In this document: piece after piece, positions 1-48,089 of the stretch
Numbering within the stretch: the first letter of the stretch is position 1
Layout of the letters: every line of letters starts with the position of its first letter
Assembly: GCA_902196205.1 (NCBI GenBank)
Contig: CABIKM010000045.1
Location: 1-48,089 of the forward strand
Source: Candidatus Methylomirabilis lanthanidiphila
Lineage (GTDB): Bacteria; Methylomirabilota; Methylomirabilia; Methylomirabilales; Methylomirabilaceae
Reading direction: 5' to 3'
DNA length: 48,089 nt
The notes under the pieces: model-generated
The model's input: only the letters and a program-made list of their open reading frames with translations
The model's database searches: none
What the model was told of the DNA's origin: nothing
Translations under genes and position numbers: made by a program

Positions 1-345
<345 letters not shown>

Positions 346-636
346 CTAGAAAACAAGGGGACCCTCCTGATCGAGGGTTGGCTTGGCGCCCACATGCTCT
401 ACGCGATGTTTCCAGTTGGCACCGAGGAAGTAGAACCGCAAGCTATCCTTTTCTGGATTCATCTTCTCTATGAGCTTGTTCCGCAAGCCCGCCCATTGGG
501 CCGGATCCACGATGCACTCGAAGACCGAGTACTGGACCCGCTGGCCATAGTTCTGACACGTCTTTGCGATATGCCGCAGGCGCTTCCGGCCCTCCGCGTC
601 CTGCGTGTTCACGTCGTAGCTTACCAACACGAACAT
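346..636 (-). CDS. cas2: CRISPR-associated protein Cas2 (type I-C)
   Basis: This 96-residue protein forms the adaptation complex with Cas1 and helps insert new spacers next to the leader. The ferredoxin-like beta strand FVLVSYDV at the N-terminus ends in the conserved Asp8, and the length is normal for type I-C Cas2. The C-terminal HVGAKPTLDQEGPLVF is typical of the I-C branch. It is the last gene of the cas operon, 9 bp after cas1, and is followed directly by the leader and array. The ATG start is unambiguous because the protein begins at the family's first strand. Confidence 0.97.
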   Translation of the reverse strand: MFVLVSYDVNTQDAEGRKRLRHIAKTCQNYGQRVQYSVFECIVDPAQWAGLRNKLIEKMNPEKDSLRFYFLGANWKHRVEHVGAKPTLDQEGPLVF

Positions 637-645
637 TCCGTACCC

Positions 646-1680
646 TCACCGCCTGATGTAGGGCGGGTACCCGTCCAGATCCCCGCGGATATAGCGCGCG
701 AGCAACAGCGCCTGCGCGTGCCAGAGGAGGCCGATAGGCATCTTCTCCTGAAGGAACGGGTGCTCCACCTCCTCCTGCTTCCGCTTCTGATAGGCGAGGA
801 TCACCTCCTTTCTGGTGTCATCTTCCATGAGAACGGCGCCGGACTCGCAGGTTTCGAATCCCTTTGCCTTTACCTGACCCAGGTTGATGAGCGACAGGGC
901 TAACCGATCCGCCATCACGGCCCGGAACTCCTCCAGGATGTCCAGCACCAGCCCAGGTCTGCCAGGCCGATCACGGTGCAGGAAACCGACCGCGGGATCA
1001 AGCCCCACGCACTCAATCGCGGCCCGGATGTCGTGCAAAAGAAGTGTGTATAGGAATGAGAGTAGGCAGTTCGTCGGGTCGAGCGGCGGCCGACGATTGC
1101 GGCCCTTGAACCGGAACGCCTCATCGTCCGACGTGATTAGAGCGTTGAAAGCGCCGAAGTAGATAGCCCCGGCCTCGCCCTCGATGCCGCGGACTTCATC
1201 GAGTGAGAAATCCGGGCGCTCGAGTCGCCGCAGGCAGTCCGCCAGTCGCAAGGCCGCCGTACGCAATAGATCATCCCTCCCATCATCCCCGTGATCGCGG
1301 GCGGCCCGCAGCAGGACATTTCGGGAGTTGGCAAGCTTGGCGGTGAGCACGTATCGGGCCATATCCCCGCTTCGCTTCGAGTCGTCGGCCCACCGGTACT
1401 GCTCGCGGCGCAGGAGGACGTTGCCCGACACAGGACCCTGCACACGAGCCAGGAAGCGGCCGTTCTCCGCCAGAAACGATACGGCCACCCCGTGCTCCGC
1501 GCAGTGGCCCAGGAGGAACGGGCTGCACAAGACGTTTCCAAAACAGACGATCCCGCCCAGTGTGTGGATCGGGATAAGGGCTTTATTGACCCCGTCTACC
1601 CGCACCTGCACGCACTCGCCCTCTTTCGACAGGTACGTGCCCTGGGTTGTGACAAACAGCGTGTTCAGATGTTTCTTCAT
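646..1680 (-). CDS. cas1: CRISPR-associated endonuclease/integrase Cas1 (type I-C)
   Basis: Cas1 is the metal-dependent integrase of spacer acquisition. The 344-residue protein has the N-terminal beta domain and a helical catalytic domain, with likely metal ligands Glu167 (RGIEG), His235 (VGFLH) and Asp247 (LVLDI), all intact. I start it at the ATG at 1680, which gives MKKHLNTLFV, the usual I-C N-terminus, and creates a 4-bp ATGA overlap with the cas4 stop. A longer reading frame upstream runs through cas4 and is not expected to be used. The overlap implies translational coupling with cas4, its partner in PAM-directed acquisition. Confidence 0.97.
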   Translation of the reverse strand: MKKHLNTLFVTTQGTYLSKEGECVQVRVDGVNKALIPIHTLGGIVCFGNVLCSPFLLGHCAEHGVAVSFLAENGRFLARVQGPVSGNVLLRREQYRWADDSKRSGDMARYVLTAKLANSRNVLLRAARDHGDDGRDDLLRTAALRLADCLRRLERPDFSLDEVRGIEGEAGAIYFGAFNALITSDDEAFRFKGRNRRPPLDPTNCLLSFLYTLLLHDIRAAIECVGLDPAVGFLHRDRPGRPGLVLDILEEFRAVMADRLALSLINLGQVKAKGFETCESGAVLMEDDTRKEVILAYQKRKQEEVEHPFLQEKMPIGLLWHAQALLLARYIRGDLDGYPPYIRR

Positions 1681-2372
1681 GGCTCTTCCAGGACCTTCGC
1701 CAGATACCGGGCCACCCGGTTTCCACGGCCGCCGACTTTTCGCGGGAGGCAGACCTCCACGAGCGAGCAACTGTCGCACTTGGGGGCGTACTCGGGAGGC
1801 GGCGTTCGCCCCTCTGCCAGCATCCGATGCACGGCTGCGGTGACCTCCTCGGTTTCCCGACGCAACGCCTCGGAGATCGACACGACCTCGCGACGCTGCT
1901 CCTTACCATAGAAGAGTGCACCCTCCGGAACCGAGACGTTCAGCATCTCCTCCAAGCACAGCGCCTGAGCGCAGAGCTGCACGCGGTCCCAATCCTCCCG
2001 CTTCCGTCTGCCGCGCTTGTGCTCTACGGGGTAGGGCACCCAGCGGCCGTCTGCCTGACGGTGGAACTCCACCACGTCGGCCTTGCCCACCAGCCCCAGC
2101 CGCAGGCATCGGATCGGCAGGGCGAAGACCCGCTTCACGTCCCGCCGCTTCTCCGCCCCGCCCTCATCCACCCGCTCGTGGAGAATCCGGCCCTCAGCCG
2201 TCAGCCTGTTCTCCTCCCAGATCTGCTCTATGTGAATGAGCGCGCAACGTCGCGGACAAAAGGAATAATGACTCAGCGCCGAGAGAGGGACCAAGTCCGC
2301 TTCTGGGAACAGGGTTGGCGGCAGAGTTTGATCTGCCATGGGACTACGCACCCGATCGCTCTGATTGTTCAT
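1677..2372 (-). CDS. cas4: CRISPR-associated exonuclease Cas4 (type I-C)
   Basis: Cas4 is a RecB-like nuclease with an iron-sulfur cluster that trims prespacers and sets PAM choice together with Cas1. The four cluster cysteines are visible: one near the N-terminus (YSFCPRRC) and three at the C-terminus (CDSCSLVEVC). The RecB-type motifs GKADVVEF and PVEHKRGRRK provide the Asp and Glu-x-Lys active-site residues. The start at 2372 (MNNQSDRV, 231 residues) follows the cas7c stop by one base. An internal Met at 2339 (MADQTLPP) would give 220 residues and is the main alternative. The gene overlaps cas1 by 4 bp. Confidence 0.95.
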   Translation of the reverse strand: MNNQSDRVRSPMADQTLPPTLFPEADLVPLSALSHYSFCPRRCALIHIEQIWEENRLTAEGRILHERVDEGGAEKRRDVKRVFALPIRCLRLGLVGKADVVEFHRQADGRWVPYPVEHKRGRRKREDWDRVQLCAQALCLEEMLNVSVPEGALFYGKEQRREVVSISEALRRETEEVTAAVHRMLAEGRTPPPEYAPKCDSCSLVEVCLPRKVGGRGNRVARYLAKVLEEP

Positions 2373-2373
2373 A

Positions 2374-3357
2374 TCAGGCAGGCCCCGGACTCCCAAACTT
2401 GACTTCAAGCTCCACACCGGGAGGCACGTTCCGGTGGTGTACATCTACGACGTAATCGGAGAACCTACGGGGCGCGTCAATGCCATCCTTCCTTCGGACG
2501 TCAATAATACGGCCGAGATCCAAGACCGCCTGTGCAGGACAGCAGCCCAGCTTCGCTTGGCGCGCTCGCTGCTCGGAATCGCCGTCAGTACCCACGTGTT
2601 TGAACACAAAGAGTCCTCGGATACCCATCACACCCTTGCTAGCCGAACGGTCGTGGTCATACATGCCGACGAGGGCGGCCCAAAGGATGTTGAGATCGTC
2701 CTCCGAGAAACCGGTACCGTGCGGCAACTGCGCTAAGTGGGCGCTGATGAATCCCTTGGTGACGTACAGACCATAGGGAATCAGGGCCTTTCGACCCATG
2801 GTGCGGAGTTTGTCCTCCGGCTGCTCCGCCTCCCAGCGAGCGTAGTCCTCGGATGTCTTAGCTCCCTTCACGTCTTCCGCCACTGCGCCCCGCGTCACGG
2901 AAAGGTCGAGGGGTAGCACCGGATCTACCGACCGCGCGAAAGAGAGCTGCACCGGACCCCTGACCTGACCGGCATTTGCCCCGGTGCTCATCACGGCCCC
3001 GAAGGTTCGGACATCGTAGAAAGTCTTGCACATCCACTGGCGGGCCTTTTCGACCTTGCTCTTCACAGCCCCCTTGGCGGTGTCAGGAGCGCCGCCAGTC
3101 TCTTCGTGAGCTTTAAGAATGGGGCGATTAAGGTTCGTACCATGCTCCACAAAGATCGCGTTCGGAGCCTTGTTCTCAAAAGCAGCTTGCACGTAGTTCC
3201 GGATGCGCCTCTTCAACGCGACATCTGAAACGAGACCCCGCATGTCTTCGGGATCAATGCGAGGCGCGTTACCGGCGTCAGGGTCGCCGTTCGGGTTCCC
3301 GTTCTCGCAATCAAAAAGATACAGAAACTCATAGCGGTTGTAGATGGGCTCAGACAT
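2374..3357 (-). CDS. cas7: Cas7c (Csd2), Cascade backbone subunit
   Basis: Cas7 polymerises along the crRNA spacer to form the backbone of the I-C Cascade. The 327-residue protein starts [20 protein letters not shown] and shows the family pattern [14 protein letters not shown] near residues 20-34 and later [11 protein letters not shown] and [13 protein letters not shown]. The start at 3357 is chosen because it begins at the conserved N-terminal strand and overlaps the cas8c stop by 8 bp. A longer upstream reading frame lies inside cas8c and is unlikely. It is somewhat longer than the shortest I-C Cas7 proteins, with no sign of damage. Confidence 0.96.
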
Positions 3358-3745
3358 TAGATTCCTCCTTTTTCTTTGCATTGTCGCCACGCTTCCCGGC
3401 ACGGCTATGAGCGAGTTGCTGATAGTAACCAAGAGCAAACAGACTTTGCCCTTCCAGGTCGAGTGTCCGCGGTAGGCGCTCACCGATATGCCCCATCACT
3501 GCCGCGATCTCGTTCTCGTACCACCAGATGAGGCCCGGTTCGAGCTTGTTCAAGTGGTTCTTGGCGTTCGCTACGAGCCTCCCAATCATGAGGGCGGGCG
3601 CCTGGCTCGTGGCCGTGTAGTACCGCTGCACCACACCGGCGCCCACATCACCCAATGCGGAGCGCTGAAGGCCAGCCAGCACTGCAAGCAGCCGGCCGCA
3701 ATGGTAGGCAGGGTTCGGATGGTCTTCGTTGAGGTACGGACTCAT
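3350..3745 (-). CDS. cas11: Cas11c small subunit made from an internal start in cas8c
   Basis: Inside cas8c and in the same frame, the ATG at 3745-3743 (residue 460 of Cas8c) is preceded by AAAGGAGGTG at 3760-3751 with a 5-nt spacer, an almost ideal Shine-Dalgarno. Translation from here gives a 131-residue, mainly helical protein beginning [12 protein letters not shown] that shares the cas8c stop. Published work on type I-C systems shows that the Cascade small subunit Cas11 is made this way from cas8c. The strength of the signal here, inside a coding region, supports this. Production of the short protein is inferred, not observed. Confidence 0.85.
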
Positions 3746-5122
3746 CGGGACACCTCCTTTCGGGTTGCGAATATGAAAGGCTTTGATCAAGCCCATGCGA
3801 GCGTGATTAGGAGACTGGCCGGTAACAAAATCCAATGAGGCGCGTCGTGTGGCCTGAGCAAGTAAGGTACTCGGAATTGCGCGTCCCCTACCACCGAGCG
3901 CCGCGTGGAGGAGTGAAGGCGCGGCAGATGGCGGGACCTCGTCCAACTCGCGAGCGAGAGCACCCACGACGGCAAGGAACTTAGGTGTGAACGCCGGGCC
4001 ATGGCCTTCGCGATGGACGATTTCTAGGTCCTCAAACCATGCGGACACGTTAGTGATGAGTTCCTGGAATGGGCCCTCCATCCAACTTCTTATCATGACA
4101 CGGCCAGCGGCCCCCGAAAGCGTCACGGCCAAGTAGCGGTTGGCAGACAGCCCCGGCCGCCGTCCGGCCTCAATAGCGTTGAGCAGTTCCCGCGCGGCTT
4201 GCTGCGCTGAACGCTCTTCTTGCTCGGGTGGTTCCACGAGCCAAGACACAGGGTCATCGGTCTCCGGGACCCTTTCTTTGAACCAATGGACCAACATGGC
4301 CGAAGGCAACTTCTTCTGGTGGTCTCGGATCAACGCATTGAGGGCCTCACGGTATCCCTTTGCGGCCGCCTCCGAGATAGCGGCGTTGGCCGACTGCTTA
4401 AGGCCGTATGAGGTGAACGAGTCCTTGTCGAAGCATACCAGCGCATCGCCAGCGGCGAGCCCTCCGACGCCAGCAAGGCCGCGGATCTTCTCGTGGGTCT
4501 TAGCCGGAACAACTGACTCCCCCGTGAGAAAGCAGATCATCTGCCCTTGCGGGGAACTCTTTGTTTCGACCTTGGCCCTCTTCTGTGGTGAGTCCCCGAG
4601 TTTAACGCGGAAGCGGCGCCACCAGTCGTGCCAAGCCTCGGATTCTACTGGAAAGCCGTCCCGCACGTATATCGTAACTTTGTCAGTAGACTTTGCCTTC
4701 CGGGCATTGAGGTGGTCCCGAATGTGCGTGAGTTGCTCGGGATCTCCCAACATGCGGGCTGCCAGATCGAGTTCCGGCATGACATCCGAAGCGCTTCGGA
4801 GCATCTCAACGAAGAAGGTGTGCTTCTGTTCTGCCTTTTTGAGGGTGGCTTTGTCCGCATCATCTTTTCGATGGAGAGCCACAACCTCGGCAGTTTCCAC
4901 CAGGAAGTGGCTTCGCGGCTGGTCTCCTCCCACCAATTCAGGCTGCGTGAGGTCTGGGCACCGAGAAAAGGGGCGACCTCTCTTGCCTTCCCCAAGAGGG
5001 ATCACCTCGGTAAAGCGCCCTGAAGCATCGCAAACGATGGCCCATCTGACATCCTTTGGGCTGAATCCTGGCTCGGCGGTGATCCCGTGGCGTTGAGCGT
5101 ACTCGATCAGATGGTGGAGCAT
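3350..5122 (-). CDS. cas8c: Cas8c (Csd1), Cascade large subunit
   Basis: Cas8c recognises the PAM and opens the target DNA in the type I-C Cascade. The 590-residue protein has the Csd1 N-terminus [10 protein letters not shown] followed by an RW.I..D.. segment and GKRGRPF, then a mid-protein segment around [19 protein letters not shown] that is typical of the family. The C-terminal helical part from about residue 460 also encodes Cas11c from an internal start. It overlaps cas5c by 16 bp upstream and cas7c by 8 bp downstream, so the three backbone genes are tightly coupled. Length is normal for Csd1. Confidence 0.96.
3743..3760 (-). promoter_or_regulatory. Internal ribosome binding site for Cas11c within cas8c
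   Basis: On the minus strand the sequence reads AAAGGAGGTG, five bases, then ATG. It encodes Lys-Gly-Gly-Val-Pro-Met of Cas8c in frame, so one stretch serves as codons and as ribosome binding site. No other cas gene in this operon has so strong a signal. Confidence 0.85.
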
Positions 5123-5853
5123 GGCTGCACCTCCCTCGGAGGCTTTCGGACGTCGTGGTTCTCGTAATCGGGGACGTCGAGGACTCCCTTTCGGACCACG
5201 GCGCGGAAAAGGCTTATGCGAGGCAAGTCATATTTGGTTCCTGGCCTGGAGAGGTCAAATACATCGTAGATCATCCATCCAAGGTTCTGGTCCAGCGGGA
5301 ACGGAACGGCGAGGGACTCACCTGATTCGACCGGCCGAAAGTAGGCCGGAAACTCACGGCAGCCGAGGTAAGGCTGGTAGATGCACTGGCCATGGCTGGC
5401 GTGGCGAAGAAACTGGGCGTCCATTCCACGAATCTCGCCCCGATACTCGGACCAAGGCACGATGTACGCGGAGATCCGATAGCGCACCTTTTTGAGCGCC
5501 ATGGTCTGGCGCTGGGTCCGTCCCCTCTGGTCCGTTCCCAGCGAGTCTCGATCGCCGTCAGCCCAAAGGGGTTCTGGTTTTTTCTTCCCCTGCGCCCATT
5601 TGAGGATTGTGTCCGCTGGCGGCACCTTGTCCTTTACCTCGTTGCGCCGCAGAGCGATATAGTGCGGCTCGCTCAGCGTCTCGATCCGCGCCACCTGCCA
5701 GCGGAGCTTTGGCTTCCAATAGATGGCGTCGAAGACGGCCCGAGCAGCGGAGGGTGTCATGATAGGGTAGCTGTATCGCTCCACTTTCATCTCTGGCCGG
5801 GTGAAACACGCAAGGTCACCCCACACTTCCAGCGTGTGTATCTTGCTGTCCAA
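5107..5853 (-). CDS. cas5: Cas5c (Cas5d), crRNA-processing Cascade subunit
   Basis: In type I-C systems Cas5 replaces Cas6: it cuts the repeat hairpin and stays bound to the crRNA 5' handle. The 248-residue protein starts MDSKIHTLEVWGDLACFTRPEMKVE, the standard RAMP N-terminus of the family. Tyr45 in FDAIYWKPK matches by position the catalytic tyrosine described for characterised Cas5d, and a Lys-Lys pair in MALKKVRYRI is the probable partner. It overlaps cas8c by 16 bp and begins 22 bp after cas3. No cas6 is present, which agrees with this role. Confidence 0.95.
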   Translation of the reverse strand: MDSKIHTLEVWGDLACFTRPEMKVERYSYPIMTPSAARAVFDAIYWKPKLRWQVARIETLSEPHYIALRRNEVKDKVPPADTILKWAQGKKKPEPLWADGDRDSLGTDQRGRTQRQTMALKKVRYRISAYIVPWSEYRGEIRGMDAQFLRHASHGQCIYQPYLGCREFPAYFRPVESGESLAVPFPLDQNLGWMIYDVFDLSRPGTKYDLPRISLFRAVVRKGVLDVPDYENHDVRKPPREVQPCSTI

Positions 5854-5875
5854 TTCGCACCTCCTGGTTTGCAGT

Positions 5876-8167
5876 TCAGACCAGCCACACGGGTGGCGCC
5901 TTCGGGGGTGTGAGTCCCGTCAAGGGATCGTAATCTTCCCGACAAACGTACACGAACCAATCGTCAGATACGCCACCACGCCTCAGCGGCAGCGGGGCCA
6001 GGCACTGGCGGATCAAATCCTCTTGTCTTGGCCTGGGGACCGAGACCACAAGCGGCTGGGCTCGACGCATCCAGTCCGCGGAGAGGCCCTTCGTCTGTCC
6101 TTCAGCGGTGAGCGCTTCGTAGTCCTGGATTTGCTCCCTGTAGGGTACGAGGACGCTGATGGAGTCCTGTGCAATGACGTGGTATCGCCGCGCCACCTCC
6201 GGAAAGTCAAAGGCTCGGATCGCATCCTGAAGTTCCCGCCGCAGATCCTCTGGTTTGGCCAGGCTATAGAGCCTCTCATAATATCGCCGGTATAGAGCGG
6301 GGTCCCGGATGTCCATATGGGCAGTACCCAGTTCGGTCAAGAGGCTTTGAGCTACTGAAGCAGCGCGCTCATAGGATCGGTCGGGGAATACCGAATCCTC
6401 CTCCGGGAAGAAGACTACTACCTCTCCGCATGGTCTTCGCCCCTCACGGTTGCACCGCCCAGCCGCCTGCGCGATGGCCTCCAGCGGCCCGAAGGCTCGG
6501 TAAACCGCTGGGAAGTCCACGTCCACCCCTGCCTCGACACATTGCGTGGATACGAGCAGGCAGCGCTCCTCAGCCTCAAGCCGACGGCGCACTGCGGCGA
6601 GGACCGCTTGCCGGTGAGCCGGACACATAGCTGTGGAAAGATGAAATAGAGCGTCCCGCCACTCATCAAAAAGGCGGTAGGCCAGATGCGACGCGTGACG
6701 TTTCAGATTAACGATCACGAGCGCCTGGTCGCGTTTACCTAGCTCCTGGCAAAGGTTATCCCAGCTCGTAGGAACCGGCGGGTCGGGCCACCGCACCTCG
6801 ACACGACGAAGGCACCGAAACAGATTGATCTCTGGCGCAGCGATCTCACGAGGCTGCCAGCCTGGGGCAACCCATTTCCGCACCTCACGATCCAAGTGGT
6901 CGAAAGCGGGCTGAGTGGCTGTGGCGAAGACCACCGTCGTCCGGCAGCGGCTAGAAAGGTGCGAAAGGGCGGCGAGGGTCGGAATCGCCAGGGGCAGTGG
7001 CAGGGTCTGCACCTCGTCAAAAAGGATGACGCTCCCAGCCAGCCTATGCAGCTTTCGGCAAGCAGAGGGTCGATTGGAGAAAAGCGAATCTAGGAATTGG
7101 ACGCTCGTAGTGACCACGATGGGAGCGTCCCAGTTCTCGGCCAGAAGGCGTTCCCAATAGCGCTCTGCAGAGTCGTCTCCCGTTCCCGCCAGACCGCTTG
7201 CCAGACTATGGTGCTCCAGCACGAACGCCTCCGGGAAATCTTCCTGAAACGCACTGCGGTACACCGCTGCTGTTTGCTCGATGATGGTGAGGTACGGGAT
7301 CACGACTACCACTCGCCGAAGGCCGTGCCGCTTGGCGTGGGCCAAGGCAAAGGCAAGCATCGAGAGTGTCTTGCCTGAGCCGGTGGGTGCCGAGAGAGTG
7401 AAAAGTCCGGGCAGTTGGTCCGCGGCAGCAAGACAAGCCCTCCAGAGGTCCTCACGCAACTGAACGACCTGCTGCTCAGCCTTTGAGTCTCGTTGTACGC
7501 TGGCGCGGAATCGTTCCAGGGCGCGCAGAGCGTCCTTCGGATCTAGTGTCGGCCCAGCAGCACGATACCGTTTCCCCTCTTCCGTACCATTGAAGTGAGC
7601 CTCGGTGTCCAGAAAGTCCCCGTCCACGAGCGCTGAGAAAAGAAGCCGCATGTCGAGCATCCAGCCAACGTGATTGTCGCCTGGCATATTGTAAATAAAA
7701 GGCGAGGCTGGACGGGCAGGGTTGAGTTCGTCGCCCTTTAGGCGACCCAGCAGTATGTCGAGCTGCGTTTCTGAGAGCTGCAGCCCCAACGGATGGCTTT
7801 CGGCAAGTCGATCCGGGTCCATCGCCCTTAGAGCGTCCTTGCCCAGCCGCTGAAGACCGATGTGGTGTCCTTGAATCGCCAAGGCTGCGGCGACCGATCG
7901 AGAGTCTCGTAGGGCGGCCCACGCGCCGGCCGACCAGTGGTCAATGCCCTTGGCCTCGCCCCTAAGTCTCGCCTGGAAGATATCGCCGTACTTCCCCAAG
8001 TCGTGGAGCAAACCGGAGAATCGTGCTTCGTCGGCCCACGGAAGCCCCTCGGCGAACTCTGCCGCTAGGCGAGAGACTGAAGCTAAGTGCTCTCGCAGAC
8101 AGTGGCGTCTACCTGACGAATTCGCGGAATGGGCGAACCACTCGTTATTGCTTCCCATGCCTACCAT
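5876..8167 (-). CDS. cas3: Cas3 HD nuclease-helicase (type I-C)
   Basis: Cas3 is recruited to Cascade-bound targets and unwinds and degrades the DNA. The 763-residue protein has an N-terminal HD domain (His27, His55-Asp56 in LLHDLGKYGD, His77 in IDHWSAGA) and then an SF2 helicase with Walker A (APTGSGKT), a DEVQ box (LFDEVQTLP) and motif VI (QAAGRCNREG). All key residues are intact. It is the first gene of the cas operon. The ATG at 8167 (MVGMGSNNEW) and another at 8158 (MGSNNEW) are both possible; neither has a strong ribosome binding site. Confidence 0.96.
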   Translation of the reverse strand: MVGMGSNNEWFAHSANSSGRRHCLREHLASVSRLAAEFAEGLPWADEARFSGLLHDLGKYGDIFQARLRGEAKGIDHWSAGAWAALRDSRSVAAALAIQGHHIGLQRLGKDALRAMDPDRLAESHPLGLQLSETQLDILLGRLKGDELNPARPASPFIYNMPGDNHVGWMLDMRLLFSALVDGDFLDTEAHFNGTEEGKRYRAAGPTLDPKDALRALERFRASVQRDSKAEQQVVQLREDLWRACLAAADQLPGLFTLSAPTGSGKTLSMLAFALAHAKRHGLRRVVVVIPYLTIIEQTAAVYRSAFQEDFPEAFVLEHHSLASGLAGTGDDSAERYWERLLAENWDAPIVVTTSVQFLDSLFSNRPSACRKLHRLAGSVILFDEVQTLPLPLAIPTLAALSHLSSRCRTTVVFATATQPAFDHLDREVRKWVAPGWQPREIAAPEINLFRCLRRVEVRWPDPPVPTSWDNLCQELGKRDQALVIVNLKRHASHLAYRLFDEWRDALFHLSTAMCPAHRQAVLAAVRRRLEAEERCLLVSTQCVEAGVDVDFPAVYRAFGPLEAIAQAAGRCNREGRRPCGEVVVFFPEEDSVFPDRSYERAASVAQSLLTELGTAHMDIRDPALYRRYYERLYSLAKPEDLRRELQDAIRAFDFPEVARRYHVIAQDSISVLVPYREQIQDYEALTAEGQTKGLSADWMRRAQPLVVSVPRPRQEDLIRQCLAPLPLRRGGVSDDWFVYVCREDYDPLTGLTPPKAPPVWLV

Positions 8168-8253
8168 CTCTCATGTAATTTCCGGGACGTTATTGCTCGC
8201 GTTAACTTCTCGCCTCTCCTCGCCCCACTAAGGCTGCGCCAAGCCAGCCCCGA

Positions 8254-8824
8254 TCACCGCGATGATGCGCGGCGCAGCCGCCTTTTCCCATACGCCGCCG
8301 CTTCCTCGACCCGGAAGCCGATCGAGCGCCGGGCCTGCTCAGACGGCGCCATGAGCTGGCGGATGGCCTCGAACAGCGTACGAATGCCCTCATCGTGCCC
8401 AGCGATCTTGCGCTCCAGATCTCCCAGTTTCGCGGCCAATTCCTTGTGGACGGACAGCGTCTCGCGCAGCCGGACGAACGCCCGCATGATGGCGATGTTT
8501 GACCGCAATAGCGTGCTCGCTCTTGAGGATGCTTGAGAGCATCGCTACCCCCTGCTCGGTGAACGCGCTCACGCTGCGAGCGTGCTTGATAGTTGAACAT
8601 GTCACAATTTGTGATATGTCCCGGATCTCCTCGCGGGTCAGGACGACCATGAAATCCGTCGGGAACCGCGCCATATTCCGGCGCACCGCCTGATTGAGCA
8701 CACGGGTTTCCACTCCGTAGAGTGTCGCCAAGTCCCTGTCCAGCATTACTCGTTGTCCCCGGACCAGCACGATCGCCTGCGCGATGCGCTCAGCCGGGAC
8801 GCGCTTCAGTATTGATGTTCTCAA
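8254..8824 (-). pseudogene. ORF6N-domain protein gene, frameshifted
   Basis: ORF6N proteins carry a DNA-binding domain shared with phage anti-repressor-like proteins; their cellular role is not settled. The first part (to about 8500) reads PAERIAQAIVLVRGQRVML, YGVETRVLNQAV and AFTEQGVAMLSSILKSE. The second part, in another frame, reads NIAIMRAFVRLRETLSVHKE and ends RRSIGFRVEEAAAYGKRR. The two join if one base is removed in the TTT run at 8498-8500 (plus strand), so this is a full-length gene broken by a one-base insertion. A TTG at 8824 starts the frame and overlaps the preceding gene's stop. A sequencing error in the short run is possible. Confidence 0.8.
8602..8614. repeat. ORF6N internal palindrome, weakest copy
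   Basis: TCACAA-T-TTGTGA, 6-bp arms, inside the frameshifted ORF6N gene between the DNA-binding part and the AFTEQG motif. It encodes SQIV. The outer symmetry seen in the other copies has been lost. Confidence 0.7.
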
Positions 8825-9207
8825 TGGTCACCTGGCTTCCCGGAGCCCGCGCCCCCGTAGTTGGTCGCGTATCGCTCGTCGCGGACTGGCCGAACATATT
8901 TCAACGCAAGTACGTTCGCTGCCATAATGGCGCCGTGTTCGGTAAATGCATACGGTAAGTACTTAATATTGAGACCTCGTTTCAAGATCACAATTTGTGA
9001 TCTTGATCGTTGGACCGTTTCCGCCTCATCGAGGGTTAGTTGGAAGACAAAGTCCCCTGGGAACTTCTCCGGATTCCGCTTGACCGCCTGATTCAGGACG
9101 CGAGTCTGCACACCGTAGATTTCGGCAAGATCCGCCGCGAGAATCACCCGGTGACCCCGGATGGTCACGATCAGTCCCTCGATCGGAGCGACATCTTGTC
9201 CCATCAT
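8821..9207 (-). CDS. ORF6N-domain protein lacking the C-terminal coiled-coil module
   Basis: This 128-residue protein starts MMGQDVAPIEGLIVTIRGHR and shows the ORF6N pattern DLAEIYGVQTRVLNQAVKRN, then SQIVILKRG and LPYAFTEHGAIMAANVL. The intact copies then continue into VVRAFVRLRE and a coiled coil; this one instead ends after an unrelated tail of about 30 residues. It overlaps the upstream fragment's stop by 4 bp (ATGA at 9207-9204) and the next ORF6N gene's TTG start by 3 bp, so three ORF6N genes form one chain. It may be a working short form or a decayed copy. Confidence 0.65.
   Translation of the reverse strand: MMGQDVAPIEGLIVTIRGHRVILAADLAEIYGVQTRVLNQAVKRNPEKFPGDFVFQLTLDEAETVQRSRSQIVILKRGLNIKYLPYAFTEHGAIMAANVLALKYVRPVRDERYATNYGGAGSGKPGDH
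8982..9006. repeat. ORF6N internal palindrome, 12-bp arms
   Basis: A perfect inverted repeat with left arm TCAAGATCACAA, centre T and a matching right arm. It lies inside an ORF6N gene and is read as SRSQIVIL. Confidence 0.9.
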
Positions 9208-9320
9208 GTCACCTCCCTTTTGGCGGCGCATGGCGTATTCAGCGTGCTCGCCAGCATGATGGGTCCGTGTTCTGTAAAGGCATAGGGAAGGAACCGCGGA
9301 TTCCGGTGCTTCTCGGAACC

Positions 9321-9337
9321 GGTCACACACTGTGACC
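9321..9337. repeat. ORF6N internal palindrome variant, 7-bp arms
   Basis: GGTCACA-CAC-TGTGACC. It is related to the GATCACAA family but has a G/C outer pair. It is read as RSQCVT in the chimeric fragment. Confidence 0.7.
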
Positions 9338-9370
9338 TCCATTCAGCACACTCCTCCAGCCTCGCTTCAT

Positions 9371-9387
9371 GATCACAATTTGTGATC
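9371..9387. repeat. ORF6N internal palindrome, 8-bp arms
   Basis: GATCACAA-T-TTGTGATC, perfect over 17 bp. It is read in a different frame from most other copies (ITNCDH). Confidence 0.85.
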
Positions 9388-9506
9388 TTGAACGTTGGAC
9401 CGTTTTTTACGAGCTCTTGTACCACCCCCGTGTGACATTCGGGGTCACTGTTCAGCCACTGGGCGGACACAGGGGTCCGCCCCTACAACTCCTACGACCC
9501 TGCGGA

Positions 9507-10193
9507 TCACGTCCGGCGCAGATGGAACCGGTGCGGTCGCGCCCCACAAACGGTCTTGAGAACGGGCGCAGCAAGCGGCGCCCCTACGATCCCCTCCCCC
9601 TCATCCCCACCTTCTCCCCCAAGGGGGCGAAGGGGTCTTCTTTGGGGGCGGCGCCGTCTTCCATATGCCGCCGCAGCCTCCTCGACCCGGAAGCCGATGG
9701 ACCGCGGCGCCTTGTCCGGCGTGGTCATCAGTGCGCGGATGGTGTCGAAGACGATCTTGAACTGCGCGTCGTACTTCTTCTCGATCTCCTCTAGCTTGCG
9801 GGCGAGGTCCTTGTGGGCTCCCAGCACTTCCCGCAGTCGCACGAAGGCCCGGACGACTTGTACGCTGGCCTGAACCGCGATGGGCGTGTTGAGGACGCTC
9901 GCCAGCATGGTTGCCCCGTGCTCGGTGAAGGCATAGGGGAGAGCAGGGGAGAACCTGAGCGGTCGGAGGTGATCACAGTTTGTGATCACCTCTGCCTTCT
10001 CCGCTACCGTCAGACGGAACATGAAATCTTCGGGGAAGCGTTCCGGGTTCCGTTTCACCGCCTGGTTGAGCACCCGTGTTGATACTCCATAGAGGGCTGC
10101 CAGGTCGGCATCCAGCATCACACGTTGGCTGCGGATGGGAAGAATGCGCCGCTCAACGCTTGGCGCCGGACTCAGAGCACCCCGTGAACTCAT
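9507..10193 (-). CDS. ORF6N-domain protein, intact
   Basis: A 228-residue protein with an N-terminal ORF6N domain (SVERRILPIRSQRVMLDADL, LYGVSTRVLNQAVKRNPERF), the palindrome-encoded junction EVITNCDHL, the conserved AFTEHGATMLASVLNTP, then VVRAFVRLREVLGAHKDLAR and a coiled coil ending DTIRALMTTPDKAPRSIGFRVEE. After this family end, the last 50 or so residues are Arg/Gly/Pro-rich and run into a repeated intergenic sequence, which suggests the original stop was lost. ORF6N proteins are predicted DNA-binding proteins common in prophages and genome islands; the function here is unknown. Confidence 0.85.
   Translation of the reverse strand: MSSRGALSPAPSVERRILPIRSQRVMLDADLAALYGVSTRVLNQAVKRNPERFPEDFMFRLTVAEKAEVITNCDHLRPLRFSPALPYAFTEHGATMLASVLNTPIAVQASVQVVRAFVRLREVLGAHKDLARKLEEIEKKYDAQFKIVFDTIRALMTTPDKAPRSIGFRVEEAAAAYGRRRRPQRRPLRPLGGEGGDEGEGIVGAPLAAPVLKTVCGARPHRFHLRRT
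9966..9992. repeat. ORF6N internal palindrome, 12-bp arms
   Basis: Left arm GAGGTGATCACA, centre GTT, matching right arm. The outer five base pairs differ from those of the other copies, yet the symmetry is kept. It is read as EVITNCDHL. Confidence 0.9.
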
Positions 10194-10234
10194 CGGTCAA
10201 CCTCCGTGTATTGAGGGACCTTGTCGCCTACGTT

Positions 10235-10330
10235 GACTTCCACCTCTCCTCGCCCCACCAAGACTTTACCCGACAGGACCCGATCACGGCAATGATGCGC
10301 GGCCTAGCCGCCGTTTCCGATACGCCGCCG
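10235..10330 (-). pseudogene. ORF6N gene tail remnant
   Basis: The plus-strand sequence around GATCACGGCAATGATGCGCGG and CCGATACGCCGCCGCG matches the 3' end and downstream region of the frameshifted ORF6N gene near 8245-8300 and the remnant near 12205-12255. No longer open reading frame survives. It marks the former 3' end of another ORF6N copy. Confidence 0.5.
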
Positions 10331-10332
10331 CG

Positions 10333-10361
10333 TTGCAGTTGCAGGCGGAATGTGCTATATG
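10333..10361 (+). promoter_or_regulatory. Promoter of the DUF104/PIN toxin-antitoxin pair
   Basis: TTGCAG at 10333-10338 and TATATG at 10356-10361 are 17 bp apart, fitting a sigma-70 promoter. The antitoxin ATG follows at 10381 with the Shine-Dalgarno GGGAGG at 10370-10375. Confidence 0.6.
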
Positions 10362-10380
10362 ATCGCACAGGGAGGTTGCG

Positions 10381-10644
10381 ATGCCGACAACCATTACCGC
10401 CATTTTTCAGGATGGGGTGCTCAAACCAACTCGCAAGCTGAAGCTCCATCCGAATGAGAAGGTCAAGCTCAATATCCTTCGCCAAGACCGGGCCATAGAA
10501 TCTACCGACCTCGGCCCCATGGCGGGGGCATTTCCTGAACTCGCCGCCCTGGCCGACAAAGACCTCGCGGTCGGGAAGCGTCTGTGGGAGCAGGGACTCA
10601 CACGCCAACTCCGCCGAGTCGTCCGCAAGAGTCGCCCCCGGTGA
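10381..10644 (+). CDS. DUF104 / AF2212-like antitoxin
   Basis: An 87-residue protein beginning MPTTITAIFQDGVLKPTRKL and containing LHPNEKVKLNIL, the small beta-barrel pattern of the DUF104 (AF2212-like) antitoxin family. Its basic C-terminal tail would bind the partner toxin. The stop overlaps the toxin's GTG start by 4 bp (GTGA), as expected for a coupled antitoxin-toxin pair. It appears intact although the toxin gene next to it is interrupted. Confidence 0.75.
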   Translation: MPTTITAIFQDGVLKPTRKLKLHPNEKVKLNILRQDRAIESTDLGPMAGAFPELAALADKDLAVGKRLWEQGLTRQLRRVVRKSRPR

Positions 10645-11033
10645 CGACCTACATTGCCGATACGCACAGCTTGATCTGGTATCTCGGCGCCCCGGACCGG
10701 CTGGGATCTCGTGCGCGCCATGCTTTTTCTGAGGCAACAGCGGGCCGTGCGCGGATCATCGTCCCGGTCATCGTCCTCGCCGAAATCGTGTTTATTGTGG
10801 AACGCGGGCGAGTACGCGCGGATGTTTGAGATATTATCCGCCGTATTCGATCCTCCCGCGCTTTTGAGGTGGTTCCCCTCACGTTAGCTGCCATACTCCG
10901 CTTACACACCCTGGTCCAGGTTCCTGAAATGCACGATCGCCTCCTAGTTGCGGAGGCGCTAGCCCGCAAGGCGCACCTCATTAGTCGTGACCGCACCATA
11001 GCAGAGGCCGGAATTATCTCAACCGTCTGGTGA
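10641..11033 (+). pseudogene. PIN-domain toxin with an in-frame stop
   Basis: From GTG at 10641 the frame reads TTYIADTHSLIWYL, the PIN-domain start with its first acidic residue, through VIVLAEIVFIVERGRVRADV and then reaches TGA at 10827-10829. Without a frame change it continues DIIRRIRSSRAFEVVPLT, MHDRLLVAEALA and LISRDRTIAEAG, the rest of a normal PIN fold, to a stop at 11031-11033. The full 130-codon length fits VapC-type RNases. One point mutation, for example from TGG or CGA, would explain the break. The second half holds the catalytic HDRLL and SRD residues, so the shortened product should be inactive. Confidence 0.85.
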
Positions 11034-11040
11034 GGTCTCG

Positions 11041-11122
11041 ATGCGAGGCGCGCATCCGGCGGCGCCATGAGTTGCCGGATGGCCTGCACCAGCGAGCGGA
11101 TCGCCTCGTCGTGACTGGTCAC
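11041..11122 (-). pseudogene. ORF6N gene fragment (coiled-coil end)
   Basis: The minus strand reads TSHDEAIRSLVQAIRQLMAPP, which matches GHDEGIRTLFEAIRQLMAPS in the frameshifted ORF6N gene. Nothing upstream continues the gene. It lies just after the broken PIN gene. Confidence 0.6.
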
Positions 11123-11130
11123 CTGCCGCC

Positions 11131-11421
11131 CCCCTCACCCGCGCCCTCTCCCAGGGGAGAGGGGTTCTACAAATGACCAGAGGGGGAGGATCAACCCTTC
11201 CCCTGCGAACGGACTGCTTCCACCCATAGCCTGCACTGTACCACCATCCTGTGACATCCGGGGTCACTTCTCCTCAATCTGGGCGGCCACGGGGGGCCGC
11301 CCCTACAAGTTGCCGACCCGCGGATCTCGTTCGAAACTGGGGGAACCGGCGCGGTCATCGCGGAGCCCTCATCGAGGGCCGGCGTACCCCGGTAGCGCGG
11401 CCTCGCCTCAGCCCGGAAGCC
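11131..11421. repeat. About 290-bp direct repeat, copy 1
   Basis: This stretch closely resembles 13124-13418 along its length, including CCCCTCACCC, CCCTTCCCCTGCGAACGGAC, TGACATCCGGGGTCACTTCT and GGCCGCCCCTAC. Differences are scattered substitutions and small gaps. The right end decodes on the minus strand as GFRAEARPRYRG, the last part of an ORF6N gene. The repeat is therefore the tail of an ORF6N gene plus its downstream region. Confidence 0.85.
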
Positions 11422-11531
11422 AAGAACTCGATACACTAGATGCTCATTGTCCGACCAGGAACCCTTGTGATATGTTGCGTTATAAAGCCGTGTGGTCCAG
11501 GAACATTCCCCGCACTACCGGGAGAGGTGGT

Positions 11532-11792
11532 ATGCCGGAGATCAGTCGGTTCTTTGGCGTTGTGATCAAGATGTTCTATAATGATCACCAGCCACCGCAC
11601 TTCCACGCCGAGTATGCGGGGTCCGAGGCACTGATCGTCATAGACACGCTGGAAGTGTACCGAGGGGAGCTGCCGCGACGCGCGCTGGCCTTGGTCCTCG
11701 AATGGGCTGCGTTGCACCGCGACGCCCTTCGGGAGGACTGGCGGTTGGCACGCGGGGGCGAGTTGCCGAGACCGATCTCTCCCCTGGAGTAA
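11532..11792 (+). CDS. DUF4160 domain protein
   Basis: An 86-residue protein starting MPEISRFFGVVIKMFYNDHQ and containing PPHFHAEYAG, the hallmark of DUF4160. It is followed 12 bp later by a DUF2442 gene. The two families are often found as neighbours and have been suggested to form a toxin-antitoxin-like pair; this is not established. I start it at the ATG at 11532 because the family begins there, although the frame is open further upstream. Confidence 0.85.
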   Translation: MPEISRFFGVVIKMFYNDHQPPHFHAEYAGSEALIVIDTLEVYRGELPRRALALVLEWAALHRDALREDWRLARGGELPRPISPLE

Positions 11793-11804
11793 GGAGACAC
11801 TCTC

Positions 11805-12098
11805 ATGGCTCTCATCAGGATTCGCGCAGTCGAGCCCCTCGAGGGGTTTCGTTTGCGTCTCTACCTCACCAATGATGCCGTGATCGACCGGGATATCCGT
11901 CCGCTCATGAGCGGGCGAATCTTCGAAGATCTGCTCCAGGACCCACAAAGATTTCGAGAAGTCCGCGCTGAGGGCGGAACGGTGGTCTGGAGTAACGGCG
12001 CCGATCTGTGTCCCGACGTCCTCATCTGGGGTGGACCGCCGCCTCTTGCTGCCGATCAAGTCCCTGTCTCCTTGTCTGCCCAAGCACCACACGCCTGA
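11805..12098 (+). CDS. DUF2442 domain protein
   Basis: A 97-residue protein with the DUF2442 pattern: VEPLEGFRLRLYLTNDAV, RDIRPLMSGRIFEDLLQD, FREVRAEGGTVVWSNGADLCPD. It has a ribosome binding site (AAGGAGA) 8-10 bp before the ATG. It lies directly after the DUF4160 gene and almost certainly shares its transcript. The Pro/Ala-rich C-terminus after PDVLIWG is not part of the domain. Molecular function is unknown. Confidence 0.85.
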   Translation: MALIRIRAVEPLEGFRLRLYLTNDAVIDRDIRPLMSGRIFEDLLQDPQRFREVRAEGGTVVWSNGADLCPDVLIWGGPPPLAADQVPVSLSAQAPHA

Positions 12099-12204
12099 CT
12101 CACCAGGCTGATGGCCGGGTGGATGTATCTGCGGAAGGTTGTTCCCCGCTTCGACCATCGCCTCTCCCGTCCCAGACCTAAGTCCCACCTGGTCAGTCTC
12201 TTCG

Positions 12205-12330
12205 TCACCGCGATGATGCGCGGCGTGGCCGCCGTTTCCCATATACCGCCGCCACCTCCTCGACGCGAAAGCCGATCGAGCGGGGTGGCTTATCCGGCGC
12301 GGTCATCAGTGCGCGGATGGTGTCAGGGGT
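12205..12330 (-). pseudogene. ORF6N gene tail remnant
   Basis: The minus strand decodes as TIRALMTAPDKPPRSIGFRVEE followed by a basic tail. This matches the ends of the intact ORF6N proteins. It is cut off sharply at about 12327, right before the promoter of the Phd/PIN pair. The toxin-antitoxin pair may have been inserted into an ORF6N gene here. Confidence 0.7.
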
Positions 12331-12340
12331 CACTTTGTCG

Positions 12341-12369
12341 TTGACCTACACTGTACATCAGTGTACATT
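12341..12369 (+). promoter_or_regulatory. Promoter with operator for the Phd/PIN pair
   Basis: TTGACC at 12341-12346 and TACATT at 12364-12369 have a 17-bp spacer. An inverted repeat TACACTG (12347-12353) / CAGTGTA (12359-12365) fills the spacer, a natural operator for autorepression by the antitoxin. The ATG follows only 9 bp after the -10, so the mRNA should be leaderless or nearly so. Confidence 0.75.
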
Positions 12370-12378
12370 TTAATTACC

Positions 12379-12651
12379 ATGAAGATTTCAATCAGCGAGG
12401 CGCGAAGGCGACTGCCTGAGCTGGTCCGGCAGGTTAGGAAGGATGCCGGAACCAGTGTGCAGATTACCGTCCATGATGAGGTTGTGGCCGAACTCCGAGC
12501 CAGCCAACCGCTGCCGAAGCCCGGCGAAGCCGCTAGAAAACTCCTCGCTCTCCGCAAGAAACTGGGGCGAGGAGTTCCGAAAGCCCGATGGAGCGATGTC
12601 TCCAGCCACGTCAAGGAGCATCTGTACGGCCCTGAGGGCGTCATCCGGTGA
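12379..12651 (+). CDS. Phd/YefM-type antitoxin
   Basis: A 90-residue protein beginning MKISISEARRRLPELVRQV, the Phd/YefM N-terminal DNA-binding fold that binds its own operator, with an Arg/Lys-rich C-terminus that would block the toxin. An upstream ATG at 12361 overlaps the promoter, so I choose the ATG at 12379. The stop overlaps the PIN toxin's start by 4 bp (GTGA). Autorepression is likely from the inverted repeat in the promoter. Confidence 0.85.
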   Translation: MKISISEARRRLPELVRQVRKDAGTSVQITVHDEVVAELRASQPLPKPGEAARKLLALRKKLGRGVPKARWSDVSSHVKEHLYGPEGVIR

Positions 12652-13064
12652 TTCCGTCCGACCGCGTCTTTTGCGACACAGGGTTCTTTTTTGCCTCCCT
12701 CGCGCAAGCTGATCGGCACTACGATCGCGCCGGGGAACTGCTTGAAGAATGTCGCGCCGAGGGCATTCGTATGTTCTCAACGTGGGAGGTCGTCAGCGAA
12801 ACCCTGACGTTGCTGACTTACCGTCTCCACCCTCAGGCTGCTACCGGATTCCTGGACACCATGAAGCCCGTGCTGTCCCTTGTCCCGATCACCGACGTGA
12901 TCCGCGCGGAGGCGGAACAGGTGTTTCGTCGACACGTGAGATCGCGGCGGCTCTCATTTTGTGATGCGATTTCCTTCGTTGTCGTGACCACGCTGCTCGG
13001 CAATATTCCTTGCCTCTCCTTCGACGAAGACTTCAAGGCGCTAGGCCTCACCGTGATCGCCTAA
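12648..13064 (+). CDS. PIN-domain toxin (VapC-like)
   Basis: A 138-residue PIN-domain RNase starting at GTG 12648. The acidic active-site residues are visible: Asp in RVFCDTGFFFA, Glu in WEVVSETLTLL, Asp in RLSFCDAISFVV and Asp/Glu in LSFDEDFKALG. Such toxins cut tRNA or rRNA when freed from their antitoxin. It overlaps the Phd-type antitoxin by 4 bp, and the pair seems intact, unlike the PIN gene at 10641. Confidence 0.88.
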   Translation: MIPSDRVFCDTGFFFASLAQADRHYDRAGELLEECRAEGIRMFSTWEVVSETLTLLTYRLHPQAATGFLDTMKPVLSLVPITDVIRAEAEQVFRRHVRSRRLSFCDAISFVVVTTLLGNIPCLSFDEDFKALGLTVIA

Positions 13065-13123
13065 GCGATCGTCCTCTGGGGGCAGGAGTATCCAGCAAGT
13101 AGTGATAGTTGGTTCTCAATATC

Positions 13124-13418
13124 CCCCTCACCCGTGCCCTCTCCGCCAGGGGAGAGGGGTGCTGCAAATGAGCAGAGGGAGGGGATTAACCCTTCCCCTG
13201 CGAACGGACTGCTTCCACCCATGACGGTTAGCTTACCACTATCCTGTGACATCCGGGGTCACTTCTCCTCAATCCGGGCGGCCACGGGGGGCCGCCCCTA
13301 CGAGTTACTGACCTGCGGATTACGCCCGGAGCTGGTGGAACCGGCGCGGTCATCGCGGCGCTTTCCTCCGAGGCCGACGTACCCGGTAGCGCGGCTCCGC
13401 CTCCTCGACCCGGAAGCC
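13124..13418. repeat. About 290-bp direct repeat, copy 2
   Basis: This is the partner of 11131-11421. Its right end is the real 3' end of the intact ORF6N gene at 13350-13931, so this copy shows what the repeat unit is: an ORF6N gene end with its downstream sequence. A shorter related stretch is near 9436-9545, downstream of the other intact ORF6N gene. Confidence 0.85.
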
Positions 13419-13931
13419 GATCGAGCGACGCGGCTTGACCGACGTGGTCATCAGTGCGCGGATGGCGTCAAAGACGGCCTTGAACTGAGTGTCGTACTTC
13501 TTCTCGAGGTCATGCAGACGCCGAGCCAGTTCTGCATTGGAGGCAACCATCCGACGCAACCGCACGAATGTCCGCATGATCTCGATGTTCGCGCGCACGG
13601 CCCGAGGACTTCGCAGTACACTCGACAACATGGCGGTCCCATGTTCCGTAAATGCATAGGGCGGATACCGGCGGCCGCCCCATCTTGAGATCACAATTTG
13701 TGATCTCAAGGCATTGAACTCCTCAGGGGTCAGTTCGAAGGCAAAGTCCGGCGGGAAGCGTTCGGCATTCCGCTTGACGGCCTGTATGAGAGCGCGTGTC
13801 TCGACCCCGTAGAGTTCAGCGAGGTCCGCATCAAGCATCACCCGTTCGCCGCGGACCATGAGAATAGAGCGCTCGATGCGTTCGGCGGGCAGGCAGACAT
13901 CTTGCGCGACAGTTACATGCTTTTTCGGCAT
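13350..13931 (-). CDS. ORF6N-domain protein, intact
   Basis: A 193-residue protein with an N-terminal ORF6N domain (PAERIERSILMVRGERVML, AELYGVETRALIQAVKRNAE, PPDFAFELTPEEF), junction LRSQIVISRWGGRRYPP, conserved YAFTEHGTAMLSSVLRSPRA, and a C-terminal coiled coil (IMRTFVRLRRM, LARRLHDLEKKYDTQF). It ends RRSIGFRVEE plus a short basic tail. It is the most complete ORF6N copy in the window. Family members are predicted DNA-binding proteins of phage and mobile-element ancestry. There is no phage gene nearby, so its role is unknown. Confidence 0.88.
   Translation of the reverse strand: MPKKHVTVAQDVCLPAERIERSILMVRGERVMLDADLAELYGVETRALIQAVKRNAERFPPDFAFELTPEEFNALRSQIVISRWGGRRYPPYAFTEHGTAMLSSVLRSPRAVRANIEIMRTFVRLRRMVASNAELARRLHDLEKKYDTQFKAVFDAIRALMTTSVKPRRSIGFRVEEAEPRYRVRRPRRKAPR
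13684..13710. repeat. ORF6N internal palindrome, 13-bp arms
   Basis: Left arm CTTGAGATCACAA, centre T, matching right arm: the longest copy. It is read as LRSQIVISR. Confidence 0.92.
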
Positions 13932-13984
13932 GCGCTCTCTCCTCTCTCATCTGACCGTGGACGATCCGACCGACTCTCGCTAGG

Positions 13985-14045
13985 TCGGTTCCGATCGCCA
14001 CGATGACGCCAGGTGCTGTCCCGTTTCCGTACGCCGCCGCTGCCT
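13985..14045 (-). pseudogene. Probable ORF6N tail remnant
   Basis: CCGATCGCCACGATGACGCC and TTTCCGTACGCCGCCGCTGCC resemble the downstream ends of the other ORF6N copies (8250-8300, 12205-12255). The match is short and no coding frame remains. The rest of 13932-14150 is low-complexity C/G-rich sequence. Confidence 0.4.
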
Positions 14046-14157
14046 CTGTGCCTCAGTCAGGCGCAGCAAGCAGCACCCCTACGATCCGCCGCCTACCCCC
14101 TCAACCCCGCCTTCTCCCGCACCCAGGGGGTACCGGGGGCGAAGGGGAATATGTTAT

Positions 14158-14188
14158 TTGACATCAGATGCGGGTGATGTTAGCATCA
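14158..14188 (+). promoter_or_regulatory. Promoter with operator of the vapBC pair
   Basis: TTGACA at 14158-14163 and TAGCAT at 14181-14186 have a 17-bp spacer. An inverted repeat TGATG (14175-14179) / CATCA (14184-14188) overlaps the -10. The vapB ATG is 10 bp past the -10 and has no Shine-Dalgarno, so the message is probably leaderless. Confidence 0.7.
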
Positions 14189-14195
14189 TCACATC

Positions 14196-14435
14196 ATGCC
14201 GCGAACGACCTTAGACATCGATACCCCGCTTTTAAGAGAACTCAAGAAGCTGCGGGCGCGGGAGGGGCGGTCCCTGGGCAAGATCGTTTCGCAGCTCCTG
14301 GCGGAAGCTCTGGCGCAGCGGACACGTACGCCTAAACCTCCCAAGCTCCAGTGGACCTCCCGCCCCATGCGCGCGCTCGTCGATCTCTCCGATAAAGAAG
14401 CGGTGTACGGCGTCCTGGACCGCGATAACGAATGA
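14196..14435 (+). CDS. vapB: VapB antitoxin, ribbon-helix-helix type
   Basis: A 79-residue protein starting MPRTTLDIDTPLLRELKKLR followed by EGRSLGKIVSQLLAEALAQR, the ribbon-helix-helix fold of VapB antitoxins. The C-terminal part (WTSRPMRALVDLSDKEAVYG) would wrap the toxin. It overlaps vapC by 4 bp (ATGA), so the two are translated together. The operator over its promoter fits autorepression. Confidence 0.88.
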   Translation: MPRTTLDIDTPLLRELKKLRAREGRSLGKIVSQLLAEALAQRTRTPKPPKLQWTSRPMRALVDLSDKEAVYGVLDRDNE

Positions 14436-14866
14436 GCTATTCGGTAGACGTCAACGTCCTTCTCTACGCGTCGGACACATCCAGTCCCAAGCATCCGGAA
14501 GCCATCCGCTTCCTGGAGGAGCGCCCCTCAGACCCCGACCTGTTCTGTATTGCCTGGTCCACGCTGGTTGCCTATCTCCGCATCGCCACCCATCCGCGAA
14601 TCTTCGCCCGGCCGCTCTCGCCGAGTGACGCGCTGGGGAACGTCGAGTCCCTTCTCAGCCTGCCGCGCGTGCGTACGCTCTCGGAGGGGGAGGACTTCCT
14701 TGATGGCTACCGTGGCGTGACCGCCCGCTTTCCTGTGCGCGGCAACCTTGTTCCCGACGCTCATCTGGCGACCCTTCTCCAACAGTACGGCGTAGGCAGG
14801 CTGTATACGGCCGATCGGGACTTCAGGAAATTCGACTTCCTCGAGGTTGTCGACCCCTTCGAATAG
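14432..14866 (+). CDS. vapC: VapC toxin, PIN-domain RNase
   Basis: A 144-residue PIN protein. The active-site acidic residues are seen in SVDVNVLLYASD, in LVPDAHLATLL and in YTADRDFRKF. It begins at the ATG overlapping the vapB stop. The sequence fits the VapC branch with SPKHPEAIRFLEE after the first strand. Function is inferred: ribonuclease blocked by VapB. Confidence 0.9.
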   Translation: MSYSVDVNVLLYASDTSSPKHPEAIRFLEERPSDPDLFCIAWSTLVAYLRIATHPRIFARPLSPSDALGNVESLLSLPRVRTLSEGEDFLDGYRGVTARFPVRGNLVPDAHLATLLQQYGVGRLYTADRDFRKFDFLEVVDPFE

Positions 14867-15268
14867 CATGCCCCAATGAGCTCTTGTCTCCTCTGAGATC
14901 CGGTATACTGCGGTTCGGTCCTTCCGCAATCGCTTCAGGTCCACGTCAAGGTCCAGTGTCCCGCGCAAGGACCGAAGTCGTTCGATTGTCCTCGATTCGA
15001 TCAACTTCTGCAGCGACAGAATCACGGTGCCGGTCATGGTCTTTGTGCCGCATATCTTTCTGGTTATCTCTATCTAATCATTTGGAATATCCACGGCCAT
15101 TCTCACTGTCTATCATCGTATATGTGACGATGGCGCGCGTTACTGTACACACATGTTGTGTATCACGTCAACTGCGACTTGTTCGGGGTCATCGCCCCCT
15201 ACCACAAGCAAAGGGGGGGGAGTGGAGAGAGATTGCTTCGCTACGCTTGCAATGACCGGGACGGAGTG
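14867..15268. other. Intergenic stretch without a supported gene
   Basis: The region between vapC and polX has no gene I can defend. On the minus strand, 15037 to about 14900 reads SLQKLIESRTIERLRSLRGT and LDLDVDLKRLRKDR, which looks protein-like and might be part of an old antitoxin gene, but the frame then runs into vapC without a sensible end. A G-run (GGGGGGGG) is near 15210. Confidence 0.5.
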
Positions 15269-17002
15269 CTAGGCAACCTTTGGGCGGGATTTGTGGGCCC
15301 AGGTCAGCAGCTTGTCGAGGGGCCAGGTATTGATGACGTCGGCCTTTTCAAGCCAGGCGCGGCGGGCGACAGCGACGCCGAGGGCCATATTGTCGAGCTG
15401 ATCGAGGACGTGGGTATCGGTGCTGATGGCCAACTTGACCCCCAGCTCCTTCGCTTGCCGCGCATGGTGATCGTTCAGGTCGAGGCGCGACGGCTGGGCA
15501 TTGATCTCCAGGGCCTTGCCGTACTGCCTGGCCGCCGCCAAGACCGCCTCCATGTCGACGTCGTAGGGATCGCGCTCGCCGATCAGGCGGCCGGTCGGAT
15601 GGGCGAAGATGTGGACGTAGGGGTTGCTGAGGGCCTTGACGATCCGGGCGGTCATCCCGGCCCGATCCTGCTTGAAGCGGGAGTGGATGGCGCAGACCAC
15701 GATGTCGAGTTGGGCCAGCGCCCGGTCCGGGAAGTCCAGGCTCCCGTCGGCCAGGATGTCGCACTCGCTGCCTGCCAGGATCCGGATCTTCGGGTACTTC
15801 TTGCTGAGGGCGCGGATCCGGCCGATCTGCTCGAGCAGTTTTTCCTCGGAGATGCCGCCCGCAACAGTGGCCGCTCGGGAGTGGTCCGAGACGATGATGT
15901 ACTCGTACCCCTTCCGCTGGGCCGCCTCGATGAGCGCTTCAAGGGTATGATGGCCGTCGGTCCAGTTGGTGTGGGCGTGCAGGTCGCCGCGCAGATCGGA
16001 CAGTGTCAGCAGATGTGGCAGGCGCCCTTCGAGGGCCGCCTCGACCTCGCCGGCGTCTTCCCGAAGCTCTGGCGGGATGTACGGCAGGCCGATCGCGTTG
16101 TAGACCTCTTCCTCGCCGGCGCCGGCGATCCGCGTGCCGGTGGCCTCCTGGAAGACGCCGTACTCGCTGACCTTCAGCCCCTTGCGGACCGCGAACTCCC
16201 GCACCCGGATGTTGTGGGTCTTGGAACCGGTGAAGTACTGCAGCGCGGCACCGAAGCAGTCCGGCTCGACCACGCGGAGGTCGACCTGGATCCCTTCCCG
16301 GTGACGGATGGTGGCCTTGGTCTCGCCCTGGAGCAGTACCTCCGAGACCTGCGGGAGCGACGTGAAGACCGCCATGATCTTGGCCGGTTGTGCGGAGGTG
16401 ACGAGGAGGTCGACGTCCTTGACGGTCTCGCGCATCCGCCGAAGGCTGCCGGCCAGGCTGATCTGTCTGACCTCGGGGAGCTGCTCCAGGATCCGGACCA
16501 GCTCGTGGGCCAGGGGCAGGGCCCGCCCAAGCGGCATTCGCTCTCGCCCTGCCTTGACGACCTGAATCCCCTTGAGGATGTTGTCGACCGTCTTCTGCTT
16601 GACTCCCGGCAGGCCGAGCAGCTTCCCTTGCAGGGCCAGGCTTTCGAGTGTTTCGACCGAATCGACCTGGAGCTGCTGGAAGAGGAGCTTTGCGGTCTTC
16701 GGCCCGACGCCCGGGATCGCCATCAGCTCGACCACGCCGCGGGGGATCTCCGCGCGCAGCTCGTCCAGATACGCCATGCGCCCGGTCTCGAGCGCCTGCC
16801 GGATCTTGGCCGCCAGGTCCTTGCCGATTCCGGCGATGTCGGCGAGGCCGCCGCGGGCCGCGACCGCCTCGATCTCCTCGGTCAAAGACTCCAGGTTCAT
16901 GGCCGCCCGGCGGTAGGCTCGGATCTTGAAGGCGTTGTCGTCCTTGATCTCCAGCAGGTCGGCGATCTCGTGAAACAGCGTGGCGATTTCGAGGTTTCTC
17001 AT
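15269..17002 (-). CDS. polX: DNA polymerase X with PHP domain (PolX)
   Basis: A 577-residue family X polymerase for gap filling in base-excision repair. Domains in order: N-terminal 8-kDa helix-hairpin-helix part (LADIAGIGKDLAAKIRQALE, AIPGVGPKTAKLLFQQL), the polymerase palm with GSLRRMRETVKDVDLLV (nucleotidyl-transferase GS and DxD), and a C-terminal PHP phosphoesterase (DLHAHTNWTDGHHTLEAL, SDHSRAA, HPTGRLIG, STDTHVLDQL) that gives 3'-5' exonuclease activity. I start it at MRNLEIATLF (17002), the family N-terminus. The longer reading frame upstream adds a low-quality Arg-rich stretch. Confidence 0.95.
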   Translation of the reverse strand: MRNLEIATLFHEIADLLEIKDDNAFKIRAYRRAAMNLESLTEEIEAVAARGGLADIAGIGKDLAAKIRQALETGRMAYLDELRAEIPRGVVELMAIPGVGPKTAKLLFQQLQVDSVETLESLALQGKLLGLPGVKQKTVDNILKGIQVVKAGRERMPLGRALPLAHELVRILEQLPEVRQISLAGSLRRMRETVKDVDLLVTSAQPAKIMAVFTSLPQVSEVLLQGETKATIRHREGIQVDLRVVEPDCFGAALQYFTGSKTHNIRVREFAVRKGLKVSEYGVFQEATGTRIAGAGEEEVYNAIGLPYIPPELREDAGEVEAALEGRLPHLLTLSDLRGDLHAHTNWTDGHHTLEALIEAAQRKGYEYIIVSDHSRAATVAGGISEEKLLEQIGRIRALSKKYPKIRILAGSECDILADGSLDFPDRALAQLDIVVCAIHSRFKQDRAGMTARIVKALSNPYVHIFAHPTGRLIGERDPYDVDMEAVLAAARQYGKALEINAQPSRLDLNDHHARQAKELGVKLAISTDTHVLDQLDNMALGVAVARRAWLEKADVINTWPLDKLLTWAHKSRPKVA

Positions 17003-17069
17003 GGCGGAGACGAATGATATAGGGTGAGAGGCGTGGCGCAGACGGTCGTGCGTAACAGTCCGATTACGA

Positions 17070-17999
17070 TTACGAAGGGGCGACCTCGAGGGATCGCTCC
17101 GGCTGCAACAACGGTCGCGCCCATCGCTCAATCACGCCACTGCGGACGGAAGCCGGATGCTCCAGATCCAGATGATGCTGGATCTCCCGTACAAGCCTGG
17201 TGTGCAGGTGGTGCCCCGCGCCGTGCGCGATAATGGTCCCGACGACCGGCCGGCCAAGGAGATAGAGATCTCCCAACAGGTCGAGAACCTTATGGCGAAC
17301 CAGCTCGTCTCGAAATCGGAGATCGCCGTTCAGTACGCCACCGTCGCCGATCACGATCGCATTGTCAAAGGACCCGCCCAGACCCAGGTTCCGACGGTGA
17401 AGCTCTTTGATGTCCTTGAGGAAGCCGTAGGTTCGACATGATGCAATCTCTTCGGCAAACCTCTCCCTGGTGATGTCGAAGGCGACCGACTGGTCTCCCA
17501 GGGCCGGGTGGTCGAATCGCATCGTGTAGATGACCTGAAGGCGCTCTGAAGGGACGATCTGAATGCTCGAGCGCTCGGTTTCGATCACCACACGCTCTTT
17601 GATCTTGAGATACGTTCTGGCCACCATCTGTCGTTTGAGACCTGCTGCCCTGATCAGCTCGACAAAGGGCGCCGCGCTGCCATCCATAGCCGGAACCTCT
17701 GAGCCGTCGAGTTCTATCAGGACGTTGTCCAGCCCCGTTCCCGCAAACGCCGCCATCAGGTGTTCGATGGTCCGCACCTTGACGCCGTCCTTCCCGATCG
17801 TAGTGGCGTGATTGACGTCGACGATGTGCGCGGGTATGGCCTCGATCGTGGGCGCGAGGGGAAGATCGATACGCTTGAATACGACACCGGAGTTTGATGG
17901 GGCGGGACGGAGAGCCATCGTAACCGGCCGGCCGGTGTGAAGCCCTGTCCCTTCGCATGTGACGATTCTCTGAAGCGTTCGCTGATGGCTCACAATCAT
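17070..17999 (-). CDS. lpxC: UDP-3-O-acyl-N-acetylglucosamine deacetylase LpxC
   Basis: LpxC performs the committed zinc-dependent step of lipid A synthesis, so the organism makes lipopolysaccharide. The 309-residue protein starts MIVSHQRTLQRIVTCEGTGLH. The zinc ligands and catalytic residues are all visible: Glu-His in TIEHLMAAFAG, His and Asp in RHKVLDLLGDL, and the catalytic His in HGAGHHLH. It stands apart from other lpx genes here, next to polX. Length is normal. Confidence 0.97.
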   Translation of the reverse strand: MIVSHQRTLQRIVTCEGTGLHTGRPVTMALRPAPSNSGVVFKRIDLPLAPTIEAIPAHIVDVNHATTIGKDGVKVRTIEHLMAAFAGTGLDNVLIELDGSEVPAMDGSAAPFVELIRAAGLKRQMVARTYLKIKERVVIETERSSIQIVPSERLQVIYTMRFDHPALGDQSVAFDITRERFAEEIASCRTYGFLKDIKELHRRNLGLGGSFDNAIVIGDGGVLNGDLRFRDELVRHKVLDLLGDLYLLGRPVVGTIIAHGAGHHLHTRLVREIQHHLDLEHPASVRSGVIERWARPLLQPERSLEVAPS

Positions 18000-18106
18000 C
18001 TCCTCATCAGGCCTGCTCTGTCTGAGCTCATACCCGGTCCAATCTACACGAATCAGCGTGATTGTACTTGAAGACTGTCATTTTCGCAAGCCGTGTATCA
18101 GGGGTA

Positions 18107-18601
18107 TCACTGCGACCCCGATGCCCAGCGTTGATAGAGTCGCTGAACGGCATCACAACAGGGCAGATCTCTCAGCGGGCTCAGCAGATTCGCCATGTTT
18201 GCCTCGATCGCAGGCAGGCCTGTGGGGATCCTTTGTCTTCGACGATTGGCGCGTCCGGCGGGAGGAGACGGACGAGTCCGGCCGATCCTCAATACAATCT
18301 CGCCCACGACCGACTCGCCGACCTCCTTATTGAGGATCGTCTTCAACTGATGACGCAGCATGTGGAGCTCATGCATCCAGACAGGGTCCTCGGCGCAGAG
18401 GTACAGGCATCCACCCCTGAAGTCCTCCACGCTCACCCGTTCCTTGATCCGGTCGGCGACGGCTCGGTCCCACGCCCGCAGGAGCGCAAGATGGCGAATG
18501 ATCCGACCGAAACCCAGCCCTTGCAGGCTGCTCTCGAGGATATCCGCACATCGGGCGGGGGCGGCCTGCGCCTTCCTCTGTCTCGATTCAGTCGCCTTCA
18601 C
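18107..18601 (-). CDS. DUF721 family protein (DciA-like)
   Basis: A 164-residue protein with the DUF721 core: ADILESSLQGLGFGRIIRHL, LLRAWDRAVADRIKERVSVEDF, GCLYLCAEDPVWMHELHML. DUF721 includes DciA, the helicase operator that replaces DnaC/DnaI in many bacteria, so a role in DnaB loading is possible. I place the start at GTG 18601, with GGAG 8 bp upstream; the frame is open further but overlaps the RNase H gene with poor-quality sequence. It shares the strand with rnhA just upstream. Confidence 0.75.
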   Translation of the reverse strand: MKATESRQRKAQAAPARCADILESSLQGLGFGRIIRHLALLRAWDRAVADRIKERVSVEDFRGGCLYLCAEDPVWMHELHMLRHQLKTILNKEVGESVVGEIVLRIGRTRPSPPAGRANRRRQRIPTGLPAIEANMANLLSPLRDLPCCDAVQRLYQRWASGSQ

Positions 18602-18695
18602 CTGACACACTCCGCCGTGCGCGCCGCCTTTACCGGCTCTGCCGTCAGGATGGCCGATGGCCCAAGCAGGGGCGAGCAGGACCGCTGCGGTCCGT

Positions 18696-19193
18696 TCACG
18701 ATCGTTTCTCGTCTCGGGGGACCCCGGCCAGGGCTTCATCGATCGCGCGGTTCGCGAGGGCGTCCGCCTGGCGGTTCAGTTCGCGACCGATATGCTCAAC
18801 TGAGAACCGACAGCTCGCCGCCGCCAGTTCGTGGATGAGGTCGAGCGCCTGCGTGTACAGGACGCGGAGGCGGGGGTTTTTGACCCGATATCTGCCCTGG
18901 ACCTGTCTGACCAGCAGTTCGGAGTCGGACCGGATCGCGACATCGGCAGGGTGGAGTATCCTTGCCTCCCGCAGCGCCAGCAGGAGCGCTTCATATTCGG
19001 CGACGTTATTCGTTGCCTCGCCGATATAACGACAGAAGGTCCGGCACAACCGCCGATCATCCGTCTCCAGCATCACACCGATCCCGGCCGGTCCGGGATT
19101 GCCGCGCGCGCCCCCGTCGATGTGGATGATCAGCCGCAGGCCGTGCGGAATCGGGCCGGCGTCCGGCCCCCCCGCCCCCTGCGCCGTCGTCAC
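18696..19193 (-). CDS. rnhA: RNase HI family protein
   Basis: RNase H cuts RNA in RNA-DNA hybrids. The 165-residue product has the four acidic residues in place: Asp in LIIHIDGGARGNPGPAG, Glu in NNVAEYEALLLAL, Asp in AIRSDSELLVRQ and Asp in LNRQADALANRA. It resembles the shorter, archaeal-like RNase HI branch. The GTG at 19193 overlaps the stop of the zinc-ribbon gene by 4 bp (GTGA); a GTG at 19220 is the alternative. The gene order zinc-ribbon protein then RNase H suggests one transcript. Confidence 0.88.
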   Translation of the reverse strand: MTTAQGAGGPDAGPIPHGLRLIIHIDGGARGNPGPAGIGVMLETDDRRLCRTFCRYIGEATNNVAEYEALLLALREARILHPADVAIRSDSELLVRQVQGRYRVKNPRLRVLYTQALDLIHELAAASCRFSVEHIGRELNRQADALANRAIDEALAGVPRDEKRS

Positions 19194-19894
19194 CCCTTCC
19201 AATAGAGGATCCGACCGCACCCTTCGCAGGTGCGAATCGCTTCGTTGCGGCGAACCTCGTTATACAACTGAGGCGTGAGGGCTACGTGGCACCCTTCGCA
19301 CGACCGGCCTGTTGCGTTCGCAACCGCCAGGCCATCCCGACTCTTGAGCAGTCGAAGGTATACCTGCAGCAGGGACGCCTCCACGCTTCCGGACCGGCGT
19401 TCCCTGGTCTTCCGTAATATTGACACGCGGTCTTGTAGTTTCCGCAGCTCGTCTTCTCGCTGCTGCTTATTTTTCAGAAACTCTGCCTCCGTGACCCTGA
19501 CCTTCTCCGTTTCCTGATTGCGGATTTTCACGGCGCTGTCGATGTCGTCAAGGCCGATGAGAATCTCTTCCTCGAGCGTCGAGATCTTCTGCTTCAGCCC
19601 CTCGACCTCTTTCAGGGTCGCCGTGTATTCCTGGTTAGTCTTGATCTCAAATAGGCGGCCTTGCCGCTTTTTCAGCTCTCTGCCGGCCTCATCCAGATCA
19701 CGCTCTTTCTGGCGGCGAACTTTCTGGAGCTGCTCTACCTCAGCGGCGGCCGCGTCGAGAGCCGCCTTGGCCTGAACCAATTGCTGTTCCATCGTTCTGA
19801 TCTGGACTGGAATAGCGGCGATCGCCCCATCAAGTACAGCGATTTCGCCGTCGAGCCCTTGTAGCTGGATGAGTTGCTCTAAGTCCTGAAGCAC
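19190..19894 (-). CDS. Coiled-coil protein with C4 zinc ribbon
   Basis: A 234-residue protein consisting of a long N-terminal coiled coil (about residues 1-175, rich in Glu, Lys, Gln and Leu) and a C-terminal zinc ribbon with two Cys pairs: CEGCHVALTPQ and CEGCGRILYWKG. This is the DUF164 / C4-type zinc-ribbon family, found in many bacteria. Some relatives have been linked to flagellar, secretion or RNA-related functions, but no precise role can be given. It is coupled to the RNase H gene by a 4-bp overlap. Confidence 0.85.
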   Translation of the reverse strand: MLQDLEQLIQLQGLDGEIAVLDGAIAAIPVQIRTMEQQLVQAKAALDAAAAEVEQLQKVRRQKERDLDEAGRELKKRQGRLFEIKTNQEYTATLKEVEGLKQKISTLEEEILIGLDDIDSAVKIRNQETEKVRVTEAEFLKNKQQREDELRKLQDRVSILRKTRERRSGSVEASLLQVYLRLLKSRDGLAVANATGRSCEGCHVALTPQLYNEVRRNEAIRTCEGCGRILYWKG

Positions 19895-20013
19895 GGTGCA
19901 CCCCGTTATGATCAGCTTTCAGCCGTCAGCGCTCAGCTATCAGCGCCCAGTATACTGTGAACCCTGGGGCCCACCGCTGACTGCTGACCGCTATTCGCTG
20001 AGAGCTGCTTTGA

Positions 20014-20090
20014 TGGTGGGCCCACCTGGACTCGAACCAGGGACGACCCGGTTATGAGCCGGGGGCTCTAACCAACTGAGCTATGGGCCC
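20014..20090 (-). tRNA. tRNA with CAT anticodon (Met elongator or Ile2)
   Basis: The minus strand folds into a complete 77-nt cloverleaf: acceptor GGGCCCA paired with TGGGCCC, D-arm GCTCAGTTGGTTAGAGC, anticodon stem CCCGG/CCGGG with loop CTCATAA, T-arm CCTGG-TTCGAGT-CCAGG, and an encoded 3' CCA. It is not an initiator, since the C1:A72 mismatch and the GGG:CCC anticodon-stem pairs are missing. CAT can mean elongator Met or Ile2, where lysidine modifies C34. The C4:G69 and C5:G68 pairs are allowed for Ile2, so I leave it open. Confidence 0.95.
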
Positions 20091-20164
20091 CAGCAGAAGA
20101 TCAGCGGCCGGCGCTGCGGGATCAACAGTGAGAGCCCGATGATTTCCCGGCGCCGATCGCTGCC

Positions 20165-22138
20165 CTACGATTCCACAAAACTCTTAAGTTTCCTGCTTCG
20201 AGTAGGATGGCGGAGTTTGCGCAGCGCCTTGGCCTCAATCTGCCTGATCCGCTCGCGGGTGACGTCAAACTGCTGGCCGACTTCCTCCAGGGTATGATCC
20301 CGTCCATCCCCGAGTCCGAAACGGAGCTTCAAGATCTTTTGCTCTCGTTCCGTCAGCGTCTCGAGAACCTGCTCGGTCTGACCGCTTAAGTTCATCCCGA
20401 TGACGGCTTCGATGGGGGAGATCACCGCTTTATCCTCGATGAAGTCGCCAAGATGAGATCCTTCTTCCTCCCCGATAGGCGTTTCCAGCGAGATCGGTTC
20501 CTGAGCGATCTTCAACACTTTCCTGACCTTATCGACCGGCAGATCGATCTTCTGAGCGATCTCCTCCGGTGTCGGCTCCCGCCCGAACTCCTGGACCAGG
20601 TACCGGGAGGCGCGGGTCAACTTGTTGATGGTCTCGATCATATGAACGGGGATCCGGATCGTACGCGCCTGGTCGGCGATGGCTCGCGTGATAGCCTGGC
20701 GGACCCACCACGTGGCGTAGGTACTGAACTTATAGCCTCGTTGATATTCAAATTTATCCACTGCCCGCATCAGGCCGATGTTGCCCTCCTGAATCAGATC
20801 AAGGAATTGGAGGCCGCGATTCGTGTATTTCTTCGCGATGCTGATCACCAGGCGGAGGTTGGCCTCCACCATCTCTTTTTTTGCGAAGTGAGCCTTTTGC
20901 TCGCCGGTGGTAATGGCATGAAGCAACGACCGCAGCTCCTTGCCGGCGGCATCAGCCTCCTCCTCTACGCTCCGGATCTTCCGCTGGATGGTTGAGATCG
21001 CGTGCTCACATTCATCCAGTCCTTTCCGGTCGAGCCCCGCCCGGCGCAGAATCCCGCGTACGGCGGTCGTCTTGCCCCGGCCGTTCCCGGAGAGGGTCCT
21101 GATATCCTCCATAGACAGGCGATGGGACCGCGCCACGTCGCGGAGCTCGTGCTCCCCCTGTTCAATGCGCTCCAGGAGATTGCGAATTCTGGCCACGACC
21201 CGATCGATCACCCGCTGGTTCACATGGAGCTTGCGAATCAGCGTGGCCTGCGCCGCCTTGCGGCGTGCCAGCTCATTCAGGATCTTCTGCTGCCACCGCT
21301 CGCTCAGACGGCCGACACCGCGCTGGTAACGGCGACGGAGTCCATCAATCTTGACCTGCTCATCTCGGAGGGCTTCCAGGGCCGGCGTATGTTCGGTCAG
21401 CAACTCGCGCTCTTTCTGCTCGGAGATTTCATCAAATTCGTTAAGCGAGAGCAGTTCAAAGATACGCGCTTTCCCGTGCAACAGCCGCTCTCCGATTTCC
21501 GTAATCTCTCGAACCGCGACCCCTGCCTGGCAGACAGCTTCGGCAACCTCTTTGTGGCCCTCTTCGATGCGTTTTGCTATCTGAATCTCCCCCTCACGGG
21601 TCAGCAGAGGGGTTTTCCCCATTTCTCGCAGATACATTCGAACCGGGTCGTCAGTCCTCCCCCCGGTCGGCGGGGCCAGCTCCGGTTCGACCTCGGCGCT
21701 CTCTTCTTCCTGCTGGGGCTCCGGTGATTTCACCGCCTTCGTTCGCTCCGTCTCGTCGACGACCTCAATATCCATCTCGTCGAAAAGATTCAGGATCTTG
21801 TCGATCTGATCGCCAGAGGTGACCTCTTCCGGCAGAAAACTGTTTACCTCTTCGTAGGTCAGGTACCCCTTTTTTCGCCCAAGCGATACCAGCGGCTTAA
21901 TGCCTTCTTTGATATCGGTCCGGGTGATCGTCATCGGCTTCTTCGCGTTCTTGGAGCCGGCATTGCCCCGAGCGCTCTTGGCTGACGAGGTGACCGATGC
22001 CGCCGCTGTTTTATCCTGCTTACCCTGTTTGCTCAAGACGGTCCGTGCGGGAACCGCATGTGAAGGATGCGTCGTCTGACGATGCGCTCCCCGCAGAGTG
22101 GCTTTTAACGGCTGTCTTGGCTTGCGTGTATCTGCCAT
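20165..22138 (-). CDS. rpoD: Primary sigma factor RpoD (sigma-70)
   Basis: A 657-residue housekeeping sigma factor. Region 1.1 ([20 protein letters not shown]) follows a Lys/Ala-rich N-terminal tail of about 68 residues. Region 1.2 is [20 protein letters not shown], region 2 includes [20 protein letters not shown] and [20 protein letters not shown], and region 4 includes [19 protein letters not shown] and [20 protein letters not shown]. The ATG at 22138 has AGGAGA 5 bp upstream. It is downstream of dnaG with a short gap, giving the classical rpsU-dnaG-rpoD order with yqeY and mutS2 inserted. Confidence 0.98.
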
Positions 22139-22200
22139 GCTGTCTCCTCTTGCCTTCAGCTATCAAGTATCAGCGATTCGCTGTCAGCTATGTCCGGGTG

Positions 22201-23988
22201 TTATGGTGAGGCCGGGGCATGAGATCGGGTTCGGCCTCTGTCAAGCGTCAGAAACTGGGCCTGCAGGCGCTCGACGGTCGCATGATCACCGGTTCGTTCC
22301 GCCGCCTCCATCTGCCGCCGAAGCTCCTCGCCCTTCTCGCGCTCACGCCTGACCTTGAGGCGCGTAAGACAATCGGAGAGGGCGCGTTCGATCGCCTCCT
22401 CCCCCTCGTACTCCCCGAGATCTGTGGCCAGCAACTGTGAGAGCACCCGCTGCGCCTCCGGTTCCATCGTCGCGAGCGGTGTTGCGCCGCGCCGCGCGTC
22501 AGGCCCCATGATCGCATACTGAAAGATCCTGCGAAGCGTGAGATCCTGCAATTCCTCCGGCCGTACGCTCTTTCGCACGCGATCGCCCGCGCCGGGATGG
22601 TGGAGCGCCAGGTGGATGAGCTTCCACTCTATAGAGGGTAACACTCTGGGTCGCAGTGTCGGCGGCACGGTGTCCCGTTTGCGGCCTTGTATCTGGAGGT
22701 TGAGTTCGCGAACGATGGCATCATTGGGAACCGACACCCGACGCGCCAGTTTTTCCGTATAACGCCGCCGCGTCACCTCATTGTCGACGGCGCTTAAAAG
22801 AGGGAGGACGGCATTCACTGCCGCCGCCTGGCCTTCCGGACCGGCCAGATCGAATCCCAAGACCTTCCGGTCGAGCAGGAACTCCATCAGATCCTTCGAG
22901 TGTGCGAGCGCATCAGCGAAGGCTGAGGGGCCGCGCTCCCGCACAAACCGATCGGGATCTTCTCCGTCGGGAAGCAGACTGACCCGCCAGTCCAGCCCGC
23001 TGTTGAGCAGGCTCTCGACGCACCGCCGTGCCGCGGCGATCCCGGCGGGATCGGGGTCGAATACCAGATACGCCCGTGTCGTATACCGACGGAGCAGGGC
23101 GATCTGTTGCGCGGTCAGCGCCGTGCCCAGGACGGCTACCGTATGCTGTATGTCATGCGCGTGCAGCGCGATCAGGTCGAGATACCCTTCCACCACGACC
23201 GCCGAACCCTGATCGCGAATGGCGGATGCCGCCTGGTGCAGGCCGAACAGGTGCGCCCCTTTCTTGTAGATGGGGGTCTCGGGGGAGTTCAGATATTTCG
23301 GCAGCGAATCGTCCAGGACACGACCACCGAAGGCGATGACCTGACCCGTCGAATCGCAGATCGGGATCATGAGCCGGTTGCGGAACCGGTCATACGCCCC
23401 GCTTCCCTCTTTGCGCGGCAGTGCCAGCCCCGCCTCCTCCACCTGCTTCTTGGAAAATCCTCTTCGCACCAGGTGGCGCAGGAGCCCGTCCCAGGACGCC
23501 GCGGCGTAGCCGAGTCCGAACCGCTCGACGACCGAATCCGGGATACCGCGACGCTTCAGATAGTCGCGGGCGGGCGCCCCGATCGTCTGATGTTGAAGCT
23601 GATGGCGAAAGAATTCTGCCGCCGCCGTGTGGATCTGCAGCAGCCCGGGGCGCGCGCGCTCGGTCTGCCCCGTCCCGCCCGCGGTCTGTGTCTGGAATCG
23701 CGTCGGCAGACTGATGCCGGCGCGCTCGGCCAGCGACCGGACGGCCTCGGGGAAGCTCCAGCGCTCCTGCCTCATCAGGAAACCGATCGCATCCCCGCCC
23801 TCCCCGCAACCGAAACAGTGAAAGATCTGACGCTCCGGGTTCACGGTGAAGGAGGGGGTCTTTTCGTTATGGAAGGGACACAGGGCCTTATAGTAACGTC
23901 CGGCGGGCTTCAGGGGGAGGTATCGGCCGACAAGCTGCACGATGTCAGTGCCGGCCAGCACCTGGGCGACTACCTCCTCCGCAATCAC
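22201..23988 (-). CDS. dnaG: DNA primase DnaG
   Basis: A 595-residue primase that lays RNA primers at the replication fork. The CHC2 zinc finger is CPFHNEKTPSF and FHCFGCGEGG, the TOPRIM core has VVVEGYLDLIAL and YLVFDPDPAG, and a helicase-binding C-terminal domain follows. I choose GTG at 23988 (VIAEEVVAQVLAGTDIV), which matches the usual MIPEEVI N-terminus, has AAAAGGA about 10 bp upstream and lies 16 bp after the mutS2 stop. Earlier starts overlap mutS2 with non-conserved sequence. Confidence 0.96.
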   Translation of the reverse strand: MIAEEVVAQVLAGTDIVQLVGRYLPLKPAGRYYKALCPFHNEKTPSFTVNPERQIFHCFGCGEGGDAIGFLMRQERWSFPEAVRSLAERAGISLPTRFQTQTAGGTGQTERARPGLLQIHTAAAEFFRHQLQHQTIGAPARDYLKRRGIPDSVVERFGLGYAAASWDGLLRHLVRRGFSKKQVEEAGLALPRKEGSGAYDRFRNRLMIPICDSTGQVIAFGGRVLDDSLPKYLNSPETPIYKKGAHLFGLHQAASAIRDQGSAVVVEGYLDLIALHAHDIQHTVAVLGTALTAQQIALLRRYTTRAYLVFDPDPAGIAAARRCVESLLNSGLDWRVSLLPDGEDPDRFVRERGPSAFADALAHSKDLMEFLLDRKVLGFDLAGPEGQAAAVNAVLPLLSAVDNEVTRRRYTEKLARRVSVPNDAIVRELNLQIQGRKRDTVPPTLRPRVLPSIEWKLIHLALHHPGAGDRVRKSVRPEELQDLTLRRIFQYAIMGPDARRGATPLATMEPEAQRVLSQLLATDLGEYEGEEAIERALSDCLTRLKVRREREKGEELRRQMEAAERTGDHATVERLQAQFLTLDRGRTRSHAPASP

Positions 23989-24004
23989 TATTCGCGCATC
24001 CTTT

Positions 24005-26419
24005 TCATGCCGCTCCGCCCATGGACACGCCATGGGGATACAACTCAACAATGGTGGCGCCGATCCCACCCTCCCGATAATCAGCTACTCGAAAGCGTTC
24101 GACCAGCGGATGGTCCGCAAGCAACTCCATGACGGTTTTTCTGAGGATTCCCGAGCCCTTTCCATGGATGATACGAACAGTAGGCAGTCCGACGATAAAT
24201 GCATCTCCGACATACTGGTCAAGACGACGAGCCGCTTCAATTGCATCACATCCGATCAGATTCAGCTCGGTTGTGACGTCGTCCTGCGCCCTGGACAGCC
24301 GGATCGGCCTGCTCGTTTCACCCAGACCGGCGTCGCCATAAGACGCCACCGCCTCCAGAGGGACCCGCACCTTCCCAAGCGGAAGCCGGATCTCTACGAT
24401 GCCGGCAGACGACGGTTTCCCGATCACGATTCCGCGTTGCCCAAGTCCCTTGATGACCACCTCCTGCCCGTCTCGTACTGACGCCGCGTCAATGCTTCGT
24501 ACAACGCGGTCCGAACCGATCATGTCGTCGAGCTTGGCCTTCGTCTGCCGCTCGAGGTCGATAAGCCGTTGCCGGACCTGCTGTGCCGACCGCCCGCGCG
24601 ACTGCGCCGACCTGAACTCCCGGAGGAGGTGATCGATCTCCGATCGGGCCTCAGCAACCGCACCCTCGGTCTGTTCGCAGGCGCGACGGTACAGTTGCTC
24701 AGCCTCAGCTCGCGCCGCGTCCCGCCGCGCCTCAGTCTCGCTGCGCGCCTTGGCGGTCTCGGTCGCGTCCCGGGTCAGCGCCTCACGCTCTACGGCGAGT
24801 CGTTGGTGCTCACCCTCCAGTTGATCCAGCAGCAGCCGCAACGGATCGCGTCCTTCGCCGAGCAGCCTTTCGGCCTGCCGGATGACGCTCGGAGGCAACC
24901 CGACCCGAGAGGCGATCGCCAAGCCGTGACTGCGACCAGAAAGTCCAACTAATAATTTATACAGCGGTCTCAGCGTGTCAAGATCGAACTCGACGCAGCC
25001 GTTTTCGATGCGAGGGTGGGAATAGGCATGGGCCTTGATGGCGTCCAGGTGCGTCGTCGCGACGACCAACGCGCCTCGCTCCAGCAGCGCATCCAGGATC
25101 GCGATGCCCAGGCACGCCCCCTCCACCGGGTCGGTGCCGGCGCCCAGTTCGTCGAGCAATACCAGGGTCCCGGGGTGCACCGCGTCAAGAATACGCCGAA
25201 TCTGGCTGATATGCGAGGAGAAGGTGCTCAAGCTTTGCTCAATGCTCTGCTCATCTCCGATGTCCGCCAGAACGCCGCTGAAAAAGGGGACCTCTGAGTC
25301 CGGAGAGGCCGGCAGATGCAGGCCGGCCTGCGCCATCAGCGAGAGCAGACCCGCGGTCTTTAAGGCGACCGTTTTGCCGCCGGTATTCGGTCCGGTAATG
25401 AGCAGGGCATCAAAGCCGTCGCCAAGACGCAGGTCGATCGGGATCGTCTGATGGGTCCCGGCTGCGTTTGCCCGTTCGAGTAAGAGGGGATGCCTGGCCT
25501 CCTTAAGCAGCAGCGGGCCCGCGTCCTTCAAGGCGACAGGGGCGCAGCGCAGCGCGTCGGCAAATCGGGCGGCGGCGCATCGGACGTCCAGGTCGGCCGT
25601 CAGGAGAATTGTCGAGAGCACGGCATCGGCCTTCGATCGGAGAGACGCGGTGAGCGCGGCCAGCACCCGTCTGATCTCCTCCGCTTCAGATCGCTGCAGC
25701 AGCCGCACGTGGTTATTGAGCTCGACTACCTCTTGAGGCTCCAGGAAGATCGTGACGCCGCTGACCGACCGATCCTGGACGACGCCCTTCAGGGCGGTCC
25801 GGTAGTTCGGTTTGACAGGGATCACGTACCGCTCGTTTCGAATGGTCACAAGCGGCTCCGCGAGGCAGGGCTGAACGGCAGGGGCCGTCAGCAACGACTG
25901 TAATCGGGTATGGATCAGGTGGCGGAGTTCATGGAGTCGTAGCCGAAGCTGGTTGAGCTTTCGGCTGGCGGTGTCCTTGATCTCTCCGGTCGCCTCTATT
26001 GCCGCGTGAATCGCTTCTACCAGGTCGGTGTGATCATCCAGTCGGGAGCCGATCGCATGCAGCAATGGACACAGCTCCCTGGAGCGGGCGATTGTGCGGC
26101 GGATCTCGGCCGCCGCTTCCAGCGATACGGCGACCCTGACCAGATCGATGGCCGCAAGTACGGCCCCTTCCGGTCGAGATTGCCGAAGCGACTCCCTGAT
26201 GTCGCGCAATTGGTCAAATGGAAGCGCGACCTCTCTGGACAGCAGCACCCGGAATTCTTCGACCTCATTCCGGACTTGCTGCGCTTCTTCCAGCGTGGGG
26301 AGCGGGTGGATATCTTGTGATAACTCTCGGCCCAGGGGCGATCCGGCCTTGGCGGCCAGTCTGGTTTGAATGGCGGGCCACTCCAGGACCTCGAGGGTAT
26401 GCTGGTCAATCCGATTCAT
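24005..26419 (-). CDS. mutS2: MutS2 endonuclease / ribosome rescue ATPase
   Basis: An 804-residue MutS2 protein, not the mismatch-repair MutS: it lacks the mismatch-recognition N-domain, starting MNRIDQHTLEVLEWPAIQTR. The ATPase has Walker A GPNTGGKTVALKTAG (about residue 340) and LLDELGAGTDP. A long coiled coil follows, then a KOW-like segment and the C-terminal Smr nuclease domain (LNLIGCDAIEAARRLDQYV, RIIHGKGSGILRKTV). MutS2 suppresses recombination in some species and acts on collided ribosomes in others. It sits between yqeY and dnaG, so may be expressed with them. Confidence 0.96.
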   Translation of the reverse strand: MNRIDQHTLEVLEWPAIQTRLAAKAGSPLGRELSQDIHPLPTLEEAQQVRNEVEEFRVLLSREVALPFDQLRDIRESLRQSRPEGAVLAAIDLVRVAVSLEAAAEIRRTIARSRELCPLLHAIGSRLDDHTDLVEAIHAAIEATGEIKDTASRKLNQLRLRLHELRHLIHTRLQSLLTAPAVQPCLAEPLVTIRNERYVIPVKPNYRTALKGVVQDRSVSGVTIFLEPQEVVELNNHVRLLQRSEAEEIRRVLAALTASLRSKADAVLSTILLTADLDVRCAAARFADALRCAPVALKDAGPLLLKEARHPLLLERANAAGTHQTIPIDLRLGDGFDALLITGPNTGGKTVALKTAGLLSLMAQAGLHLPASPDSEVPFFSGVLADIGDEQSIEQSLSTFSSHISQIRRILDAVHPGTLVLLDELGAGTDPVEGACLGIAILDALLERGALVVATTHLDAIKAHAYSHPRIENGCVEFDLDTLRPLYKLLVGLSGRSHGLAIASRVGLPPSVIRQAERLLGEGRDPLRLLLDQLEGEHQRLAVEREALTRDATETAKARSETEARRDAARAEAEQLYRRACEQTEGAVAEARSEIDHLLREFRSAQSRGRSAQQVRQRLIDLERQTKAKLDDMIGSDRVVRSIDAASVRDGQEVVIKGLGQRGIVIGKPSSAGIVEIRLPLGKVRVPLEAVASYGDAGLGETSRPIRLSRAQDDVTTELNLIGCDAIEAARRLDQYVGDAFIVGLPTVRIIHGKGSGILRKTVMELLADHPLVERFRVADYREGGIGATIVELYPHGVSMGGAA

Positions 26420-26475
26420 TAGACGTGGGGGCCCCCGGATGTCCGGCGACCGCATCGGCACACCCTAAAATAGCG

Positions 26476-26499
26476 AGGGGACTCGTTGTCGAGTCCCCT
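26476..26499 (-). terminator. Hairpin downstream of yqeY
   Basis: AGGGGACTCG and CGAGTCCCCT form a perfect 10-bp stem around a TTGT loop. On the minus strand it is followed by CGCTATTTT, a weak T-tract. It lies between yqeY and mutS2, and so would end or attenuate the rpsU-yqeY transcript. Confidence 0.65.
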
Positions 26500-26552
26500 G
26501 AACGATCTACCCCTGAACGGGGTCCGCTCACAATGAGACGATCGCGCGGTTA

Positions 26553-27005
26553 TCACCGCTGTGATAATGCCTCCTTGACCAGTTGACTGGCTACCTTTCC
26601 ATCAGCCCGGCCTGCGATCTCCGGCATCAGGACCGCCATGACCTTGCCCATGTCCTTCAGAGAGCTCGCCTGCGCCGTGAGAAGCGCCTCCTCAATCTTG
26701 CTTCGAAGCTCTTCCGGAGAGAGCGGAGGGGGCAGGTAGGCCTCGAGGAGCGTCAACTCGGCCTCCTCCTTGGCAGCCAGCTCATCTCGCCCCCCCTTCC
26801 TGAACTGTTCGATCGCCTCTTTTCGGGTTTTGCAAGACGCAATGACTGCCTGGATGATTTCTGCGTCGTCTAACTCTCCGCGCCTTTCTATTTCTCGATT
26901 CTTGATAAGCGCGTACAGAAGCCGAAGCACCGACGTCCTCAACCGATCCCCGCTCTTGAGGGCTGTCTTGAGGTCTTCGGCCAATCGCGCCTTTAACACG
27001 CCCAC
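26553..27005 (-). CDS. yqeY: GatB/YqeY domain protein
   Basis: A 150-residue YqeY-family protein: KARLAEDLKTALKSGDRLRT, VLRLLYALIKNREIERRGEL, EAYLPPPLSPEELRSKIEEA and DMGKVMAVLMPEIAGRADGK. The domain resembles the tRNA-binding tail of GatB, but the cellular function of the standalone protein is not settled. It begins at GTG 27005, 3 bp after the rpsU stop; a second GTG two codons in (VLKARLAEDL) fits the family start equally well. Confidence 0.93.
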   Translation of the reverse strand: MGVLKARLAEDLKTALKSGDRLRTSVLRLLYALIKNREIERRGELDDAEIIQAVIASCKTRKEAIEQFRKGGRDELAAKEEAELTLLEAYLPPPLSPEELRSKIEEALLTAQASSLKDMGKVMAVLMPEIAGRADGKVASQLVKEALSQR

Positions 27006-27008
27006 GTT

Positions 27009-27206
27009 CTACTCGGCACCGAAGCGGACGCGCTTCGCCGCCTTCTTTCTGGCGGCTATCGATTTTTTCTTCCGCTTGACACTAGGCTTCTCATAATGCT
27101 CGCGCTTGCGAAGTTCAGACAACACCCCGGCCTTCTCGCACTGTTTCTTGAAACGGCGGAGGGCGCCCTCGAACGACTCGTCCTCCTTTACCGTCACACT
27201 CGCCAT
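27009..27206 (-). CDS. rpsU: Small ribosomal protein S21 (bS21)
   Basis: A 65-residue basic protein with the S21 pattern: [40 protein letters not shown], followed by a Lys/Arg-rich tail ([15 protein letters not shown]). It sits at the head of the macromolecular synthesis block yqeY-mutS2-dnaG-rpoD. A sigma-70 promoter is 100 bp upstream. Confidence 0.97.
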
Positions 27207-27305
27207 CCCCTTTACACCCCCTTGTCAATCGCGATGAGATTAGCTACGGTTTGACATGCCCCCCTGTGAACGTTGGAATCTGCCGCGTGAAGTGTAAGTT
27301 ACTAA

Positions 27306-27335
27306 AAGATAGCATCCTTTACACATACATGTCAA
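27306..27335 (-). promoter_or_regulatory. Sigma-70 promoter of rpsU
   Basis: On the minus strand TTGACA (27335-27330) and TATCTT (27311-27306) have an 18-bp spacer in an AT-rich stretch. The predicted leader before rpsU is about 95 nt. The same -10 hexamer, TATCTT, is found in the dnaK promoter. Confidence 0.75.
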
Positions 27336-27354
27336 TATTTTTACCGGCAATGGG

Positions 27355-27573
27355 TCACTGCGCGGCCTCGACAACAGCGACCTTCTTCATGACGTCACCG
27401 CGCTTGATCTTCGTGACGATATCCATCCCCTCTACGACTTGGCCGAACACCGTGTACCTGCCATCGAGCATGGACAGGGGCGCCAGGGCGATATAGAACT
27501 GACTCCCGGTGCTGTTGGGCGCAGCGGTCTTCGCCATGGCGACCGCTCCGGTCAGGTGTTTGCGGGCATTCAC
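27355..27573 (-). pseudogene. Cyclophilin fragment, C-terminal part only
   Basis: The 72-residue frame reads GAVAMAKTAAPNSTGSQFYI, LDGRYTVFGQVVEGMDIVTKI, the second half of a cyclophilin-type peptidyl-prolyl isomerase. The first half, with the catalytic Arg region FHRV, is missing; a short MNARKHLT sequence stands in its place. It follows the intact cyclophilin gene by 18 bp and may be what remains of a second gene after a deletion. It is a different paralogue, since the residues around GSQFYI differ. Confidence 0.75.
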
Positions 27574-27591
27574 CTCATCCTTTGACTATCG

Positions 27592-28191
27592 CTATTCTCG
27601 AACAATGGTCACTTTGGTCATTTTCACATCTTCGAGCGGTCGATCATTGCTGTCGCGGGGAACGTTGCTAATAGCGATGGCCACATCAAGACCTTCTACG
27701 ATTTCACCGAAGACTGAGTGCTTGCCGTCTAGAAACGGAGTAGGCGCAACGGTGAGAAAAAATTGACTGCCGTTGGTGCCGGGGCCCGCATTAGCCATAG
27801 AAAGCATTCCAGGTTTAGAATGGTTGAGATCTTTATGAAACTCGTCGTCGAAACGATAGCCGGGGCCACCGCGGCCTGTGCCCGTGGGGTCGCCGCCTTG
27901 AATCATGAATTTGGGAATAACACGGTGAAAAATAAGCCCATCAAAGTAATGGGATTTCCCCTTTTTCCCAGTGTAAGGATCGGTCCATTCTTTCTTTCCC
28001 TCAGCGAGCTCGATGAAATTGGTCACCGTCTTTGGAGCCTCTTTTTCGAACAATTTGATTTTGATTTTACCCTTTGTAGTTTCCATTATTGCGTATAACA
28101 CTTTGCCTCCTTGTTTTTGTTCTGTTTTGGCGTAGCCGATTGTTGGAATTGCTAAACTCAGCAGAATAGATACAATCAATACGCGAACCAT
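27592..28191 (-). CDS. Secreted peptidyl-prolyl cis-trans isomerase, cyclophilin type
   Basis: A 199-residue cyclophilin with a signal peptide (MVRVLIVSILLSLAIPTIGYA) that should place it in the periplasm. The catalytic segment FHRVIPKFMIQGGDPTGTGRG and NGSQFFLTVAPTPFLDGKHS are intact, so it should be active on prolyl bonds of exported proteins. I use the ATG at 28191 because it starts the signal peptide; the upstream frame has none. Its low-GC, AT-richer sequence differs from the genes around it, which hints at later acquisition. Confidence 0.9.
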   Translation of the reverse strand: MVRVLIVSILLSLAIPTIGYAKTEQKQGGKVLYAIMETTKGKIKIKLFEKEAPKTVTNFIELAEGKKEWTDPYTGKKGKSHYFDGLIFHRVIPKFMIQGGDPTGTGRGGPGYRFDDEFHKDLNHSKPGMLSMANAGPGTNGSQFFLTVAPTPFLDGKHSVFGEIVEGLDVAIAISNVPRDSNDRPLEDVKMTKVTIVRE

Positions 28192-28855
28192 ATTGTGCTC
28201 CCCTTTATTATTTTCTGAGTTAGGGTGACCAACGTGCTTTGTAATAATTTGCTCGATTAACGGTGAGACGTCTCCCGCCGGTGCCGTCGGCATTCATAAT
28301 GAAAATTACTACTGTCCAGTTATCAATCGAACAATAACAACTGGTTACAGCCCTCGTCCTCCACGGTCGCCCCCGGCGTGAGCGTAAGTGCTTGGATCAA
28401 GGGTATGCGTTCAAATAGAGTCACGCTGAGCACCTGAAGAATTGTGTAGAGGCTGTGGTGGAGCCGGGGTTGCATCGCGCGCAGCTACGTCTCGATGTTG
28501 CGGAGACTTTCGCGATAAGTCAACTACAGGTAATATTCCCTAGCAATCACCTTCCGGCGAAGTCTCTGGAGAATCGACATTCCACATGGCCTAGACTACG
28601 CATCTGACATTTTGTGAAGTTGTCATCACTCAGACCGTCCGAAGCCACACCGGGCTGATTACGCAGAAACTACCTCTGTCAGTTTGAGGTGTCAATCGAA
28701 TTATGGGTCTTGAGAAAACGGGCGCAGCAGGTAGCATCCCTCCCGCATCAACTCCCTGCTACCAGGAGCCGCTGGCGGCGCCTCCTCCACCAGGTCCTCT
28801 AACCCGACTAATCGCAAGATTGCCAGCGGATTCACATAGGTCCGGCCGGGTTGGA
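28192..28855. other. Gene-poor stretch with a transposase remnant
   Basis: Apart from the IS4-type transposase remnant at 28323-28545, I see no gene between the cyclophilin and lipoprotein genes. The sequence from 28550 to 28700 has no clear frame or terminal inverted repeat. Confidence 0.6.
28323..28545 (-). mobile_element. Internally deleted IS4-family transposase remnant
   Basis: On the minus strand one frame reads LTYRESLRNIET, a stop (TAG), LRAMQPRLHH, then SLYTILQVLSVTLFERIPLI and CNQLLLFD followed by TGA at 28325-28323. LTYRESLRDIE..L is the N-terminal and SLYTILQ.LSVTLFEK..L the C-terminal signature of a common IS4-type transposase. About 250 residues of catalytic core between them are missing, yet the frame is kept across the join. 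Ends of the element are not recognisable. Confidence 0.8.
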
Positions 28856-29491
28856 TTACGGCCCGCGCCTGATCTCGAACTCAAACAGCAGCAACTGTTC
28901 GGCCGACCCGATATAGAACGAACCGAGCTCCAGGATGACCGCCTTGGCGGCAGGATCAAGCGATGGAAAGAGGAGCAAGCCCTCCCGATCGAGTTTCGGA
29001 GGCACAACGATGTAGCTGGTCAACACCGTCTCCTCAAACACTCGCAGAACCTTTGCCGACTCTCCCTTTTCGGAAAAGAGGCTATACAGCTCATCATAGG
29101 AAATCGCCGCCAAGCGGCGATCCTGCTGATCGACCAATGCGGCCTGGCCCGGGTCGAAATTGATACGATCCTGGCCCACATTCTGGATTCGCAGAATGAA
29201 CGCGAGAAGACCTTTCGTTCGTCTCGGGAATATCTTAAACGGATCCGGTAGGGTTGTTCGCCGGGTGTAGTACGCCTCGAGGCCCTTCGGCGTCAAAGGC
29301 TCAACGGTGACGGTCGCGCCCGGAAGGGTCGCAATGATCAGATCGCCCTGAGCCCGCAATGTGGGCAGACGTTGCACCCCTGGCCGCAGCGCCGATTCGC
29401 CGCTCCGGCCTGACGCGCATGCGGCCAGCGATACCACGACGATCAGGAGAAAAAAGCGGGCCAAAGGCCCGCTGCGAAATAAGGGCTTCAC
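28856..29491 (-). CDS. Putative lipoprotein
   Basis: A 211-residue protein with an N-terminal hydrophobic stretch and lipobox SLAAC (Cys25), so it should be anchored in a membrane after signal peptidase II. The mature part has beta-rich segments such as GLLAFILRIQNVGQDRINFD and YIVVPPKLDREGLLLFPSLD. I do not recognise a family. It precedes no obvious partner; htpX is just upstream on the same strand with a 24-bp gap, so they may share a transcript. Confidence 0.8.
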   Translation of the reverse strand: MKPLFRSGPLARFFLLIVVVSLAACASGRSGESALRPGVQRLPTLRAQGDLIIATLPGATVTVEPLTPKGLEAYYTRRTTLPDPFKIFPRRTKGLLAFILRIQNVGQDRINFDPGQAALVDQQDRRLAAISYDELYSLFSEKGESAKVLRVFEETVLTSYIVVPPKLDREGLLLFPSLDPAAKAVILELGSFYIGSAEQLLLFEFEIRRGP

Positions 29492-29515
29492 GCGCTACCG
29501 TATAGTCGAATTGCG

Positions 29516-30361
29516 TCAGGCCACAAGCGCTCGCAGGCGGGCAATGCGCTCCTCGATGGGCGGGTGGGTGGAGAAGAGCTTGAACAGGACGTCCCCGCGA
29601 AGCGGATTGACGATGAACAGGTGCGAGGTGGCAGGGTTCGCCTCCATGGGCAGACGGGTGGCGCCCGTCTCCAGCTTCTGAAGGGCCGCGGCCAGCGCAT
29701 ACGGCTTGTGGGTCAGTCGGGCGGCCGATTCGTCGGCATGGAACTCCCGTGACCGCGAGATCGCCAGTTGAATGAGGGTCGCTGCGATAGGGGCCAGGAT
29801 GGCCAGGAACAGAAATCCCGCACCCCCTCCGCGGTCTTCGTTATCGCGGCTGCCGCCGCCAAAGTACGGCATCCACATCGCCATCCTGGCCAGCATCACA
29901 ATCACACCGGCAAGCGTGGCCGCAATAGTGCTGATCAGCGTATCGCGATTTCGCACGTGGGCCAGCTCGTGCGCCATCACCCCTTCCAGTTCCTCCTCGT
30001 TGAGAATTCGGAGGATCCCGTGGGTGGCCGCGACGGCCGCATGTTCGGGGTCCCGCCCGGTCGCGAAGGCGTTTGGGGCCTCGGTGGGAATGATGTAGAT
30101 CCTGGGCATCGGCATTTGGGCCCTCAGCGTGAGTCCGTGGACCACTCTGTAGAGCCCGGGCGCCTCAGCCTCGGTGACGGGCTGGGCCCTGTACATCGCC
30201 AGGACGATCCGGTCCGAAAACCAATAGGCTCCGAAGTTCATGATGAAGGCCATGACGAAGGCCATGCTCATCCCGCGGCTTCCGCCAAAGTAGCCCCCGA
30301 TCAGGATCAACAGGCCGGTCAGCAGCCCGAGCAGCGCTGTGGTTTTCAAGGTATTATTCAT
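29516..30361 (-). CDS. htpX: Zinc metalloprotease HtpX
   Basis: HtpX is a heat-shock membrane protease that degrades misfolded membrane proteins. The 281-residue protein has two N-terminal membrane segments ([18 protein letters not shown] and [16 protein letters not shown]), the zinc motif [10 protein letters not shown], a further hydrophobic pair ([20 protein letters not shown] and [20 protein letters not shown]) and the third zinc ligand in [11 protein letters not shown]. It lies next to the chaperone cluster, which fits its heat-shock role, but has its own upstream gap with a possible promoter. Confidence 0.96.
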
Positions 30362-30424
30362 GTGCCCTCACCCTCCTTGATGCAACGCGGAGGTTGGTGT
30401 ATATCCGCGCTGATCTCACATTCT

Positions 30425-30459
30425 TACTATACGCTAGTACAGCACTTCTACTCTGTCAA
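30425..30459 (-). promoter_or_regulatory. Possible htpX promoter with inverted repeat
   Basis: On the minus strand TTGACA (30459-30454) is a perfect -35. The -10 is poor: TAGCGT at 30436-30431 gives a 17-bp spacer. The inverted repeat TACTA (30425-30429) / TAGTA (30435-30439) overlaps it and could bind a repressor. Confidence 0.45.
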
Positions 30460-30507
30460 GGATAACCGGTTCCACGGCGATTCAGCCGGTTGACCGATCA
30501 TTGCCCT

Positions 30508-30891
30508 TTAGAGATTGGCTCGGCGAAGCAGGCCGCGTCTTCTGATCGGCACTAGTCCCTCCTCTTCGCGGCCCTCCCAGTGTTTCATCTCGGTATCGAA
30601 TTGTTCGGCCATCGCCCGCAGCAGTTCATTCATCTGGTGCTGCATCCGTTCCATCCGATCCCGCATGTTCAGAATGACCTCGACCCCGGCCAGATTTACG
30701 CCGAGCTCCTTCGTCAGCCGCAGGATCAGTTCAATCCGCTCGACATCCTCTTGCGAGTAGACCCGCGTGTTCCCCTCGGTACGGGCCGGCCGAAGGAGCC
30801 CTTCCCGCTCATAGACCCGAAGGGTCTGCGGATGGATATCGAACATCTCGGCTACGACGCTGATCGAATATCGACGACGCCGCTGCCCCAC
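30508..30891 (-). CDS. hspR: MerR-family regulator, HspR-like
   Basis: A 127-residue MerR-type DNA-binding protein: YSISVVAEMFDIHPQTLRVY, EREGLLRPARTEGNTRVYSQ, then ERIELILRLTKELGVNLAGV and a coiled coil. This is the HspR pattern, a repressor of dnaK operons. It is the fourth gene of the dnaK-hsp20-dnaJ-hspR block, 42 bp after dnaJ, the same context as hspR in actinobacteria. The usual HspR operator (CTTGAGT-N7-ACTCAAG) is not seen before dnaK, so the operator here may differ. Confidence 0.85.
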   Translation of the reverse strand: MGQRRRRYSISVVAEMFDIHPQTLRVYEREGLLRPARTEGNTRVYSQEDVERIELILRLTKELGVNLAGVEVILNMRDRMERMQHQMNELLRAMAEQFDTEMKHWEGREEEGLVPIRRRGLLRRANL

Positions 30892-30933
30892 CTTCGTCCC
30901 CCTTTCAGTTTCCCCGCGCCAATAAGAAGATCG

Positions 30934-32046
30934 TTACTTCTCGATTGCGCGCCTCGGATCTTCCGGATGCAGGCGCCCCAACTCGCGGAACAGCTCCTGC
31001 GATCGCGTATCGAGGTTCCGAGGCAACACAATCTTGATGGTGACGAACTGATCGCCGCGCCCCGGCCCCTTCAAGTGCGGCACCCCCATAGTACGGAGAC
31101 GAAAGACCTGCCCGCTGCTTGTCTCAGGGGGAATTCGCATCGAGGCCTTTCCGTCCACAGTCGGGACCTCGATCTTCGCCCCCAGCGCGGCCTCAGACAC
31201 GGAGATCGGCACCTCGCAGTAGATATTATCCCCCTTCCGTTCGAAGAAGGAGTGGGGGCGGACACGCGTCACGATGTAGAGGTCCCCCGACGGACCCCCC
31301 AGTCGTCCCGCATGGCCTTTACCCTGGACCCTGACGTTCGAGCCATTTTCTACACCTGGCGGGATTTTCACGGCGATTCGTTCGGCCTTGAGCACTGCCC
31401 CTGATCCATGACAGGAGTCGCACAGGGACGAGGGAAGCTTGCCGGTCCCACGGCACCTGGCGCACGCCTGATGTCCGCCAAAGAGCCCGGACCTCCCTCG
31501 CACCCGTCCGCTTCCTTCGCAGGCTGGACAGGCGTAAAACTGGCCCCCTGTTCTGCCTCCCGTCCCCGAACAGGAGGGACAAGGCGCGCGTCGCTGGAGG
31601 CTGATCTCGGTGGAGAGGCCACGAACCGCGTCTTCGAACTTCAGGTCGACGGCGTAATGGAGATCTTCGCCCTTTGAAGGCTCAGTCTGAGTCTCCTGCC
31701 CATGTCGGCCAAGGAGGTCAGAGAAGAGATCTTGTATCCCGCCTGGGCCCCCGAGGTCAAACCGGCTGAAGTCGAACCCGCCAGGCCCTGCTCCGGCCCG
31801 CCGGCCCGCCTCAGCCTCCGCGCCAAAGACCTGGTGCCCGAACTGGTCATACTGCTGGCGCTTGGCCTGGTTACTCAAGACCTCATACGCCTCGGTGATC
31901 TCCTTGAACTTCGCCTCGGCCGCCTTGTTGTTGGGGTTGACGTCAGGATGGTGCTTCCTGGCCAGGCGCCGATAGGCCTGCTTGATCTCCTTATCCGAGG
32001 AGCCCCTGCGAACGCCAAGGACCTCATAGTAGTCGCGCTTATTCAT
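30934..32046 (-). CDS. dnaJ: Chaperone DnaJ (Hsp40)
   Basis: A 370-residue type I DnaJ that delivers unfolded clients to DnaK. It has the J domain [18 protein letters not shown] with the HPD motif ([10 protein letters not shown]), a short Gly-rich region, the zinc domain with four CxxCxGxG-type repeats ([32 protein letters not shown]) and the C-terminal substrate domain. It follows hsp20 after a 128-bp gap containing an inverted repeat. Confidence 0.97.
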
Positions 32047-32067
32047 GCTTGTACTGACTTAGGCGTC

Positions 32068-32145
32068 TAGGCTGAAGGCTGAAGGCTATACACGCCCGAC
32101 GTGTGAGTGATCACGTATGACGTACCCCTAGCAGCCTTCAGCCTA
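32068..32145. repeat. Inverted repeat between hsp20 and dnaJ
   Basis: TAGGCTGAAGGCT (32068-32080) is perfectly inverted at 32133-32145 around a 52-nt loop, and GCTGAAG is tandemly repeated within the left arm. It could form a hairpin in the dnaK-hsp20-dnaJ mRNA. Similar CAGC/TATCAGC-rich words are found at 19915-19960 and 22155-22190, so it belongs to a class of short intergenic repeats. Confidence 0.7.
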
Positions 32146-32174
32146 TCCGCCTTGTAGTTACCTTTTACGCCCTC

Positions 32175-32627
32175 TCACTTCACGTCGATCTTCACTTGTT
32201 TGGGTTTCGCCTCTTCCGCTTTCGGCATGGTGACCTCCAGCACGCCGTCCTTGAACACCGCCTTGATCTTGTCCTGCTGGACGACGGTGGGCAGGGTGAA
32301 GGCGCGCTGAAACGCCCCATATGAGCGCTCGATTCGAAGGTAATTTTCCTCCTGGACCTCGCGCTCGAACTTCCGCTCGCCCTTCAGCATCAGGGTGTTG
32401 TCCTGCACCTGGATGTCGATGTTGTCCCGGCTGACCCCGGGCAGTTCCGCCTTCATGACGATGCTGTCGATCGTCTCGAAGATATCCACGGCGGGCGACC
32501 ACATCGAGGTTGTCAAGCCCTCCTCGTCATCCGTGCGGGTCCTGGACAGCGTCTGATCGAACAGGCGGTTCATCCGTTCCTGAAGCGTCATCACGTCGCG
32601 GAATGGATCCCATCGAACGATCGCCAT
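32175..32627 (-). CDS. hsp20: Small heat-shock protein, Hsp20 family
   Basis: A 150-residue ATP-independent chaperone that holds unfolding proteins. It has the N-terminal MAIVRWDPFRDVMTLQERMN, the alpha-crystallin domain (MWSPAVDIFETIDSIVMKAE, LPGVSRDNIDIQVQDNTLML) and GVLEVTMPKAEEAKPKQVKI, with the conserved GVL motif. It sits 22 bp after dnaK and is likely on the same transcript. Confidence 0.96.
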   Translation of the reverse strand: MAIVRWDPFRDVMTLQERMNRLFDQTLSRTRTDDEEGLTTSMWSPAVDIFETIDSIVMKAELPGVSRDNIDIQVQDNTLMLKGERKFEREVQEENYLRIERSYGAFQRAFTLPTVVQQDKIKAVFKDGVLEVTMPKAEEAKPKQVKIDVK

Positions 32628-32649
32628 CTACGTTTCCTCCTTTCCTGTG

Positions 32650-34569
32650 TTATTTTTTATCGCTTTTTCCGCCGAGATCTTCGAACTCGGCATCGACCAC
32701 CCCACCTTCCGGCGCCCCCTGCGATGGCTCACCCTGAGCCTGTCCGCCAGGCGCCTCCTGCTGCTTACTCTGGGCCTGCTGATAGAGCAGCTCAGCGAGC
32801 CGGTGGGAGGCCTTGGTGAGTTGATCAAGCGCTTCGCGTTGCTTCCCCATCTCTTCGCCCTTCAAGGCCTCCTTGGCCGCGTTAATGGCGGTCTCCAGGG
32901 TGCCCAGCTCGGAGATCGGGAGCTTTTCGCGATTGTCGTTCAGCATCTTCTCCGTCTGATAGCACAGGCTGTCGAGCTGATTCCGGACCTCGATCTCCTC
33001 GCGCCGCTTCTTATCTTCCTCGGCACACCGATCGGACTCTTTGACCATTCGATCGATCTCGTCCTTGGTCAATCCGGAACTGGCCGTGATTGTAATCTTC
33101 TGCTCCTTGCTGGTGGCAAGGTCCTTGGCGGCAACGTTGAGGATCCCGTTGGCATCGATGTCGAACGCCACCTCGATTTGTGGAATGCCGCGCGGCGCCG
33201 TCGGGATCCCCACCAGGTGGAAACGCCCCAGCGTTCGGCTGTCCCTGGCCAGTTGTCGCTCCCCCTGGAGGACATGAATCTCGACGCTGGTCTGGTTGTC
33301 GGCCGCCGTCGTAAAAAGCTCGCTCTTGCGGGTCGGGATAGTCGTGTTCCGTTCGATCAGACGAGTCATCACCCCGCCCAGGGTCTCGATCCCCAGCGAC
33401 AGCGGTGTGACGTCCAGGAGGACCACGTCTTTAACGTCACCGACCAATACGCCGGCCTGGATGGCTGCGCCGACCGCGACCACCTCGTCGGGATTGACCC
33501 CCTTATGCGGTTCCTTTCCAAAGAGCTCCCGTACGAGTTGCTGGACCTTGGGCATCCTGGTCTGGCCACCCACCAGCACGACCTCATCGATGGTTGCGGG
33601 ATCGAGACCGGCATCCTTCAATGCCTGGCGGCAGGGCCCGATGGACCGTTGGATCAGGTCCTCGACCAATTGTTCGAGCTTCGCCCTTGTGAGTTTGATG
33701 CTCAGGTGCTTCGGGCCGGAGGCGTCGGCTGTGATGAACGGCAGATTGATCTCGGTCTCCAGCACCGTGCTGAGCTCGCATTTGGCTTTTTCTGCCGCCT
33801 CTTTCAGACGCTGAAGCGCCATCCGGTCCTTCCGCAGGTCGATCCCCTGGTCCTTCTTGAACTCTTCCACCAGCCACGAGATGATTCGCTCGTCGAAGTC
33901 GTCGCCTCCGAGATGGGTATCGCCGTTGGTGGATTTGACCTCAAAGACCCCTTCACCCAACTCCAGGATCGAAATGTCGAATGTTCCGCCTCCCAGGTCG
34001 TAGACGGCGATCTTCTCATCCTTCTTCTTATCCAGGCCGTAGGCCAGCGATGCTGCCGTCGGCTCGTTCACGATCCGGAGCACCTCGAGGCCGGCAATCT
34101 TGCCGGCGTCCTTGGTGGCCTGGCGCTGCGAGTCGTTAAAATAGGCGGGAACGGTGATCACCGCCTGCGTGATCTTCTCGCCGAGATAGGCCTCGGCATC
34201 GGTCTTCATCTTCTGGAGGATCATGGCAGAGATCTCGGGCGGCGAATAGCCCTTCCCTCTGACCTCAACCGAGGCATCGCCGTTGGCGGTCTGAACCACC
34301 TTGTACGGCACCAGCTTGATCTCATGGTTGACCTCATCATACCGACGGCCCATGAAGCGCTTGATAGAAAAGATTGTGTTTTCGGGGTTGGTGGTCGCCT
34401 GCCGCTTGGCAACCTGACCGACCAGCCGCTCTCCCTCCTTCGAGAAGGCCACGACCGACGGGGTCAATCGACCGCCCTCGGCATTAGGGACCACCACAGG
34501 GTCCCCCGCCTCCATAACCGCCATCACTGAGTTGGTTGTTCCAAGGTCGATACCGAGAACTTTTGGCAC
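32650..34569 (-). CDS. dnaK: Chaperone DnaK (Hsp70)
   Basis: A 639-residue Hsp70. The ATPase domain has [54 protein letters not shown] and [13 protein letters not shown]; the substrate domain has [20 protein letters not shown]; the C-terminal lid ends in a Gln/Gly-rich linker and an acidic tail ([16 protein letters not shown]). It leads the heat-shock block with hsp20, dnaJ and the HspR-like gene. No grpE is present here. Confidence 0.98.
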
Positions 34570-34647
34570 CTTTTGCCCTCCTTATAAGAGATTTGCGATT
34601 GTCGATTGAGCTATGCGTAGACTTGCTCTTCAGTGTTCTCACACGAA

Positions 34648-34676
34648 AAGATAATACGTTATCGTATAGCTGTCAA
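34648..34676 (-). promoter_or_regulatory. dnaK promoter with an inverted repeat in the spacer
   Basis: On the minus strand TTGACA (34676-34671) and TATCTT (34653-34648) have a 17-bp spacer. The perfect inverted repeat ATACG-TTAT-CGTAT (34654-34667) lies exactly between the two hexamers, a position expected of a repressor site. It matches neither the HrcA operator (CIRCE) nor the usual HspR operator. Confidence 0.75.
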
Positions 34677-34836
34677 GTTTATATGACAGAATTTATTTAG
34701 ATTTATATCGGTCCCTGTCGGTTGCTACGTTCGGAAAAACCCCTTGACTCACCGTCGCACACGGGTTAACGTTTCGTTAATCTATTGAATTTTCGAGTTG
34801 AATGGACGGTCCATTGTCTTGATTTGAGGAGGGGGT

Positions 34837-35172
34837 ATGGAATCGACTACGACTCATATCGTTGTCCTCATTACGGCCGGCTCCAAGCATGAAGCCGAGG
34901 CGATCGGCAAGGCGCTGGTCGAGTCCAGGCTGGCAGCCTGCGTGAATATCTTGGAGCACGTATGGTCGCTTTTCCGATGGCAGGGAGTGATCGAGCGTCA
35001 GGAGGAGGTGCTCATGCTGGTAAAGAGCCGAAGCGACCTCCTCCCTTCTATTATTCAGGTTGTAAAAGAGATGCACTCTTACACGGTACCGGAGGTGATC
35101 GCGCTACCTATTCTTGCCGGATCACCCGATTACCTCGCCTGGGCGGACGAATCGATACGGCAAACATCCTGA
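34837..35172 (+). CDS. cutA: CutA1 divalent-ion tolerance protein
   Basis: A 111-residue CutA1 protein: HIVVLITAGSKHEAEAIGKA, ESRLAACVNILEHVWSLFRW, QEEVLMLVKSRSDLLPSIIQ and VKEMHSYTVPEVIALPI. CutA forms a very stable trimer; a role in copper tolerance was proposed but is doubtful. The ATG is preceded by GAGGAGGGGG. It is transcribed away from dnaK; the 267-bp gap between the two holds the dnaK promoter and a TTGACT sequence near 34744 that may start cutA. Confidence 0.94.
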   Translation: MESTTTHIVVLITAGSKHEAEAIGKALVESRLAACVNILEHVWSLFRWQGVIERQEEVLMLVKSRSDLLPSIIQVVKEMHSYTVPEVIALPILAGSPDYLAWADESIRQTS

Positions 35173-35416
35173 GGCCCGCCGCCGGTTGCTTGTCGCGGCA
35201 ACGCCGCTTCTCCATTCGGACTGCGTGAACCGTAGTATCACCTCCCCGTCAGTCCGTGTCGGGAACCTTTCGCTTGAAAAGCTTGACAGACTGAGCAAAG
35301 CAGGATATAAAATCCTGCGACCACCCGCTGCTGCGGAGGCTCTGCAGAAAGAACGGATCGCCACGGCTTCTTGATTGCTGCCAGCTCTGGCCCGGACACC
35401 CTGACAGGAGGTCAAG

Positions 35417-37411
35417 ATGGACCATCGATTCCCCCGAAGACTCCTAGGGGTCGCGATCGCTGTGTCGGTGAGCGTATCGCCTTTTGCCGTTACACCGGCC
35501 CTGCCGTCCGCACATCCGGCTCACAACAATCGCCTTGCTGAACCCCTACAGCCCCCGATCCTTTCAGATAATCAACTGACAGCCGCTGTCGTCTTATCCC
35601 CTGTTGATCGCCGCATCCAACCCCAGAGCGACATCCTCGATGGTGCGCTTCGCAAAACGGGCGAATACGAAGCGACCTTGCGGGAGGGATTGGCCCATTC
35701 GTCCGTGGGGATGCAGGCGTTGACGGCGGGAGATCGGGTGAGGGCTCAGCAGGAGCTGGAGACCTCATTACGCATTCTGTCGAAGCTTCCTGAGGTGGCA
35801 ACCCCGGATGATCTTCGCCTCCAACTGATCGAAGAGACCGCGCTTCTTAAAGCGGCACTTGCCGGCGCTTCTCCCGCCCAAGTTGCCGATGGCCAAGTTG
35901 CCGAAGAAGAGGAGAACGAAGCCGATACGGAGGCGACCCCGGACCTGGTTGTTTCCGGGGAAGAGCCGAGCTTAGCGCCTGTAGCCGGTGAGATCGTATC
36001 GCTTTCAGACCTGGATCTCAGCGACTTTGACGTACCGATCGAACTCAACGAACAAGTCAAGACATACATCGAGTATTACCAAACCCGAAAATGGGGGGTG
36101 ATGAGCCGGGCTTTTGAGCGATCAGGTCGCTACCTGCCGATGATGCGTAGCATCTTTCGGGATCAAGGCCTCCCGCTGGATCTCGTTAACCTTGCATATG
36201 TCGAAAGTGCGTTCATTTCTCGCGCCTACTCCAGGGCGAAGGCCTCCGGGATCTGGCAGTTTATCAAACCGACCGGGAATCGGTATGGGATGAGAGTCAA
36301 CTACTGGCTTGATGAGCGGAGGGATCCGGAAAAGGCAACCCGTGCGGCAGCCGCTTACCTGAAAGATCTGTATGAGATGTTTCACTCCTGGCCGCTGGCG
36401 CTGGCCGCATACAACGCAGGTGAGCAGCGGGTTCAGCGGGCCATTGAACAACAGGGAACCACCGATTTCTGGTCGTTAAGGCTTCCGAAGGAAACCAAGC
36501 TCTATGTCCCAGCCTTCATGGCGGTCACCATTATTGCCAAGGACCCAGATCGGTACGGATTTATCGGACCGGTTGAAAAGCCCTGGGAGATAGAGCGAGT
36601 GACGGTGCCCGGGGCCATTGAGCTGCGTTCTGTGGCTCGGACGGTAGGTGTTTCGCCGGATGTGATCCGCGATCTGAATCCGGCCCTCATGCGAGGAATC
36701 ACCCCCGTCGGCGTTTCTGAGTACGAAATCCTGCTGCCGCCCGACACCAAGGAGATCCTCCTGGCTAACCTCGATCAGCTCCCTCGATACTCCTCCCGTG
36801 AGCCGGTCAGAACGGCGGTGAAACAGCATCGAGTCCGAAGAGGGGAGACCTTGAAATCAATTGCGTCGCAGCACCGGACGACTACTGCCAAGCTCGCCAG
36901 CCTTAATGGGGTGAAGGTTGGCGACAGGCTGAAGGTGGGAGCGGTACTCCAATTGCCGCCGGCCACACCATCGAGAAAGTTGGCCTCAGCCTCAGGTCGA
37001 ATCACCCAGCCCCAGACTGCTGCAGCCCAAGCCTCGAAACCCGTTTCTCTCGCTAGCTCGGTCGTCCACGTCGTCAGGCGTGGCGAGACCCTTTGGGGAA
37101 TCGCCAAGGCCTATGCAGTGACGCCTGAAGAACTGCAGCAATGGAACGACTTGCAGCGCCGGGTAGAGCTTAAACCGGGGCAGGCCTTACAGGTGGTCGC
37201 CCAGACCGCTAAAGGCAACCGTAAGGCCCGTCGGGGTGCCCCTGCTCCTCCAACCCATGCCCTATACCGCGTGAAAAGTGGCGATACCCTGTGGGAAATT
37301 GCCAGGGTCCACGATGTCACGCCGGACGAACTCCGCCGTTGGAACGACTTGGGGCGCAAGACGACGCTGTGGGTAGGCCAGGAGTTAAAGATTCGCGTCA
37401 GCGAGAGCTAA
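35417..37411 (+). CDS. mltD: Lytic transglycosylase with LysM repeats (MltD-like)
   Basis: A 664-residue exported murein hydrolase. The N-terminus has a signal peptide (GVAIAVSVSVSPFAVTPALP). The SLT lysozyme-like domain at about 220-345 has the catalytic Glu in NLAYVESAFISRAYS (about residue 261), GIWQFIKPTGNRYGM and PLALAAYNAGEQRVQRAI. Three LysM peptidoglycan-binding repeats follow near 470-512, 553-598 and 616-660, each with a .V..GETL..IA pattern. The residues 50-215 between signal and SLT are acidic and less conserved. The ATG has GGAGG 7 bp upstream. Confidence 0.93.
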   Translation: MDHRFPRRLLGVAIAVSVSVSPFAVTPALPSAHPAHNNRLAEPLQPPILSDNQLTAAVVLSPVDRRIQPQSDILDGALRKTGEYEATLREGLAHSSVGMQALTAGDRVRAQQELETSLRILSKLPEVATPDDLRLQLIEETALLKAALAGASPAQVADGQVAEEEENEADTEATPDLVVSGEEPSLAPVAGEIVSLSDLDLSDFDVPIELNEQVKTYIEYYQTRKWGVMSRAFERSGRYLPMMRSIFRDQGLPLDLVNLAYVESAFISRAYSRAKASGIWQFIKPTGNRYGMRVNYWLDERRDPEKATRAAAAYLKDLYEMFHSWPLALAAYNAGEQRVQRAIEQQGTTDFWSLRLPKETKLYVPAFMAVTIIAKDPDRYGFIGPVEKPWEIERVTVPGAIELRSVARTVGVSPDVIRDLNPALMRGITPVGVSEYEILLPPDTKEILLANLDQLPRYSSREPVRTAVKQHRVRRGETLKSIASQHRTTTAKLASLNGVKVGDRLKVGAVLQLPPATPSRKLASASGRITQPQTAAAQASKPVSLASSVVHVVRRGETLWGIAKAYAVTPEELQQWNDLQRRVELKPGQALQVVAQTAKGNRKARRGAPAPPTHALYRVKSGDTLWEIARVHDVTPDELRRWNDLGRKTTLWVGQELKIRVSES

Positions 37412-37528
37412 CCAGGCCTCTTCGCGGCTTCCCCGCACCGTGTCCGGGACTTGTGACGGCATACCGTGTGGCGAAATGCGCCATGAACGCAAGGGGCACG
37501 CGCTTCCAATGCCGTTCAGGGTTTATTT

Positions 37529-37765
37529 GTGTCGCTTGGCGGAGCTGATCGGCGGGTTCGGTTCATTGTAGGCGTCACGTTCATTGCAGCAAGCTTGCTG
37601 GTCTATCCGCTCTACCTCGTGATTCTACTCCTTCCACTCTCCATCACAATGAAGCTGCGCATTACTCTGCTCGCATCGCTTCTAAGCTAAGGCATGTTTG
37701 GCGCCGGCTTGTGTCTGAGCGGACGAGAAGGGTACGAGTGGCTCAAGCGTCGCGTGCGTCGCTGA
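37529..37765 (+). pseudogene. Small two-segment membrane protein with an in-frame stop
   Basis: From GTG at 37529 the frame reads SLGGADRRVRFIVGVTFIAA, SLLVYPLYLVILLLPLS, MKLRITLLASLLS and meets TAA at 37688-37690. It continues in the same frame with GMFGAGLCLSGREGYEWLKR and ends RVRR before TGA at 37763-37765. The parts before and after the stop together look like one protein with two hydrophobic helices and a basic end, so the TAA is probably a recent mutation. No family recognised. Confidence 0.5.
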
Positions 37766-38274
37766 ACCGCATCAGGCGGCCCGACCGCCCCCTGCCCGTC
37801 CGGTCTTAGCGTGTGAAATATCTTCTTTCATCCGGTTATCAGTCCTCAGCCAACTAAAAATCAATCCACTCAAGATATTTTACCCGGGATGGCCAACTGA
37901 TTTATTCCAGCCAGTTTCACCAATATTAAGCGATTGCATATACGCCAAAATGCGTATTGACTGATACAGCCACATCATAGATACTGCATAATCGCGTGCC
38001 TAGTCTCGTGCGTGCTTTCGCGGTCGCGCGTGAGACTCCGCAATAGAATGCTTCAAGTGTATACGCAATTCATTGCACGCTATAAGCACCCATTGCTGAA
38101 CATGCACGGGTAGTATACATCTCCATGTCATATGGCGCTGACCGCTTGTCTTTGTTGATCGCAAAGGAGGTGGTTCTTATCGACTGCTAGTTGGTTGCCA
38201 GGCGCTGGCTTGGTGCGTGCCGTGCCGGATTCATACGTACAGAGATCCCGCTCTTTGCTCATCCTGGAGGCAGC
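37766..38274. other. Intergenic region before the multicopper oxidase
   Basis: No gene is supported. The sequence turns AT-rich around 37850-38120, unlike the flanks, and contains TATACGCCAAAATGCGTAT-type near-palindromes. AAAGGAGGTGG at 38162 is a strong Shine-Dalgarno without a following long frame. The promoter of the oxidase operon should be in here, but I cannot pick it with confidence. Confidence 0.5.
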
Positions 38275-38334
38275 ATGTTCCGTGTGGCGGTACTCCCGCT
38301 GATACCTACCAATAACGGAGGCAGATACGGATGA
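38275..38334 (+). CDS. Possible 19-residue leader peptide before the multicopper oxidase
   Basis: An ATG at 38275 with CTGGAGG 5 bp upstream opens a 19-codon frame (MFRVAVLPLIPTNNGGRYG) whose TGA overlaps the oxidase ATG by 4 bp (ATGA). Such spacing is typical of translational coupling. The peptide has no known relatives that I recognise, and the same GGAGG near 38317 also serves the oxidase. It may be chance. Confidence 0.3.
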   Translation: MFRVAVLPLIPTNNGGRYG

Positions 38335-40712
38335 ATGAGATGAGTATCAAAGATCATTTGCTGGTACGAGGTCAGAGGATCGGCCTCGTGTTGCTCGTCA
38401 TGTTGTTGGCGGCGCTCGGGACTGCCTTCCCCGTCTCGGCGGCCAAAAGTCCCCAGCTTCCGCTCGATGCCGGAACCATCCCGCAGTTTGCACAGCCGCT
38501 GCCGCTGCTCAGTATCGGCGGAGACGGCACGAGCGGCATCGCGACCTTCGGCGGGATCGGACCGACGGAGATCCACATCTGTGAGTTCGATGCGAAGGTG
38601 CTGCCGTCGGGTACACCAGGCGTAACGGCCAATACCCGTTCGTGGGGATATGTGTATGGGACTACCTGTCCGGCGCCGTCCGATCCGACCTATACGCGTG
38701 ACAGCTTTATCGGTCCGGTGCTCGTGGCCATTCGTGACATGGGGACCCAACTGAAACTGGTGAACGACCTTCCAAGCGCCCATGATACCGGCGTGCTGGC
38801 ATACAAGTATTCCGTCGATCAGACGGTCCACTGGGCCGATCCGCTGAACGCTGAGGCCGACGACTGCCATCATGCCGCACTGATGGGAGAGATCCCAGCC
38901 TTTGGCAGTGATTGCTCCAAGAACTATGCGGAAGTCTCCTCACCGCTTAATCCGACTATCCCGGCCGCTCTCCACCTGCACGGCGGCCTCGTCCCACCGG
39001 AACTGGACGGCGGTCCGGATGCCTGGGTGACGAGCACCGGTATCAAGGGCCATGGCTACTACACCTCTCCTTCTCCCGATCCGATCCCGAGCAACGGGTT
39101 TGTCTACAACTATCCCAACCGCCAGGAAGCGTCGGCGTTAATCTTTCACGATCACGTTCTGGGCAACCTGCGCCTGAACCTCTATGCGGGGATTGCGTCC
39201 GCGTACGTGATTGAAGATCCCGCCATCATCCGGACCGATGCGACCGGGGTGTGGGTCAGTACGGCCATCGCCCCCCTCGCTTCCTGTGAATCGGCTTCAA
39301 AGAAATGCCTGCCGAAGAACCTTCCGGGCTCTGCCGAAATTGTCCCGATCGTCATCCAGGACCGCATCTTCGACACGAACGGACAGTTGCTCTGGCCTGC
39401 CGACAGCATTCGCGGGGTCCAGTTGAGCCCGAATCCCGAGCATCCCTACTGGGTTCCGGATTTCTTCGGCGACACCATCGTGGTCAACGGCAAGGCGTGG
39501 CCGTATCTCGATGTCCAGCCCAAGCGCTACCGGTTCCTTTTTATCAACGCGTCTCACTCTCGTATCTACGACCTGAAGCTGGGCGTGCCGATGTGGATTA
39601 TCGCGACCGACGGCGGATATCTGGATAAACCGGTCAAGGTCGACCATCTGCCCATCACCTCCGGCGAGCGCTATGAGGTGATCATCGATTTTGCCGGGAA
39701 GGCCGGGCAAAACCTGATCCTCGCCAATACCGCCGCAGCGCCCTATCCGGACGGGACGTCGCCGAATCCCGCGACGCTGGGCCGGGTCATGCAGTTTCGC
39801 ATCCAGACGCCGGGAACGCCTGTCGTTGACGCCAGCTACGACCCGGCCTCCGGTACGCCGCTGCGGCCGGAAAAGAACGAGCTCGTGCGCCTGGTCAAGC
39901 CCAAGAAGGGCAAGCTGGCCGTGAAAAAGAAGCAGGTCGCAGCGACCCGCCAGCTTGTCTTTAACGATGTGAACGGCCCGGCCCAGAACGCCGTCAACCC
40001 GGTGACCGGCGAATTGACGGCATACCCCGGAGGGCGGCTGGAGATCCTGTCCAACAATACCAAGTGGTCCGGTGAATCGAGCAGGACCTATGGCGATTTT
40101 ACCCCGGTGCCGCTTGGCGGAGTCACGAACTACTACTCGGAGTTCAATGGGGAGGGTACTATCGAGGTTGTAGAGTTTGTCAACTTGACCAGCGTGTCGC
40201 ACGCCCAACACCTGCACGGGACCACATTCCAGGTTCTCAATCGACAGAACCTTAATAAGGGCGCCTATGTGGCGGCCTACAATACGGCGTTTCCGGGAGG
40301 AAGCTTCATTGCCGGCTTCGGCCCGCCCTTGAACTACAATCCATCCGATGCCTCCGGCAGGAAGTACGGCGGCAATCCCGATGTCAAACCGTTCCTGCAA
40401 GGCTCCGTGATTCCGCCGCGGCCTGAAGAGGCGGGATGGAAGGATACCGTCATCGTCCTCCCCGACCAGGTGACCCGGGTGGCCGTACGCTATGCGCCCA
40501 CCGATATCCCGGTAAAAGCTAAAGCGGAGGAGTTGTACTTTCCCTTTGATCCCAGCGGGGGTTCCGTTGGCGGGGAGCGGTACGGTTTCGTCGATCATTG
40601 TCACATGACCGAACACGAAGACAACGAGATGATGCGGCCCAGCCTGATCAATTTGAATCCGAGTGCGCCGGTACCGGGGGACAGGCTGCTGAAGAAGGGC
40701 GTCGACTACTGA
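38331..40712 (+). CDS. Secreted multicopper oxidase
   Basis: A 793-residue multicopper oxidase with a signal peptide (GLVLLVMLLAALGTAFPVSA). All four copper-binding motifs are seen: LHLHGGLVPPELDGG (about residue 215), LIFHDHVLGNLRL (about 273), SHAQHLHGTTFQVL (about 623) and VDHCHMTEHEDNEMM (about 755); the last has Cys, His and Met for the type 1 copper. It should oxidise a substrate outside the cytoplasm and reduce O2 to water. It is larger than CueO or CotA. A Lys-rich insert (VKPKKGKLAVKKKQ) is near 525. Substrate (metal ion or organic) cannot be told. Confidence 0.9.
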   Translation: MNEMSIKDHLLVRGQRIGLVLLVMLLAALGTAFPVSAAKSPQLPLDAGTIPQFAQPLPLLSIGGDGTSGIATFGGIGPTEIHICEFDAKVLPSGTPGVTANTRSWGYVYGTTCPAPSDPTYTRDSFIGPVLVAIRDMGTQLKLVNDLPSAHDTGVLAYKYSVDQTVHWADPLNAEADDCHHAALMGEIPAFGSDCSKNYAEVSSPLNPTIPAALHLHGGLVPPELDGGPDAWVTSTGIKGHGYYTSPSPDPIPSNGFVYNYPNRQEASALIFHDHVLGNLRLNLYAGIASAYVIEDPAIIRTDATGVWVSTAIAPLASCESASKKCLPKNLPGSAEIVPIVIQDRIFDTNGQLLWPADSIRGVQLSPNPEHPYWVPDFFGDTIVVNGKAWPYLDVQPKRYRFLFINASHSRIYDLKLGVPMWIIATDGGYLDKPVKVDHLPITSGERYEVIIDFAGKAGQNLILANTAAAPYPDGTSPNPATLGRVMQFRIQTPGTPVVDASYDPASGTPLRPEKNELVRLVKPKKGKLAVKKKQVAATRQLVFNDVNGPAQNAVNPVTGELTAYPGGRLEILSNNTKWSGESSRTYGDFTPVPLGGVTNYYSEFNGEGTIEVVEFVNLTSVSHAQHLHGTTFQVLNRQNLNKGAYVAAYNTAFPGGSFIAGFGPPLNYNPSDASGRKYGGNPDVKPFLQGSVIPPRPEEAGWKDTVIVLPDQVTRVAVRYAPTDIPVKAKAEELYFPFDPSGGSVGGERYGFVDHCHMTEHEDNEMMRPSLINLNPSAPVPGDRLLKKGVDY

Positions 40713-40808
40713 TGCTGCATCCGGTTGTCCGTGCCGATCACATCATGCTCGGGAAGGCTACGACGATCAGGACTACAGCTAATCTACTGGGATAAGGAGC
40801 GCCAGCCT

Positions 40809-43313
40809 ATGAAGCGGTTATCAATCTATCTCGCAGTGGCCATAGGGATCTTAATTGGGAACGATGCCTACGCGACCTCCGTTCAGACGCACGAGCCGGC
40901 CACGATCTTTGCTCGTGCCTGCGCGAGCTGCCATGGCGCAAAGGGTCTCGGTGGGGTGTCGTGGGTAAAGAACGATCCGGCGGATCAAAGGGTTGCGCCC
41001 CAGATCGCGGGCTACACCGCCGACACCGTCAAAGCGATGGTAAGAAGAGGGGCGGACAATGCGGCCATGCCGGCATTCGGCGTTCAGGAGATTACGGATG
41101 CCGAATTAGATGCGCTGGCGGCCTTCATACAAAATAACGCCAGCGGCGTGCCGACGCCGGCCAAACCGGGTGGGAAAGAGGTTGCCCTGTACATCTTAGA
41201 TGCCGACCCGTGGTTTACGGATCGCGGTGAGGACAATTCAGCCGATCCATTCAACGATGTACGACGGGTCGTGCTGCGGCCGGATCAATACCTGAAGGTC
41301 GTCAATACCGGCCGGACCTGGCACGCCTTTACCAATACCGCCTTGGGCAAGGACTCGGGGTTTATCGGCTATGCCGGCAACTACAAGAAGAAGAAAGGGG
41401 ATCTTGATCGGAAGGTGAAGGCTGGAAAAGGTTTCTATTACGCCGATCAGACATCCGGCCTGACACCCGGCTGCAACAAATACATCTGTAAGATCCACCC
41501 CTACATGACCGTTGAGATCTGTACCGCCGGCAGTACACCGAAAGGCCCCAACGATGACTTCGGTCTGACGCGGGCCCATAAGCAACCCTTAGGGCCTCCG
41601 CCGGTTCCCGGCAACGGTGACGAGGTCTGGGTCAGCACCCAGAGTCAGGAGGAGGTGGGCGAAAAAACCACGAAAATCAAAAAGAAGTCGGTCGAGGACT
41701 TCGATGGGGCCTATCAGGTCATCAATACCGCCAACTGGAATGTGACCCGCATCCCCAACGTGGGCAACAACCCGCATAATGCCTGGCCGGGTCACACCGC
41801 GACGCGAGATATCGTGATCTCTACCAACTGGCATGACAATCGCCTTTCATTGATGGATGCGAACACCAAGACGCTTGTCAGCCAGTTCCGCTCAGGCGCT
41901 ACCAACGCCCACGTGATGGTGGCGCCTGGTCCCGACAACCGCGACGCCTGGTTTGTGACTCATATGGGTGGAACTGCCGCGGCGGCCATCAGCGCCGAGT
42001 TGCTTGAAGCGGGGCAAGATCCCAACATCGGCCTCTTACCGGGCGCACCTGGACCACACGGCCTATGGTTCTGTGATGACGAGTACCATTTCATCGTTGC
42101 GGATACCTTTAATAACTCGACCTCCATGTACGATGTCGACTTCGGCAATCTGGCCATCACCGCGACCGGCGGAACGATCCCCTTGGCGACCGGCCTGCAA
42201 AACGGCTTCGGCGCCGGAGGGTGCGCGAGGGGTGTCGCGGCGAATGCCGGGACCGCCGACCTCTCCATCTACGATATCGATTCCACCTTCGGATTTGAGC
42301 AATTGGACCGCAACACGACGTGGCTGCCAGCACCGACCAACGGGCTGCACAAGAACGGAGCCGACAACCTGGCGGTCAGAGTGACCGATCCGGGAGCCGA
42401 TCTGGCGACGCCGCACCCGCTGTTGCCGGCCGGTGAGACAATTCAGCAGAAACGATGGGCGAACATGCCGATCCAAAGTCCGATCAGTCCCCCGGATGCC
42501 ACGACCCATGGCCGCTTCATGGTCACCGCCAACAAGGCCAGCTTCAATGTGTTGATTACCGGCCTGAATTCCGCCACCGGACTGCCTTGGGGTAGCTTCA
42601 TGGTCCCGGCCGGCCTCGGCGCCCACGGGGTCACCTTCGGCAAGAAGAGCCGATGCGATACGAACCATGATGGCGTAGAGGACACAGATGCCCACTATCC
42701 GGACGTGGTCTGCTATTACGCCTACGTCACGAACACCTTTGAGGATTATGTCGGCGTCTATGACCTGGAGAAGGTCGACCTGAATAACGACCAGGTGGAC
42801 AATAACCCGTCGGACGTGGGAATGCAGAAGCCGGGCTCGGCCCTATTGGCTGAGCGCATCTACCTCGAAGGCGGGGCGGTGAAGGCAGTCACTACGCTTG
42901 ATCCGGGTGTGGCCACGCTCTGTGGTTCTGAACTGGATTGCGGTGTGGGACCGACCGGTGGGACCTACATCTCCAATCTGCCGATCGGGGTGCTGTGCCC
43001 CGATTGCAGCAGCGGCGTGCATGTGGGCGATATTCCCTTGACGTTGACCACCGGTGCGCCGTTGGCCGGTCCGGCCGGTGACGTGACAAATACTGGCGCC
43101 AAATCGAAGTACGCCTATCTTAAAGAGCCGGTATGGGTCGATACAATGACGGTTGGATGCGCCTTAGCGGCTAATAACTGTGATAATACCCCATTCGAAG
43201 GAACAGAAGTGGGGAACCTGAATACGGAAGTCACCCTCGATCTGGAGCTTGGGACGAACACCGGCGCTCAGGGGATTGTGGCACGACCTGCTTCAGCGCC
43301 GTGGACGCCGTAG
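40809..43313 (+). CDS. Secreted cytochrome c - cupredoxin - beta-propeller protein
   Basis: An 834-residue exported protein with a signal peptide (MKRLSIYLAVAIGILIGNDA). A class I cytochrome c follows, with heme motif CASCH (Cys38, Cys41, His42) and probable axial Met87. Next is a cupredoxin-like domain (about 120-245) with WHAFTN and YICKIHPYM, giving His, Cys, His and Met copper ligands. The rest has NTANWNVTRIPNVG, DIVISTNWHDNRLSLMD and LPWGSFMVPAGLGAHGVTFG, fitting a beta-propeller. The start at 40809 follows AAGGAGC. It is 96 bp after the multicopper oxidase gene, so it probably supplies or takes electrons from it. Confidence 0.8.
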   Translation: MKRLSIYLAVAIGILIGNDAYATSVQTHEPATIFARACASCHGAKGLGGVSWVKNDPADQRVAPQIAGYTADTVKAMVRRGADNAAMPAFGVQEITDAELDALAAFIQNNASGVPTPAKPGGKEVALYILDADPWFTDRGEDNSADPFNDVRRVVLRPDQYLKVVNTGRTWHAFTNTALGKDSGFIGYAGNYKKKKGDLDRKVKAGKGFYYADQTSGLTPGCNKYICKIHPYMTVEICTAGSTPKGPNDDFGLTRAHKQPLGPPPVPGNGDEVWVSTQSQEEVGEKTTKIKKKSVEDFDGAYQVINTANWNVTRIPNVGNNPHNAWPGHTATRDIVISTNWHDNRLSLMDANTKTLVSQFRSGATNAHVMVAPGPDNRDAWFVTHMGGTAAAAISAELLEAGQDPNIGLLPGAPGPHGLWFCDDEYHFIVADTFNNSTSMYDVDFGNLAITATGGTIPLATGLQNGFGAGGCARGVAANAGTADLSIYDIDSTFGFEQLDRNTTWLPAPTNGLHKNGADNLAVRVTDPGADLATPHPLLPAGETIQQKRWANMPIQSPISPPDATTHGRFMVTANKASFNVLITGLNSATGLPWGSFMVPAGLGAHGVTFGKKSRCDTNHDGVEDTDAHYPDVVCYYAYVTNTFEDYVGVYDLEKVDLNNDQVDNNPSDVGMQKPGSALLAERIYLEGGAVKAVTTLDPGVATLCGSELDCGVGPTGGTYISNLPIGVLCPDCSSGVHVGDIPLTLTTGAPLAGPAGDVTNTGAKSKYAYLKEPVWVDTMTVGCALAANNCDNTPFEGTEVGNLNTEVTLDLELGTNTGAQGIVARPASAPWTP

Positions 43314-43337
43314 ACCTTCCATTAGGGGCCTGTCATG

Positions 43338-43376
43338 ATGAGGAGGGGATGATGCCTATCCCCTCCTCATTTTTTT
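43338..43376 (+). terminator. Rho-independent terminator after the copper-protein genes
   Basis: A perfect 13-bp stem, ATGAGGAGGGGAT and its complement at 43358-43370, with a GATGCCT loop and seven T residues directly after. It starts 25 bp after the stop and ends the oxidase/cytochrome operon. Confidence 0.97.
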
Positions 43377-43560
43377 GGATACGACTCCCGTTGCAGCCGC
43401 TCAAGAGACGCGGCGTAGCTATCTGGCATGGGTCGCCACGTCAGCCATGTCTTACGCTTCTACCGGGCTTCTGCGCGGGTCCCGAATCTCCTTGACAGGT
43501 GTGACGACGTGGGGTTAGATGAAGACAATCGCAATCCGTTCAGAGTAAACGGAGGTTGGC

Positions 43561-44052
43561 ATGGCGAAGGTCCTCAGTATTATCCCCGAACGATGCACCG
43601 CCTGCCGGGCCTGTGAGTTAGCCTGCTCGGTCAAGCACTACGGCGAGTTCAATCCCAGCCGATCGCGAATCAAGGTCAGCATCTTCCTTGAAGAAGCGGT
43701 CTACATCCCCACCGCCTGCACTCAGTGTACTGAGGCTTGGTGTGCAAAGATCTGCCCCACCACCGCCATCCTTCGCAACGACGACTACATGGCATACTAC
43801 GTGGTCGACGATAAGTGCGTCGGCTGTAAGATGTGTGTTGTGGCCTGTCCGTTCGGGGCGATAGAGCTGTATGCCGACCACAGCAAGGCCGAGAAGTGTG
43901 ATCTCTGCCTCTCGATCGACGGCGATCCGGAGTGTGTGAAGTTCTGTACGCCGAAGGCGTTGCTCTTCACCGATGAGGACGAAGGTCCCAAGGCCAAGCA
44001 GGTGGCGACCGCCGCTCGGCTGAAGGAGGCATTGCAGGAGGCGGCAGGCTGA
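43561..44052 (+). CDS. aorA: Ferredoxin-like subunit of aldehyde oxidoreductase
   Basis: A 163-residue iron-sulfur protein with four Cys clusters: CTACRACELACS, CTQCTEAWCAKICP, CVGCKMCVVACP and CDLCLSIDGDPECVKFCTP, enough for four [4Fe-4S] centres. It resembles the AorA electron-transfer subunit that accompanies tungsten aldehyde oxidoreductases in AorABC-type complexes. The stop of this gene overlaps the start of the AOR gene by one base (TGATG), and GGAGG precedes its ATG. It would carry electrons from the tungsten subunit to the FAD subunit. Confidence 0.88.
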   Translation: MAKVLSIIPERCTACRACELACSVKHYGEFNPSRSRIKVSIFLEEAVYIPTACTQCTEAWCAKICPTTAILRNDDYMAYYVVDDKCVGCKMCVVACPFGAIELYADHSKAEKCDLCLSIDGDPECVKFCTPKALLFTDEDEGPKAKQVATAARLKEALQEAAG

Positions 44053-45863
44053 TGGGCTGGACCGGGACAGTTCTCAGAATCAATTTGAGTAGCGGCCGCG
44101 TGGCGAAGGAGCCGCTGGACCGACAGCTCGCCAGAGCCTATATCGGCGGTCGCGGTCTGGCAACGAAGATCCTGTACGATGAGATCGATCCAACGCTCGA
44201 TCCGCTTGGACCGGCCAACACACTGATCCTCGCCACAGGCCCGCTTACGGGTACCAACGCCCCGACCGGCGGCCGGTATATGGTGGTGACCAAGTCGCCG
44301 CTCACCGGCGCCATCGCCTGCTCCAACTCCGGGGGGTATGTCGGCGCGGAGATGAAGTACGCCGGCTACGACCTGGTGATTGTGGAGGGGAAGGCGCCGC
44401 ATCCGGTCTACCTCTGGGTCAACAACGACCGAGTGGAGATACGGGACGCCGCCCAGGTCTGGGGACAGTCCACTCACAAGACTGAAGATATCCTGCGTAG
44501 CGCCACCAACGCCGAGGCCAAGATCTGCAGCATCGGCCCGGCTGGTGAGACGCTGAGCCTGACCGCCGCCGTGATGAACGACAAGCACCGGGCCGCAGGC
44601 CGCTCCGGGGTGGGCGCGGTAATGGGATCGAAAAACCTGAAGGCCGTCGTCTTCCGGGGCGCTGGGCCGGTCAAGGTCGCGCACCCGCAGGCATTCATGC
44701 GGGCCTGCCTGGAGGCCGTGGCGAAGCTTCAGGCAGATCCGGGTTCGGGAGAGGGCCTGCCGATGTACGGGACGCCAGGGATCGTAAACGTCATCAACGC
44801 TCATGGCTTCATCCCGACCAACAACTTCCGATTCGGCCAGTTTGCCGGCGCCGACCGGATCAGCGGTGAGACCATCCATGACCAGATCCTGATCCGGAAC
44901 AAGGGCTGCTTTGCCTGCACCATCGCGTGTGCGCGGGTGACCGAGGTTAAGACCGGAAAGTTCAAGGGGTCGGGCGAGGGGCCGGAGTACGAGACCGTCT
45001 GGGCTCTTGGCGCGATGACCGGTGTCAGCGATCTTGGGGCGGTCACCAAGGCCGGCTACCTGTGCAATGAGCTGGGGATGGATACCATCGAGGCGGGGGT
45101 GGCCATCGCCACCGCCATGGAGCTGTTCGAGGCCGGTTACATCCCGGAGCGCGAGATCGGTCGCCCGCTACGATTCGGCGATGCCGATGCGCTGGTGGAG
45201 ATGACGGAAAAGCTGGGCAGGGGCGAGGGATTCGGCGCAATGCTTGCGCTGGGCGGCTCGCGGCTCGCCGAGCGGTACGGCCACCCTGAGTTGTTCATGG
45301 GGGTCAAACGACAGGCGTTCGCCGCCTACGACGGGCGCGGGGCGCAAGGGATGGCGCTGGGGTACGCGACCTCCAACCGGGGCGCCTGCCACCTGCGCGG
45401 TTACACCATCGCGGCCGAGGTGTTCGGCGTTCCGCAGAAGGTGGATCCGTTCGCCATCGAGGGGAAGGCGGCGCTGGCCAAGGCGTCCCAGGACGCCACC
45501 GCCTTCGTCGATTCCACCGGCACCTGCATCTTCACAACGTTTGCCCTGGGACCTGCCGATCTGCACGCTATGCTGGAGCTGGCGACGGACGCCGGCTATA
45601 CGGAGGACGAGGTAGTCAAGATCGGCGAGCGGATCTGGAACTTGGAGCGCCTCTTTAACCTCAGGGCCGGCCTCAGCGCCAAAGACGACACCCTGCCTCG
45701 CCGCATCCTGAAAGAGCCGATTCCGGCAGGACCGGCCAAGGGAAAGGTCGCTCGCCTCGGCGAGATGCTGCCCGAGTACTACGCGCTTCGCGGCTGGACG
45801 CCGGAAGGCGTCCCAACCCCCGAGAAGCTGAAGGAACTGGCCCTCTTGGAGAACAGGGTTTAG
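44052..45863 (+). CDS. aorB: Tungsten aldehyde ferredoxin oxidoreductase, large subunit
   Basis: A 603-residue member of the AOR family, which oxidises aldehydes to acids with a tungsto-bispterin cofactor. The N-terminal pterin domain has GRVAKEPLDRQLARAYIGGR and LATGPLTGTNAPTGGRYMVV. The [4Fe-4S] ligands are KGCFACTIAC (about residues 285-292) and a Cys in STGTCIFTTFA (about 490). The length is standard. It is coupled to the ferredoxin gene and followed by MoaD and FAD-oxidoreductase genes, so it is probably an NAD-linked AorABC-type complex rather than a simple ferredoxin-dependent enzyme. Substrate aldehydes cannot be deduced. Confidence 0.95.
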   Translation: MGWTGTVLRINLSSGRVAKEPLDRQLARAYIGGRGLATKILYDEIDPTLDPLGPANTLILATGPLTGTNAPTGGRYMVVTKSPLTGAIACSNSGGYVGAEMKYAGYDLVIVEGKAPHPVYLWVNNDRVEIRDAAQVWGQSTHKTEDILRSATNAEAKICSIGPAGETLSLTAAVMNDKHRAAGRSGVGAVMGSKNLKAVVFRGAGPVKVAHPQAFMRACLEAVAKLQADPGSGEGLPMYGTPGIVNVINAHGFIPTNNFRFGQFAGADRISGETIHDQILIRNKGCFACTIACARVTEVKTGKFKGSGEGPEYETVWALGAMTGVSDLGAVTKAGYLCNELGMDTIEAGVAIATAMELFEAGYIPEREIGRPLRFGDADALVEMTEKLGRGEGFGAMLALGGSRLAERYGHPELFMGVKRQAFAAYDGRGAQGMALGYATSNRGACHLRGYTIAAEVFGVPQKVDPFAIEGKAALAKASQDATAFVDSTGTCIFTTFALGPADLHAMLELATDAGYTEDEVVKIGERIWNLERLFNLRAGLSAKDDTLPRRILKEPIPAGPAKGKVARLGEMLPEYYALRGWTPEGVPTPEKLKELALLENRV

Positions 45864-45973
45864 GGTCCAGGGGTTAGGGTCTAGGGTTCAAACAAGAAAT
45901 GCGAGAGATGCTACCTTGAGCACCTTCGGTTCTACCCCATACCCCATATCCCAAACTCTGCATCCCATTGCCT

Positions 45974-46255
45974 ATGCCTGAAGTCAGATTCCTTGGCGCT
46001 GTCCGGCAGGCTGCAGGAAAGTCATCGTTCGGGATCGATGCCGGTACGGTGGAGCAGATCCTGGAGGCGCTGAACCGTGTCACGAGTCCCGCGTGCCGGG
46101 AGTTCCTGTTTGAAGGGGACAGGCTCAGGCAGGATGTCGAGGTCCTGGTGAACGACCGAAACATCACATCGCTCGATGGAGTCAAGACCGCCCTCGCGCC
46201 CTTCGACCAGGTCACCCTATTCATCAAGGGGACTCGAGGGCTCTCCGCTGGGTAG
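45974..46255 (+). CDS. MoaD/ThiS-like ubiquitin-fold protein
   Basis: A 93-residue beta-grasp protein: MPEVRFLGAVRQAAGKSSFG, VEVLVNDRNITSLDGVKTAL, FDQVTLFIKGTRGLSAG. MoaD carries sulfur to molybdopterin through a C-terminal Gly-Gly. This protein ends Ser-Ala-Gly, without the di-glycine. It is in the cluster of the tungsten enzyme, where a pterin sulfur carrier makes sense. The start at 45974 is the ATG giving the family N-terminus. A short repeat-like stretch (GGGTCCAGGGGTTAGGG) precedes it at 45863. Confidence 0.8.
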   Translation: MPEVRFLGAVRQAAGKSSFGIDAGTVEQILEALNRVTSPACREFLFEGDRLRQDVEVLVNDRNITSLDGVKTALAPFDQVTLFIKGTRGLSAG

Positions 46256-46277
46256 TTGTTAGCAGATTCTTTTTCTA

Positions 46278-46305
46278 AAAACTCAAAACTCAAAACTCAA
46301 AACTC
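46278..46305. repeat. Tandem repeat of AAAACTC, four units
   Basis: Four perfect 7-bp copies lie between the first MoaD-like gene and the FAD oxidoreductase gene, ending 15 bp before its ATG. It is a short tandem repeat of unknown role and may vary in copy number between strains. Confidence 0.95.
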
Positions 46306-46320
46306 AACACTATCGCGGAC

Positions 46321-47586
46321 ATGAGCAAACAACATCACGTCATCATCGGAGCGAGCGCAGCCGGTCTCGCGGCCGTCGAAGCGATCCGAAAAGTCGATAA
46401 GGACTGCCCGATCACGGTCGTCTCGAAGGAGCCGTTGCCGCTCTATTCGCGGGTTGGCCTCACGCACTTTATCGCCCGAGAGGTCGGCTACGATGGGATG
46501 CGGATGCGGGACGACGACTACTTCGACCGGATGAAGGTGCGTGGGCTGATGGGGGTGGCCGCCCTCTCCGTCGATCCCACCGCGCGCCGTATCGCGCTGA
46601 GCAACGGCGAGAACGTGGCTTACGATAACCTGCTCGTCACGTCGGGATCTCACGCTGTCATGCCACCGATTCCTGGGACGAATCTCCAAAGCATCTATAC
46701 CTGCATCACCAACGTCGATGCGAAACGGATCGACGAGGCGATTGCGGGAGCCAACGAGGTCGCCGTGATCGGCGCCGGTCTGATCGGGATTCAGGTGGTC
46801 GATGCGCTCATCCGCCGCGGTTGCAAGACCACCGTCATCGAACAGATGCCGCACGTGATGCCGGCTATGGCCGATGCGGTCTCGGCTGCGATGATGGAAG
46901 ATGAGCTTCGGAAAGCCGGGGTGACGGTCAGGTGCGGCGTCAGGGCGACGGAGCTTTTGGGCAAGGATAGTCACATCACCGGCGTGAAGGTTGAAGGTGG
47001 CGAGGTGTTTCCATGCCAGCTTCTGGTGATGGCGGCCGGCGTCGCGCCCAACGTCGATTTCCTGAATGGAACCGGCGTAAAAATGAACCGCGGGCTGGCG
47101 GTGGATGCCTGTCAGCGGACCAGTCTGGACGGGATCTATGCGGCTGGCGATGTCGCCGAGACCGTCGATATGTTCAGCGGCGAGCGAGTCGTCAACGCCA
47201 TCTGGCCGGAGGCGCTCAACCAGGGGCGGATCGCCGGGCTGAACATGGCCGGTGTCGCTACGCCGTACGAGGGGTCGATGGCGATGAATGTGACCTCGGT
47301 CCTGCAGACCCCGGTGGCGTCGATCGGCGCATGGAATCCACAGTCCGGTGGGCGGTATCAGATCCGGGAGGTCCGCGATGACCGGAGACAGACCTGCCGC
47401 AAGCTGGTCTTCGATGGGGAACAGCTCGTGGGCGCGATGCTGGTGGGGACCTTCGAGGACGCCGGCATCCTTCACAACATGATCCGAACCCGGAAAACAT
47501 TTACCTTGAAGCCGGACCATCTGGCGCCGGCCACCGTCCGTTGGGGAACGGTACTGCGAGCCATCCACAAGGCCGGCAGGGTCTGA
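46321..47586 (+). CDS. aorC: FAD/NAD oxidoreductase of the aldehyde oxidoreductase cluster
   Basis: A 421-residue pyridine-nucleotide-disulfide-oxidoreductase fold protein. The FAD-binding motif is HHVIIGASAAGLAAVEAIRK, the NAD-binding motif VAVIGAGLIGIQVVDALIRR, and the second FAD contact is TSLDGIYAAGDVAE. No active-site disulfide Cys pair is seen, so it resembles NADH-oxidoreductase subunits such as AorC or nitrite reductase-type flavoproteins. It would transfer electrons from the AOR ferredoxin subunit to NAD(P). It lies in the aor cluster and its only ribosome-binding candidate is weak. Confidence 0.88.
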   Translation: MSKQHHVIIGASAAGLAAVEAIRKVDKDCPITVVSKEPLPLYSRVGLTHFIAREVGYDGMRMRDDDYFDRMKVRGLMGVAALSVDPTARRIALSNGENVAYDNLLVTSGSHAVMPPIPGTNLQSIYTCITNVDAKRIDEAIAGANEVAVIGAGLIGIQVVDALIRRGCKTTVIEQMPHVMPAMADAVSAAMMEDELRKAGVTVRCGVRATELLGKDSHITGVKVEGGEVFPCQLLVMAAGVAPNVDFLNGTGVKMNRGLAVDACQRTSLDGIYAAGDVAETVDMFSGERVVNAIWPEALNQGRIAGLNMAGVATPYEGSMAMNVTSVLQTPVASIGAWNPQSGGRYQIREVRDDRRQTCRKLVFDGEQLVGAMLVGTFEDAGILHNMIRTRKTFTLKPDHLAPATVRWGTVLRAIHKAGRV

Positions 47587-47689
47587 CGCGTTTCGTGATG
47601 CGGTTCAGTTATCCCGAATACGCGCCTATCGAGTCTATTGCGTCCATTGCGTTCCTGGACTCCGGCGGCCATGACGGAGTGTTGAGCCC

Positions 47690-47938
47690 ATGAAGGTCGA
47701 GGTGTCGCTGTACGGGACGCTTGCCCGGTATCTACCGAAAGGGACTCAGGGCCACACAACCACTGTGGAGTGTCCCGATGGCGTAACGGTCGGGCAGGTG
47801 ATCGACCAGCTTGGCATCCCGAAGCCATACCCCACGATGGTCCTCATCAACGGCATCCACGCCGACCTAGACACTCCGCTGAAAGAAGGCGATCTCCTTG
47901 CCCTGTTCCCGCCCCTGGCCGGCGGCTGCTACACATGA
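47690..47938 (+). CDS. MoaD/ThiS-like protein with residues beyond the di-glycine
   Basis: An 82-residue beta-grasp protein: MKVEVSLYGTLARYLPKGTQ, PDGVTVGQVIDQLGIPKPYP, MVLINGIHADLDTPLKEGDL, LALFPPLAGGCYT. It has the Gly-Gly expected of a sulfur carrier, but three residues (Cys-Tyr-Thr) follow it. MoaD-like proteins in AOR clusters sometimes have such tails, which would need removal before activation. It is the last gene of the aor cluster, 103 bp after the FAD subunit. Confidence 0.85.
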   Translation: MKVEVSLYGTLARYLPKGTQGHTTTVECPDGVTVGQVIDQLGIPKPYPTMVLINGIHADLDTPLKEGDLLALFPPLAGGCYT

Positions 47939-47963
47939 CAACATGCGTCTTTGTCGGGTTGTC

Positions 47964-48019
47964 ATTCCGGGCTTGCCCCGGAATCCAGTGCCTTGCTGGA
48001 TTCCCGCTTTCGCGGGAAT
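47964..48019. repeat. Double-hairpin intergenic repeat
   Basis: Two inverted repeats lie side by side: ATTCCGGG/CCCGGAAT (47964-47984) and ATTCCCGC/GCGGGAAT (48000-48019), with CCAG/CTGG between. Such CATTCCGG...GGGAAT elements are dispersed palindromic repeats known in many proteobacterial genomes. The window then ends in C-rich sequence with no visible gene. Confidence 0.8.
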
Positions 48020-48089
48020 ACCGCATGCGCCGCTGGCGCGCCCATGGGGATGAAAGGTGTAACGCCCAGCAAAATCCCCCCCAACCCCC

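Follow-up and report, generated by a model that had tools for sequence, protein, structure and literature searches.

A CotA-type multicopper oxidase and a cytochrome c–cupredoxin–propeller protein form a two-gene unit in Methylomirabilis

Nitrous oxide reductase, in its NosZ and L-NosZ (NF052460) forms, joins a seven-bladed propeller with a seven-His CuZ site on its inner blades to a cupredoxin fold that carries CuA (two Cys, two His, Met), all in one chain. Propeller, amicyanin-type copper and class I cytochrome c modules also come together in the methylamine dehydrogenase–amicyanin–cytochrome c551i complex. The cytochrome cd1 nitrite reductase NirS and its relative NirN begin with heme c, which is followed by a propeller, and a genuine NirS is encoded elsewhere in the M. 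lanthanidiphila genome (PMC6094997). Carotenoid and stilbene cleavage oxygenases are 4-His-Fe seven-bladed propellers (PMC6097328), and the beta subunit of hydrazine synthase (5c2v_B) is a YVTN propeller. In the CotA laccase/bilirubin oxidase (BOD) group of multicopper oxidases, Mn(II) is a substrate of the B. pumilus CotA (PMC3618234).

Here we describe a locus of Candidatus Methylomirabilis lanthanidiphila that shares modules with all of these systems. The window, meaning the whole stretch of DNA that was analysed (48,089 nt), is an entire contig (C45, CABIKM010000045.1) of a 3.05 Mb genome in 90 contigs, whose close relatives are Methylomirabilis. A multicopper oxidase (MCO) gene is followed after 96 nt by a gene for a cytochrome c–cupredoxin–propeller protein (CCP), with no terminator-like site on the + strand within the gap, and an intrinsic terminator closes the unit (Table 1). 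The open reading frames and their signals thus confirm a first-pass annotation, made from the sequence letters, that had noted two large exported redox proteins ended by a strong terminator. The program-made frame of CCP opens at a TTG (40725); because the downstream ATG has an AAGGAG Shine-Dalgarno sequence and a signal peptide, we set the start there. The literature that was searched contained no description of the MCO–CCP pair.

Table 1. Features of the MCO–CCP unit (positions in the window).
Feature	Position	Strand	Details
CotA/bilirubin-oxidase-type multicopper oxidase (MCO)	38331..40712	+	793 aa; Sec-type signal peptide; T1/T2/T3 copper ligands complete
Cytochrome c–cupredoxin–YVTN propeller protein (CCP)	40809..43313	+	ATG start; 834 aa; exported
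CCP signal peptide	40809..40877	+	MKRLSIYLAVAIGILIGNDAYA
CCP class I cytochrome c domain (predicted)	40878..41144	+	CASCH, residues 38-42; Pfam PF13442 7.6e-13, PF00034 8.8e-8
CCP type-1 copper cupredoxin domain (predicted)	41169..41528	+	ligand codons H172 (41322), C227 (41487), H230 (41496), M233 (41505)
CCP YVTN-type propeller (predicted)	41601..42878	+	seven blades by homology; family-invariant His323 (41775), His368 (41910), His417 (42057), His606 (42624), Glu272 (41622)
CCP C-terminal extension	42879..43310	+	paired Cys; fold not assigned; mostly absent from heme-less relatives
Intrinsic terminator closing the unit	43337..43371	+	15-bp stem and T-run; -28.1 kcal/mol, z = -3.7

The copper ligands of MCO are H215/H217 (HLHG), H273/H275 (HDH), H624/H627/H629 and H756/C757/H758/H762/M767 (HCHxxxHxxxxM, with M767 axial); these ten His, one Cys and axial Met are invariant across nine aligned homologues. 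Among solved structures, CotA laccase is the closest to it (E = 1.8e-55). MCO has every copper ligand of the CotA laccase/bilirubin oxidase group, its nearest solved relatives, and differs from it in size (793 aa vs 513), in long extra loops and in having CCP as a partner. Because its scores lie far under the NCBIfam cut-offs for PhsA, CueO (88 vs 525 bits) and CopA (34.5 vs 478.95 bits), we assign it to the CotA/BOD/PhsA group and to none of the named equivalogs; the same scores led us to reject a CueO/CopA copper-resistance oxidase. By ligand set and homology MCO is an oxidase of CotA/BOD type, which may act on phenols, bilirubin or Mn(II).

CCP had been described as combining heme, a type 1-like copper site (His, Cys, His, Met) and a probable propeller in one chain, in the order opposite to nitrous oxide reductase, and both the composition and the inverted order (heme c, type-1 copper, propeller) were borne out. 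Pfam, and phmmer run on the PDB, pick up the heme domain alone; this domain contains CXXCH, scores 49 bits against a PF13442 cut-off of 27 and qualifies as a class I cytochrome c, the axial Met being likely that of NAAMPAFG. The evidence for the remaining two domains comes from relatives. Pfam and model searches gave no cupredoxin match for the CCP chain alone, and the domain is supported by the family alignment, whose profile matches amicyanin and pseudoazurin and so makes it amicyanin/pseudoazurin-like. For the propeller, the family profile matches 1l0q at 2.9e-36, and CCP has homology to clear YVTN relatives at 1.8e-21.

Structure prediction, which the first-pass annotation had proposed as a check of copper and heme geometry, was informative for a relative and not for CCP itself, whose model (pLDDT 45) is of too low confidence for geometry or for counting blades; with this low-confidence model, Foldseek returned YVTN, NirS and NosZ propellers. 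The model of the relative (L022; pLDDT 80.4, pTM 0.82, from a 13-row alignment) has a cupredoxin at residues 63-159 and then seven blades, and its Foldseek neighbours are 1l0q, hydrazine synthase beta, YncE and a designed seven-bladed protein. The predicted propeller fold of the second half of CCP is thus supported by the family profile, by YVTN homology and by the confident model of this relative.

In 388 genomes searched with the family profile, full-length cupredoxin-propeller proteins number about a dozen; all belong to Methylomirabilota and, CCP apart, have no heme. There was none in the 293 sampled genomes outside this phylum. What is new here is that CCP represents the branch with heme in a cupredoxin-propeller family that is phylum-limited in the sample. 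The 13 aligned members have a mean column identity of about 35%, and the four copper ligands, H323/H368/H417/H606 and Glu272 are invariant. In the L022 model the corresponding four His lie on the inner strands of blades 2, 3, 4 and 7 and the Glu on blade 1, and we consider the four His of the CCP propeller a possible metal site. This ring, the wider family and its genomic contexts go beyond the first-pass annotation.

The ring could also be structural, since some stand-alone YVTN propellers have His at these positions. Distant YVTN propellers found with the same profile have His at the four columns in 4/5, 9/22, 12/31 and 8/17 aligned cases, which is a partial null for the ring; at the general GxxPx[GA] position, His occurs in 9/135. 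Two stand-alone propellers (L040, L041) have the same His pattern as the cupredoxin-propeller family. The sharing of the pattern with some stand-alone propellers implies that the ring is a trait of a YVTN subgroup and predates the heme fusion.

The likeness to NosZ raises the possibility that CCP is a diverged NosZ-like enzyme with inverted domain order, filling the place of the missing Methylomirabilis N2O reductase, with MCO unrelated to it. N2O reductase is not known in Methylomirabilis genomes (PMC6094997), and profile-profile alignment of the family with eight NosZ sequences gave 94% probability over 125 columns, with the blade-4 His falling on the NosZ SPHG ligand; at the two NosZ ligand positions that follow, the CCP family lacks His. 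One relative (L027) has a CuA-like domain with a weak match to the L-NosZ model, and NosL is confined to the genomes that carry CCP sequence, other than one with a remnant (G000, G024, G033 and G034, not G025). Against this, CCP has four ring His rather than the seven of CuZ, type-1 copper ligands rather than CuA and an extra heme c, and it matches neither the NosZ nor the L-NosZ model at E<=10; the 700-bit cut-off of NF052460 was exceeded in 0/195 genomes. Clade membership accounts equally well for the NosL co-occurrence, and none of the nos structural genes lies at the NosL loci. We therefore rejected CCP as a NosZ or L-NosZ and NosL as the sign of a hidden N2O reductase, and regard a diverged NosZ-like enzyme as very improbable.

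Some neighbouring observations concern the same folds. The NosL copper-chaperone genes (L114:8700-10554, L115, L116, L117 and L118) lie beside transporter-type genes. The L027 protein (L027:7621-9453, - strand) carries in one chain an extra CuA-like domain in front of a type-1 cupredoxin and a four-His propeller. At two further loci (L119:2547-5677 and L120:2900-5690), a stand-alone YVTN propeller that shares this His pattern lies near a CuA-like cupredoxin that matches the NosZ C-terminus; the propeller scores 131 bits against the L-NosZ model, under the cut-off of 700, and the two may form a split N2OR-like pair.

Comparison with the other propeller systems places CCP apart from each. It has the three modules of the methylamine dehydrogenase–amicyanin–cytochrome c551i complex, but in a single chain and with no TTQ/CTQ small-subunit candidate among ORFs >=80 aa around the pair. 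NirS and NirN, Foldseek neighbours of CCP, share the N-terminal heme c followed by a propeller, a likeness of fold only; CCP has a cupredoxin in between, and seven blades in the family model. The carotenoid and stilbene cleavage oxygenases also have four conserved His on a seven-bladed propeller, whereas CCP is an exported redox protein with heme and copper and gave no carotenoid cleavage oxygenase Pfam match at E<=1. Hydrazine synthase beta is the second-best solved YVTN propeller for the family; its chain is without a cupredoxin, and it has no sequence match to CCP alone.

The reading we tentatively prefer, at a probability a little short of even, is that MCO and CCP make up an extracytoplasmic redox chain of two proteins, with electrons passing from CCP to MCO and on to O2. 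Electrons would enter CCP from a small reduced substrate or a metal ion, perhaps at the four-His site at the propeller mouth, and would move through the type-1 copper of CCP to its class I heme c and thence to the CotA-like MCO. MCO would reduce O2, made from NO in these intra-aerobic bacteria, to water, and part of the flow might reach the cytochrome c pool. We infer the metal occupancy of the ring, the direct transfer between CCP and MCO, its direction and the substrate. Class I cytochromes and amicyanin-type copper have potentials of about +0.25 V and the type-1 copper of CotA one of about +0.5 V, which favours transfer from CCP to MCO. The adjacency of the two genes on the same strand, the single terminator, their co-conservation under purifying selection, the complete copper ligands of MCO and the invariance of the type-1 ligands and ring His in the family all count for the chain, although neighbouring genes are no proof of electron transfer between their products. 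O2 production and the presence of terminal oxidases in the organism (PMC6094997) count for it too.

Alternatively, MCO may be a metal or phenol oxidase, acting on Mn(II), Fe(II) or Cu(I) in detoxification or mineral formation, with CCP as a carrier to the periplasmic cytochrome c pool and the propeller as a docking or substrate-binding scaffold without a metal of its own. The homology of MCO to CotA, and the Mn(II) oxidation by B. pumilus CotA (PMC3618234), fit such a role, as do the frequent use of propellers for docking and the inner-ring His of other YVTN proteins. Multicopper oxidases, however, reduce O2 directly and can do without a carrier. A scaffold would not call for four His that stay invariant, on the same blades, in members as divergent as these, and MCO, with 10 Met in 793 aa, has no obvious Met-rich metal-binding insert. 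We consider this role somewhat unlikely. The suggestion in the first-pass annotation of an extracytoplasmic oxidation system, for example for a metal ion, is plausible as far as the chain is concerned; metal oxidation by the system is possible by analogy, with the generic support of CotA.

The genomic contexts of the relatives argue for a role in electron transfer or as a redox enzyme. At L062 (in G025), a cupredoxin-propeller gene is followed by another BOD/CotA-like MCO, amid genes that differ from those at the CCP locus, and this counts for the preferred chain. The operons at L026 and L058 encode a NarG/DMSO-reductase-type-II-like alpha subunit, a NarH-like beta subunit, a NarJ-like chaperone and diheme cytochromes, and L025 adjoins genes for a Rieske protein, cytochrome b and a multi-cytochrome c protein. 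The NarGHJ/NXR-like operons with cupredoxin-propellers span L026:7746-16989 and L058:2368-13999, the latter with an ethylbenzene-dehydrogenase-domain cytochrome.

We then consider the distribution of the pair among 95 Methylomirabilota genomes. Full-length CCP occurs in M. lanthanidiphila (G000), G033 and M. oxyfera (G024; 2,752,854 bp, one contig), MCO orthologues are found in these three genomes alone, and the gene order MltD-MCO-CCP is kept in 3/3. G025 has a CCP remnant (residues 214-459) and no orthologue of MCO, with the MltD-CutA-DnaK neighbours still present, and G034 has the CCP tail (residues 770-834), cut at a contig end. The conservation of the pair that the first-pass annotation had called for thus holds in three intact Methylomirabilis genomes and is limited to this genus; most Methylomirabilis genomes are without the pair, which makes it accessory. 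No further gene with a heme-plus-cupredoxin N-terminus was found in the 95 genomes, and a plasmid search gave no match to CCP. The dN/dS values of MCO (0.08-0.18) and CCP (0.08-0.10), with MltD higher at 0.22-0.24, indicate real, constrained genes under purifying selection.

Co-conservation in one genus is partly shared descent, and the two proteins may have unconnected functions, MCO as a laccase-like oxidase and CCP in electron transfer or at the surface, with their genes kept side by side in this way. There are just three intact genomes, from a single genus and with upstream genes in common, and elsewhere, other phyla included, there are long-type MCOs with 37-40% full-length identity that have no CCP neighbour. 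Separate roles are nevertheless unlikely, given the single terminator, the joint decay in G025 and the second cupredoxin-propeller/MCO neighbourhood with different genes at L062. This joint decay is as expected if each protein is useless without the other.

A broader proposal, which we regard as improbable, is that the family would be a new class of periplasmic oxidoreductases, wired through copper, in which the four His of blades 2, 3, 4 and 7 hold a metal centre. CCP would then be the branch of this class that carries heme and is coupled to an oxidase, and in nitrite-dependent methanotrophs it would turn over a small inorganic compound. Should the ring hold a redox metal, active site, type-1 copper and heme c would form an unbroken wire within a single chain, leading to a dedicated O2-reducing enzyme; these bacteria produce oxygen themselves, and little is known of the electron flow in their periplasm. 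Even without a ring metal, MCO–CCP is a conserved two-gene unit of nitrite-dependent methane-eating bacteria, and CCP leads to an unnamed cupredoxin-propeller family, with key residues named, that recurs beside respiratory enzymes in Methylomirabilota.

The rest of the window holds other recognisable loci. Directly after the terminator lies an AOR cluster (43561-47938, + strand) encoding a ferredoxin, an aldehyde ferredoxin oxidoreductase, two MoaD/ThiS-like proteins and a PadH-like flavin oxidoreductase. The contig starts with a Type I-C CRISPR-Cas locus (3-174 and 646-8167, - strand), with repeats GTTTCAATCCACGCCCCCGCGCGGGGGGCGAC at 66 nt spacing and cas3, cas5d, csd1, cas7, cas4 and cas1. 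Four separate ORF6N-domain genes (8390-8824, 8821-9342, 9507-10193 and 13350-13931, - strand) lie within the 6 kb adjoining the CRISPR locus.
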